DNA from: Pomacea canaliculata
Lineage: Eukaryota; Mollusca; Gastropoda; Architaenioglossa; Ampullariidae
DNA: 64,000 nt
Direction: 5' to 3'
Assembly (NCBI RefSeq): GCF_003073045.1
Contig: NC_037592.1
Location: 6,127,924-6,191,923, forward strand
The notes under the pieces were generated by a model that saw only the letters and a program-made list of their open reading frames with translations, was not told the origin of the DNA and did no database searches. Made by a program: the position numbers and the translations under genes. Below are positions 1-64,000 of this stretch, one piece after another (position 1 is the first letter of the stretch; the number at the start of each line of letters is the position of its first letter).

Positions 1-424
1 CGGGTCATTGTCACAAGTGTGAGTGGTTAGGTGGTGACAAAGTCGGGCTGTCACATCATCGTGAGGTTGTGACAATGTGGGGCTGCTACGTCATCGTGTC
101 TGTTGGCCTTGTGTGACGATACTTTGTCCCGTGTATCAAAGTGCTACACCAGGTGGGTCGACAAGAGTTTAAACTACGGTGGAATGTACCCTAGCTATGC
201 TGTATCTATCAAAACCAGTGCCATTGACAAAGAGTCGAGATAACTGTAACAAACTGATAGAGGGTTTGGTGGGGATTAAAACCCACACGCGATAGCAGTG
301 AACCGAAAGTTGGTTTAAAGCTGAGTTTTCTTAGAGCGGCTTACTTTCTCTTTACTTTGTTTAGCCGTTGCTATGTACAGACATAATGCTAAAGACGTGT
401 ATACCCAGATTGCTGTCGTTCCTG

Positions 425-477
425 TGTAGTCTACCCAGTGCTGCAGTCAGAATGGGTGGAAGCTCTCACCTTCTCAG
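425..477 (+). promoter_or_regulatory. Probable non-coding exon 1 of copy A
   Basis: The sequence CTGCAGTCA, then CTCACCTTCTCAG followed by GTAAAGTTACTTCT, lines up with exon-like units at 24669, 26106 and 56540 that precede other copies of the same gene. The shared part stops being exon-like at CAG|GTAAAG, a good splice donor at 477/478. The start is uncertain, and the exon is inferred from this conservation rather than from a transcript. The sequence at 1-424 should hold the promoter, but I see no clear TATA box. Confidence 0.5.
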
Positions 478-1326
478 GTAAAGTTACTTCTGCAAATCAT
501 CGTTCAAATTTCTTGCTAACTTTTAATCTTAACATATATGCTATATTCCAGTTATGACTGTTAAACAGACGAATTTTTAAACCTGTCAACTTATTTGTCA
601 AACTGCATGCACAGCATACTCCAAATAAAAAAAAACATTCCACTGACAAAAATGTTTACAAACACACAGCATAAGGTTATTTTGCCCTCTAATATATCTG
701 TCGTTAGATGGAAACAATTCATGTCTTTAATAATCATAGGGTCTAGATGTACCTAGCTGAAGTGTACATCTGAAAAGAAAGTAGCTTTTATGTTTTGCAC
801 CGAACACGGTTGGCTTTCATTTTGAATTTCTTTAACTTTCCCTTTCTGTTTTATTGCTGTGGATCACATATTAAGCGAAGAAGGAATATCTATGAGTACT
901 GACGATATGGCTTTGAAAACAACTTTCCTGCCATTGAAAAAATACAAGAGCTTTATTAACAGGGGACAGAATCTGTGTGGTAAGGTCTTGAGGTATTTGA
1001 AGATCAAAGCTTACAAGTTTGGGACGTACTAAGAAATTAAAGAAATATTAAAGAAATATTGTTACCAATAAGGTAATTTGTAATAATAGTCGTAGAAATT
1101 ATGTTGTTGGAGTAAGTTAGTCTAAACTAAGAGCCTTCATAAGTTCCTAATTAACTTCCAAAGACAGAGATTTAACAGATAAAAAGCAAATTACTAAATC
1201 GACATTTGAAAGACATGCATGCAACACAGCATTACTTTATAAATTTATTGAAAAGGAAAAACTCAAATACATCAAAATATTTGAAAAGTTTACCAGCCTC
1301 TAGACTGTTTTGATTCATTCACACAG
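478..1326 (+). other. 5' UTR intron of copy A
   Basis: The interval runs from the conserved donor at 478 to a pyrimidine-containing acceptor ending TTCACACAG at 1326, shortly before the start codon at 1358. The interior is AT-rich and non-coding. Copies C, D and F have an acceptor in the same place, 30-60 bases before their start codons. Confidence 0.45.
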
Positions 1327-1357
1327 GTAGCATCAAAGACCTCTGTGAGTAGCAGTC

Positions 1358-4300
1358 ATGGAGTCAGGTCCCCAGACTCAGGAGTCTTCAGTTGTCGCCA
1401 CAAGCCAGGACATGTCTCATACAAACAAAACTCTGCCACATATCAAAACAGCAACAGAACTAAACACAGCGGCTGAGTCTAGTAACTGGACTCTGGTCAA
1501 TGACCTGCTGAGTGCTGATGGCGTCTGTAGGTGTGATGTAGAGCAGTGCTGTCTCCTCCATAAACTGGCAGCAGCACCGGAAGTCAGCCTCTCATTGGCA
1601 CGAGACATACTGACAAAGATTCTGAAACACAAAGTGGACATCAACATGCTGGATACAAACGGTGACACAGCTGTCGTGGTGGCTGCCAGATGTGACAACA
1701 CAAAGATGGTGATGGAGCTTCTATCCCGACAGGCAGCTCTACCACCTGATGTAACACACGTGTGTTCTTTCTTGCAGACTCTGACTAACAACTGGAAACC
1801 ACAAGAGACGCCTTATATGCACGCGCTTGTTGTCAAACTGTTGTGGGACAGACTACAAGACACAGCACTACACAGCTGTCACAAACAGCTTCACCACACA
1901 CTGGTCCGGCTGGCAGTCACGTTTCACACGTCACTTGTACGTGAAATGTTTGTAGCAGAACAACAAGTGAACTCTGTAGACAGTGAGGGGATGGCGGTGT
2001 TACACAGAGTGGCCATGTTTGATAGCGAGGACCATGTCCGTGTTGTGCTCTTTCTGATCATCAAAGGAGCAAACCTCAACCTACAGAACACGACAGGTGA
2101 CACACCTCTACATGTTGCTGTAAAACACAAGAACTGGAACATGATGGAGGTCTTATTACACCGACGTGGCAAAAGTGATGTGATGGATTGTGAACAGCGC
2201 TCAGTTCTGCACATTGCGGCTTCTTTCTCAGATCCTGTACAATTCCCGAACATCGATAAGATACTTCCATTGTTAATCCGTAACAACAACGACATCAACA
2301 AAGAGGACGGGGAAGGAAACACACCCTTACATCTGGCAGCACTCGCTGGTAACATCAGGTTTATGAAGACATTGTTAGATCATGGTGCACGTGCAGATGG
2401 TGTTAACAAAGAACAGAAGACAGTCCTACACATGATGGCGACTGCCAAAAATAATACCTCGTCAAATGTTGACTCTCTAAGGAAAGTGTTATCGTTGATT
2501 GTAAAAAGAGGTGCACCTTATCAGAAAACCGATTGTGCGGGTCACTCTGCTTTGCATCTTGGTGCCAAAAATGGTAACTGGACTTTGGTAGAATTTTTAT
2601 TACAGTATGTTGACGACGGCTTCTCAGCCTGACAGTGAAGGCTTTAACATTCTGCACAGGTTTGCGATGAGATCATATTCGGCTGACAATGAAATGTTTT
2701 TCAGACTAACTCATAAAGTTGGTGATTTAAATTCAAAATGTCACCTCGGTGACTCCGCCATACATCTGGCAGCTAAATGTCAGAACTGGGACATTGTGAA
2801 GCTACTGGTAGAAGAAGGTGCGTTAATCGACGAACTCGATAATGAAGGATTTCATGTTCTTCATAAGATGGCTATGGGAGAAAGCGTGGACAAAGATTTA
2901 TTGTCTCTTTTCGTGACAAACAGCTTTAACTTCAACATTCCATGTTTAGCTGGAGACACTGTGGTGCATATGGCTTCAAGACATAATAACTGGTCAATGG
3001 TCGAATGTCTAATAGAACACGTGGGAAACATAGACGAGGTAGATTCTGATGGTTTGGCTGTTATTCAAAGACTCGTTTTGAGCACAAAAGGAAAATTGCC
3101 ATCGCATTTTTCATTATTTAGTCGTCTCATTGAGCTCGGCGCTGACTGCACCTGTCGCGATCTAAACGGAGACACTGTGCTACACCTGGCTGCTAGAAAT
3201 GACCACTGGGATATTGTCCAATACCTTGTGGACCTTGGAGAAGGAACACCCGCTCCAGACAGCGAGGGATTTGTAATTCTTCATAGAGCATCAGTAAGAG
3301 GCATACCAGATTCAAGTGCTCGAGAACTGTTTCTTTCCCTCCTAAAATGTAAACCTGACTTAGACAAGCGAACAAAACAAGGGGACACAGCCATACACCT
3401 GGCCGCCAAACATGATCAATGGGAAGTTGTCATGATCTTGATAGAGCACTCGGCAAATATTTTTGACTGTGATAGTGAGGACACCAGTGTTCTTCAAAGA
3501 ATATTAAGAAATCTGTGTTCTCTTCAAAGTGTTGTTATTGTCCAGCTACAAGTGAAAGAAACTGCAATAGAACAGGACACGAATTTCCATAAAGAACTTG
3601 CATTTGAAGCAGCGAGATGTGGTAACTGGGACGTCGTCAAATTCTTGGTGGACCAAAGGGTCAATACACACCATGTCGACCCCGAAGGACTTTAGCTTTT
3701 TGCATAATATAGCCAAAGGAAAAACAACTCAGTGTCAACACGAAAATTTAAATGAACTTTTAAAAGTACTTCTGGACAAGGGCATGGATTTGGAAGGTAA
3801 ATGCCCAAAGGGAAATACCCCACTACATTTGGCTGCCAAATGTGATAACTGGGAGGTAGTCCGTCATCTATTGCTCCAAGGGGCGAGCATCCACAGCCCT
3901 GATAGTGAGGGTGTCTTTGTGATTCAGCGACTGGCCATGTACAGCGACTATCATGAGAGACATCGGGACATTCTTAAACATCTCATCAAGATTGGAGCAG
4001 ATTTGAAAGTGCGCTGCACCAATGGTGACTCGCTTCTTCACCTTGGTGCCAAAGCCAACAACTGGTTGTTTGTTTTCCATATCATTCTAGAGAAAATTAG
4101 TCTCGACCTAGACGAACTTGACAGCGATGGTTTCAACATTCTGCACAGGTTAGCACAAGATGACAAAGGATCAGAATGGGTAGAAGAGTTTTTCATGTTC
4201 GGGGTTAATTTGGACACCCCATGTAGCAATGGAGACACATGCTTACTGTTAGCTGCAAAGCGAGAAAACTGGACCTTCGTGTTTTTCGTTCTGAGACAAA

Positions 4301-7300
4301 TAGAGAAATACTTGTGTTTGCGGTTTCAAAACGTTTCTTCAAAAGCGTTGCATAAGAAATCACCTGCTGGTTCTCATTCTGCTCGTGTTACAGCGAAAAC
4401 AAATGTAGACACAAGAGACAGGTGTGGATATACCGTCTGGCATTACGCAGTCATGAAGAAATTTGTATTTATCATCTTTAAACTATTAGACTGTGGCGCC
4501 AATATAAGCAACATTGACGACGAGGGGCTCAATCTCCTCCAAAAATTAGTATCAGACAACTTTAATGTCATAGATAATATCCTGAAAAGTTTAAGACAAA
4601 ATGGGTTACATTTCACTCAAAAAGATAAGCTTGGTAACACCCTCTTACAAGTGGCAGCAAAAAAAAATCTTCTTTGGTCTCCCATTTTCTTAATCATAAA
4701 ATGTCTGTTCTAAAGACAGCGATGGACTTCCTCTACTGCACAGGGTTGTTAATATTATTCCCGATAGTAACAATCCTGACAATGAGTAGTTGTGGAACGC
4801 TTGTTGAAATCTGGGGCAGACCCCAAAGAAATGTCTTGGGACGGTAATACGCCTCTTGATTTAGCAGCTAAAAAAAATAGGTGGATAGCTGTACATCTGT
4901 TGCTAAAATATGGAGCCCGGACGTGCATGTGTGACTCGGAGGGGCTGTCTGTTTTGCACAGATTTGCATGTCTTCATCCGAACAGTGTACATTTAATTCA
5001 AACACCTTTTGGACCGAGATTTTACTCTTTTAATGCATTACAAATATTAAAGAACTTATACAGCGTGGTGCAAGTATGAAACAAAAGGATCTCCAGGGAA
5101 ACACACCCCTCCATCTTGCTGTACAGCATCAGAGCTGGGACATGGCCAAGACTTCGTTCAGTGTGGAGCGCAGGTCAACGAACTCGACCCAGGAGGTTAC
5201 ACTGTCCTCCACAGACTAGCCAAGACAGAAAACCCTAGTCAGTCCTTTTTATCCCTGTTGATTGAAAAGGGAGTTAGATGTGATATTATGTCAGCCCAAG
5301 GTGAAACCATTTGTGAAATAATTGCTGAAAATGAGAACTGGGAAATGATGAAGATTTTGCTTACTCATGGTATGCTCGCAATCAGCGAACACAATGGTAA
5401 ATTTTTGTTGCACCGTTTGGCATCTAGCTACCATAGGAATGAGCAAACGACTGTGTTTTAACTCCTGATTGAAAGGATTGTCTGTTGATGCTGAAGATCG
5501 TGATGGCAACACATCTGATTCACCTCGCAGTACGAGAAGGTAACTGGAGCTTTGTGCAACACTTGCTGCAAAAAGGTGCAAACCGCAGACAATTGAGATG
5601 ACAGAGGCATCTCCCTCTTGCACAGATTCGTTTCTGACATGTAGAAAGAAAGGCACATGAGTTTCTTTCTACTTATACCCTTCATGTGATTCTCTCGTCT
5701 GGTGTCGATGTAAATGCTACAGATCCTCAGGGTAACACAGCACTGACACATTGCAGCAAAACGCAGGTTAAAATATTCATTGTCAGCGCTCCTCATAGAA
5801 AAGTTGACAACCTAACTCCACAGACAGCGATGGGTTCACTGTGCTGCTGAGATTATCACAAACGCCCTCGTCAGAATGTCTGTCTCTGTGCCAGGTCTCG
5901 TGGACAAAGGTGTGGACATCAACACCATCTCTACACACGGGGAATCAGCTCTTGAACTTGCAGTCAAAAGCAGCAACTGGCCTGTGGTAGACTTTCTGTT
6001 GAGCAAAGGCGCACAGGTGAACAGTTGGAGAATCTGGAACAGCTACATGTGATACCAGTCTCATAAAATGTTCATTCATTGTCTGAGGACGATCAGCTGA
6101 AATTGATGAAGATGTTAAAAGACAGAGGAATGTCTACACAATCTCAAGATTCATGTGGTAGGACACCAGCAGAACTAGCTTTTGTATATAAACGGTGGAC
6201 GCTGTTCAAATATCTTCTAGAAACGGGAGTTCAGTTAAATCCCTTCTCTAGAAAAGGAAACTCGTTTTTTCACGAGCTTGCTAGAAACTCCTCCGTTCCA
6301 CAGGACTTCACAGATATGACACGTCACTCTCACTGACATAGTTATGGACATTAATCTACAAAACAGACTTGGAGATACACCTGTCCATGTGGCAGCTGAC
6401 AAAGGCAAATGGTACATCGTAAAAACATTTGTGGAGCATGGCGCAGATACCAACATGCCTGATAGAAAAGGATTCTGTCTGCTTCATAAACTTGCCAAGA
6501 AAAGAAGGAAAGCTTACTATTTAGGGGACTCGACATCTCCCTGTGTATCCCGCTTAGAAGTGTTCAACACCCTGGTGGAGCACAAGGCAGATGTCAACAT
6601 AAGATGTCCAGAGAACAAAACCGCATTACAAATAGCAGCTTGCAAAGACGACTGGAAAACTGTGGGAGTACTTGTTAAAGTAGGCGCTGTTTGTGAACTC
6701 ACACAGGCTGAGAAACAGTCAGCACTCGAAACTCTGCATTGTTTATCATGGAAAGATCTCGAAGACCACACTTTACAACGTTTAGTAGAATGCATCACAA
6801 ACGAGGCTTCTTACACGAAGACATCTTTAGAGAAAAATAAACATGATGACCGAAGCACTGCTTTGCGAAGGTGTGTTGAAAACTCTAAATGGAGGATGGC
6901 AAAGGCTTTGGTGGAGTGTGGAGCTGAAGTGACAGACAAGAAGGACGACGAACCCCTCCTACAGATCATGGTTTCCACATATTCACCGAATGATCATGCA
7001 CCATGGACTTCTTTACTTGACCTTTTACTTGCAAAGGGACTTGACATAAACGCCGGACTGCAGGACGGATGTTCGGTGCTTTTCCATCGTGAGACCATCG
7101 CCAGCCTAATGAGTGAAGATAAAGATGCTCCTTGTTTGTGTGAAATATTGCTGGAGAGAGGAGCTGATCTTCTGGTTGTCAACTCTGATGGATACACGCT
7201 ACTGAGGGTAGTTTTAGACTTTAGTCAGCGGCATACTCTGAATGCTTTGAAGAAGCTTCTTCCCACCGGGGTGACGACTCATCAGACGAGACTTACAAAA

Positions 7301-7834
7301 GCCGCACTGCCATCCAGAAGAACTCTCTCTAAGAAAATTGCATCGCCAATAGAAATATTGATACAGGGACACAATCTCTGCGCCGCCAGGTTGTTGATTG
7401 AGTCAGGTTCAAGTTCAAATGCAGAGATATTTCGCCTGAACACAGAATACCAAGTGGAGCTGGCAGGACAGGCAGACACTGATGACAATGTTAAAGAGCT
7501 GCTTGAGGTGTTGAACATGGCCGCAGTCAACCTCGCTCACTGAAAATCTTTGTGTCGTTTGCCGTCAGCCATTTGTTGTTACTGTGGCCTGGCAGTCAGA
7601 CCGCATTTCAGGAGCCTGCCTATTCCTCCTAAATTACAAGAGTTTATCTTGTTTTCTGATTTACTTTCGAAAGAGGTTCTGACACAGGAGCTTATCGATC
7701 TTCAGTCTAGCTCGTTAGCAGATGATGAGAATGAAAGCAATTACTATGACAGCGATGATGATGTCTACTCTGTTTTGCAATTGATTTTGAATGACTTCCA
7801 GAACTGTGATTCGGACACAGATTCCGATTACTGA
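1358..7834 (+). pseudogene. Copy A: giant ankyrin-repeat/SOCS-box gene, frame-interrupted
   Basis: This is a near full-length relative of the intact copy D. It starts with ATG after a spliced leader (MESGPQTQES), then carries the same N-terminal block, the long alternation of GDTxLHLAA...NW and DSEGxxVLHR ankyrin units, a SOCS box near 7533-7690 (SLCRL, then LPIPP) and an acidic tail ending DSDTDSDY. The reading frame is broken about eight times, for example near 2630, 3690, 4710, 5080-5260, 5460, 6000-6080, 6340 and 7540. Several are single-base changes, such as an extra base near 2620 and in the CTTTAG near 3694. Near 4680 a longer stretch is missing relative to D. If expressed it would be a Cullin-5 substrate receptor. 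The long, well-conserved stretches between breaks mean that some breaks could be sequencing errors, so pseudogene status is likely but not proven. Confidence 0.75.
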
Positions 7835-10800
7835 CAACACAAGCTCAAGCCAAACATCATACAAGAATTCCTCATGAACATCGTTAGCAGACCTGTCTTC
7901 CTGCAGCTCTGGTGAAGATAAACATGCGACATGGTCAGGTACTAACTTTGATCAGGGCAAGACAACTTCGTTTACCTGAGCAGCATGCGGGTTTGTCCCT
8001 TGCAACAATAATGAAACGTTTTCAGAAAAACTAATGTATATGTTTTGATTCTTTGTGATTTTCTATGTGGTACCATTAATCTTCGAATAGCATTTAACCG
8101 CAAGGATCCAGAGCAATTCACTCCAACACTGGTAAATTAACTGTTGTAGGTATTTTCAAATTCTCTTTCACCTAGTGACATGAGTGGTTTACCGTATAAA
8201 AAAACGCACATACCGAATAATAACAATAAATAACTGTGTGTGTGTGTCGTGTGTGTTGATGTTATTAGTTGTAACCTGGCATCATTGAATTTCTATTTTT
8301 CTCTAATATTCCTTGTAAAATTAATTTTGTTAACAAGTTAATTGCCACATGGCAAGTGATTTTTGTCTAAACTTACATTTTATTGATGATTTATTTTTCT
8401 TTGTCCCATAAACTATAATTGTAATGTTTATACATAAGTGAAAGCTAAATACAAATAACATGCGTTTGTTCTCTTATAATTTAGGGAATTAATACATTGT
8501 GTAACCGTTGTATTCCTATACTGTCCATTTGACAAACATGTCTAAACTGCGGATCCGCTGAAATTATTTAGTTACTTTTGCGCAACTAATAAAAAAATAA
8601 AATTATTTTAACAATGCAGAAAGCAAGTCTTTACTTCTTAAAAAATAAAATGCATTTTGATGAAAGGTTGTGGCTAAAGAATTTATATTTGTTTAGTGAC
8701 GAAAGTTTTTATTCATCTTCTTCGTTCCCTTGTTTAATTTTAGTTTAACTTAATGTGTACTATCGCCAATTTTTTACTTTTTTGATTCTTTATTGTATTT
8801 TTTTCTGATACTTTTTAAAAGTTATGGTTACTTTTCGTGTGATTTTGACAATGTTGTTTTGTGCTTTTAAAGATTTTCTTTTTTAAATATTACATTAGGT
8901 AAGAATTATATTTATGTAACGTTTCTTCTGGTATATTTATATAGTATTCCTTTGATTCCTTCCATCTTCTAAAGATGATTTTCCTTCTGATCTGATGATC
9001 TGCTGAGGTCTGTAGTAGAAGATGTACTAATATTCGGTGTAAATGCTTCTACTGAAGGACCTGGCTTCAATATATTCTTGGCTCTGTCATTTTCAGGAGT
9101 ATTTCTCCATTTAGAACAGTGACATGATATATATATATGAGAGAGTTTTATATACGCGTATTTTCTATTTACTTTTGATTTTATTTGGTTTTATTAATTC
9201 TTATGAATCAAAATTGCCGAATGGTGAGTTATTATACCCATAAACATTTGCATTCTTTCGCTTTCTGAATTCTTAAGTTAGCCTTGTTGGCTTTTTCCCT
9301 TTCTTTCATTTTATTCATGTTTTTCTTTTCAATGCTTTAAGTTTTCATTTTCATAAGTCTGTCTTTACTATGAGTTTAACAAAATATGTTGAAATTTCCT
9401 GTTTAAGTATGGGCAGATGTGTTGCAGTTTATGTTCGCATAAAACTACAAAACAGACGTGAGGACGTATATTAACTGTCTCCCTCTTTTTCTGCTTAAAT
9501 ACAAAGGTAAACATTTATATAATTATAGTAAATATAATATTTATAAAGTACTTTGATTAATATGGCTTTATTAGATTTAATTGTGTTTCGCATTACCTTT
9601 CCATTTTGTGTTTCTTGCAAATTTTTTGTGTATCAGGAAATGCTTGTGTAGATTAAATGGCATCTCGGATCAGAGTATTTTCGTCTGCTTATTGACTTTT
9701 GGATTCGTCTTTTAGTTGGCTTTTTTGTATATTTGTACTTTACGTTATTCTTTTTCCTCTGCTAAGTATTCTGAGTCAATAAAAGTGAACTTCTCTAACA
9801 CAGTGTGCGCTTATTTGTCGAGGGTGTGTGGTGCGGCAAGAGTCGCGGTATCTACCGGTCCTGATCCTAGATTCCACACAGTTCATGTCAGTTATTATTC
9901 GATGCTTGTCATGACGACAGCTGTTAAGGGCCTATAGTCACAGACAGACCCGCGACCTCTGAGATGTCTACACTTTAGTCTTGCAAATTTTGGCAAAACA
10001 AATGTTGAACTCTACGATGTTGTCTGTCAGAATATCAGTTGAGTGATGTGTGATGATGTGGCAGTCCTCGTAAACAGTTTACCGTCGGGTAGAATAAAAT
10101 CCTCTTTTATCTTTGACTTTATCATTCATTTACTTTAAATCAGGTAGTAACAGTCGTCAGTCCTATAAAAGTGATCTTCCCTTATACAAACCAAGGTTTA
10201 GGGGGGTACCAGCATGTATACTGATGTGATACTATACTTCATATGTAGATAAAAATGCTCTGACTAATAAACTGATAATGTCTCGTGATGTAAATCACCT
10301 GACATCACCTACTGTGAAAATAATCTGACCAGCGTTCTACTACTTCTTGCAACAAACCACCGGACAACAGACTGAGCTCCTTGTTTTGTGGTGGATGTGG
10401 CAATGACTTCTGACTGGCAATGTGTGACGGCGACACACAAAGACTCGGAGATGTTGTTGTCTCTACACACCGGACATCATGATGTTTGACAAAAAACATT
10501 GAGGTCTGGGTTTCTACAGGTCAAACAATCAAGCTGTACAAACATAAGGTCAGGAAGGAGACTGCCGGAACATAGGTCATAAACTTGAAGCCATGTCTGG
10601 TGTTCTATATTTATTTTGGATGGAAGAGTCTTTGGTGTGTGAATATGTTCTGTTTATGTTTTATCTATGTGTGTATTTGGGGTGTGTTTGCGATGTGGCA
10701 TCTTCGCTCATGGTCTTGTGTGTGTTGATATGATATATATGACGATTACTGTTATTTTCATAAACTACATGAAAATTAGTCAGTACATTTCATTCTATTT

Positions 10801-10935
10801 TTTATGAAAAAAAATTAATACATCGTTGGACTATACTTAGTGTTGTATTAAAAATAATGCAATAACAAATGTTTCAGCAGTTAATGTGCCATCCATTACT
10901 GATCTCATTTGTCGTTTAAAAGGACACACGAAAGG
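7835..10935. other. Intergenic region between copies A and B
   Basis: AT-rich sequence with no convincing gene. A polyadenylation signal AATAAA at 8225-8230 suits the 3' end of copy A. A short GT run follows at about 8237-8260 and an AT run at about 9128-9140. Short open frames (for example 9716-9937) lack any recognisable domain. Confidence 0.5.
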
Positions 10936-11954
10936 CTCAACTTTTGAAGGAGACAGCCACAAGCTCACAATGTTCAAGCAAACGGATGATGGGTTAGAGC
11001 AGGATGTCAGCAGGTGTCCGCTTGTAAGCAGAACACAGGTGGCCGAATAACAACTCGGAACTTTATCAGACAAAGCGACAGACCTGAGGCAGCTGCTGAG
11101 TTCTGGCAGTGGACCCTTGTAGATGAGTTGCTGAGCGATGATGACATCACAAGGCTGTGATACAGAGGCAGAGTTGTCTGCATCCATTAAAACTGGCAGC
11201 AACACCGGAAGCTCAGTCTCTCACTTGCACGAGCCATACTGACAAAAATACAGAGCTGTGAGGGGAACATTCAACCTGGTGGATCGCAATGAAGATACAC
11301 CCATCGTGGTGGCTTGCCAGATTGTGACACACAAAGATGGTGAATGAGTTCTATCCCGACAGGCAGCTCATACGCAGGATGAAACACTTCCTGTTGTTCC
11401 TCTTTACAGACTTGAACTAACAACTGGAATGAGTGGAGAGACGAATTACATGCAAGAGCTAATTTAAAAAAAACTGTGTGCGACAACTACAAGACACAGC
11501 ACTACACAGCTGTCACAAACAGCTTCACCCACACTAGGTCGGCTGGCAGTCACGTTTCAACACGCACTTGTACGTTGAAATGTTTGTAACAGAACAACAA
11601 CGTGAACTCTCTAGACAGTGAGGGGCAGATGGCGCGTGTTACACAGAGTGCCGTGTATTTTGAGTATGACCATGTCCGTTCTCATTCTTTTTTCCGTTCA
11701 GCCCAAAGGGAGCAGACCATCAACCTACCAGAATGCTTCAGGTGACACCCGCTTTAACACGTGGCAGCAAAAAAACTCATAACGTGCTGAGATGGGAAGT
11801 TTCTGGCTACATCTCGGAGCTTAAAAAAAGTGATGGATTAATAGTTGAAAGCAGCGCTCAGTTCTACAACATTACTTGGCTTCTCTTTTCTGATGGACCT
11901 TTTCGTATTTTTTTTTAAAAATTCCCAAACAAATTTCATTCCCCCATTTTGTTT

Positions 11955-12012
<58 letters not shown>
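10936..12012 (+). pseudogene. Copy B, 5' fragment, noisy sequence up to the assembly gap
   Basis: The DNA can be aligned with the N-terminal part of the family: the block corresponding to LAAAPEVSLSLAR near 11190-11230, and the stretch CTACAAGACACAGCACTACA near 11485. No frame stays open for long, because one-base insertions and deletions occur every few tens of bases. It ends in a tract of 51 A at 11962-12012 directly against the N run. The even scatter of indels and the position at a gap suggest poor consensus quality more than ordinary gene decay. This 5' part is not simply a copy of D: it differs at many substitutions too. Confidence 0.6.
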
Positions 12013-12112
12013 NNNNNNNNNNNNNNNNNNNNNNNNNNNNNNNNNNNNNNNNNNNNNNNNNNNNNNNNNNNNNNNNNNNNNNNNNNNNNNNNNNNNNNNN
12101 NNNNNNNNNNNN
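12013..12112. other. Assembly gap of 100 N
   Basis: Exactly 100 N, a conventional placeholder for a gap of unknown length. Much of the middle of copy B is missing here, so the true distance may be several kilobases. Confidence 0.98.
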
Positions 12113-14000
12113 GACGTGTGTACTGTTTGTATATGTAACACTGGTCCAATCAATGTGCAGGTACAGCATAAACCAAACTCTCAGACAAGATGTAATGGGA
12201 ACCGCTGAGGGACGCCTGCTTCATGAGCAGGTGTCATCTTACGGAATTTGTAAGGCGAGCCACTGTGGCCAGACATAAACATTCTCGAGACAGAGATATG
12301 TAGGCGTAGGGCAGCCTCAGCTGAGCATTAATACAAATACTAAAAACATGTTTGTGGCCGGTATCACATCCTTTCAGCTGCGCTGAGAAATCTATAGTAG
12401 GGCAGCTGGGGAAACACTACAAATCCTAGACCTTATTTTTTTGGTAAGAATGGCAGACATCAACACAGTCGAAATCAAAACAACGAAACTGTTTTACAAG
12501 TAGCAGCTGGGAGAGATGATTGGGAAACTGTAGGAGTGCTCATTAAATTAGGAGCTGATTGGGAACTCACTTCCAGTGAAAAGAAGTCAGCTTTCAGTGC
12601 AGACATAAACATGCTCGACAGATATGGGCGCAGCCTGCTTCATAGAGTTGTGGGTCATCTCGACTCACGAGATAGTAGGCAGCTGAACAAACTTGAATTA
12701 ATTGTAAAACTCCTAACCTTTTTGGTAGAACATGGGGCAGACATCAACAGTCGAAACCAAAAACAACGAACTGTTTTAAAAATAGCAGCTGCGAGAGATG
12801 ACCTGGGAAACTGTAGGATGCTCATTCAATTAGGAGCTGATTGCTGAACTCACTCCAGTGCAAAAGAAGTCGGCTTTTAGAAACTTCATCTCTTTAGGTG
12901 GGAAAATGTCGACGAAGAAAAGGGTTTCGTTTTTGTTAAATTAATATCTCCAAACATCAATGTCTTTCCTGAAAGAATACAAATGTGATAAAAAGAAAAG
13001 TATTTGCATGATGTGTCTAGAAAGCCCCAACTGGCCTATGGCAAAGGCTCTGGTAGAATGTGGAGCTGACGTGTTTCAGCTGTACACACATCAGACTCTG
13101 TTAGACTTATGATGTCTGCCAGTCATTCATACAGTAAATACAACAGGCATGGATTCTGTCTTTTCTTGACTCAGTGAATTCAAAAGGGTTAGACATCAAC
13201 ACTAAACTTAGAAAATGGATCTGGAGTTACTCTTCCATTCAATGAGACTATCAAAAGCATTAGGACTGACAAAAAATTTATGAGTAGTTTTTATTAATTT
13301 TTCTTTGGAGAGGGGCGCTAATCCTCTGCTGTCAACTCTAGAGATGGACATTACTTCGAGAAGTAACAGAGTGGATAGCTACAGTATGATGACTGCTCTG
13401 ATGAAACTTATTTCCGTTGGGGTCAACAACACATCAGCCGAGATTTACTGAGGCATGTTACAGTCACAAAGTGTAACCGCACAGAATGCGTCACCCAACA
13501 GAAAGATGATCCGGACAAGAACATCTTTGCCCTCAAAGCTGTTGATCGAATCAGGTGCAAAGTTCAAACGCAGAGTTATTTCGTCTGAACACAGAATACC
13601 CGAGTAAAGCTGGCAGACAGGCAGACACTGATGACAATATTAGAGAGATTCTTGAGTGTTGAACATGGCCGCCAGTCAACCTCGCTCACTGCAAGTCACT
13701 GTGTCGTCTGATCTGTTTCTCACTGTCTTGGTGTGGGCCTGGAAGGCACGACAGACTAAATCATTTGCCTATTCCTCCTTTAATATAGAATTTCTTTCGT
13801 TTGATGACTTAGTTCACAGCTAAAGGAAAAACTGTCTGGGATGTGGGCCTGATAGCGGGACCGGACACACACTCAATAGCTGGCCATATTTATCCTCTAT
13901 TAAGGGAACTTGTTTAACGACATCTTCCTGAAGCTTTCTTCTGAAAATCTATAAAGATGCACTCGTTGAGTCGTCAATCGAATCCACTAGTGATGTATGA
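12113..14000 (+). pseudogene. Copy B, 3' fragment: ankyrin repeats and SOCS box, noisy and D-like
   Basis: From about 12270 this follows the 3' part of copy D closely (the region at 34270-35690), including the SOCS-box region near 13690-13800 and the end of the coding region. Single-base indels break it every few dozen bases. An ankyrin unit appears twice in a row, at about 12272-12597 and 12599-12850, which suggests two read ends laid side by side next to the gap. It is either a recent duplicate of D's 3' end or a false duplicate of the D locus built from uncorrected reads. Confidence 0.65.
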
Positions 14001-14960
14001 ATATATTAGTGGTAATTATTTTCTTGTAGCGATGAAACTTATTGCTTAACACATCAAAAAAATTTCAGAATGTTTCATCAAGATCTCCGTTGACTTTTAA
14101 GGTCCCTAATTGTATTCTCAGTCATGCATGTGATGTACGTATCGTACAAAATTAATTAAAACTAAAGTCATCTTCATTCAAGAACATTAACACAGTTCCC
14201 ATAGTCTTGTACTTTAGACCTGCCGACACTTCCTATACTTGTTTGTCAGACAGACATTGTTAAAGACTAAATTGTTAAGTGCTCAGCACATGTCAATCCT
14301 TGTATTGTATTAAAGTCTCGAAAACTCTCTGCACAGATAAGTAATGATAAATGATGGATAACAGACTGGAGTGAGATACAAAAGGTATAACCTTGTAAAT
14401 TGTATTCTGTGTATAAACGCTGGTGTTAATTTTGTTTTATACTACAATTTAATAAACTATTTTGTTTGATAAATGAACCATGATTCCATTTTTGTGTTTG
14501 TTTGGTTTGTTTTGTAGTATATCTTTAAGTAGTATCTAAATGTACGAAAATATTCTTAAACTTTACATATCACATTAAATCTCACTAGCTGTAAGATTTT
14601 AATCTGTGATATTTTGGCAACATTTTGTGTGTAAATAAAAATGTTAAACTTTGTGTTTTGGAGATGTTAATTATATTGAATGACACCTGCGTCTTATGCT
14701 TCCTCCCTTCTGCTCCGATTTGGTGTTTGTGTCTGCTTTACGCAGTCTCGTTGTTTTCTGTCTGAACAGTATATTTCTCTAAATATGAAATTTTTGTTGG
14801 ACAAAATATCCCACTCGCACCTCGGGTTGCCGAATTCAATTCATTCCATAATGAGGCTCGTATGGTTAAAAACTTGAACCCGAAACTATAATTTCCCAAT
14901 TTATAGATCCGCAATATAAATATCAATATAAAGATCATTAGATTCAGTAGCACACCCACA
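14001..14960 (+). repeat. 3' UTR and flank of copy B, duplicate of the D flank
   Basis: About 0.9 kb matches 35691-36640 downstream of D, again with scattered single-base indels (for example the AGTCATGCATGTGATGTACG stretch). The match fades near 14930. A weaker relative of the same flank follows copy E near 50230-50310, so the duplication unit of the array includes the 3' flank. Confidence 0.75.
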
Positions 14961-17111
14961 TGTAGAAGCTAGAATTTTACTGAAAAATTCTCCTTGGAAC
15001 TGCCCACCTCTTCCCAGGAACAACACAGAGGAACAGACTGATTGGCAAGAATACTCCTGCAGAAGTTAATTGAATAAATAATGAACTGAGGAATCTGTAA
15101 TCTGGATAGGTGAATGGTGAATGGAGCTGACCTTGCAGAGTTCTTACTAAGCAGCATAAACAGTTAAAGACCTGAATGTCTCTTGAAATTCTGATTAGCA
15201 ATTGTTCTGAAGGCGAGAACAGATAATATATAACATCTTAAAAAAAATCATCAGAAAAGGAGTTTGAATAAGAGCAAGAGAGGTGTTGCGGCATACATGA
15301 TAAAAGGAATAAGATTGGTACCAAAACTTGGTAAACCAGAGTAAATAGGGAGGTTACATCACAGCACATCTACTATGTTGAGCCCTGACAGAAATCGAGC
15401 TAGAGATACCATTAAAGTGATTAAGTCTATCATGAGGGTCGTGCATCAATTGTGTCAAAAGCAGCAAAAAGCGTTAAAATGATAAGTAATGAGATGTCAC
15501 CTTATCCAAAACAGAGGGGATATCATTGATACACTTAAGAACTATACGTACTGTCTCAAGGACCTGGAGGGAAATGGCAAGTGCAAGTACGTTTGTGTTG
15601 TAGAGCAGGCTTTTTTTAAACAGAGGTTTCACTAAAAATGCTGTTTGAAAACATATTACTTCATCCGCTCTTTCAAATCCACCAATTTATACAGAGACAA
15701 ATACTTTTTCACAACAGAATGTGTAACTTCCTCAGGGATTCGCTAGAGGAAAAAAAAAATATTAAGATACAGCTTAAGCTAGGACTTCTTCTTTGTCATG
15801 GACACAAATGAGTGTAATCATTCCAGGCTAAAATGTCACATAGATGGTACTACTTTCGAAATAAACGCAGTTTGTTAGCTTTAAGCTTACGAATTACTTT
15901 GGACTGTCCTGCAGATTGTAAATTTTGATTATTTTCTTTTTTTTGACTTTTTTTGGCTCTTTGATGTCTGGACTCCCTATCATTTCCACTATAAGCATCC
16001 TTGAAGGATGACAAGCACACATGCAATCAGATAAAATAATTTATTTCATACAAACTCACTTTATCAGAATATAAACTATAGTAAAATGTTCGTATGACGT
16101 GTTCGGTCGTGTTCAGAGTGCTGAAACAAACAGAATAACTGTTTTCATTGAACTAATTTAAAACATAAGTTTAAGAAGAACGTTCATGTCAGTCAGCCCT
16201 GCCACTTACTATCTGGATGCCACTGAAAGCAAATGCCGCTAGAAGAGCTTAACTCTTTCTGCTTGCGATCCAGCATAACCGAATCCATAAAAACGTGCTT
16301 GCACACACACATATGAACATGAGGCCAGCAGTCTGCTCGCGTCTTTCCCAAACAAGGGGCGTAATTGAGATGACACACATTTAACCTTCAAGAGTTAATC
16401 TCCCACAATTCAGAGTTATCTCTATCTGACTAGAGTCATCTCTAAACTTGAACTTCCGCGCCACTCTACAGGTATCTGTCAGAAATCTTTACTTTTATTT
16501 ATTTAGTTGTTTGGTATGGTAGCATGGTAAATTTTTACATCTTCGTTTATGCAGTTTTCTGAAACATCAAGATTATTTTTCTTTGAGACATACGTTTTCG
16601 CACGCTGCTGATTGCATGGGACCGTAATTAGCGTTTTTTTCTTTACTTTTGTTTACCTTTAACTTAATTTTTAAAATTCAGTTTACACATGCGTGGTTGT
16701 GTGGTGTCTGTGTTTGTCACATTCTCTGCAATTGGAATCTTTCAATTTTTACAATTTTATTGACGTTATAATATCCGTTTCAGTTAATTGTGACCTTTTA
16801 GCGAATCAGTATCATATCGTATGGACAATCACATGGATTTCTAAAAAAATTGTACGTATGTAAGAATTTCAGAAATAACGACTTATCCAACAGTATCAAG
16901 TAATCATAACCAAAAGCAACATCTGCTCGCTTCTGTAAATCGTTCCACTTTAAAAATACCCTGTATTAATATGCTCACCCTTGGGTGGTAATACATCATG
17001 AAAGAAGACAGCATGTAAATACGAAAGTATTCAAAAGATCCATACCTGTATCGATAACTTATAAAAGGAGCACCCATTGACCAAAATGCAAGTTATAAGT
17101 ATACAGATTAA

Positions 17112-17269
17112 CCCAACGTTTTGTGACTTTTTGCATTAAGAAAGGCAGCTTCAAGCTGTTTTTCAGTCCACAACTACCTCGAAGTGTGTTCTCTCGAATC
17201 TCTGGCTTCTAACAGATATGTCACAGAGCATGTCACTGTTGCTGCTATATCTATTCAAGCCACATTAAG
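17112..17269. repeat. Direct repeat, first copy (partner at 17626-17783)
   Basis: About 158 bp from the TTTTGTGACTTTTTGCATTAAG stretch to TATTCAAGCCACATTAA recurs 514 bases downstream with about 85% identity by eye. No coding potential is evident. It may be a local duplication or two copies of a short mobile element. Confidence 0.7.
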
Positions 17270-17625
17270 AGAGACGTGTGTGAAACCTTTTTTTGGAGGT
17301 CACTTCACTGGCTCTTTACCTTTTGGGGGGGGGGGTATTATGAAGGGTTTATATTTATATAAAGAGTGTCTTAAGGAAAAGTTACAAAAAACACTTTGAT
17401 GTAGCACTATAAATATCAGCCAACTGACTAAAACAACGTCTGAACAGCAAGTGAGGCTGGGTCAGATTGGGTCACATGGGGAATGCTTGGTGTGTTGCTG
17501 TTTCACTAACAAATTGTGGTCGTTAACAAAGCAAACTTTTAGCGGAAAATGTTCGTCGTTATCCAAGTGGTACATTAACACAAAAGCATTCATTCACCAG
17601 GTTTTCACTATATACATACTACCTA

Positions 17626-17783
17626 GCCAAAGGTTTGTGACTTTTTTGCATTAAGAGTTGACTACAAGCTGTTTCAGCCCACAACTACCATCGAAATATA
17701 TGTTCTCTCGAATCTTATCTCTGGCTTCTACAGATATGTCACAGACATCTGTTGCTGGCTATTTCTATTCAAGCCAAATTAAT
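17626..17783. repeat. Direct repeat, second copy (partner at 17112-17269)
   Basis: Second copy of the repeat described at 17112. It has small indels, including a missing segment in the middle around CAGAGCATGTCACTG. Confidence 0.7.
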
Positions 17784-18142
17784 ACACTTTTTTGGATACC
17801 CCACTAAACAATTTAAGCTGTATTTTATATTCCAAGATTTTTTAGGTTTTTTGTCAGAACTGATCTAGCAGAATGAAAGAATGGAGTGATTACTCTATAA
17901 AAGTTATTCTTGGTAAGCATCTTTTGTGATAATTTAAATATAATGGTTATCTTGACCAGTAGAGAAGTCTGCTTCAGCAGTGTGAATGTTAAGTTCAGTG
18001 CATTTTAGAATACTGTACATTAGTACTGAAAGATGAAAAATATATTTACTGTATTATGACTATTTTTTTTAAATTTTATAATCAGAAGGAAGCAACAGCC
18101 TTGAGATATGGAAGTGGACCAAAGCAAGAAAATATGTTGGTA

Positions 18143-21100
18143 ATGGCCATGGATATCGATCCAGAGCCTTGGGAGTCTACTGACCATGTTTTAAGCCCGC
18201 AGAGACTTCACTTTGAAGAGACCTCACCGCTGAGTGCAAAGGCAACAGAACTTAAGGCAGCTGCTGCATGTGGCAACTGGAGTCTTGTCCACACTTGTTG
18301 AGTTCCAGCAGCATCACTAAGTGTGAAATAGAGCAGAAGCTGTCTTTTCCATACCCTGGCAGCAGCACCAGAAGTCAGTCTGCCATTTGCACAAGATATA
18401 CTGACGAAAATATTGATACACAAAATTGACATCAACATGGTAGACAAAAACAAAGACACAGCTATCGTGCTTGCTGCTAGATGTGACAACACAAAGATGG
18501 TGATAGAACTTTTATCCAGACAGGCAGCTTTACCACAGGATGAAACACATGTGTGTTCTTTCTTGCAGACTCTGACAAAAACTTGGAAACAAGAAGAGGC
18601 ATGCTATATGCATGTGCTTGTTGTAAAACTGTTGTGGGACAGACTAAAAGACAGAGCACTACATAGTTGTCAGAAACTACTTCATGGGACACTGGTCCAG
18701 CTGGCAGTGACATTTCATGTGTCTCTTGTGCGTGAAATGTTCTTAACAAAACTACAACTGAACACTCTGGACAGTGAGGGAATGGCTGTATTACACCGAT
18801 TGGCCATGTTTTGATAGCGATAACCATGTTCGTCTTGTTCACTTTCTAATCAACAAAGGGGGCAAACATCCACCTACAGAACACTACAGGGGACACAGCT
18901 CTGGCATGTTGCAGCAAAACAGAACAACTGGATGATGATGGGAGCTTTGTTAAGAAGACAGGCTACCACTGATGTAGCTGATTGCGATCAGCGCTCTGTG
19001 TTACACATTCTTGCTTCTCACACTGATCCTGAATGCTTTTCTAAGATTGACCAGATACTTACATTGTTGATTTGTAACAATAATGACCTCAACAAAAAAG
19101 ACGGTCATGGTAATACAGCCTTACATCTGGCAGCACTTGCTGGTAACGTAACATTTATGAAGAAATTATTAGATGGTGGTGCTTGTGCTGATTGGTGTTA
19201 ATGACAAAAACAAAAGACAGTGTTGCACATGATAGCTATGACCAAAAGCAACATCTTTTCAACGTTTGATTCATGCATGAGCATTCTCATGCTGATTTTA
19301 AAAAAGAGGGGCAGATGTTGACAAAGTAGATAGTGAGGGTAACTCAGCTGTGCACATTGCTGCCAAACATGAAAACTGGGTTCTGGTGAATTTTTTGTTG
19401 AAATACGTAGACAATACTACTCAGCTGACAGCGAAGGCTTCAACATTTTGCACAGATTTGCAATGAAGCCATTTTGCCAGGATGAATGTATTGTTTTACA
19501 AGCTGTCTCAGAAGGTTGCTGATATAAATGCAAGAAGTTGGACTGGTGATACAGCCATAGACCTAGCTGTTAAGGGTCAAAACTGGGGGCTTGTGAAGCT
19601 ATTAGTAGAAGGAGGTGCTGCGTGGTATGAAATAGATGATGAAGGATATGATGTACTTAAACAATTTGCAATGGCAGAAAATACACAAGATTTTTGCTTT
19701 CCCTTTTTTCTAGAAAAAAGCATTAACTATAACACCCAGTCTTTGGTTGGAGACAACAGCATTGCATCTGACATGCGAGATATGGTAAACGCTCTGAAGT
19801 TGAACGCATTGTAAAACATGTAGAAAACATTGATGAGGTAGATTCTGAGGGCTTGACAGTTATTCAGAGATTAGTTATGAAAGCAACTAATGTGAGTTCT
19901 AGGCACTATTTTTGATCCATCATCTTCTTGAACGTGGTGCTGATTATACTCGTTGCGATCCAAATGGTGACACTGTGCTGCACCTGGCTACCAGGAATGG
20001 CCACTGGAAGGTTGTCAAATGCTGGTGAGCTTGGAGTAAGGACAGACACGCTTGACAGTGAGGGATTTTCAATTCTTCACAGAGTAGCAGTAGCAGGCAA
20101 GGATTCTTACTCACAGAATATGATATTGAAAAAACTTTTACAGAGTGGGTGCATGCATGAAACAAAAGGATCTTCAGGGAACACACCTCTCCATCTTGCT
20201 GTCCAACATCAGAACTGGGCTGTGGCTAAAGAGCTCGTTCAGTGTGGGGCAGAAGTCAATGAACTTGATCTTGAAGGTACACCATCCTTCAGAGACTGGC
20301 ACAGATGAAAGATGCTTGCTTGTCGCTGGCTCAGCTTCTGCTCGAAAAAGGAGCTAGATGTGATATAGTATCATACCAGGGTGACACCATTTGTGATATA
20401 ATTGCTGACAGTGAAAACTGGAACATGAATAGAGTGTTTACTTAAGCACGGTAGTGCCTGCGTTTAAAGAATATGAAAACAAAATATCTTTTACACTGTT
20501 TGGCTTCTAGCTCCCATGGAGATATGCATACCGATGTCTGTGACCTCCTGATTGAGAAAGGATGGTCTGTTGATGCTGAAGATCATGATGGTAACACGCC
20601 ACTTCACCTCACAGCCAAGGCAGGTAACTGGAAATTGATGGAACACTTAATACAAAAAGGTGCAAGTGGTAGAACGTTAGACAGTTCAGGAATTTCTATA
20701 TTGCACAGATTTGTTACTGATGTGACTAGGGATGTGTTGGGTGATGAAGAGTACCAAGCTACTCTAAATCTGATCCTCTCATCTGGTGTCAAAGTAATGC
20801 AACAGATCCTCAGGGTAACACGGCATTACAAATTGCAGCAAAACGTAGACTGATTTACATTGTAGACTGTCTTATAGATAAAGCTGAAAATCCAAATGCT
20901 AAAGACAGTGATGGCTTTACTCTCTTGCTGAGATTATCACAGATGCCCTCTAAAAGTTGCTTTTCCCATTGTTATGACCTACAGAAGAAAGGTGTTGACA
21001 TCAACACCTGCACAACTAATGGGGAATCAGCTCTTCACCTTGCAGTCAAAAGCAACAACTGGCCCATGGTACATTTTCTGCTGAACAGAGGTGCACTGTT

Positions 21101-22830
21101 TAATGTGCAGGATTTGGAACAGATGTATACCATACATAGACTAATAAAATGTTCTACTTCGGCCTATTGTGGTAGTGATGAACTCAGATTGATGACACTG
21201 TTGACAGACATGGGACTCTCCATTGCTATGCCAGATTCCTGTGGAAGGACACCAGCAGAACTTGCATTCAAACATAAGAAATGGAAACTTTTGAAATACC
21301 TCTTAGAATTGGGAGCACAATTAAATCCCACTCCTAGTAAAGGAAACTCACTTTTCCATGAACTTGCTAAACTTGATTTCATCAAAAAGGAGGCAGCAGA
21401 AGTTACACATCTCATTGTTAACCATGTTTCAGGCATCAACCTAAAAAACAACGTTGGTGATACACCTGTCCATGTGGCTCTCAATGAAGACAACTGGGAC
21501 GTTGTAAAAGCCTTTGTGGAACATGGGGCTGACCCAAACATACTTGACAGGAAAGGACAGTGTCTCCTTCACAAATTTGTTACAAATCTTAATCAGAAAA
21601 TAGTGTTCCCCTTGTAAAGGCTCTAGTGAAGCATGGTGCAGAGATAAATTGGAGAGGACCCAATGGTAAGACCGCTTTGCAATTAGCAGCTAGTAACAGT
21701 GAGTGGAAAATGGTTGTAGCCCTCATTGAATTAGGTGCTGACTGCATACTCACTCCTAAGGAAAAGCTGTCAGCTCTTAGGAACCTTCATTGCCTGACAT
21801 GGAGAGATGAGAAAAAGCTGAAACTTTTCATTAATTGCATCACAAATAATGTCTCAGGATCTGACATCAATACTACATTAAAAAAAGAATTTAGAGGTTA
21901 TGAAAACCCTTTGCTGCAAAAATGTGTAGAGACGTGCAACTGGATGATGGCAAAGGCCTTGGTGGAATGTGGAGCAGAAGTAAGTCTGATTCTTGAAAAT
22001 AAAGCACTCTTGCAGCTAATCATGTCCAGACCTTTAACACAAGCCTGGACACCTTTTTTTGATTTGTTGATTTCTAAAGGCTTGACATCAACACCAGACT
22101 TGAGAATCATCCCCAGTTCTTTTTCAGTAAGGAAGTCATCAGAAGCTTAATTCATGAAAAAGACGTCTCCAGATGTTTGTTCTGTGCATGGCTCAAGAGG
22201 GAGCTAACCCTTTAATTGTCAACTGTAGGGGACAGACACTGCTCAGGAAAGTTACAGACTTCAATAGACGTGGTACGCTTAATGCTCTCATAAAACTCTC
22301 CCACGGGGGTGACAACTCATCAACCGAAGATTACAGAAGCCATTTTACAATCTGAGAGATCCTTATGTAACTATAATGTCTCACCAACAGAAAATGCAAT
22401 ACAAGACTATAATATTTGTGCCCTCAAAATGTTGATTGGATCTGGTGCAAGTTCAAATGCGAGTTATTTCGGCTGAACACAGAATATCAAATGATACTGG
22501 CTGACGAGGTAGATGCAAATGAGGAAGTTAGAGAGCTTCTGGAAGTCTTAGACCAGGCTGCCAGTCAACCTCGCTCACTCACATCACTGTGTCGTTTGAC
22601 TGTCTCTCATTTGCTTGGTTGTGGGCCTTGCAGGCCAGACAAAATCAAGCGCTTGGAAATCCTTCTTTATTGAAAGTCTTATCTCTTTTTCTGATTTAGT
22701 GTCAACAGAGGTTCTGTCACAAAAACATGAAGATGTTCATTCTGGTTTATCAGAAGACAGTAATGACTTCAGTAGCAACAGTGATTATAATGACAGTGGC
22801 GATGAAATAGATGGCATCATCATCATATGA
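18143..22830 (+). pseudogene. Copy C: ankyrin-repeat/SOCS-box gene, frame-interrupted and internally deleted
   Basis: Exon 2 begins at 18086 after an acceptor. The start at 18143 gives MAMDIDPEPWESTD, which aligns with the MSSTPMDCDQQPESS start of D. The usual blocks follow, with a SOCS box near 22575-22700 (SLTSLCRLTVSH) and an acidic tail rich in Asp and Ser. The frame breaks at least ten times; the first, near 18297, is a one-base loss relative to D. The Cullin-box part (LPIPP in D) is itself shifted. About 1.7 kb present in A and D is missing: near 20090-20130 the sequence passes from a unit matching D at 31060 to one matching D at 32860. This copy is clearly more divergent from D than A or F is, so it is probably an older, inactive member. 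Confidence 0.75.
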
Positions 22831-24159
22831 TGATTGCTAATTAAATGATTAAATAATTTGAACTGTGAATAGCTGACAGGTTGAGTATATCTGCACATAA
22901 CCGCTTTTCCCAGCCCTTGTCTTACACAAGGAGAATTTATGTTGGTCACAAGTTTTTTTCCTCAAACAGCTTCGCTTGATCTAATGGAAACACATCAATC
23001 ACTGCAATGATCATAAATAAAGTCTTCATATTAACTAATGATTTATCAATAACAGTGTTAGGTCTAGTGGCATACTTGCAGTTAATTCTATTGAAATTAC
23101 TTGAATATTTGGAAATAATGCACAAAGTTGTATGGTGTAGGTGTAGTTTAACCACAAAAAAAAAAATCATCCTGTTCATGCTTTTTTGGAGGGTTCACTG
23201 CAACTTTATGAGGTGACTGTTGCGAACAACTTTCCTGCTTCTTCCTGTTGGTTGTGAAGACACCAAGTGCTATGCTATAACTTTTAAAAATTCGGTGTCA
23301 AGCTTTTTTAAACTTGGGAATAACCAGTATGTAGGCAGGTCAGTTGGAGTTGCCTCCTTATGCTGGGTGAAAGCTCCTATGCAAATGAATGTCTCCTACA
23401 TGGCTGCAGGCCTCAGGAAGTCTTGTCATGCATGTGCAATGGACAGACTGAAGAGATCCATCATGTGCAATTATAATCCATGGTTCCAGAAGTTTCTGTG
23501 AAATGGGCATTGCGTTACATGGAAGTCACATTTATAAGATAGTTTGTATTTCATATTCTGTATAAATTGTCAGTCATAAATAAAATCCTATTACTCAAGT
23601 GTGTAATAGTTCATTTTTTTTTTTTAATTTTTGGCAGAAACGTTTTACGTATCTCATGTTTGATTTGAGGTACGAAAGCTTACCCTACAACTAGGTATAG
23701 TAGACGATGTTGATATACTGTACGTGAATTCTGACCACTTCATTTGAGCCCGGCTGCATGATTTGCGATGAATGTCTAAGGGCAAATGTCGATCTCAGAA
23801 GTTATTCTATAACGTTCTTTGAAATCGTCTGTCAAAAATGAACCTCGCCCATGCTCAAAATCACTAACAGCTGTAGCCATTGTATCTTCGCACGAGTTAA
23901 CATCTTATTCTGTTTAAAATCGAAATGGTCCTCATAAGATCTTTACTGTTCTTTAATGCAACAGTATAATGTTGTAATGAGTTTACTGAAACAGGTAGAA
24001 AACATTAAATAAATGGCAGGCATTGTGACTACAGCTCAGACTGGGAATCATGATGTAGCACATAAACAATTGTCAACAACGGATATGACGACCAATCCAC
24101 AGAATCAGGTTTCCCCTCTTTTCGTCAGCATATAACAGAAACTACATCAAAAACAAAAC
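22831..24159. other. 3' flank of copy C and intergenic sequence
   Basis: No convincing gene. AATAAA at 23579-23584 could end the copy C transcript. The open frame at 23220-23501 has no recognisable domain and no counterpart after other copies. Confidence 0.45.
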
Positions 24160-25160
24160 AAGTTTGTAAACAAAATGTGGAGAGAACTAAAATTTCCTCT
24201 GAGCGTTAGTGACGTCACTAGGTGTAACGTAGAAAACCTCAGAAGCGGTAGCCGGAGACAGTTTTTATGGACAACAAAATCTATAAACAGGTGTAACATC
24301 AAAGCAATGTGTTACATTATAAGATGTGAACTCATGACCTTATAATCTTCACCTCAACAATGACAAACCAATTTTGATTCTGCGCTACCCAGACGGATAC
24401 AAGAACCAGTTTCTGCCAGTTCTTTAGACTATCTCTAGTGTTACGTAACCAATAAGGTTGACGGGTAAAAGGTACAGCCCCATCAACTTCCTTTTCTGGT
24501 CTTTTTTTGAACTACAGCTGGGACATGGCACTTTATTATTGAATTACTGTTATTAATTACGAAACTAAATTTTACTTTCCTCTGTCAAAGTTGTCAGTCG
24601 GCAGTAGTCACATGACAACACTACTTACCTGCAGTCAACATAGCCATTGCAGGCCCCTCACCTATTCAGGTAAAGTGACCTCTTTAACTACTCATTAACG
24701 ATAAAGTTTATACACACGCAACACTCGAGTCGAGTTACAGGCCAACAATCATTTGTGATTTTAAAAACCAAAAAACTGACTGCGATCTTTGCCGTTGACC
24801 TCAGGTGTTCAGGTATAGTCTGTAAAACATGGCTGACTGTCATGTCGACGAGATACAAATAACGATTCCTGACAAAGAAGGTCATTGCCTCCGTTTTAAC
24901 ATCTCTTCAAAGCTACATCTGTAGATATCTATTTGTGTCTTTAGGCAGAAGTAGTCCTTGTGTCTACAAAAGTCTGCTTGTAAACAAACTTCTCTATTTC
25001 TGTACATTAGTAGATTACACTAATCTACACGAAAGTTGTCTGCACAGTATTTTTGGAACTGTTGTGTATTTCCTGTTTAACCTGCTTCTACTTTTCTTTT
25101 CACAAAAGATCTTGAGACAAGTCAAATTTCGAGAAACACTGAAAGAAGAGACCAGTGTAC
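24160..25160 (+). promoter_or_regulatory. Promoter/first-exon unit P1 upstream of copy D
   Basis: About 1 kb that recurs as P2 at 25620-26625, and in part as P3 at 56090-56700 before copy F. It holds an exon-like segment ending CCTATTCAG|GTAAAGTG, with the donor after 24669. A CRE-like palindrome TGACGTCA lies at 24210-24217 in this unit only. Conservation across three units, centred on the exon and donor, is the reason for calling it a promoter; no transcript evidence is available. Confidence 0.55.
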
Positions 25161-25545
25161 TTTTATTGATCCCCAGGTGCAGTTCAAAATACTGTTCGTA
25201 CTAGCAATAATATATATATAGATATGCATGAGATAAAAGAGATGATATAAATGTAGATATTGAAATAGTGTCTCTCCCTTACACAGTAAAGATAAGAACT
25301 CACATGCCAACACATGATCAGAAATAGAGAGGATTGGGGATGCCTTCCTGAGGATTTGCTGATGCCAAGTCCCTCTGGCTGGTTCCGGTGATCTTGGAAC
25401 AAATATTAACAATGGAGACGAGACTGTCCTGTTCCCTAAGAAGAGGCTGTGAAACCAAGAGATTAAAGAAAAAGTGATGAGACTTTCGATGAAGGACTGA
25501 TAGAACCGAGTGAGGATGACAGAGAAAGTCAGTGTCAGATTTTGA
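25161..25545 (-). mobile_element. LINE 3'-end fragment (CR1/L2-like), copy 1
   Basis: On the minus strand the reading SIVNICSKITGTSQRDLA, followed in another frame by ILRKASPILSISDHVLACEF, resembles the C-terminus of CR1/L2-type LINE ORF2 proteins. The 3' end is GGGGATCAATAAAA. An almost identical copy lies at 38650-39035 and begins and ends at the same bases. This copy sits at the 3' edge of promoter unit P1, before P2. The family assignment rests on the C-terminal pattern and tail only. Confidence 0.6.
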
Positions 25546-25619
25546 CTGTATTGGTGTTTCGTACCATTTTTATAGAGGAGTGGTTGAATGGTTGATTATT
25601 ATCCCAATAAAATACGTCT

Positions 25620-26625
25620 TTTAACTTTTTTAGAGACAAAAACCTCAGAAAACAGTAGCCAGAGAAAGCTTTTGGCAGAAAACAAAATCTATGGTATCAA
25701 ATTAAAAACAGAAGTGTGTTCTATTATAAGATTTTCACTAACGAGTTTATTGTCTTCACGGCAATATTGACAACCCACTGTGTCACCGGGTACCCAAACC
25801 GGTACACAAACCAGTTTCTGTCAGTTATTTATAATAGTCCCAAGTTACATCACCCGTTCTGAAGTTCACAGTTGAACGGAAGAGGTGCAGAAAGAGGTTG
25901 AAGGCGCGAAGGTACAGCCCAATCAACTTCCTTTTCTTATCTCCTTGTCCTACAGTTGGGACATGGCTCCTTAGTATTGAATTCCTGTGACTAATTACGA
26001 AACAATCGGCAATGCGATTGCTGTCTGTCAGAGATGTCTGTCATGACAACGCTGCTTACCTGTCGCTGCAGTCAACATGGCGATAGCAGACGTCTCACCT
26101 GTTCAGGTAAAGTAGCTTTAACTACGCATTAACAGTTTGTAGTTGAATTAGCTTCTTTATACACACGCCACACTCCCATTTGTACTACAGGCCAATAATC
26201 ATTTGTTATTTGGAAAAAAAACCTGACGTCTATCTGTAGACCTCAGGTGCTCATGTATAGTCTGCAAAACATGGCTGACTGTCATATCGAAGCACAAATA
26301 CCATTCCTGACAAAGAAGGTCGTTACCTCTATTTTAACATCGACGAAAATCTCTTCGAAGCTATATCTGTAGATATATATTTCTGTCGTTAAGCAGCAGT
26401 AGTCCTTGTTTCAACCAAAGTCTGCTTTTACACAAACTTCTCTAGTGTGTATATTAGTAGACTACACTAATCTAAACCGAAAGTTACCTGCACATTATTC
26501 TTGGAACTGCTGTGTATTTCCTTTTTAACCTGCTTCTACTTTTCTTTTCACTGGTACACAAAAGATCCTAGGACCAGTCAATTTTCGAGAAACACTGAAA
26601 GAAGAGACATGTGTATTTTTATCTT
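25620..26625 (+). promoter_or_regulatory. Promoter/first-exon unit P2 upstream of copy D
   Basis: Tandem duplicate of P1, separated from it by the LINE fragment. The exon-like segment ends ACCTGTTCAG|GTAAAGTAG, with the donor after 26106. It is the exon 1 nearest to D, so the 5' UTR intron of D would run from 26107 to 28594. Sequence downstream of the exon (an ATGGCTGACTGTCAT stretch, then the segment around 26430-26620) is also shared with P1, so the whole unit, not just the exon, was duplicated. Confidence 0.55.
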
Positions 26626-26883
26626 ACAACCTTCCTACAACAACCCACGAGACTGATGTTCACCAAAGTGCAAAATCACTTTTCGAAAAGACGAAGAAAA
26701 TAAATCAGCTAAACATTCCGTTCCACGTTTAATCATAAAGGTGAAACGAAGTACATCAAAATATTCTCTAACACTCAAACAAGAGATGCCATTGTTCAAC
26801 CCCGCGTACCCAGCATCCTTCAACCAACCACTAGTCACCATGGACAACAGGAAGATGACACCCTACTTGACCACCAACCCAAA

Positions 26884-28594
26884 GACTGCTGATATTTTGT
26901 CCCTCACACTCAGGTTTTGTATAAGATGTTTATATACAATGTATTGCATTTAACAAGTATGTAGATGCATCTAGCATCTACTCGTCACGCATGCGCTCTC
27001 TCGTACCAAATATCGCAGGTAACAAGGCATCAGTCACACTCAAGTGAGGAGTGTCGTCGCAATGTGACAGCTAAAATCCACTGTCCAGCTGTCCGCAGCA
27101 TTCTACTTCTACAACCTTTCTGCATACCAGTGTTTATCTATTTTTTCGTTTTATTTTCTTCTTATATGCCGATTTAGGGGAGATAACCTAGTCTACTAGA
27201 CTACTAGAACATCAGTTACTTATCTCACATAACTCGGCTTACAAAATTAAAACAAATTTGTAATAGTTTCCTACTTGTAGATTGCTGTAAATAATTTAAT
27301 ATTGAATTATTACCTGAAATAAATAAATGTTGAAAATTTCAGACCTATAGGATATAATATAAATCACACTCTCAAAACAAAAATTCCGCCGTTAATTCAC
27401 AACATTCAAAATGCATCAACCACCGTTTTCAGACAAAAATGGATATAGACATAGACTGGTTTAAACACTGTCGATTTGAACAAGTTTCTCAGAACATCTT
27501 ATCAGGACATTTACACAAATTCTGGTCAGGACTTGTACAATACCGAGGAGACTTTCGCGTTCCCTGACCCAGTCAAGGGAGAAACCACCACACGAATAAA
27601 AACAACCACTACAAAACACTCTTTTCCATTCCTCCATTTGTTGACATTTCGACCTTTCAACAGCCCTGAATTAAACTGTCAGACACCCACCCTTCCCCCC
27701 ATCGCTGCCTTTCGCACCTTCCCCCTCCTTCTCCATTTCCTATCTCTTCCCCAGCTAGAATAAAACAGCAGGTTTGTTACAACTTACACGGTACATACAA
27801 TATAAGTTGAATGAAAGTGTTAAAAAATTACGGATGTGTATAAGTAACACAAGTTCGTGGTAAAAGTAAACTTAAATTTATTGTGACATGTGTTTATGTA
27901 GAAGCTGAACTAACAATCTTTGACTCAGTGGGATTACTTTCGAAGATGAAAATAGTCAAAATAACCCCTTCTATAACATCATACTAACAAATACAATACT
28001 GAAATACCTTTTCCTTAATGTAGACCAGTGATGCCCAAACTTTTTCGGCCTGCGGGCCATATCCATTTCGGACAGCCGTGTCGCGGGCCGTCTCACCGCA
28101 AAATTACAAAAAAGAAAAAAAAAGAGCAGATACCATTTTTATTAGAAACAAGTTGTACTTACCCTTAATTATGAAGTAATTAGTGGGATATTTGAAGTTG
28201 TTTACCCGAAAGCAACTTCTGAATGTCCGGCTGCATCGTAGAGACACTAAGTCGGAGAACTGACTCGTAATGTTCGTCCATCGAAAAAAAAAAAGACTAA
28301 GAGACGCCCCTACGTAGGGATAAATACTTCTTCTACCCTTTTTTTTTTTAGTTTTTTTTATATTAATAACATGCCGATTTTCTGCACTGTGGGCAGAAGT
28401 TTCGCGGGCCGGATGGCACCGAGTCGCGGGCCGGATATGGCCCGCGGGCCGTAGGTTGGGCATCCCTGATGTAGACTATCAATTTTAAGAATCCCAGTAG
28501 ACAAGATATTGTCATGATTTATAGTTCATGGGAAAGCTATTGTTAAATAATGAGTTTAAAATAAACATAAGTGTACATATTTACTGTTAAACAG
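26884..28594 (+). repeat. Upstream intronic block of D shared with copy F (59312-60789)
   Basis: From GACTGCTGATATTTTGTC to the exon-2 acceptor, this block matches the DNA before copy F, often at well over 90% identity by eye. Differences are an extra segment of roughly 200 bp in F (near 59790-60000) and the hAT insertion present only in D. With the coding matches, this shows that D and F arose by a recent duplication or exchange that includes the intron. Confidence 0.8.
28026..28468. mobile_element. hAT-type MITE with 8-bp target-site duplication
   Basis: A 443-bp element with inverted ends: CAGTGATGCCCAAACTTTTT at the left, and the reverse complement of CAGGGATGCCCAACCTACGG at the right, both continuing into GGCC-rich sequence. 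ATGTAGAC flanks it on both sides (28018-28025 and 28469-28476). CAG...CTG ends with an 8-bp duplication are the hallmark of hAT transposons. No transposase frame is present, so it is non-autonomous. A related sequence lies at 55480-55740. The corresponding place in copy F, near 60665-60680, reads straight through. Confidence 0.9.
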
Positions 28595-28631
28595 AAGCAG
28601 CGACATTGACCGTTGATAACAACAAAAGGAC
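28595..28631 (+). other. 5' UTR part of exon 2 of copy D
   Basis: It follows the acceptor TACTGTTAAACAG at 28582-28594 and leads to the start codon at 28632. The same leader (AAGCAGCGACATTGACCGTT) precedes the start codon of copy F. Confidence 0.6.
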
Positions 28632-31600
28632 ATGTCCTCGACACCCATGGACTGCGATCAACAACCTGAGTCTTCAGGACTCGTTATCAGCCAGCGCATG
28701 TCTCACTCGGACACAAGCATGTCACTAATAAGTAAGACACTGGACTTAACAGCAGCTGCCGACTCTGGTAACTGGACTCTTCTCCACGATTGGCTGAGTT
28801 CCGATGACGTCACAAGATGTGATATAGAACAAAGCTACATACTCCATAGACTGGCAGCAGCACCGGAAGTCAGCCTCTCACTGGCACGAGATATTTTAAC
28901 AAAAATATTGAAACATAAAGTAGACATCAACATGGTGGATACAAACGGTGACACAGCTGTCGTGGTTGCTGCCAGATGTGACAACACAAAGATGGTGATG
29001 GAGCTTCTATCCCGACAGGCAGCTCTACCACCTGATGTAACACACGTGTGTTCTTTCTTGCAGACTCTGACTAACAACTGGAAACCACAAGAGACGCCTT
29101 ATATGCACGCGCTTGTTGTCAAACTGTTGTGGGACAGACTACAAGACACAGCACTACACAGCTGTCACAAACAGCTTCACCACACACTGGTCCGGCTGGC
29201 AGTCACGTTTCACACGTCACTTGTACGTGAAATGTTTGTAACAGAACAACAAGTGAACTCTGTAGACAGTGAGGGGATGGCCGTGTTACACAGAGTGGCC
29301 ATGTTTGATAGCGAGGACCATGTCCGTGTTGTGCTCTTTCTCATCAGCAAAGGTGCCAACGTTAATCTACAGACCACGACAGGTGACACACCTCTACATG
29401 TTGCTGCCAAGCACAAGAACTGGGCGATAATGGAGGTTTTGTTACACCGACAAGCCAAAAGTGATGTGGTTGATTGTGAACAGCGTTCAGTTTTACACAT
29501 CATGGCTTCTTATGCAGATCCTGAATGCTTCTCAGATATCAATGACATCCTTCCGTTGTTAATCCATAACAACAGCGACATCAACAAAAAGGACAGAGAA
29601 GGAAACACAGCCTTACACCTGGCAGCACTCGCCGGTAACATGGGGTTTGTGAAGACATTGTTACATCATGGTGCACGTGCTGATGTTGTTAACGACGAGC
29701 AGAAGACAGTGTTACACATCATGGCGATGTCGGGATGTACTAACCTTTTATCGCTCACCTTAAACAAAGGAGCAGACGTTCACAGGACCGATTGTTACGG
29801 TGACTTAGCTGTACATCTTGCTGCAAAACATAACAACTGGAATTTCGTGGAATTTCTTTTAAAGTATTTTAGCGACCTTTCTCATCCTGACAGTGAAGGA
29901 TTCAATATTTTCCACAGATTTGCGATACATCCATCTTACAGACACCTGCATTTGTTTTACCAATTGCCTCAGAAGGTTGGTGATATAAATTCAAGAAGTC
30001 GGATTGGCGATGCAGCGATACACTTGGCTGCTAAACATCAGAACTGGAACATAGTGAAACGTCTAGTACAAGAAGGCGCCATAATTGACGAACCAGACAG
30101 TGAAGGGTTTCTTGTATGTGACAGAATGGCAATGGGAGGAAATACACAAAACTTTGAATTCCATTTTTTTATGAAGTATGACTTAGACTGTACCAGTCGC
30201 TCTTTGACTGGAGAGACAGTGTTGCAAATCGCTGCCAAACATGGTGACTGGTCAATGGTCAAACGCCTAGTAGAGTACGTGGGAAATATAGACCAGGTAG
30301 ATTCCGAGGGTTTAACTCTAGTTCAAAGACTTATGACTAAAAAAGCTAAACTGCACACCTCAATATTCTACCGTCTTCTTGAGCTCGGCGTCAATCTCAC
30401 CTGTCGTGATGCAAACGGCGACACTGTGTTGCACCTGGCGGCTAGAAATGAACGTTGGGATATTGTCAACTATCTTGTGGAGCCTGACAGGGATGGTTTA
30501 TCAGCTTTTCACAGAGCAGCGACATCAGATACAAGAGGTGCTCGGAAGTACGTAGTAAATATAGACGAGACTGATTCCGAGGGTTTGACTCTCATTCAAA
30601 GACTTGCTATGAGCAAAGAAGGTAACTTCGGCACTTCACTATTACGTCGTCTCCTCGAGCTCGGCGCTGACTACACCTGTCGTGATGCAAACGGCGACAC
30701 AGTGCTGCACCTGGCGGCTAGAAATGACCACTGGAAGATTGTCAAGTACTTTGTGAATCCTGACAGCGAGAGTTCATCGGATCTTCACAAAGCAGAAACA
30801 GTGGATACAAGAGGTGCGCGAAAGTACGTAGTAAATATAGACGAGACTGATTCCGAGGGTTTGACTCTCATTCAAAGACTTGTTAATAGCAAAAAAGGTA
30901 AATTACATTTTTCACTATTACGTCGCCTCATTGAACTCGGCGCTGACTACACCTGTCGTGATGCAAACGGCGACACAGTGCTGCACCTGGCGGCTAGAAA
31001 TGACCACTGGAAGATTGTCAAGTACCTTGTGCAGCTTGGAGTAGGTACCGACTCACCTGACAGCGATGGTTTTTCAGTTCTTCATAGAGCAGCGACAGCA
31101 ATGGAAGAAACAGCAGGAGGTGTGCTTCTTTACATTCTAAAACGGAATCCCGACTTACACAAGCGAACACGACAGGGAGACACAGCCGTACATCTGGCCG
31201 CCAGACACAGACAATGGGACGCTGTTAAACTCTTAACAAAATACGGTGCAAACATTTTAGACAATGACAGCGAGAGCACAACTGTTCTACAGAGAATGAT
31301 TGCGTGTCCAGATTCAACTGGACAACAGATATGCATTCTTCGAAGTTTAGTGAAAACATGTTCAGTAGAACAGCTTAGCAAGTCATATGGATTACTTTTA
31401 TTTCAAGCCTGTAGACTAAATGTAGTCCGATTCCTGTTGGATCACGGGGTCAGTATACACCAACGCGACTCGGAAGGTCTTAGTCTTTTACATCATGTAG
31501 CGAAAACAAGAGAATGTTTATCGATCAAAATGACTCAGCATCTTCAATATTTTTTGGAAAAGGGCATTGGCTTGGAAGATAGATGTCCGAATGGCAACAC

Positions 31601-34600
31601 ACCTCTACACTTCGCTGCTAAATTTGATAACTGGGATATGGTAATATACTTAGTGGAGCGAGGGGCATGCATTCAAGACCCTGACAGTGACGGCGTCTAT
31701 GTGCTCCAGAGACTGGCCATGTACAGTGAGTATGGTGAGAAACACAGTGAACTTCTTCGACTTCTCATCACGAATGGTGCAGATGTGACAATACGTGACT
31801 GCAATGACAATTCTACTTTACACCTTAGCGCCAAAGGCAACAATTGGAGTTTTGTTCGTCAGATTATTCAAGAGACAGGTGACCTTAATATAGACGAGCT
31901 TGACAGTGATGGCTACAACATTCTGCACAGGTTAGCGCAATCTGAGCACTCAGAGTTGGTAGAGGATGTCTTGAACAGAGGATGTAATGTAGAGGCCTTG
32001 AGTAGAGATGGCGACACCTGTTTACTTCTAGCTGCAAAGCGCGACAACTGGACCTTTGTAAAGAGTGTACTGGGTCACGTGTTCAACAGAAAGCACTCGT
32101 CAGACCTACTGGTGTACGATCTTTCCTCATCAGAAAATGATTCTCACGGTTTTACACAACACGTTTATAGTATGAGTCAAATAAATCTTTATACGAGAGA
32201 CCTACGTGGATATACGGTCTGTCATCTTGCACTCATAAGAAAACGGTGGGACGTCCTATGCCAGCTGGCAGAATGTGGCTACAACATGGACATCATTGAT
32301 AACGAGGGACTCGATCTCCTGCAGAGAATGGCCTCAGATAATGTTTCTAATCCTGAAACTCGTCGAAACTGTGACAGATTGTTAGAATCCATGAAAAAAA
32401 ACAGGTTTATATTAACTCGAACAAATGGGCTTGGAAACACGCCATTTCAAACAGCCGCCAAGAATAAAAATATTCCAATGGTAGTCCGTCTTTATCACCT
32501 TTTTCATGGTGGTGAAGACTTCAGTTCCACTGACAGCGATGGACTGTCTCCTTTGTACAGACTTGTCGACATTCTAAATGAAACCAAAAGTCGGGAGGAG
32601 ATTGAAAGCATAATGGAAGATATTTTGATATCATGTAAGGCACCTGAAAAAATATCTTGTGATGGCAACTCGCCTCTTCATTTAGCGGCAAAGTGTAGTG
32701 ATTGGTCGACTGTCAAAATGTTGCTGCAGCACGGAGCACGAGCTGATGTGTGTGATCCTGAAGGTTTCACAGTTTTACACAGATTTGCTCAAGATAAGAC
32801 AGTTCTGATGAGATATTTTGGTCAGGGACCTATTTCTGTCACTAAAGGACTGTTTATTAAAGAACTTTTACAGAGAGGTGCAAGTCTACATCAAAAGAAT
32901 CTCGAAGGAAACACGCCCCTTCATCTTGCTGTCCTGTGTCACAACTGGGATGTAGCTACAGAGCTTGTTTACCTTGGGGCCGAGGTAAATGAACTCGACT
33001 CTGAAGGGTTCACAGTCCTCCAAAGACTGGCACAGGTACCAGATCCCAGCGATAGTGAGTCGTGTGTAAAACTCACTAAGCTACTGTTTGAGAGAGGAGC
33101 TCGGTGCGATATTCCGTCAAAGCGCGGTGAGACGATGATTGACATTGTAGTCGAAAATGAAAACTGGATCATGATGAAATGTTTACTTACTCATGAGATG
33201 CTTGCAATCAGAGAACACGATGACAAATTTCTTTTGCACCGTTTGGTTTTTAGCGACAGTGGAGCTCAACACACTGATGTCTGTGACCTTCTGATTGAGA
33301 AAGGATTGTCTGTGAATGCTGAAGATTGTGAAGGCAACACACCACTTCATGTCGCAGCTCGAGTAGGCAACTGGGACTTGGTAGAACACTTCATAAGAAA
33401 GGGTGGTAGCGGTAGAAAGCCAGATGGAAACGGCTTTTCCATCTTGCACAAATTTGTAACTTCTGTGAACATGTTTCATTCGGTCAGAGATAATAAGGCC
33501 ATGAAAGAGCACCTTCACACATTAGATGTCATCATTTCATCTGGGGTTGATGTAAACGCTACGGACCCCCGGGGTAACACAGCGATACATATCGCAGCAA
33601 AACGACAACTGGTTGGTATTGTAAAACGCCTGATAGACATCGTTGACAACCTCAACACCACAGACAGCGATGGCTTTACTGTGTTACTAAGACTGGCACA
33701 AACACCACACCCACAATGTCTCCCTGTTTTACGCCGTCTGGTACAGAAAGGTGCTGACATAAACTTCTGCTCGATACAAGGTGAATCAGCTCTTACACTT
33801 GCAGTTAAAAGCAACAACTGGCCTGTGGTACAATTTCTGGTCAGCAGGGGTGTACAGTATAGTGTACAGACTCTGGAGCAGCTTCACACTATTCACAGAC
33901 TGATAAAGACTACCTCTTCGACATTTCCCGAAGATAAGAAAGTGAAGCTGATGAAATTGCTAACAAACAGTGGATTGTCTATAAACTTGCTAGATCAGTG
34001 TGGAAAGACACCAGCAGAGCTGGCATTCATACATAAGAAATGGAAACTGCTGAGATATCTTTTGAAATCGAAAGCAGACATAAATCCCACTTCCACAAAA
34101 TTAGACTCATTTTTTCATGAACTTACTAAAATGGGTTCCGTTGACGATGATGTGAAAGATATTACACGACTCCTGGTTATGTCTGGCTTGGACATTAACC
34201 AACAAAATATCTTTGGTGATACTCCATTTCATGTGGCAGCTGAGAAAGCCAACTGGGACGCTGTTATAGTATTCGTAGAGCACGGTGCAGACATAAACAT
34301 TCTCGACAGATATGGGCGCAGCCTGCTTCATACAGTTGTGGGTCATCTCAGCTCGCGAGATAATAGGCAGCTGAACAAACAACAACTCCTAACCTTTTTG
34401 GTAGAACATGGGGCAGACATCAACAGGCGAAGTCAAGACAACAAAACTGTTTTACAAGTAGCAGCTGCGCGAAATGACTGGGAAACTGTAGGAGTGCTCA
34501 TTCAATTAGGAGCTGATTGGGAACTCACTCCCAGTAAAAAGAAGTCGGCTTTTAGAAAACTTCATCTCTTGAGCTGGGAAAATGTCGACGAAGAAAAGGT

Positions 34601-35690
34601 GTGTCGTTTTGTACATTATATCTCAAACGATGTTTGTGACATCAATGCATCTTTCCTGAAAGAATACAAATGTGATAAAAAGAAAAGTATTTTGCAGATG
34701 TGTATAGAAAAGTCCAACTGGCCTATGGCAAAGGCGTTGGTAGAATGTGGAGCTGACGTGTTTCAGCTGTACACACATCGGACTCTGTTAGAGTTTATGA
34801 TGTCTGCATATTCACAGAGTAATACAATAGCATGGATGTCTTTTCTTGACTCATTGATTTCAAAAGGGTTAGACATCAACACTAAACTTAGAAATGGATC
34901 TGGAGTACTCTTCCATTATGAGACTATCAAAAGCATTAGGACTGACGACACATTTATGAGTAGTTTATTTAATTTGCTGTTGGGGAGGGGTGCAAATCCT
35001 CTGCTTGTCAACTCTAGACGATGGACATTACTTCGAGAAGTAGCAGAGTTGGATAACTACAGTATGATGACTGCTCTGATGAAACTTCTTCCCGCTGGGG
35101 TAACAACACATCAGCCGAGATTTACTGAGGCCATGTTACAGTCACAAAAAGTTTCCACCGCACAGACTGCGTCCCCAACAGAAAAGATGATCCGGGACAA
35201 GAACATCTTTGCCCTCAAGCTGTTGATCGAATCAGGTGCAAGTTCAAACGCAGAGTTATTTCGTCTGAACACAGAATACCAAGTGAAGCTGGCAGGACAG
35301 GCAGACACTGATGCCAAAGTTAGAGAGCTGCTTGAGGTGTTGAACATGGCCGCCAGTCAACCTCGCTCACTGCAGTCACTGTGTCGTCTGACTGTTTCTC
35401 ACTGTCTTGGTTGTGGGCCTGGAAGGCACGACAGACTAAATCATTTGCCTATTCCTCCTGTAATTATAGAATTTCTTTCGTTTGATGACTTAGTTTCACA
35501 GCTAAAGAAAAAAGCTATGGGGGATGTGGGCCTGATAGGACAGACAGACTCAATAGCTGGCCTATTTATCCTCTATGAAGGGAACTTGTTTAACGACATT
35601 CTTCCCGAAGCTTTTCTTCCGACGATCCATAAAGATGACTCGTCGAGTTCGTCAATCGAATCCACTGACAGTGATGATGAACATTATTAG
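28632..35690 (+). CDS. Copy D: intact giant ankyrin-repeat SOCS-box (ASB-like) protein, 2352 aa
   Basis: One uninterrupted coding exon. After a Ser/Thr-rich N-terminus (1-30) come a degenerate first ankyrin unit and a conserved N-terminal block (about 95-200) with a non-ankyrin helical insert. From about 200 to 2140 there is a long solenoid built from a two-part unit: a canonical repeat GDTxLHLAAxxxNWxxVxxLV, then a degenerate one DSEGFxVLHRxA...LLxxGADV. I count roughly 25 units of the first kind, so about 50 ankyrin repeats in all. Residues 2246-2289 form a SOCS box: SLQSLCRLTV fits the BC-box pattern (S/T)LxxxCxxx(V/L/I) that binds Elongin C, and LPIPP fits the Cullin-5 box. An acidic tail ends DDSSSSSIESTDSDDEHY. 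The likely role, from knowledge of ASB proteins, is substrate recognition for a Cullin-5 ubiquitin ligase; the substrate is unknown. ASB proteins usually have 300-650 residues, so this is unusually large. There is no signal peptide or membrane segment. Confidence 0.93.
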   Translation: MSSTPMDCDQQPESSGLVISQRMSHSDTSMSLISKTLDLTAAADSGNWTLLHDWLSSDDVTRCDIEQSYILHRLAAAPEVSLSLARDILTKILKHKVDINMVDTNGDTAVVVAARCDNTKMVMELLSRQAALPPDVTHVCSFLQTLTNNWKPQETPYMHALVVKLLWDRLQDTALHSCHKQLHHTLVRLAVTFHTSLVREMFVTEQQVNSVDSEGMAVLHRVAMFDSEDHVRVVLFLISKGANVNLQTTTGDTPLHVAAKHKNWAIMEVLLHRQAKSDVVDCEQRSVLHIMASYADPECFSDINDILPLLIHNNSDINKKDREGNTALHLAALAGNMGFVKTLLHHGARADVVNDEQKTVLHIMAMSGCTNLLSLTLNKGADVHRTDCYGDLAVHLAAKHNNWNFVEFLLKYFSDLSHPDSEGFNIFHRFAIHPSYRHLHLFYQLPQKVGDINSRSRIGDAAIHLAAKHQNWNIVKRLVQEGAIIDEPDSEGFLVCDRMAMGGNTQNFEFHFFMKYDLDCTSRSLTGETVLQIAAKHGDWSMVKRLVEYVGNIDQVDSEGLTLVQRLMTKKAKLHTSIFYRLLELGVNLTCRDANGDTVLHLAARNERWDIVNYLVEPDRDGLSAFHRAATSDTRGARKYVVNIDETDSEGLTLIQRLAMSKEGNFGTSLLRRLLELGADYTCRDANGDTVLHLAARNDHWKIVKYFVNPDSESSSDLHKAETVDTRGARKYVVNIDETDSEGLTLIQRLVNSKKGKLHFSLLRRLIELGADYTCRDANGDTVLHLAARNDHWKIVKYLVQLGVGTDSPDSDGFSVLHRAATAMEETAGGVLLYILKRNPDLHKRTRQGDTAVHLAARHRQWDAVKLLTKYGANILDNDSESTTVLQRMIACPDSTGQQICILRSLVKTCSVEQLSKSYGLLLFQACRLNVVRFLLDHGVSIHQRDSEGLSLLHHVAKTRECLSIKMTQHLQYFLEKGIGLEDRCPNGNTPLHFAAKFDNWDMVIYLVERGACIQDPDSDGVYVLQRLAMYSEYGEKHSELLRLLITNGADVTIRDCNDNSTLHLSAKGNNWSFVRQIIQETGDLNIDELDSDGYNILHRLAQSEHSELVEDVLNRGCNVEALSRDGDTCLLLAAKRDNWTFVKSVLGHVFNRKHSSDLLVYDLSSSENDSHGFTQHVYSMSQINLYTRDLRGYTVCHLALIRKRWDVLCQLAECGYNMDIIDNEGLDLLQRMASDNVSNPETRRNCDRLLESMKKNRFILTRTNGLGNTPFQTAAKNKNIPMVVRLYHLFHGGEDFSSTDSDGLSPLYRLVDILNETKSREEIESIMEDILISCKAPEKISCDGNSPLHLAAKCSDWSTVKMLLQHGARADVCDPEGFTVLHRFAQDKTVLMRYFGQGPISVTKGLFIKELLQRGASLHQKNLEGNTPLHLAVLCHNWDVATELVYLGAEVNELDSEGFTVLQRLAQVPDPSDSESCVKLTKLLFERGARCDIPSKRGETMIDIVVENENWIMMKCLLTHEMLAIREHDDKFLLHRLVFSDSGAQHTDVCDLLIEKGLSVNAEDCEGNTPLHVAARVGNWDLVEHFIRKGGSGRKPDGNGFSILHKFVTSVNMFHSVRDNKAMKEHLHTLDVIISSGVDVNATDPRGNTAIHIAAKRQLVGIVKRLIDIVDNLNTTDSDGFTVLLRLAQTPHPQCLPVLRRLVQKGADINFCSIQGESALTLAVKSNNWPVVQFLVSRGVQYSVQTLEQLHTIHRLIKTTSSTFPEDKKVKLMKLLTNSGLSINLLDQCGKTPAELAFIHKKWKLLRYLLKSKADINPTSTKLDSFFHELTKMGSVDDDVKDITRLLVMSGLDINQQNIFGDTPFHVAAEKANWDAVIVFVEHGADINILDRYGRSLLHTVVGHLSSRDNRQLNKQQLLTFLVEHGADINRRSQDNKTVLQVAAARNDWETVGVLIQLGADWELTPSKKKSAFRKLHLLSWENVDEEKVCRFVHYISNDVCDINASFLKEYKCDKKKSILQMCIEKSNWPMAKALVECGADVFQLYTHRTLLEFMMSAYSQSNTIAWMSFLDSLISKGLDINTKLRNGSGVLFHYETIKSIRTDDTFMSSLFNLLLGRGANPLLVNSRRWTLLREVAELDNYSMMTALMKLLPAGVTTHQPRFTEAMLQSQKVSTAQTASPTEKMIRDKNIFALKLLIESGASSNAELFRLNTEYQVKLAGQADTDAKVRELLEVLNMAASQPRSLQSLCRLTVSHCLGCGPGRHDRLNHLPIPPVIIEFLSFDDLVSQLKKKAMGDVGLIGQTDSIAGLFILYEGNLFNDILPEAFLPTIHKDDSSSSSIESTDSDDEHY
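30300..31100 (+). repeat. Triplicated 92-residue module inside copy D
   Basis: DSEGLTL(V/I)QRL begins at 30300, 30573 and 30849, giving periods of 273 and 276 bp. Each module continues through LTCRDANGDTVLHLAAR or YTCRDANGDTVLHLAAR; the second and third are joined to what precedes them by DTRGARKYVVNIDETDSEG. Copies A, E and F carry this module only once. The second and third modules are almost identical in DNA, so the last expansion was recent. Confidence 0.9.
35367..35498 (+). other. SOCS box of copy D (BC box plus Cullin box)
   Basis: Residues 2246-2289. The BC box is SLQSLCRLTVSHCLG with Leu, Cys and Val at the Elongin C contact positions; then comes RLNHLPIPPVIIEFLSF, matching the LPxP core of Cullin-5 boxes. 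The same segment is recognisable in A (about 7533-7690), B (about 13690-13800), C (about 22575-22700) and E (48623-48754, SLKSLCRLTVSH then LSIPP). Conservation in every 3' end suggests it matters for function. Confidence 0.88.
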
Positions 35691-36660
35691 TGGTAATTTT
35701 TTTCTGGTAGCGGTATCAGCGATGAAACTTATTGCTTAACACATCTAAAAAATTTCAGAATGCTGTCATCGAGATCTTCCGTTGACTTTAGTCCTTAATT
35801 GTATTCTCAGTCATGCATGTGATGTACGTATCGGTACAAAATTAATTAAAACTAAAGTCATCTTCATTCAAGAACATTAACACAGTGTTCCCATAGTCTT
35901 GTACTTTAGACTGCCGACACTTCCTATACTTGTTTTGTCAGACAGACATTGTTAGAGACTAAATTGTAAGTGCTCAGCACATGTCAATCCTTGTATTGTA
36001 TTAAAGTTCTCGAAAACTCTCTGCACAGATAAGTAATGATAGATGATGGTTAATAGACTGGAGGTGAGATATGTAAGGTATAAACCTTGTAAATTGTATT
36101 CTGTGTATAAACACTGTTGTTAATTTTGTTACACTACAAATTATAAACTATTTTTGTTGATAAATGAACCACGTTTCCTTTTTTGTTTGTTTATTTGTTT
36201 GTTGTTGTTGTTGTTTTTTTGATAAGTATATCTTTAAATAGTATCTAAATGTACGAAAATATTCTAAAACTTTACATATCACATTAAATCTCACTATCTG
36301 TCAAGGTGTTAATCTGTGATATTTTGGCAACATTTTGTGTGTAAATGAAAATGTTAAACTTTTGTGTTTTGGAGATTTAATGATATTGAATGACACCTGC
36401 AGTCTTATTGCTTCCTCCCTTCCTGCTCCGATTGTGTGTTGTGTCTGCTTTAGCAAGTCTCGTTGTTTCTGTCTCAACAGTATTTCTCTAAATATGAATT
36501 TTTTTATGGACAAAACTATCCCACTCGCGCCTCGGGTTGCGAATTCAATTCGTTCCATAACGAGGCTCGTATGGTTAAAAACTTTAACCTCGAAACTAAT
36601 TTCCCAATTTATCCGCACCGCACGAAAAATATCAATATAAAGATCAATCAACATTGTATC
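35691..36660 (+). other. 3' UTR and flank of copy D
   Basis: Non-coding. ATTAAA at 36000-36005 is a possible polyadenylation signal. The whole stretch to about 36640 recurs after copy B (14001-14960), and parts recur after copy E. A short TTTG/TTG run lies at about 36180-36215. Confidence 0.6.
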
Positions 36661-38649
36661 TTATGCAGAATTTAAGCAACTTTTCCAAAAAAATAACAAT
36701 GAAACTCTTGGATTCAATGAGTGGTAGACGAGCAAGAGCTTGATCTTGTACTCTCCACTTGCAGGTAAGCTAATCCTTCACTGGTTTGTGGTCCTCTCAC
36801 TAGTAATTAGGGGCCGTAACCTGGCCCATCTACTTGCTGTCAAGGGACTGAACTGGGTTGGAAATATGTCAAAAAAATTAATTTGTTCAGATTTTGTTTT
36901 TTTACAACTCTCTTTTTACCTTTGTTTACGAACAATTTGTTTCGTTATACATTTTGTTTGCATTCAGAATCTTTATCTTCATGTGTTGGAAGTGTTTCTC
37001 ATAATTTGTTTTCTCCTTTATTACAAACTTTAGCTATAGTTGCTATTATTCGTGTTACATTTTCTCAATTCTTTAAAATATTTATGTAATAAAAAAAACT
37101 GACTTTCTATTGTTTTCAGTATGCTACATTGTGAAATAGAGGTTTTATTATGAATGAAGTGAAAATAAATGATTTACATGTTGCTGTTCTTTGACTAAGC
37201 TGTGCAAAACGTTGCTGAATAATTGAAATTCTTCACATTAGAGAAGAGGGCGGTGTCAAAGTTTTCATATTTTAAATCACAAACACATCTGACTTCTTTG
37301 TTGGTATAGATAATTACAAATAAATCATTCCAAGCTTTGCACTCAACCTCAATGTCCCAGCGGAGTTGCTCACAGCTGGCGAGGAGGAGCTTCCAAAGAC
37401 TTTTACCACCCTGTGCAGAAACATCTGGGCGACCAAGCAGTGACTACACATTTCAGAGGTTTCTCTTCCGTACTCGAGAACTGTTAGACTCCGGCAAACA
37501 CCAGCAGGTCTTTGTAAGGGAACCTATTGATGCCCAAAACTGTGTAGACGGTGCATACTAGTCTTCCTTCAGAGAGTAAGAAAGAGAGGAAGACATGGTC
37601 GACTGATTTTTTTTCCAGCTCTGAACTCTGCTCGTTTGAGTGAGTGTTCTGGACACGAGAGCTGAACCCATCACCTTTAGTGTTTTGCTGACAAGAGAGT
37701 GTTTTACCATTTTTATATAAGCATGCTTGCTTGCTTGGTTTATTACACTTCCAGCATGTGTGGAATTTAGGTTTTTGGAATAGGGGTTACGAAGGAAAAT
37801 ACATAAAACTGCTCTGGGAAGTGACCGCTGTGTTACCTGGTGTTATATCCAGGGATAAGTACCTAAACTTGAGGGGAGATATGAACCTAAAGCTTTATGA
37901 TCATCACTTCAAAGGTGATAAGAGATCCTTGTACCGCTGCGCTACCAAGTCAACCCGGTACAAGAAGCAGATTCCATTCGCTGTTTATACAGAATCAGGG
38001 GCGTAATATCGTTTATAATACACAAAAAGTGGGAATGGCGAGACTATGGCCCCAGCAAGTCATTATTCTCCAATCAGCTGTGACACGTTTTCTTTTCATT
38101 ATGTTTCTTTGTTTCTGTTTACAAAAATGATACAAAGTGCAGATGCTTCCTATCAGAATTGTCCTCCTTGAAACCATGGTAATACCTAAAACTGCAGAGA
38201 ACATTAAAAACACCCACGTCTAGTTAAAAGTCATCAATATCTGTATTTGTTTGCATACACACTCAGTTGTGTGTTTTATTTACTCTTGGAGTCTTGTTTT
38301 ATTTTAATAAATTATTTATAAACATTTATATACAACCATAAGAGTTTAAGCTCTTTTCTTTCTGAAATAATCATCAAATTCATTGCCTCCAGGAAAACTG
38401 TATATTAAAAAAAAAATTTTCTTGAATGGACGGCTGTTTTGCTTATGAAATTTATTTTTTTACTCTTTAACTTTCCTAAGCTGTCAATTTCAGCCTTCCT
38501 CATTACAGAAAACTTTTGTAGAACTTAGCTCTAAAATATTGTGAGTTGGCTGGGTACACAGATACACATTTGTAAGGAGAACTGCCGAAACAAATAAAAA
38601 GATAAATTATATTACCACTGTAAAGTCTCTTGAAGATTTTACAATACAA
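36661..38649. other. Intergenic region upstream of copy E
   Basis: No convincing gene. A donor-like ACTTGCAG|GTAAGC lies near 36765. From about 38215 to 38530 the sequence matches 55760-56075 upstream of copy F, so this is the proper 5' approach to an array member. In F that approach leads on to promoter unit P3; here it runs into a LINE fragment and then the LTR element. Confidence 0.5.
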
Positions 38650-39035
38650 TTTTATTGATCCCCAGGTGCAGTTCAAAATAGTGTTCGTACTAGCAATAAT
38701 ATATATATAGATATGCATGATATAAAAGAGATGATATAAATGTAGATATTGAAATAGTGTCTCTCCCTTACACAGTAAAGATGAGAACTCACATGCCAAC
38801 ACATGATCAGAAATAGAGAGGATGCGGGATGCCTTCCTGAGGATTTGCTGATGCCAAGTCCCTCTGGCTGGTTCCGGTGATCTTGGAACAAATATTAACA
38901 ATGGAGACGAGACTGTTCCTGTTCCCTAGGAAGAGGCTGTGAAACCAAGAGATCAAAGAAAAAGTGATGAGACCCTCGATGAAGGACTAATAGAACCGAG
39001 TGAGAATGACAGAGAAAGTCAGTGTCAGATTTTGA
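38650..39035 (-). mobile_element. LINE 3'-end fragment (CR1/L2-like), copy 2
   Basis: Almost identical to 25161-25545, over the same span. In minus-strand sense its 5' side ends where the LTR element's left part begins. It shows the same C-terminal pattern DHVLACEF and the same GATCAATAAAA tail. Confidence 0.6.
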
Positions 39036-39588
39036 ATAAATTCATTAGAGTCTTAGTTACTCACACTTGACTGATATCCACCCACACAAGCGACTTGAGG
39101 CAACCACATATTCGTTCCAATGCTTATTAATAACAGGTGTTGACTCGGCAGACACCTACAGACGACTCAAAATATATTTGCTGGGGGTCAACACATGACC
39201 CAGGCACCACAAATAAATTCCCGGCACCACACAGATACACTCCAGGGAATCACACAGATAAACCCAGCATCACAAATATACTCCAGGGAATCACACAGAT
39301 ACTCCCGGCACCACACAGATAAACTTGCAGGGATCGATACACACTCAATATCCCAAGCGAACACCACACACACTTTCTATCCGACTCTCTTCCCTGCTCA
39401 CAGCCGTCTGCTTTCTTCCAAATATTTTTTTCACTTGCGTCCGACTAAAATTACGTCATAAAATGACGTCGGGTTCTGACGCGAAACCACGACGTATCCA
39501 AACATATCTTAAATGCAAGGCAATAATTTTTAACAAAACGAAAGACAGGGGCGACAACCTCCTGTCCCTAATAAACTGGTCCCTGACA
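39033..39588 (-). repeat. 3' LTR part of the Gmr1-like element
   Basis: In element sense it begins TGTCAGGGACC just after a purine tract (AAGAGGGGAGGAA). The TGTCA start mirrors the TGACA end of the 5' LTR part at the other side. It contains a short minisatellite at about 39200-39330, with variants of CACCACACAGATACACTCC and CCAGGGAATCACACAGATA. The outer border at about 39033 abuts the LINE fragment and is uncertain. Confidence 0.6.
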
Positions 39589-39848
39589 TTCCTCCCCTCT
39601 TACAAAACAAAAATGTTCACATTTTTGCTAACTGTACTACTATATTTCTCACTATATTACTAAGGAGATTCACAATTTTGCCGTTCCACTCTATATCTCA
39701 TTACAATGTTAAGGAATTTCACATTTTTACTGTACCGCTCATGTTCTCACAACAATGCTAAAGAATTTTACATATTGCTGTACCTCTCTTTTTCTCATTA
39801 CAAGGTTAAGGAATGTCACATTTTTGGCTCATTTTTCTCACTACAATA

Positions 39849-40370
39849 CTAAGGAACTTCTTGATCTGTCTCCGTTCGTGACAAGGCGTCTGCTAATTTG
39901 TTGTTAGTTCCCTTAATAGGCTCAATATCAAATTTGAATTCTTGCAGGGCTAAAGCCCATCTCATTATTCGTGCATTTTTATACGGAGTGGAGGTGAGGA
40001 AGGTGAGGGGTTTGTGATCTGTAAAAAGAACAAACTGTCTGCCGTACAGATAACGAGACAGTTTCAGAACAGCCAGACGATCGCTAAACCATTCCTCTCT
40101 ACGGTATATACCGTGCCTCTCTGTCCAGTAGTTTGCGACTGATGTACATGACTGGAAGAGGGCTTCGTCGTGTTGCTGCAGTAACACCGCTCCTAGCCCC
40201 ACAGCGGCTGCATCGGTTTGTAGCAGGAAGGGTAATGCAAAGTCCGGCAACCGCAGGATTGGAAAGTTGGATAAGAGGCATTGAATTTTCTCTAGTGCCG
40301 CCTGACACTCTGTAGTCCAATGTATCGAACGTGGACTGGTTCCTCTTACCAATTCTGATATGGGCGCCAT
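39849..40370 (-). mobile_element. RNase H region of the Gmr1-like element
   Basis: Shows TDHKPLTF and a C-terminal KLADALSR motif, typical of Ty3/gypsy RNase H, preceded by the end of the reverse transcriptase connection region (LQTDAAAVGLGAVL). Confidence 0.85.
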
Positions 40371-40439
40371 TATTTTGGAAAAGTCGGCGATGTATCGCCG
40401 ATAATATCTATGAGCCCTAGCAGTGATCTCACTTGCTTC

Positions 40440-41270
40440 TTGGTTGTGGCGTTTTAAGGTCTAATATCTTCTGGACAAGTACACGGTCGGGTCTCATGAC
40501 ACCTTGGCCAATTTGGTGTCTAGGTAGAGTATCTGAGTGTATCCCGAATGGATCTTTGAAGGTCGGGCTGTTAGTTGATATTGGGATAGCGTTGACAATA
40601 CTCCTTGAGGTGGATAAATGGTCATCCCAAGTATCACTTCGGTGATCAGGTCGTCAAGAAGTGGTATGTAGCGAATTTTTCTAAGTGCAGTAAGCGCATG
40701 GCGCGTGCAAAGTAGCTGGTGCTGTCACCAGTCCGAAAGGCATTCTGCTCCACTGGAAAAGTCCTTTCGTTGTTTGGAATGCTGTCTTATAACGGTCTTC
40801 TTGTTTGACTGGTATTTGCCAATACCCTTTGGCTAGATCAATTTTAGTGAAGAATTTGGCTGAGGCAAGTTTAACGTAGACCGCCTCTGGGTCCGGAATT
40901 GGCTCTGCATCAAACTGAGTTATCTGATTGAGGGACCTGTAGTCAACACAGAAGCGTATTGAGCCGTCTTTCTTCTTAATCAGGAGAACAGGTGAAGAAT
41001 AGGGGGAGGTAGATGGTTCAATCACTCCGAGTTTTAGCATAGCGTCCACTTCCGCTTCTATCTGTTGTTGTAGAGCGAATGGTACGGGGTAAGGACGCTG
41101 TCGAATTACTTTGTCCTGTGTTAACTTTATTTCGTGTTCGATAGCTCCCTGAAACAACCCTGGGCGGGCTGTCAGCACGTGTTGATAATGGTTGAACAAT
41201 TTCTGTAAAATCAGTTGGCGGGACGGCGGTAGGTCTGGATTAATGTGAATGTTCGCTACGTTCTCTGAGT
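40440..41270 (-). mobile_element. Reverse transcriptase region of the Gmr1-like element
   Basis: Shows VIEPSTSPYSSPVLLIKKKD, FCVDYRSLN, KIDLAKGYWQIPV and RMPFGLVTAPA, which are standard Ty3/gypsy reverse transcriptase blocks. Upstream in element sense it joins directly to the integrase C-terminal part. Confidence 0.88.
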
Positions 41271-41489
41271 CAGCGTGGGCCACCGTGGGTAGGGGGGCGA
41301 TGTCCGCTGTCTCAGGTGACTGGAGAATTGCCACATTACATGAGATGCACTGGGTTGGAGGCAGCTCCTGTTGGTTCTGGAGGTTTTGGGGGGAAAGTTG
41401 TTGGGGGCAGAAGTCGGGTGAGATGATCTCCTCAAAGTCAGGAGACGTGGGAATAGGAGATATAAGCAGGGTGTTTTCCACATTCTGTG

Positions 41490-42570
41490 CGATACTGGTT
41501 GAGGACGAGTTTTCTCGCCGGTGATATTGTTTTAACATATTAATGTGATACATCTTTTCTTGGTTCTTTATCTTCAAGGTATAGTCAGGATGGCGTTCCT
41601 TCAGGATGAAGTAGGGGCCTTTCCACATCATGAGTAACTTATTAGCTTTCGTAGGTCTCAATACTAGCACTTCGTCTCCGACACTGAGATGGCGTTGCAC
41701 CGCCTGCTTGTCGTAATAAGCTTTGCTCTAGCGGGTGGCTAAGTCAGCCTGTTCCGTGGCCTGTTGTAATGTCTCCCTCAGGATGTCTTTGAGGTCAATA
41801 ATGTACTGGAAAATCGACTTTTCTTCAGAATGGGTTGGTTCTTCCTCCTTCCATTTTGCGGCTAAAAGATCCATGGGCCCACGTACCTTCCGTCCATAAA
41901 GTAGCTCGAAAGGGGAGAACGCTGTTGAGGTGTGGACGGTTTCTCGGCATGCAAAAAGTAATACCGGCAGGTAACGGTGCCACTGCCTGGGTTCCTTTTC
42001 GATGACTCTCCGGAGCATTGGTTTAAGTGTTCCATGAAATCGTTCTACGCACCCGTTGGTTTGTGGCGTGATAGGGGGTAGAATGCAGCGTTCTTATCGA
42101 TAGTGTCTGCATGATTTCTTCCATCAACTGGGATGTAAATTGGGATCCCCTATCGTTAGTATCTCTTGAGGAAAACCTACTCGGCTAAAGATGGTTAGCA
42201 ACGTTTCTCCCACGGTGATGGTATCAATTTTCCTGTGCGGTATTGCTTCCGGATAGCGTGTGGCGAGGTCAATCAGGGTCAACACATGTGTGTGTCCCTC
42301 CTCCGAAGGTGGATGCAGAGGTCAACGAGATTACCGCGACCCTGCGAAAAGGTTTCTGCAATGGTGGGCACCTTCACCATGGGAACTGGTGGAAACTCTC
42401 CCTGGTGCTGTTGTTCGTTGGCAGATGTCACAGGTTCTACAATATTGCTGGGTGTCCCTCCTCACTTTTGGCCACCAAAATTGATTTCTAATTCGCCTCA
42501 AAGTGGTACGATTTCCCATGTGGCCTGACAAAGGGTTGTCGTGGCCCAGTCTCATCACCGTCAAACGTAG
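41490..42570 (-). mobile_element. Integrase region of the Gmr1-like element
   Basis: The zinc-binding H2C2 domain lies at about 42430-42564 (GHMGNRTTLRRI ... CRTCDICQR), then the catalytic-core region (PFELLYGRKVRGP near 41880), and a C-terminal GPY/F-type module (MMWKGPYFIL near 41600). It lies 5' of the reverse transcriptase, the diagnostic order for Gmr1. Confidence 0.85.
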
Positions 42571-42756
42571 CTTTTCAGGGACGACAATTTGTTGTATTTG
42601 ACCACTGTCTTGTTTATATCACGATGGAGAATTCCTTTTTTATAATAGAATGATTCTAGCCTCCTCGCGAAGTAAGCTGCTGGTCTGCCATGTTCTCACC
42701 ATTTCTAGGGAAGGGTCGCTTCTCTGAAGCTCCATTAACTGGGGCTTGGTTACATC

Positions 42757-44353
42757 TCATTGAACGGTCGGACGGTTCAGTGGCTGCCGTGGTTGATCTT
42801 GTAGCTTGGACTGAGCTCTAGTAATGGCTGCCCCTGCGGATGCCAATCCCTCTTCAGGTAGATTGAAGGTGACGCGGCGGGCTCCTCTTACGTTTCCAAT
42901 GATGAGGTCCGCCACCGGATTTTTAATGACACAGCACTTTAAGATTCCCATGTAAAAGGGTGTTTCAACTGGAACTCGTGCTAGTGGAAATACCTCAACC
43001 TTTCCCCCAAATGTAATGCAGGATTGCTGTTTATGTAGGTAATCCTCTGGACGAATTAAGGATTCCCGGATGCCTGCAATGGTTGCTCCCGAGTCCCGCA
43101 GTACGCAGACCTCCTGTCCTCTAACCTTCCCCGGGTATAGATGGAGGCGTCCCAGTTGCTCCTCTTTCGAGGCTGAACATATGATGGCTGCATTGGCTGG
43201 GAATGGTTTACTTTCACTGGAGCCATCTCTGACGTTACCTCTCGGCCGGTTTTCGGGACAGTCTCTGGCAATGTGTCCGTAGCCGAAACAGTTGTAACAT
43301 CGGCGTGGAGGTGTCCACCGGTCCGGATGTCCTGGATTTTTTTCTTCGGGATGGTGAGGCGGGGAGGGATGTTGCTTCTGGGTCCCCCTGGGAGGTGGTG
43401 AAGAGGGTGGACTTCCCCGTGGGTTTCTATTATTAAAAGTGTTTCGACGACCAGAGGAATAGTTAACATGGTATTGCCGTCGGTCCTGCCGAGCTTTCGT
43501 AGGTGGAGACGCTGGTGGTGTGCTACACCCCACATTGGCGAACATGGATCGCTCGGCTCGCCTGGCCAGTGATTTGTGGGGGTGAGCTAAGCGGTAGTGT
43601 TCCGCATGCTCGGCCACAGATGTAACGGTCTTTAAGCTTCTCTCGCGTAAAAATACTACCAGGTCCGTGGGCACACTTTCATAAAATTGTTCTCTTAGTA
43701 GTAAGTTCCTTAGATGTTCGTAGTCCTTTGGAATATCGGAGAGGGTAATCCACCGGTCGGCCAAACTGGCTAGTCGAGTTAGGAATTCAGTCATGGATTC
43801 CTCGGCTTAGGGCCGCACTGTCCGAAACTTTTCTCGGTATCCTTCCTCTGTATTTCGGAACCTAAGAAGTAACTCCCTTTTGAGATCTTCGTAAGGAACT
43901 GTTCCGTTCGCACACATAGTGTGATAAAGGGTAAGGGCTTTTCCATGAAGATGGGAGGCTAAGTATAAAGGCCAGACCTCTTTAGGCCAATTGAAAGTTC
44001 TGGCGTGGTTTTCAAAAATAAAAAGATAGGGAGTCCATGTCATCTTTGTCCTCCTGAAATGCTAGTAGTTTAGGAACATAGCCTTTGAAGGGGCGCTCAG
44101 TTTTCTCTTGGCTTATACTTCCGGAATAGGTTTCTTTCTTCAGCTCCAACTCCATCCTAAGTTTCTCCAATTCAAACTGACGCTCAGCTTCTCTTTCTGC
44201 CCTTTCAGCCTCAGCTTTTCTTTCTGCTCTTTCTTCAGATCTTTCTTGTCGCTCGATACACTGTAGGGCATATTCAGTCAAGGCTTCGTCCTTTAGGCCC
44301 ATAATTTCTCCTTCCCTTAGGTAGGAAGCTACATCCCTCGTCGGTTCTGCCAT
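42757..44353 (-). mobile_element. Gag and protease-like region of the Gmr1-like element
   Basis: It starts with a charged Glu/Arg-rich segment (about 44110-44353) and a capsid-like region, then a zinc knuckle CYNCFGYGHIARDC near 43261-43303 and a protease-like DSGAT motif near 43080-43100. Confidence 0.8.
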
Positions 44354-44927
44354 GTTTTCTACAATTTCCTACTCCAGATTAATATCTACAATTATTATCA
44401 AACAGTATAGATAAACATTCACTCAAAGTTTTCACACCTATAAACGTGCACCAGGTTCACTAAATGTTCACAATAGTTAACAAAATCAATTCTCAAGTAT
44501 CAACATCCAATATGTCATCAACTACATCAAAATTAACTTATCTCTAAAGGTAATAACAAACCATTTCAAAGCATATCACCAATTAAAGAACAGCGTCACA
44601 TCATAACAAAGATAATTAGAGAAAGCCTACAAATTTTTTTTTTCAAATACAAGAAAGAGTCCTACAGGACCCACTCTCAGTTTCCAATATCTCACACACT
44701 CTACCAAGAAGAGAGAGCTTGGAAAGAAAGTCAAAGCACGAAAGTAGATAAAGACACTAATCCCTTACTGTGGAGTGAGCTGTACAATCTCCACAGACCC
44801 GTAGAGCTGGAGACGGGGAATATCGCACACAGCCCCACAAATTTTCAACTTAACTTACTACACGAGAGTTATACTTAGTTATACACTTAGTTATACACTT
44901 ACTACCTATACTACAAGCCCACGACAA

Positions 44928-44945
44928 ATCACGTCGGGGTCACCA
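44928..44945 (-). other. Primer-binding site complementary to tRNA-Trp
   Basis: In element sense TGGTGACCCCGACGTGAT, directly inside the 5' LTR part. From memory of animal tRNA-Trp, whose 3' end is ...ATCACGTCGGGGTCACCA, this is an 18-base perfect complement, and it extends three more bases. This fixes the orientation of the element and the inner border of its 5' LTR. Confidence 0.8.
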
Positions 44946-44946
44946 A

Positions 44947-45097
44947 TGTCATGAACGCTCTTTTATAAAATCTCTTTCTCACTCTCTCAACACGCACGCG
45001 TTCCCTTGCGTATTCTTTCAAACATAAAGCACAAAGATTTGTCGTGGAAATAAAAATAACTTTAAATCAATCCAACATCAACTAAATATATACATAT
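44947..45097 (-). repeat. 5' LTR part of the Gmr1-like element
   Basis: About 150 bp ending TGACA in element sense just before the primer-binding site. It shows no match to the 3' LTR part, so the two probably represent different portions of one LTR. The outer border is where homology to the ankyrin genes resumes, near 45097. Confidence 0.5.
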
Positions 45098-48000
45098 AGT
45101 CGATATTAATACGAGATGTAGGACAGGTGATACAGCAATACACCTGGCTGCTAAATATCAGAAATGGCAAATCGTAAAGCTGTTTGTAGAAGAAGGTATA
45201 ATAACAGACGAACTAGACAGTGAAGGCTTTTGTATTCTTCACAGGTTGGCTATGGAAAATAAGATTGATGACACTTTGCTCAGTTCCTTTTTGGAGATCA
45301 GCATTAATCCTCGTTCTTTGTCTGGAGACACAGTGTTGCACATGGCCGCAAAACACGAAAAATGGCAGCTGGTAAGGCGCCTAGTAGAGCTCGTAGAAAA
45401 CATAGACGAGAGAGATTCTGAGGACTTGACTGTCATCCAAAGACTCGTTGTGTCTAAGGATGAAGCTCGGTTGCATAGAGAATTATTCTCTCGCCTCATT
45501 GAACTCGGCGCTGACTACACCTGTCGAGATCAAAACGGCGACACTGTGTTACACCTGGCGGCTAGAAATGGCCACTGGGAGATTGTCAAGTACCTTGTGC
45601 AGCTTGGAGAACCAACAGACACGCCAGACAGCGAGGGTTTTGTAATTCTTCACAGAGCAGTAACAGCAGACACTGGAGATTCTTGTGCGCAAGACATGCT
45701 TTGTTCCATTCTAAAAAGTAATCCTGAATTGAGCAAACGAACAAAACATGGCGAAATGGCCATACATCTAGCAGCTAGATATGAACGATGGGAAACTGTC
45801 GTGATCTTGCTAGAGCATGGGGCAAATGTTTTTGATTGCGACAGTGAGAATGTCAGTGTTCTTCAACAAATAATTAAGTGTCAGTCTTCCTTTCCCCTTG
45901 CATTGCCCATTCTTCAACGAACAGTCGTAATACATACAGCAGAACATCATTACAATTTATACAATACACTTGTATGTGAAGCAGCAAAATGTAGTAAATG
46001 GGATCTTCTACAATACTTAATAGATGTTTGCGGGGTCAATATAGGCAAACTTGCTTTAGATGGCTTGAGTTTGCTACACATCGTAGCCCAAACTAAGTTT
46101 ACACAGTACCCTCATCAAATTATCAGTGAACTTGTCAAACGTCTTCTGAATAAAGGCATGAAATTGGAAGACAGATGTCCAAATGGAAACACACCACTGC
46201 ACTTAGCAGCTAAATCTGACAACTGGGATTTAGTCAAGTATTTAGTGGAGCAAGGGGCGAACATTCAAAGCCCCGACAGTGAGGGCCTCCTTGTGCTCCA
46301 GCGACTGGCCATGTCCAGCAGTTATGGTGAGAATCAGCGGGAATTCCTAAGACTTCTCATCAAAAAAGGAGCTGATGTCAAAGTGCGTGACTCCAACGGA
46401 AACTCTCTGCTTCATCTTGGTGGCAAAGCGAACAACTGGTCCTTTGTTTTACATATCATACAAGAGTCTACTGACCTTCAACCAGAAGAGCTTGACAATG
46501 ATGGCTTCAACTTGTTGCATAGGTTGGCACTGTTTGACAAGCTTTAATCTGGAAATGTTATGTGGTAATGGCGACACTTGTTTGCTTCTGGCTGCAAAGC
46601 GAGAAAACTGGGTAGTTGTGAAATGTAACTGGTATTTAGTGGAGCACCTGATACAAAGAGGTGCAATAGACAAAACAATAGACAGAAAAGGTATGTCTAT
46701 ATTGCACAGATTTGTCAATGATATTAAAAGTGACCGACAGTTTCACAGAGTAGATCCCTACACAAAAACTCTTTCCGATGTACGTGATGCCATTATCTCT
46801 TCTGGTGTCGATGTAAACATTACAGACCACCAGGGTAACACAGCTTTACACATTGCAGCAATGCGCAGACAGTTTTACATAGTGAGGGATCTCATAGACA
46901 TCGTTGACAACCTCAACACCAGAGACAGTGAAGGGTTCACTGTATTACTGAGACTGTCACAAATAGCTAGACCACGATGGCTCCAAGTTTGTCAGCATCT
47001 TGTTGAGAAAGGTGCGGATATCAATATTTGCACCAAAGATGGGGAATCAGCTCTTGAACTTGCAGTCAAGAACACAACTGGCCTCTGGTAGAGGTTCTGT
47101 TGAGCAAAGGTGTCTTGTTTGATGTGCAAAATATCGAAAAAACATTTTCCCTTGCACAGATTAATAAAATCTTCACCATCAACAATTGCTACTGACATTC
47201 AACTGGAATTGATGACATTGTTAACAAATATTGGACTTTCTGTAAATATGCCGGATCCCGATGGAGATTTGCCTGCAAAACTGGCATTCAGACATAAAAA
47301 ATGGAATCTTTTGACTCATCTCTTAAACTCAGGAGCACATCAGAATCCGACATTTACAAAACGAAACTCATATCTTCACGAGCTTGCTAAAAACTCCTCC
47401 GCTGAAGGTGAGGCGGCGAATATTACGCCTACTTCTAATTAACCGTGGTATGGACATTAACCTGCTAAACGGTGTTGGGGATACACCTGTCCATGTCGCA
47501 GCTGATGAAGGCAACTTGACCATTGTAAAAATTTTTGTGGAACACGGCGCTGACACAAACATACCTGATAGGAAGGGGTGTTTTTTACTTTATAAAGTTA
47601 TTAATAAACTCGTTAATGAGGATTGGGGGATGCTGTCCACCTGTGAAATAACAGAACTCTTAAGGACTTTAGTAAATCACGGAGCAGACGTCAACTGCCG
47701 AGGACCAGACAACAAGACTGCCTTACAAGCAGCGGCTGGCAAAGACAACTGGGAAACGGTCGGGACACTCATTCAGTTAGGAGGTGTCTGTGAACTCACT
47801 CCGGATGAAAAGCTGTCGGCATTAACACTTCTTCATCTCTGTATTTCGAAAGATGTCGACGACGAAAAGATTAAGGTGTTTATCAAGTACATCACAAATG
47901 ATGGTTCGAACATAAACAATTCTTTCCAAGAAAAAAACAGATGTGGGGATCAAAAAACTTTTTTGCAGAACTGTATAGAGAAATCCAACTGGAGGATGGC

Positions 48001-48775
48001 AAAGGCATTGGTAGAATGCGGGGCACACCTCAGTCAGAAGGACACAAACGAGCCAATACTACAAATTATGGTTTCCAGATATTCAGAGAGGGATCACTCA
48101 TCATGGGTCTCCTTTCTTGACTATTTAATTTCAAGAGGGCTCGACATTAAAAGCAAGCTTCGAGAAGGGTCTGGAATACTTTTCCACGACAAGATTGTCT
48201 CAAGCTTAACTTGTAAAGAGAAGGTTACCGAATGCTTGTTTGATACATTACTGGAAAGAGGAGCCGATCCTCTGGTCGTCGACTCCAAGGGACAAACATT
48301 ACTCAGGAAAGTTTTAGACTTCGGCGAAAAGCCTGCTCTGAATGCTCTGAAAAAACTTCTTCCAATTGGAGTGACGACCCATCAACCAAAATTTACAGAG
48401 ACGATCGTACAGTCCCATGGAGGTTCATCTAAACAAACTGTTTCGCCAATGGAAAAGGTGATAGAGGATCGGAACATTTCCGCTCTCAAGATGTTAATCA
48501 AATCAGGGGCAAGCTCAAATGCTGAGTTATTTCGCTTGAATACAGAATACCAAGTGAAGATGGGTAGATGGGCGAACAAAGAGCTTCTTGAAGTTTTGAA
48601 CATGGCCACAAGGCAACCTCAGTCACTAAAATCACTGTGTCGTCTGACTGTTTCTCACTGGGTTGGTTGTGGGCCTGGCAGGAGGGACAGACTCAATCGT
48701 TTGTCTATTCCCCCTGCACTAAGACAACTCGTCTCGTTTAATGATTTACTTTCCGAAGATTTTCTTTCACAATAG
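45098..48775 (+). pseudogene. Copy E: 5'-truncated ankyrin-repeat/SOCS-box gene
   Basis: Homology starts inside an ankyrin unit matching D near 29980, so about 450 N-terminal residues, exon 1 and the promoter are absent; the LTR element lies there instead. The frame is open at 45098-46547, then shifts at a small deletion (F has about 16 extra bases here), with further shifts near 47085 and 47440. At about 46622 NWVVVK is followed at once by CNWYLVEHL: some 1.3 kb found in D (32064-33371) is missing, in frame but out of register with the ankyrin unit. The SOCS box is present (SLKSLCRLTVSH, LSIPP). The protein then stops at FLSQ, and the acidic tail is reduced to a remnant after the stop. Without a promoter it is very probably dead. 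Confidence 0.8.
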
Positions 48776-50599
48776 GGTAAAGATGGCTCGTCAAACTATC
48801 AGAACAAACTCACAGACAGTAATTATTGTTGGTAGTATCATTCTGGTAGCGATATCGACGATCAAGTTTCACTGTTTCAATGCTCCTGACATTTTCTCAG
48901 ATTGTTCTCATCAAGGTCTACCATTGGCTGTTGTCACTGATAACTCGCAGCAGCCAGAAGTGAACTCAAGATGTGTTCATGATGAGTCGTGCAAACGTGT
49001 GGAGGTGACTGTGTCTTTAAAATGTCTGTTATGGTGTATCAAATGTATAATTATATTTGGCATTAATGAAAGGTTACATTCTCTTAATTGAATATAATTA
49101 TGCTTTTCCTGATTTATGCACATATAATTTTCTAATTGCTTACAAGCTGTGTTCATAAAAGAATGTACATGTTGATCTTATATCTCAGAGAAGATTTACT
49201 GTTTCACAGATTGCAATGTACAAACCTACTCAACAAATTTCAGAGATATAACAGTGACCGCTGAAATATATGGATGGTAATTGTTGTATTATCTGTTGTA
49301 TTATCACTGGGTCCACAGTGACAGCATTGTAGTACTGTCTGCAGTAGAAACTGAGGTCTGGATATGAGGGTATAGTGTTGGAAGGCACGAAGAAAGTTTA
49401 ACACCAGATAGTCTTATAGTTCTTTATCTAACAGTTCCGTTGTTAATACCCTTTTGTGTATTTGAAACATTTATTGTATTCTCAGCGATACCTGAAATAT
49501 ATGTATCGATAAAAACGTAATTAAGCCGAGATCATCTTAATTCAGCCACAGCACAGTGTGTTACCATGCTGTTATGCTTTAGACTGCTGATGTTTCCTCT
49601 ACTGGCTTTGTGAGACACACTTTGATATAGACTTTATGGCAGGTATAAAGCAGACAATAATCCTTGTACTTTCCAAACAGTGACCTTCAGAGGTAGATCA
49701 TGGAGATTGCATTAGACCTCATAAAAACGGTTATTATTTCAACAAATGGTGTCTATAAACAGCAGTATGCTTTAGAAACAATTTCAATATCCAGACTGTT
49801 CATGTTAAATACCTTTATTAAATAAAACAAAGTAATTGTCATTATTCGTTATGCTTTGTACCTGTGCCTCTTTAAAACTCTAGCTTGTATAAGCAAAGTA
49901 ACAAAAATTCTAGACTAATATTAAAAGGGTTGTCAAGATTTGAAATATACATCATGCTTTATAAGATGTAAATAATAATCCTCAATCAGGTATAAAAACT
50001 TTGTAGTTTGTGTTGTATATATATATGCTGTCTAGTACTTATGAATTATTTTTTCTTTCCAAAAAAAGTTTTTCTTGCTTTCATGTATCCGCAGTTCCAT
50101 TTGTAAAAATTGTCTTCAAAAATAGAAATATATTCCTATAACTATGCAAATGACACTAAAACTCAATGCTTACAAAGTATGTGGTATTTGGCAAAGATTT
50201 TTGTCTTTAAAAGAAATATTAAGTTTATTCTTTAGGTTTTGTGGAGATGTGATGATACTGAATGACACCAATAGTCTTATTGTTCCTTTCGCTGTTGTGC
50301 TCTGATGGTAAGAGATTTTCTACACTTTTGCAAGTCTCAATGAGTCTGGAAAGTGTTTTGTGAAGTATGAACTATTTTTTTTTCCAAAATGAGTTTTATA
50401 TATCTATATAAACTATATATGTATATAGATGTTCTTAATGTAAAGAACCTACAGGTGAAGCCTGTAATGGATTATTTTTTACAAAATTCTGTTATTACTT
50501 TGTGTTTGTGTCTGTGTGTGTGTGTGCGCGTGTGTTTTACACAGGATATGTGATTATATGCCTGAATTCTTATGAGATGGAGTAACAATTAACTTCCAG
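48776..50599 (+). other. 3' flank of copy E
   Basis: Non-coding. It shares scattered blocks with D's 3' flank, for example GGTAGCGATATCGACGAT and the GATGATACTGAATGACACC stretch near 50255. AATAAA at 49821-49826 could be a polyadenylation signal. A GT run lies at about 50510-50535. Confidence 0.55.
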
Positions 50600-50836
50600 T
50601 TAAAGGGATACTAAAGGGAAAATTAAACTGCTTAGAAACTCGTAAATAGTAGGAGCAATTTGAATCTCGTCTATTTTCATGTCTGTTCATGTGAAAAAAG
50701 TTGAAGGTTTGTAGTAGAATGTTGCGTTTAAGAAGAGAAATTACACGGACTCTTTCGTCTGCTTCGACGAACTCTCGTTCTCGGTCACGTGACCTTATGA
50801 CGTTTCAGTAGGATTGTTTACATGTGAGACCGAACC

Positions 50837-52570
50837 ATGCCTGCACCCGATTGCCACGAAAAAATGGGAAAAGATTCGACATTGTCATCATTTTCCGAAA
50901 GACAGATCGAGCCTTACAAAAAGAGTGTGTCATACAATAACAAGGCTCGATGCCACACGTTTGGTAGCCCAGAGAGGTCGAGGTGTTGTGCAAGCATTTT
51001 GTTGACGATCAGTGCTTTACTAGCCGGACCCGAAATGTCCGAACAGTTAGATTTGGCCTTCAAGGCACAGCTTCTGCCAGATGCAATTCCGACCATTTTT
51101 CAACACAATGAAATTTCTCGAAAAAGAATAAGGATCTATCTGACAGACGAGTTTCACTTGCCAAACGACTACAGCATAAACAGGTCAGTGTCAGTGCTAC
51201 TGTTACTGTGTTTACAAAATGCACTATTCATTATTGGTAGATAACATTACAATATACATATATCAAAGACTGTATATATCTATAAAACAATAAACGTGTT
51301 ATGTGGTACTTATAATAAGCGTGTTGCAATAGGTAAAAATTCATAGTACATGCATAATAAATGAAAAATGTCAGCATCAAACTGAAAGTGTAAAAGAAAT
51401 GATTGTTGAAATCCTGTCACTTGTTACATTATTTTTTTAAAAATCATTGTTTGCTTTTATAAAATGAAATATTTTTAAATTCATATTTTTGAAAAAGACA
51501 GCCTATTTGTATATGAAATCTAAAAACAATGAAATTCATGTGAAAGGTATTTCCTACATAATGAGCTTATCAACAATAGTAGTGAAATCTATGTGCAGTA
51601 CACTGCGGAAGTTAGAATTGATATTTCAACATTTGAAAATTAGAGTAATATTAATGATTGTGTTTTATGTTGGATACTGTAAAGAATTAAAAATAATAAT
51701 AGCTTGATCACATGGTATAATCATACATGTTTTATTATTGTTTTAATGTTTTGTGGAATGATTACTTTATAAAACTTTAATGTTCAGACTATAACAAGTC
51801 AGTCACAACAAACAGTTCAACTGTGCTTAAATAAAGAGGTCCAGACCCAGATCTCAGCTCCAATCCTGAAAGGTAATGGCCACTTTTTAGTTCTTTTCTC
51901 TATTACACATCTCTTTTATCTAAAATTGGCATGAATTCCACAAACTGTGCCAGATATTTTCTTCTTATAAGGATATTCAAGGCCAAAAATATGTGCAGTT
52001 TTAAACACTTAGATAAAAAAATAATTTTATATGGCTTTGTAAAATTTTTATGTGGATACATTTTTTTCATAATGAAATGAAAAAGAAGGAAATTGTGTCT
52101 ATAAATGTCTGCTAGGTGTGATCCTGATATTGATATGGGAGTCAGAAAATGAAAATGACACCTCAGAGTGGAATAATTCAGCAGTCGAGGAGCACCAGTA
52201 AACAAAATTTAATATGCAGTTACTAACAAACAGTCAGTACTTGATAGTTTATATCAGAAACATGCTAGCACAAGAATTTAAGCTGATATTTAGCTATAAA
52301 AAATGATTTATGGTTTTAACTATGATTTTAGTCTCGATATTTGTCTCTAGGAATTCTCAGAAAGATGAACTGGGCACAAATCCCTTCCTGGAAAGAAAAT
52401 TTATCATTCACGAAAAGAAGTTGGAGGAGCTGCTGAGTGTCTGCAGGCAGTGTAGCAACCCTCTATCACAACTATAGATGAGTGTCACATAGAAGTCAAA
52501 TTTATAACCATATGCCAAGACAGCTCCTGTGGCCATCATTACTCCTGGACATCACAGCCACACTCTTTTA
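50837..52570 (+). pseudogene. Kolobok transposase remnants (two exon-like blocks)
   Basis: Block one (50837-51192) encodes MPAPDCHEKMGKDSTLSSFS onward and ends at a plausible donor near 51192. Block two, after an acceptor-like TTTGTCTCTAG ending near 52351, encodes KFIIHEKKLEELLSVCRQC and, after a stop, ICQDSSCGHHYSWTSQP. The pairing of a CxxC knuckle with a later C..CG....W.SQP motif is what I recall from Kolobok-type transposases. Further short frames to about 53070, such as MPDACKICFGHKDKGC, may be its 3' part. Confidence 0.5.
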
Positions 52571-53708
52571 GGCTTCCTAAATGTTCAACCTTTGACAAGT
52601 AAACAAACACACATGTATCTCAAATTGTCCACTTGGTTTATTGGAATCCATAACTGTGCAAGAATTAAGAAAATTATGACAAAATACATTGTTGAAACTG
52701 TTTTAAATGCTTACAGAGCAATCAAATGAAAAATTCACATGCAGTGGAACTTGAGGAAATAAAAAAGATTAAGCCACATGTCTGTATATTATGTGAAAGA
52801 AAGAAATCAGTTCTCACACAGTTTTCCTTGCATTGTTATTGTTTGTAAGAAAATAAAGAATGAAAGGTAAATTCAGCACCAAGTATTTCAGAAATGATGT
52901 TTGTAAAATAAAAATGCCAGATGCATGCAAGATTTGTTTTGGACATAAAGATAAAGGATGTCCCATACCTGAGTTTGAACAAATAAAAGAAATTAATGTT
53001 AACAAAGGGAAGATTTTATTTTACAATTCATGTCAGATACATGATGCATCTGATATGAAGTGTGTCCAATAACTGGATATGGATAAATGTAACAATTTTC
53101 ATGATGTATAGGGAACATTTTCTTGACAATTCACTTTTAAGCTTTTACTCTACATTTTTTTATGCTTCAACATTTCTTGTGGCCATTCCTCACAATGCTC
53201 ACAAATGCACCAGTCTGAAACTGTGATAAATGAATCTATGTAAATACACATTTAAACAACAAACATATAAGTTAAAAGCACAGCATAATAACATATAAAG
53301 CAAACGTCTCTGCTTGAATTCTATCCATCGTTGTTATAAAGTAAGTCATTAGTGTAATTATTCAAACTATATCCCCCAAAAAAGGCTGCAAATAGTATTA
53401 TATTAAAGTCTGTTTAAAATATTTAAATACAGATATTTCAAACTATTAATTTTTTAAACTCTCCTTAGGAAAGTTCACTTAAAACCCAAATTATCATATA
53501 CAATGTGAATATTCCGGTGTGTGTGAGGAAATAATTAGCATACCAAATGTAATTTTATTTTTTAAATACACTACGAAGTGAATTCGTCAACAACAATGCC
53601 CAGTGTAAAGAGTTTGAGTGCATTATGTTTATTTAAAGTGCTTGAAGGTAAAGCATGCGTTCACTTTCTGTTCCCGTGCACACAGTATGACTTACTTCTA
53701 TAGTCCTA

Positions 53709-53736
53709 CCAGAGATCTGTCCCTACAGATCTCTGG
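53709..53736. repeat. Perfect short hairpin inside the Kolobok element
   Basis: An 11-base stem CCAGAGATCTG / CAGATCTCTGG around the loop TCCCTA, extended by one A-T pair. It lies about 480 bases from the right end of the transposon. Confidence 0.8.
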
Positions 53737-54223
53737 TCCTACGTACCTGCTTTGTGCTTCGACTGCTGCAACATTTTCCTCGTCCTCCGAGGATGTGCAG
53801 TCGATTGTGAGCTGATGCAAGTGGTTCAAATTGGTAAAATTGAACATTATTCATGGCCATCTCGATAGTTAATGACTTTGGAGATCACAAATCCAACTAA
53901 GAGACACCACCGATCACTATCCTAGCAATGACCACAGACACTTCCTGTCGTTTGTGGACGTCACAAAAGACTCGTCTGCTTGACTCATCTCGGGAAGCTA
54001 TCGTAGCTACTCGGCGGAAGGACACAAGGGTCGATTTCACTGGATTTTTTCGATTTTTATAAACATCGGCAACCGAAATAGTGCTAATAAGTGGTAATTA
54101 AGTGAGAAACGAATCCTTTATTTCTCCTGTATCGCTCTCGTGCTCTGTAATTCTAACTAAATCTATTTTTGAAACGTTTGACTGTCGCCACAGCCTTATC
54201 ACTACCCTTTAGTATCCCTTTAA

Positions 54224-55479
54224 AGTATAACTATAATACATAACATTATCAATCTACAAGAACAATTCCTGATAGTGCTCCTTCTAGTAGTGTCTAGAGA
54301 TAATACATATAAATGTTGAAATAGTTTATCTCTCTCACACACACACTCTGTATATATATATACACATATTCCCAGCAACAATAGATACCGTTTGTCTCCT
54401 TGGGCTAGTACAAAGATCATGCCCAGTCGAGTTGATCAAGTACTGGCCATAGATCAAGCTTATAGTGCAAGATGGTCACAGACACATTTCTGGTTTCTAA
54501 CCTTATGAAAATGTTGATTCTTACATGTTGTTTTTTATATACTGCTTTGCTCTTTTAATATCTCCTTGATATCAAAATGATGATGCAAATGACATTAAAT
54601 ATACCAACTGTCAATTTTCTAAAGAAGAATATATATGTATAAATAGTATGTGTATATATGGACATAATTAAGTCCTTATACAAAAATATAAGTCTTTTAT
54701 AAGTCCGTAAAAATCGACTTTTGAATGGGTTATGAATGAGACATGAATAGTTTTGTGCATGCAATTGTACATGAATTTTAATTTTAATCGAGCTGGACCG
54801 GAATCGCCCTCTGGGACAAATAAAGTCTTGTCTTATAAAAATACTTTGAAATCAAAGTTTTCTGAGACTGTGACCCTCCACCGCGAAATAAGTCTTAAAT
54901 CGCGAATTTCAGATTTGCCAAATTGCATATTTTTAAAAAGTAGAGGTTGTGAACTTTGTTTTGATACAAAAGTTGTTCTTCTAGCCTTAAAATTGAGTGA
55001 GTTATCAACGTTTGAAGTGTGAAAGTACGATGGCGGCCATTTTGAGTCTAGCGGGTTCAAAGATTAGCGTCAAGATGGCCGACCGGGTCTGTTTACTCCT
55101 AAACTTTTGCAGACAAATCTTGTGATCTGTTAATGTTTGAATCGTTCTTTGAAGAAGTTGAGCATAGTGACTCCGCGCTTTCTGTCAAGGTATAACACGA
55201 TGGGATTATGACAGGGAAACAGTATCGACACAGCGTTTGAATTTTGTCTGAAATCGGTACGGATCGCACGGGGTACCTCGATTAAAACGTATTTTAAGTC
55301 AATTTCTAACTTTTATTTTTAACATAGCAGTGTATTTTCCTGATAGTTTAAAATCCATTTTTAAAGAAAAGTCAAAGTGTACAAAACTGACCCCTATCAC
55401 CTTTCGGGGTCTCTAGCACAAAACTGTTCCGCGCGACTTGATACTCGATCATTTCGTCGTGGAAGCTCACAAATATGGA
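54224..55479. other. Intergenic region between the Kolobok element and the hAT fragment
   Basis: No convincing gene. Around 54780-54840 a sequence ending CTCTGGGACAAATAAAGTC resembles the 3' tail of CR1/L2 LINEs or their SINEs. Around 54290-54370 there is weak similarity to the AT/CT-rich part of the LINE fragments. Confidence 0.4.
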
Positions 55480-55740
55480 CACCCACTGCATCGGACACCA
55501 AGTCGGAGCACTGAATCGAAATGTTCGTTCATCGAAAAAAAGATTGAGAGACGCCCCTACGCAGGGATAAATACTTCTTCTTCCCTTATTTCGTTTTTTT
55601 TTTTTTTTTTTTTTTTTAGGTCTTTTTTTTTTTATTACTAACATGCCGATTTCCTGCACTGTGGGCAGAAGTTTCGCTGGCCGGATAGAACCCCGTCACG
55701 AGCCGGATATGGCCCGCGGGCCGTAGGTTGGGCATCCCTG
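55480..55740. mobile_element. hAT-type element, right-hand part
   Basis: The last 250 bp or so match the MITE at 28026-28468 (AGAGACGCCCCTACG, the T-rich tract, ATGCCGATTT, and the end GGTTGGGCATCCCTG). The left end with CAGTGATGCCC is not seen upstream; before about 55480 the sequence diverges. It may be truncated, or belong to a longer relative with different internal sequence. Confidence 0.65.
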
Positions 55741-56089
55741 ATTTATTGGATATAAAAGTTACATCTATACAATAGTCATCAATATGCTATCACCTTTGAA
55801 ATCTGTGCTTGTTTGCACACACTCAGTTGTGTATTTATGTACTCTTGCAGTTTTGTATCGTAGATGAATTATTTATAAACAATTATATGACCACTAGAGT
55901 CCAAGCGCTATAGTTTCTCTGTAGTTTGTGTCAAATTTATTGTTTCCCAGGAAATTGTAGATTAAAAACTCTTATTTGGACGTAACAATTACTGCTGTTT
56001 TCTTCTGCTCATGAAATTAATTTTTTTCTCTTTAACTTTCCTTAACTTGTGACTTTGACCTTCTTCCTTATAGAAGAAACGTGTGAGCT
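55741..56089 (+). repeat. Upstream block of copy F shared with the region before copy E
   Basis: About 55760-56075 matches 38215-38530 (landmarks CACACTCAGTTGTGT and GAATTATTTATAAAC). It marks the same position of the duplication unit in both copies. Confidence 0.65.
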
Positions 56090-56700
56090 GGCTGGGCACA
56101 CAGAAAGCTTCCTTACAACAGAAACTATAAACAGGGGTCACATCAAAAGCAGAAGTAAGTTCCATTAGAAGATCTGAACTCATAACTTTATAATCTTCAC
56201 CGCAATAATGACAAACCAGTCTTACCACTGTGTTACCAGGTACACAAACCGGCACAAGGACCATCAGTTTCTGTAAGTCATTTATCAATAATACCACGCG
56301 CTACATAAGCCATTCTCCATCTCAATCAAACGGACAGAAATGGATCGAAGTCCTTTTCTGATGTTTATTTATACTCCAGCTGTGACATTGCGCGTCATTG
56401 CGAATTTACTGTGATTGATTACAAAAAAAGCATAAAAGGCGCTGCTCTCTGTCGGAGTGGTCTGTTCAGGGTAGTCATGACAACGCTGCTTACCAGTCGC
56501 AGCAGTCAACTTGGTGATAGCAGACGTCTCACTTATTCAGGTAAACTGATTTCAACTACTTATTAGCGATTTATAGTTTAAACACACGTCACACTCCACG
56601 TTGAGCTGCAGGCCAATCAATAATCACTGGTGATTAAAAAAAAAAAGTATCTGCCAACGATGTTTGCCGTCGACCTCAGGTGCTCAGGTATTGGCAACAA
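56090..56700 (+). promoter_or_regulatory. Promoter/first-exon unit P3 upstream of copy F
   Basis: Related to P1 and P2 before copy D. A TATA-like CATAAAAGG lies at 56431-56439. The exon-like segment ends TCACTTATTCAG|GTAAAC, donor after 56540, preceded by CAGTCAACTTGGTGATAGC as in P2. Confidence 0.55.
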
Positions 56701-57331
56701 AACAAAGTTTACAAGCGTATAATACAAGTAAATTTCACAATGAAATGTATTTGTTTTATAATAGGCATTTAAACATAAATAAGAGAATGAGAAAGTTGTG
56801 ACCATTCAAAGGTAAAAGTATCTGTATCAGGATTTCTCATAGTCCTGAATCAGAGATGGTTGTCTTCTGCTGGAGCACGAAGCATGGCGCCTATCGCTAA
56901 CCTGTTTTAGATTATAAAACTAAGATTTGGTGCACACCTTTATTTGTCCAGTATGTATGCATGCATCAGTGAAGCCCCAGCGTTGAGCATGCTACATATC
57001 TGCAGTATACATTGTCAAGTGTACTATCATGTTGTACTCCCTGTGACACTGGGCCAGAAGCATGAAGAATAAGGTCACCCCAACTGTTTACTTGATTTAC
57101 TTTCCTTTCTTCTTTTAAATACAAATATAGAATGCATATATTTCTCTTCTTCAAAAAAATTTTTTTATAAAATACACAGCGAAAAGTTCTAGCCCATAAA
57201 AGTTTGAGATGAAAGGCTGAACATATAATTTTTCTGCTGGCAACGACCAGCCCTGCTTACCGTAACGCGGGCGCTCACTCACGCCTGTGAGAGCCTGTGA
57301 TACCGTTCGCCCACCGTGGGCGCCTGTTAAA

Positions 57332-57487
57332 ATGGCGGCTGACAGTGAAGTAGAGAATATAATTTTGTTGATGGACATATTTGACAGCGACGACGAATTA
57401 ATAGAAGCAATCTATTGCAGCGCCAAACAATATACTTCTAGTGGCATTCATGTGGGAACTAAAGAGGAAAAAGTCCATGAGAATTAA
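57332..57487 (+). other. Short acidic open frame, unknown
   Basis: 51 codons starting in a good context (AAAATGGCGG): MAADSEVENIILLMDIF followed by DSDDELIEAIY. I do not recognise it. The acidic N-terminus recalls first exons of some transposase genes, but there is no domain to confirm this. Sequence around 57240-57330 and the reverse complement of 57730-57810 share short motifs (CAGCCCTGC, AAATGGCGG-like), so it could lie inside a small DNA transposon. Confidence 0.2.
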
Positions 57488-57819
57488 AAAGAAAGAACAA
57501 TGCGGTAGTCAAGCATAGCACGTAAAAACAAACGACGAGTAGACTTTCTGTTGTTGTCGTCCCGATTCAAAGTTTCAAGATCGAAGGCAAATTCATCTAC
57601 CATCTCTAGAAAGACATGACGATGAAATCTGAACTTTTAATACACTTCTTTGTCGTCGTATATATCTATCTGTTGCAAAATATTTATTAGAAGATCCACA
57701 GTGAATATTATCGACACGCCTAAACTTTACAACCATGGCGGCCATCTTTGCGCCCGTGGCGTACTTCCTGTAGAGGAGGTACGCAGGGCAGGGCTGTTTT
57801 TGACTCACGTGACTGGCAT

Positions 57820-57960
57820 GTTTCACATCTGCCGATGCAGTCAGCAGGCAGAAAACTTACGGAGACGTCACACCTGCACAGGTAGTGTGATTTGAACTGC
57901 TTTCCTTTTGAGATTTCTTGTTGCATTGCGTCAATCAAATTTGTTACATGTGACTGTACA
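57820..57960 (+). promoter_or_regulatory. Exon-1-like unit, second before copy F
   Basis: GCAGTCAGCAGGCAG ... TCACACCTGCACAG|GTAGTGTG, donor after 57881. It is duplicated about 945 bases downstream, including the first 80 bases of the intron (CTTTCCTTTTGAGATTTCTT). The pattern CAGTCA ... CACCTnnnCAG|GTA is that of the other first exons in the array. Confidence 0.5.
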
Positions 57961-58769
57961 CCACAAATCAATTACATTAGAATTAATTACATTAATACAT
58001 TACGGAATGCTGTTTAAACTTGGTTCGATGAGATTTTCACAATTCAAGCAAAACTTTTCCGCTACTTTTACCTTTGCCCTAATAACTCTATACCTTACCT
58101 CTCTCTTTTCCCATCTGTAGCTCACGGTCAACCGCATATGGTGGCCTGTCAGTCATTAAAACCTCAGTGACCGCTAAGTTTACCTTTAATTAAATACTTG
58201 ACTCGACCGTTTGGTTCTGGTCTTGAACCAGCCTGCTTTAAGGCACATTAAACCTAAGATATTTTTCCTTGCCTACTTCAGCTTCCAAAAATGTTTCATC
58301 TTTTGAAAGTTCAATAAACGGTGTCGAAATCAACCGTTGTATGTCCTCTAAAGCGCGGGTTGGTCTATCTGTATTGTAATATTGATCATAATGGGTGCAA
58401 CATGTGCAGCATGTATGAGGATATGCCTCTGTAGACACACTGCTTTACATCAATATTAATTAAAGTGTTTACAGCCTTTGGACGGCTAATAACAGTGTGT
58501 GTGTATGTGGAACTAGTGCAATGCAGGACACTTGGTGCTGAGCTAACTGTAGCATTAGTGGTCATCATCTTTACTTGTTGGCATTCTGTTGGGTATCCTG
58601 CTGAAATGCCTCGGTCAGCTTTGTCGACATTAAATATGGACAATAAGCATCGCATTTAACATTTCACAACTTATCTGTTTTAATTTTCTGGAAGTACAAG
58701 CATTCTTTAATACTAACCATCACCCACGGGCCTGCTTTTGCTCTACCAGGACGCATACCTACAGAGCTG

Positions 58770-58930
58770 CACGTCTATCACTGCAGTCAGCAGGCAGGGA
58801 AGCTACAGAGTCGTCTCACCTGCACAGGTAGCATGATTAAAACAGCTTTCCTTTTGAGATTTCTTGTTTCATTGCTTCGTTTAAATATGTTACATTTGAC
58901 TGTGCACCACAAATTAATTACATTAGATCA
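58770..58930 (+). promoter_or_regulatory. Exon-1-like unit, third before copy F
   Basis: GCAGTCAGCAGGCAGGGAAG ... TCTCACCTGCACAG|GTAGCATG, donor after 58827. It matches the unit at 57820-57960 at about 85% by eye. It is the candidate first exon nearest to F, giving an intron from 58828 to 60789. Confidence 0.5.
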
Positions 58931-59311
58931 CTGGTACATTTCAAAGAAAGATAAATATTCTTCATTGTTTTATATATGTATATGAAGGCATCATAAAAAA
59001 GCTAACTTTAATCTCTCAGAAATGTTTGGTTTTAAATGCTGAACGCCCATGTTGCTATATATTACAGGAATGTAGATATGAAACGAAAGAAGTTTGTTAT
59101 TCTTCTTAGAACAGGAGCTACTTTCTGTTTCCATAATCTTCTCTATTAATGATATATATAGAAAGAGAGCTCACCTAGCAGTGATCGAGCGGTGAGACAC
59201 ACCTGACAACTGTTGCCTCAGTGACTCACGCTGGCTGAACATGGCACACGCCGGACGATGCTTCCTCAGGTACTCTTGCTCTCTGTCTGTCTCTACCACA
59301 CTTAGCTCTCC

Positions 59312-60789
59312 GACTGCTGATATTTTGTCACTCACACTCAGGTTTTGTATAAGATGTTTATATACAATGTCTTGCATTACAAGTATGTAGAACCATCTAG
59401 CATCTACTTGTCACGCATGCGCTCTCTCGTACCGAATATCATGGGTAACAAGGCATCAGTAACACTCTAGGGCGGAGTGTCGTCGTAATATGAATAAATC
59501 CACTGTCCAGCTGTACGCAGCATTCTACTTCAACACTCTTTCTGCATACCAGTGTTTATCTATTTTATTCGTTTTATTTTCTTCTTATGTGCCGATTTAG
59601 GGGAGATAACCTAGTCTACTAGACTAGTAGAACATCAGTTAATTATCTCACTTAACTCGGCTTAAAAAATTAGAACAAACTTGTAATTTTTTTTCTACTT
59701 GTAGATTGCTGCAAATAATGTAATAGTGTATTATTACCTGAAATGAGTAAATGTTGAAAATTTCAGACCTACAACAATCACCTGCACTCCAGTCACGTTC
59801 AGACAAGACAATAATAAAACACAACAACAGTTGAAATTAAAGATAAATATAATTTGAAAAAAACTTTCAACCACAATTAATTAAAATATTATGCGTTTTT
59901 AAAGAAAGTTATCGATACTAAAGATTTCACTTACGAAAGCATCTTCCCAACCAACAATACCTTTCAGCTATTTACCTCAAACAAACAAAAAATACTATAA
60001 ATCACAATCTCACAACAAAAATTCCACAGTTAATTCACAACATTCAAAATACACCAACCACCGTTTTCAGACAAAAATTGATATAGACACAGACTGGTCT
60101 CAACAGGTTCCTCTTGACAACTTTTCTCAGAACATGTTATCAGGACATTTACACAAAGTCTGGTCAGGACTTGTACAATACCCAGGAGACTTTCACGTTC
60201 CCTGACCCAGTCAAGGGAGAAACCAACACATGAATGAAAAAAAACCACAACAAAACACTCTTTTCCATTCGTCCCTTTGTTCACATTTCGACCTTTCAAC
60301 AGCCCTGAATTAAACTGTCAGCCACACACCCCATCGGTGCCTTTCACACCTTCTCCCCTCCGTCTTCATTTCCTACCCCTTCCCCAGCTGAAATAAAACA
60401 GCAGGTTTGTAACAACAACACACATTGTACATACAAATATAACTTTAATGAAAGTATTAAAAAATCACAGAAGTGTATAGGTAACACAAGTTCGTGGTAA
60501 AGATAAGCTTAAATTTATTGTGAGGTTTATGCAGAGGCAGAACTCACAATCTTTGACTCAGTGGGATTACTTTCGAAGACAAAAATATTGTTCTATCCAA
60601 ACAACCCCTTCTATAGCATAGTACTAACAAATGCAATGAGATTATAGAAAAACCTTTTCCAAATTGTAGACTATTAATTTTAAGAATCTCAGTAGACAAG
60701 ATATTGTCATGATTTATAGTTCATGGGAAAGCTATTGTTAAATAATGAGTTTAAAATAAACATACTGAAACATATTTACTGTTTAACAG
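59312..60789 (+). repeat. Upstream intronic block of F shared with copy D (26884-28594)
   Basis: Partner of the block before D. It lacks the hAT MITE: the sequence AAATTGTAGACTATTAATTT near 60665-60685 is the undisturbed site. It ends at the acceptor TACTGTTTAACAG at 60789. Confidence 0.8.
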
Positions 60790-60826
60790 AAGCAGCGACA
60801 TTGACCGTTAATAACACCAAAAGGAC

Positions 60827-63800
60827 ATGTCCTCGACACCCATGGACTGCAATCCACAACCTGAGTCTTCAGGACTTGTCATCAGCCCGCGCATGTCTCA
60901 CTCGGACACAAGCATGTCACTAATAAGTAAGACACTGGACTTAACAGCAGCCGCCGAGTCTGGTAACTGGACTCTTCTCGACGATTGGCTGAGCTCCGAT
61001 GACGTCACGAGATGTGATGTAGAACAAAGCTACATACTCCACAGACTGGCAGCAGCACCGGAAGTCAGTCTCTCGCTTGCACGAGATATTTTAACGAAAA
61101 TATTGAAACATAAAGTAGACATCAACATGGTGGATACAAACGGTGACACAGCTGTCGTGGTGGCTGCCAGATGTGACAACACAAAGATGGTGATGGAGCT
61201 TCTATCCCGACAGGCAGCTCTACCACCTGATGTAACACACGTGTGTTCTTTCTTGCAGACTCTGACTAACAACTGGAAACCACAAGAGACGCCTTATATG
61301 CACGCGCTTGTTGTCAAACTGTTGTGGGACAGACTACAAGACACAGCACTACACAGCTGTCACAAACAGCTTCACCACACACTGGTCCGGCTGGCAGTCA
61401 CGTTTCACACGTCACTTGTACGTGAAATGTTTGTAACAGAACAACAAGTGAACACTGTAGACAGTGAGGGGATGGCCGTGTTACACAGGTTAGCCATGTT
61501 TGATAGCGATGACCATGTCCGTGTTGTGCTCTTTCTCATCAGCAAAGGTGCCAACGTTAATCTACAGACCACGACAGGTGACACACCTCTACATGTTGCT
61601 GCCAAACACAAGAGCTGGGCGATAATGGAGGTTTTGTTACACCGACAAGCCAAAAGTGATGTGGTTGATTGTGAACAACGTTCAGTTTTACACAAAATGG
61701 CTTCTTATGCTAACCCTAAATGCTTCTCAGAAGTCAATGACATCCTTCCGTTGTTATTCCATAACAACACCGACATCAACAAAAGGGACAGAGAAGGAAA
61801 CACAGCCTTACACCTGGCAGCACTCGCCGGTAACATGGGGTTTGTGAAGACATTGTTACATCATGGTGCTCGTGCTGATGGTGTTAATGGCGAAAACAAA
61901 ACAGTGCTACACATGATGGCGATCAGTAGAAGTAAACATCTTTTGAGTAATGACTCATGTAGGAACATTTTGTCACTCATATTAAACAAAGGAGCAGATG
62001 TTCACAGGACCGATTGTTACGGGCACTTAGCTGTACATCTTGCTGCAAAACATAACAAATGGGACTTTGTAGAATTTCTGTCCAGATATTTAAGCGACCT
62101 TTCTCATCCTGACCGTGAAGGATTCAATATCTTGCACAGATTTGCGATACAATCATCCTCCAAACAGCTTCATTTGTTTTACCAGCTGTGTCACAAGGTT
62201 GGTGATATAAATGCAAGAAGTAGAAGCGGTGACGCAGCGGTACACCTGGCTGCTAAATATCAGAACTGGGACACACTGCAGATGCTGGTCCAACAGGGCG
62301 CACTAATCAACGAACCAGACAGTGAAGGTTGTTGCCTTTTTCAGATATTAGCTAAGGCAGGAAAAATAGAGAAATTGGCTTTCTGTTTGCTTAGGGAAGA
62401 GCAGGAATTGTACTGTAACAGTCGTTTTTTGTATAAAGCCAGAAAACTCACTACCGAACAGGTTTGGTCAGTTATCGTAAAGTACATGGGAAATATAAAC
62501 CAGGTAGATTCTGAGGGTTTGACTCTCGTTCAAAGACTTGTTATGAGCAAAGAAGGTCAACTCCACACTTATATATTCTGTCGCCTTCTTGAGCTCGGCG
62601 CTGACGTCACCTGTCGTGACGCAAACGGCGACACTGTGTGTCATCTGGCGGCTAGAAATGGCCACTGGGAGATTGTCCGATACCTTTTGGAGCTTGGAGA
62701 AGGAACGGACAACCTAGACAGCGATGGTTTGTCAGTTCTTCATAGAGCAGCAAAAGCAAATACAGAAATAGCACGAGATGTGCTTTCCTACATTCTACAA
62801 CGGAATCCTGACTTACACAAGCGAACAAGACAGGGAGACACAGCCGTACATGTGGCCGCCAGATGCCAACAATGGGAGACTGTCAAGACCTTAACTAAAC
62901 TCGGGGCAAACATTTTTGACTACGATAGTCAAAACACAAGCGTTCTGCAGAGAATGATTAGATGTCCCTCTTCAATCAGAATCGAGCTATCAATTCTACA
63001 AAATTCAACCGCAACATACACAGCTCAACAGTTGACCAACTCACTTTTGTTAAAAGCAGCGCAAGTCTGTAGACTGAATGTAGTTCGATTTCTGTTGGAT
63101 CAAGGGGTTAGTATACACCAACGTGACTCGGAAGGTCTTAGTCTTTTACATCACATAGCGAAAACAAGAGAATATTTCTCGATCGACATGACTGAACATC
63201 TTGAATACTTTCTGGATAAGGGCATTTGCTTGGAAGATAAATGTCCGAATGGCAACACACCTCTACACTTGGCTGCTAAGTCTGATAACTGGGATTTGGT
63301 CAATTATTTAGTGGAGCAAGGAGCAAGCATTCAAGACCCTGACAGTGAGGGCTTCTTTGTTCTCCAGCGACTGGCCATGTCCAGCAGTTATGATGAGAAT
63401 CAGCGGGAATTCCTAAGACTTGTCATCAAAAAAGGAGCTGATGTCAAAGCGCGTGACTCCAACGGAAACTCTCTGCTTCATCTTGGTGGCAAAGCGAACA
63501 ACTGGTCATTTGTTTTACATATCATACAAGAGTCTAATAACCTAGAACCAGAAGAGCTTGACAATGATGGCTTCAACTTGTTGCATAGGTTAGCACTGTT
63601 TGACGAGTGCTCAAATTGGATGGAGAAACTTTTGAACAAAAACTTTAATTTATGTGGTAATGGCGACACTTGTTTGCTTCTGGCTGCATATTTTCTGGAT
63701 AAGGGCATTGGCTTGGAAGATAAATGTCCGAATGGCAACACACCTCTACACTTGGCTGCTAAATCTGATCATTGGGGTTTAGTCAATTATTTAGTGAAGC

Positions 63801-64000
63801 AAGGGGCAAACATTCAAGACCCTGACAGTGACGGCGTCTATGTGCTCCAGAGATTGGCCATGTACAGTGAGTATGGTGAGAAACACATTGAAATTCTTCG
63901 ACTTCTCATCACGAATGGTGCAGATGTGAACATACTTGACTGCAATGGTGACTCTATTTTACACCTTAGCGCCAAAGCCAACAATTGGAGTTTTGTTCGT
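60827..64000 (+). CDS. Copy F: giant ankyrin-repeat (ASB-like) protein, 5' part, runs off the window
   Basis: It is open for 1058 codons from the start MSSTPMDCNPQPESSG to the window edge; frame checks near 62228, 62342, 62882 and 63242 show no break. The first 200 residues are nearly identical to copy D, with the same leader and acceptor. Further on it diverges, with the region at 62340-62460 poorly matching any other copy. A 161-residue segment is tandemly duplicated near the right end. The SOCS box and tail expected from the family lie beyond the window, so this is a partial call. If complete it would be the second functional gene of the array. Confidence 0.85.
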   Translation, partial: MSSTPMDCNPQPESSGLVISPRMSHSDTSMSLISKTLDLTAAAESGNWTLLDDWLSSDDVTRCDVEQSYILHRLAAAPEVSLSLARDILTKILKHKVDINMVDTNGDTAVVVAARCDNTKMVMELLSRQAALPPDVTHVCSFLQTLTNNWKPQETPYMHALVVKLLWDRLQDTALHSCHKQLHHTLVRLAVTFHTSLVREMFVTEQQVNTVDSEGMAVLHRLAMFDSDDHVRVVLFLISKGANVNLQTTTGDTPLHVAAKHKSWAIMEVLLHRQAKSDVVDCEQRSVLHKMASYANPKCFSEVNDILPLLFHNNTDINKRDREGNTALHLAALAGNMGFVKTLLHHGARADGVNGENKTVLHMMAISRSKHLLSNDSCRNILSLILNKGADVHRTDCYGHLAVHLAAKHNKWDFVEFLSRYLSDLSHPDREGFNILHRFAIQSSSKQLHLFYQLCHKVGDINARSRSGDAAVHLAAKYQNWDTLQMLVQQGALINEPDSEGCCLFQILAKAGKIEKLAFCLLREEQELYCNSRFLYKARKLTTEQVWSVIVKYMGNINQVDSEGLTLVQRLVMSKEGQLHTYIFCRLLELGADVTCRDANGDTVCHLAARNGHWEIVRYLLELGEGTDNLDSDGLSVLHRAAKANTEIARDVLSYILQRNPDLHKRTRQGDTAVHVAARCQQWETVKTLTKLGANIFDYDSQNTSVLQRMIRCPSSIRIELSILQNSTATYTAQQLTNSLLLKAAQVCRLNVVRFLLDQGVSIHQRDSEGLSLLHHIAKTREYFSIDMTEHLEYFLDKGICLEDKCPNGNTPLHLAAKSDNWDLVNYLVEQGASIQDPDSEGFFVLQRLAMSSSYDENQREFLRLVIKKGADVKARDSNGNSLLHLGGKANNWSFVLHIIQESNNLEPEELDNDGFNLLHRLALFDECSNWMEKLLNKNFNLCGNGDTCLLLAAYFLDKGIGLEDKCPNGNTPLHLAAKSDHWGLVNYLVKQGANIQDPDSDGVYVLQRLAMYSEYGEKHIEILRLLITNGADVNILDCNGDSILHLSAKANNWSFVR
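63206..64000 (+). repeat. In-frame 483-bp tandem duplication inside copy F
   Basis: YFLDKGICLEDKCPNGNTPL starts at 63206 and YFLDKGIGLEDKCPNGNTPL starts again at 63689, exactly 161 codons later. The join reads GDTCLLLAA|YFLDKGIG, where other copies continue LLLAAKRDNW or LLLAAKRENW. The first block resembles copy E (SSSY, GNSLLHLGGKANNW), the second copy D (YSEYGEKH, LHLSAK, NNWSFVR). Confidence 0.88.

What the first reader, a model, noticed from the sequence alone, without database searches (positions are those of the whole stretch)
28632..35690. A giant ASB-like protein: about 50 ankyrin repeats with a C-terminal SOCS box
Seen: 2352 residues of ankyrin repeats, then SLQSLCRLTV and LPIPP at residues 2246-2289. 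Known: these match the Elongin C-binding BC box and the Cullin-5 box of ASB proteins, which are ubiquitin-ligase substrate receptors of roughly 300-650 residues. Inferred: this is a substrate receptor with a solenoid several times longer than known ASBs, able to hold large or multiple partners. I know of no described ASB of this size.
Basis: partly seen in the sequence, partly recalled or inferred. Interest (0 to 1): 0.85.

Follow-up and report, generated by a model that had tools for sequence, protein, structure and literature searches.

The report
Giant ankyrin ubiquitin-ligase receptors in snail
A snail gene read as one uninterrupted frame encodes a 2352-residue protein of about 50 ankyrin repeats with a genuine SOCS box near its end, the docking piece of certain ubiquitin ligases, and it belongs to a large tandem family of such giants, far longer than the ASB proteins it resembles.

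Summary
Window 28632-35690 is one intact frame of 2352 codons, filled with ankyrin repeats (Pfam Ank_2, E 3.7e-164) and carrying a SOCS box (residues 2243-2282, E 2.4e-9) with a BC box and an LPIPP Cullin box. The genome matches the Pomacea canaliculata (golden apple snail) assembly. The gene is not alone: in the first SOCS search 14 of 95 matches lie in frames of at least 1000 aa, all 14 in clusters on two chromosomes; the other 55 matches, outside the family's places, lie in frames of at most 585 aa. A second search adds one giant; four exceed 2000 aa. dN/dS against three paralogues is 0.30-0.58, so the protein is constrained. The solenoid alternates canonical and degenerate repeats. Of 47 family boxes, 45 keep the BC box and 25 a strict LPxP. 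A Cullin-5 exon is present.

Most likely mechanism: a CRL5 substrate receptor with an extreme solenoid. Elongin/Cullin binding, substrate and expression are inferred. Three SOCS helices are predicted, at low confidence. Ten open-access literature searches listed no description of giant ASBs. Verdict: a real new variant of a known kind.

The parts
28632..35690 (+). giant ankyrin-SOCS gene, single open frame, 2352 aa plus stop
   Evidence: Pfam
28632..28946 (+). N-terminal stretch (residues 1-105) before the first canonical repeat; residues 1-233 are shared by paralogues on two chromosomes
   Evidence: 69 matches, all on C3 and C7; the best 38 have E <= 1.6e-14
28947..35279 (+). ankyrin solenoid (residues about 106-2216): about 27 units of one canonical plus one degenerate repeat
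   Evidence: Foldseek of the second half to AnkB E 6.6e-22 (local; TM-score 0.22)
30332..30883 (+). internal tandem duplication, two copies of 276 nt (92 aa), 82% identical
   Evidence: families D1-D3
35361..35486 (+). SOCS box, residues 2244-2285
   Evidence: Pfam PF07525; family profile to ASB7 E 1.6e-8
35367..35396 (+). BC box SLQSLCRLTV (residues 2246-2255), Elongin C-binding motif by comparison (consensus recalled)
   Evidence: consensus met in 45 of 47 family boxes
35445..35459 (+). Cullin box LPIPP (residues 2272-2276)
   Evidence: strict LPxP in 25 of 47 family boxes
35487..35687 (+). 67-residue tail, acidic at its end; about 40 residues longer than in the nearest paralogue
35522..35591 (+). 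second copy of the Cullin-box coding stretch, 113 nt downstream of the first, read in another frame
   Evidence: family D4
60827..64000 (+). second giant paralogue, first 1058 codons; runs on past the window (2285 aa in all, 80% identical over 2098 residues)
   Evidence: L009
1358..7834 (+). paralogue broken into several frames
11059..13991 (+). remains of a paralogue with many stops, around a masked stretch
   Evidence: matches at C3:6138982 and C3:6141097 with stops inside
18146..22688 (+). paralogue broken into short frames, ending in a SOCS-box fragment
45066..48772 (+). paralogue broken into at least four frames; the last keeps a SOCS box

Best explanation
The gene encodes a giant member of the ASB kind: an ankyrin solenoid that binds one large, or several, partner proteins, tethered by a C-terminal SOCS box to Elongin B/C and Cullin-5/RBX2, so that bound partners are ubiquitylated. 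Shown here: the frame, the repeats, the SOCS box with both sub-motifs, constraint on the protein, and the clustered family. Inferred: Elongin B/C and CUL5 binding, ligase activity, and the identity of partners. The family grew largely by local gene duplication, and the solenoid at least once by duplication of a whole repeat pair.
For: SOCS_box E 2.4e-9 in the gene and in 20 of 20 aligned boxes. The family profile finds ASB7 E 1.6e-8, ASB9 2.1e-4 and ASB8 1.5e-3 as its best solved matches. BC box in 45 of 47 family boxes; its first 12 residues are 9-12 of 12 identical in all 12 paralogues compared, while the rest of eight of them is only 32-35% identical. dN/dS 0.58, 0.42 and 0.30 against L009, L011 and L012 over 2098, 2055 and 1565 residues; the eight other paralogues are too far for dS. 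Buried-type positions of the canonical repeat change least. About 30 chance stops would be expected per 0.1 neutral change per site. A Cullin-5 exon lies at C6:14.99 Mb (PDB E 4.9e-27, against 1.9e-6 for Cullin-1). The solenoid model matches solved ankyrin stacks.
Against: The SOCS fold is not confidently predicted (pLDDT mostly under 50-60; the short C-terminal model has 188 Foldseek matches with E <= 10 and none with E <= 0.001). Strict LPxP is missing in 22 of 47 family boxes, including three of the four paralogues above 2000 aa. In the four near paralogues the SOCS box is not more constrained than the repeats (pN/pS 0.62-0.82 against 0.40-0.63). dN/dS is fairly high for two recent pairs (0.58 and 0.66). 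An Elongin C gene was not found: the Skp1_POZ search matched one place only, whose second exon is SKP1. No expression data.
Confidence: 0.66

Rival explanations
1. The giant binds Elongin B/C through its BC box but no longer works well as a Cullin-5 ligase; the solenoid acts as a scaffold or trap, and Elongin B/C merely stabilises it.
For: The BC half of the box is nearly invariant while the Cullin half drifts (strict LPxP in 25 of 47 family boxes; LNIC, LNIP and a shortened LLPS in the other three giants above 2000 aa). A solenoid of about 50 repeats would place many sites far from the E2 (inference).
Against: This gene keeps LPIPP. Human ASB9 also lacks a strict LPxP (its aligned stretch reads LVLPED) although it forms a complex with CUL5 (PMC4403949 passages).
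Confidence: 0.2
2. The frame is a decaying or unexpressed duplicate in a pseudogene-rich cluster.
For: At least three broken copies lie in the same window. dN/dS against the nearest copy is a fairly high 0.58.
Against: 2352 codons are open; about 30 stops would be expected per 0.1 neutral change per site. dN/dS is 0.30 and 0.42 against L012 and L011, and buried-type repeat positions are the most constrained. Eleven family frames of 1500 aa or more are open.
Confidence: 0.08
3. The family entered the snail genome from a bacterium, symbiont or virus, which would explain why its long members lack introns.
For: The 15 longest members are each one open frame. A laterally acquired ankyrin gene set is described in the wasp Nasonia (PMC6161386, title and start of abstract seen in the listing).
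Against: The SOCS box is closest to animal ASB7. The viral contig scan found no relative; the prokaryote scan gave one 13-residue match, about the length of the search word. Both scans used one short pattern and so reach close relatives only.
Confidence: 0.05

Closest known systems
ASB proteins (ankyrin repeat and SOCS box; 18 in humans, PMC4403949 passages), nearest solved SOCS box ASB7
   Same: ankyrin repeats followed by a SOCS box, BC box plus Cullin box, and the helix and linker before the box
   Different: about 50 repeats against 4-11 for the five ASBs tabulated in PMC2942773 (passages); 2352 aa; one uninterrupted frame; alternating repeat pairs; a tail after the box; clustered family
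Long ankyrin solenoids: ankyrin-1/2 (24 repeats), NOMPC, TRPA1
   Same: same repeat fold; best matches by sequence and by model
   Different: spectrin-binding, death or channel domains (recalled) in place of a SOCS box; about half as many repeats
Poxvirus ankyrin/F-box proteins, and the ankyrin protein MGF505-1R of African swine fever virus
   Same: ankyrin array plus a cullin-ligase adaptor element (titles and starts of abstracts of PMC3185573, PMC4353913 and PMC13342108 in the listing; not read further)
   Different: viral; poxvirus proteins go with cullin-1; far shorter (recalled)

Membership tests
[quoted passage not shown]
[quoted passage not shown]
   PF07525 E 2.4e-9, above cut-off; 20 of 20 aligned family boxes
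[quoted passage not shown]
   SLQSLCRLTV; 45 of 47 family boxes
[quoted passage not shown]
   LPIPP in this gene; only 25 of 47 family boxes have strict LPxP
[quoted passage not shown]
   three helices at the right places but low pLDDT; no significant fold match
[quoted passage not shown] substrate ubiquitylation | not testable with these tools
   needs protein; CUL5 exon present in the genome, Elongin C not located
[quoted passage not shown]
   ASB7 is merely the best solved match; no animal proteomes available

The most novel reading that the evidence does not exclude
The apple snail holds a fast-turnover repertoire of giant CRL5 receptors, about 40 loci with many broken copies, in which solenoids lengthen by whole repeat pairs and exchange segments. 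They would act as a germline-diversified system that captures and ubiquitylates large multivalent targets such as filaments, aggregates or intracellular invaders.
Probability: 0.2. Interest if true: 0.85.

Novelty: new variant of a known kind. Interest (0 to 1): 0.62.

Why it matters
Known ASBs are compact adaptors that place a substrate near the E2. A receptor with about 50 repeats, in a family with 15 SOCS-ended frames of at least 1000 aa, asks how a cullin ligase works with a solenoid that should make about two superhelical turns (inference from ankyrin, about one turn per 24 repeats, recalled), and why a snail multiplied it. It provides natural series (1000-2350 aa, with and without a strict Cullin box) to test the reach of a CRL5 receptor.

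Tried and rejected
Coral/amphioxus and tunicate origin were probed through the GFP and GH6 families: no matches, and both answers say that absence is not shown. Contig lengths and the mitochondrial contig then settled the organism.

Positive selection on the solenoid: no overall signal; pN/pS is below 1 in the repeats of all four pairs compared. The tail gives 2.81 against L009, but over 29 codons and across an indel.

The 1452-aa open frame reported at C7:7661707 was not counted as a giant, because in the fetched DNA the SOCS box lies in a 158-aa frame.

NCBIfam matches to bacterial ankyrin effectors are all far below their cut-offs; one short unrelated model passes its cut-off through repeats. 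Latrotoxin and other rows likewise reflect ankyrin repeats only.

The short C-terminal model was too uncertain to be useful in a fold search. An alignment of N-terminal halves (A2) was made but not folded.

On re-checking, my first box count had dropped six rows as duplicates, one of which (L017) is a different place with an identical box; one search recounts by genomic place, and the numbers above are those.

Full report
OBSERVATION. The frame at 28632-35690(+) is intact, 2352 aa (about 264 kDa), with stops just upstream in the same frame, and is one uninterrupted frame as far as sequence can tell. Pfam sees ankyrin repeats and one SOCS box, residues 2243-2282, E 2.4e-9, above the curated cut-off; a 66-residue piece scanned alone scores E 7.2e-12.

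ORGANISM. The genome (440,159,624 bases, 24 contigs) has 14 contigs of 19-45 Mb and a 15,707-base contig C24. C24 reads in code 5 as a mitochondrion with COX2, ATP6, ND1, ND6, CYTB, tRNA-Ser, ND4L, ND4, ND5, COX3, ND3 and ND2 on one strand (gene names are my reading), which I recall as the caenogastropod order. The Pomacea canaliculata genome paper (PMC6129957, passages) reports 440 Mb, 14 chromosomes, longest scaffold 45.4 Mb, scaffold N50 31,531,291 (exactly the length of C6) and a mitochondrial contig of 15,707 bp. Two figures do not fit: it gives the shortest chromosome as 27.2 Mb (here 19.4 Mb) and 440,071,717 bases in all. I still take the window as this assembly. Another paper gives 16,965 bp for the P. 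canaliculata mitochondrion (PMC6274680, passages).

FAMILY. A SOCS_box search of the genome gave 95 matches at E <= 0.001, a lower bound. Of these, 40 lie in the family's places: 19 on C3 at 4.33-4.38 and 5.97-6.26 Mb, 20 on C7, one on C2 (recount). All 14 open frames of at least 1000 aa are among the 40; the longest frame of the other 55 is 585 aa. A search with residues 2074-2352 gave 60 matches and adds a frame of 2263 aa. That makes 15 SOCS-ended frames of at least 1000 aa, 11 of at least 1500 and four above 2000 (2356, 2289, 2263, 2182); these are stop-to-stop lengths. Several shorter family members are split between two frames. A search with residues 1-233 gave 69 matches (150 of 266 candidates scored), all on C3 and C7, 38 of them with E <= 1.6e-14. 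A tree of 33 C-terminal regions (from the 50 rows: frames of at least 200 aa in a hand-made list of places) separates the 15 C7 rows from the C3 rows plus one C2 row at 100/99 support. The 4.3 Mb cluster is one clade; the 6 Mb C3 cluster needs 2 changes, and the two C7 groups 4 and 3. So most growth was local, with some movement. The window itself holds at least three broken copies.

ARCHITECTURE OF THE SOLENOID. A repeat profile trained on the family finds 35 repeat-like stretches in the protein, 28 with positive score. Canonical repeats (consensus GDTALHLAAKHKNWDIVEHLLERGA) recur every 66-92 residues in 22 of 24 intervals; the other two are double. Between them lies a second, degenerate repeat (such as DSEGFTVLHRLA...LLRRLLELGAD, my reading). 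The AlphaFold2 model of residues 1173-2352 (10 window sequences, mean pLDDT 65.6, pTM 0.43, best blocks 88-93 in the middle, under 50 for 287 of 1180 residues) shows about 27 helix pairs before the SOCS box (my count). Foldseek ranks AnkB first (E 6.6e-22), though with a TM-score of only 0.22: the repeats match locally, the overall curve does not. The N-terminal half was not modelled. The whole thus has about 50-54 repeats. A 276-nt, 92-residue tandem duplication inside the gene (82% identical) shows one way it lengthens.

CONSTRAINT. Against L009, L011 and L012 dN/dS is 0.58, 0.42 and 0.30; eight further paralogues are saturated at synonymous sites. Among other pairs it is 0.31-0.42 in five of six and 0.66 in L017/L018, a recent pair. 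Against L009, L050, L011 and L012, pN/pS is 0.40-0.52 in canonical repeats and 0.43-0.63 in degenerate repeats with linkers, and buried-type positions of the canonical repeat change least. At 0.1 neutral change per site about 30 stop codons would be expected. The genes are coding. pS along the window/L009 pair runs from 0.06 to 0.46, leaving out one 27-nt block, which suggests segment exchange between copies.

THE SOCS BOX ACROSS THE FAMILY. In the fetched DNA 56 boxes or box fragments were found, which are 51 different places. Of the 51, 49 match the BC-box consensus and 28 have LP-hydrophobic-P. Without four boxes from ordinary genes (L001, L002, L007, L008) this is 45 and 25 of 47, fragments included; the two without a BC box are broken pieces. 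A 20-row profile finds ASB7 (E 1.6e-8), ASB9, ASB8, SOCS2 and SOCS4, and nothing else up to E 1. For eight distant paralogues the box is 48-57% identical against 32-35% for the rest. For the four near ones (L009, L011, L012, L050) it is 0.75 vs 0.80, 0.71 vs 0.58, 0.60 vs 0.57 and 0.59 vs 0.55: no clear excess, because the Cullin half varies. In this gene the Cullin-box stretch is present twice, 113 nt apart. Compared with L009, 113 nt are extra and 5 are missing, a net 108, so the frame is kept; the first copy is read in frame as LPIPP and the second, which aligns to L009's LNIC, is read in another frame. That fits the finding that 54 of 60 matches end by residue 2294; the other six are the gene itself, three matches full of stops, and two weak ones. 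Many relatives carry a D/E-rich tail after the box.

STRUCTURE OF THE BOX. Both models put helices where a SOCS box has them (residues 2244-2258, 2276-2281 and 2284 to 2295 or 2297), but mostly with pLDDT under 50-60. The short model has 188 Foldseek matches with E <= 10 and none with E <= 0.001. SOCS boxes need Elongin B/C for stability (PMC4403949 passages), and a complex could not be modelled here. Sequence says SOCS box clearly; structure is undecided.

PATHWAY. The Cullin search gave 36 matches at five places. An exon at C6:14.99 Mb is Cullin-5; exons at two other places are Cullin-3 and Cullin-4; the remaining two were not typed. The Skp1_POZ search found one place, whose second exon is SKP1. 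Elongin C was not located, which an exon-wise search does not turn into absence. Elongin B and RBX2 were not sought.

LITERATURE. Ten searches showed, in the rows listed (often 20 of many), no paper on giant ASBs or on an ankyrin-SOCS expansion in snails; 'ankyrin repeat and SOCS' with 'gastropod' gave 0 papers. Two genome papers, PMC6129957 and PMC13336756, hold neither 'ankyrin' nor 'SOCS' in the main text. The library is open-access only, so this does not show absence from print.

CONCLUSION. A genuine ASB-type protein at a scale not described in what I could search, and one of a family. Function as a CRL5 substrate receptor is the best reading (0.66); a scaffold with Elongin B/C but weak Cullin-5 use is the main rival (0.2).

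Noticed in passing
window 39852-44353 (-): Pieces of a retroelement (zinc knuckle, reverse transcriptase, RNase H by Pfam) between the giant gene and the next paralogue; the frames are broken up.
   Followed up: partly
window 35409-35478 and 35522-35591: Partial duplication of the SOCS box with a compensating small deletion leaves one Cullin box in frame and one out of frame.
   Followed up: yes
window 28632-29531 against L009 (C3:6188750 onward): The first 300 codons are nearly identical between neighbouring giants (pS 0.065-0.11) while codons 442-583 differ strongly (pS 0.46): possible gene conversion.
   Followed up: partly
L019, L021, L022, L051, L059-L063 C-termini: Aspartate/glutamate-rich runs after the SOCS box in many C7 paralogues.
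   Followed up: no
window about 11.9-12.1 kb: A run of about 100 masked bases (N) beside a long homopolymer.
   Followed up: no
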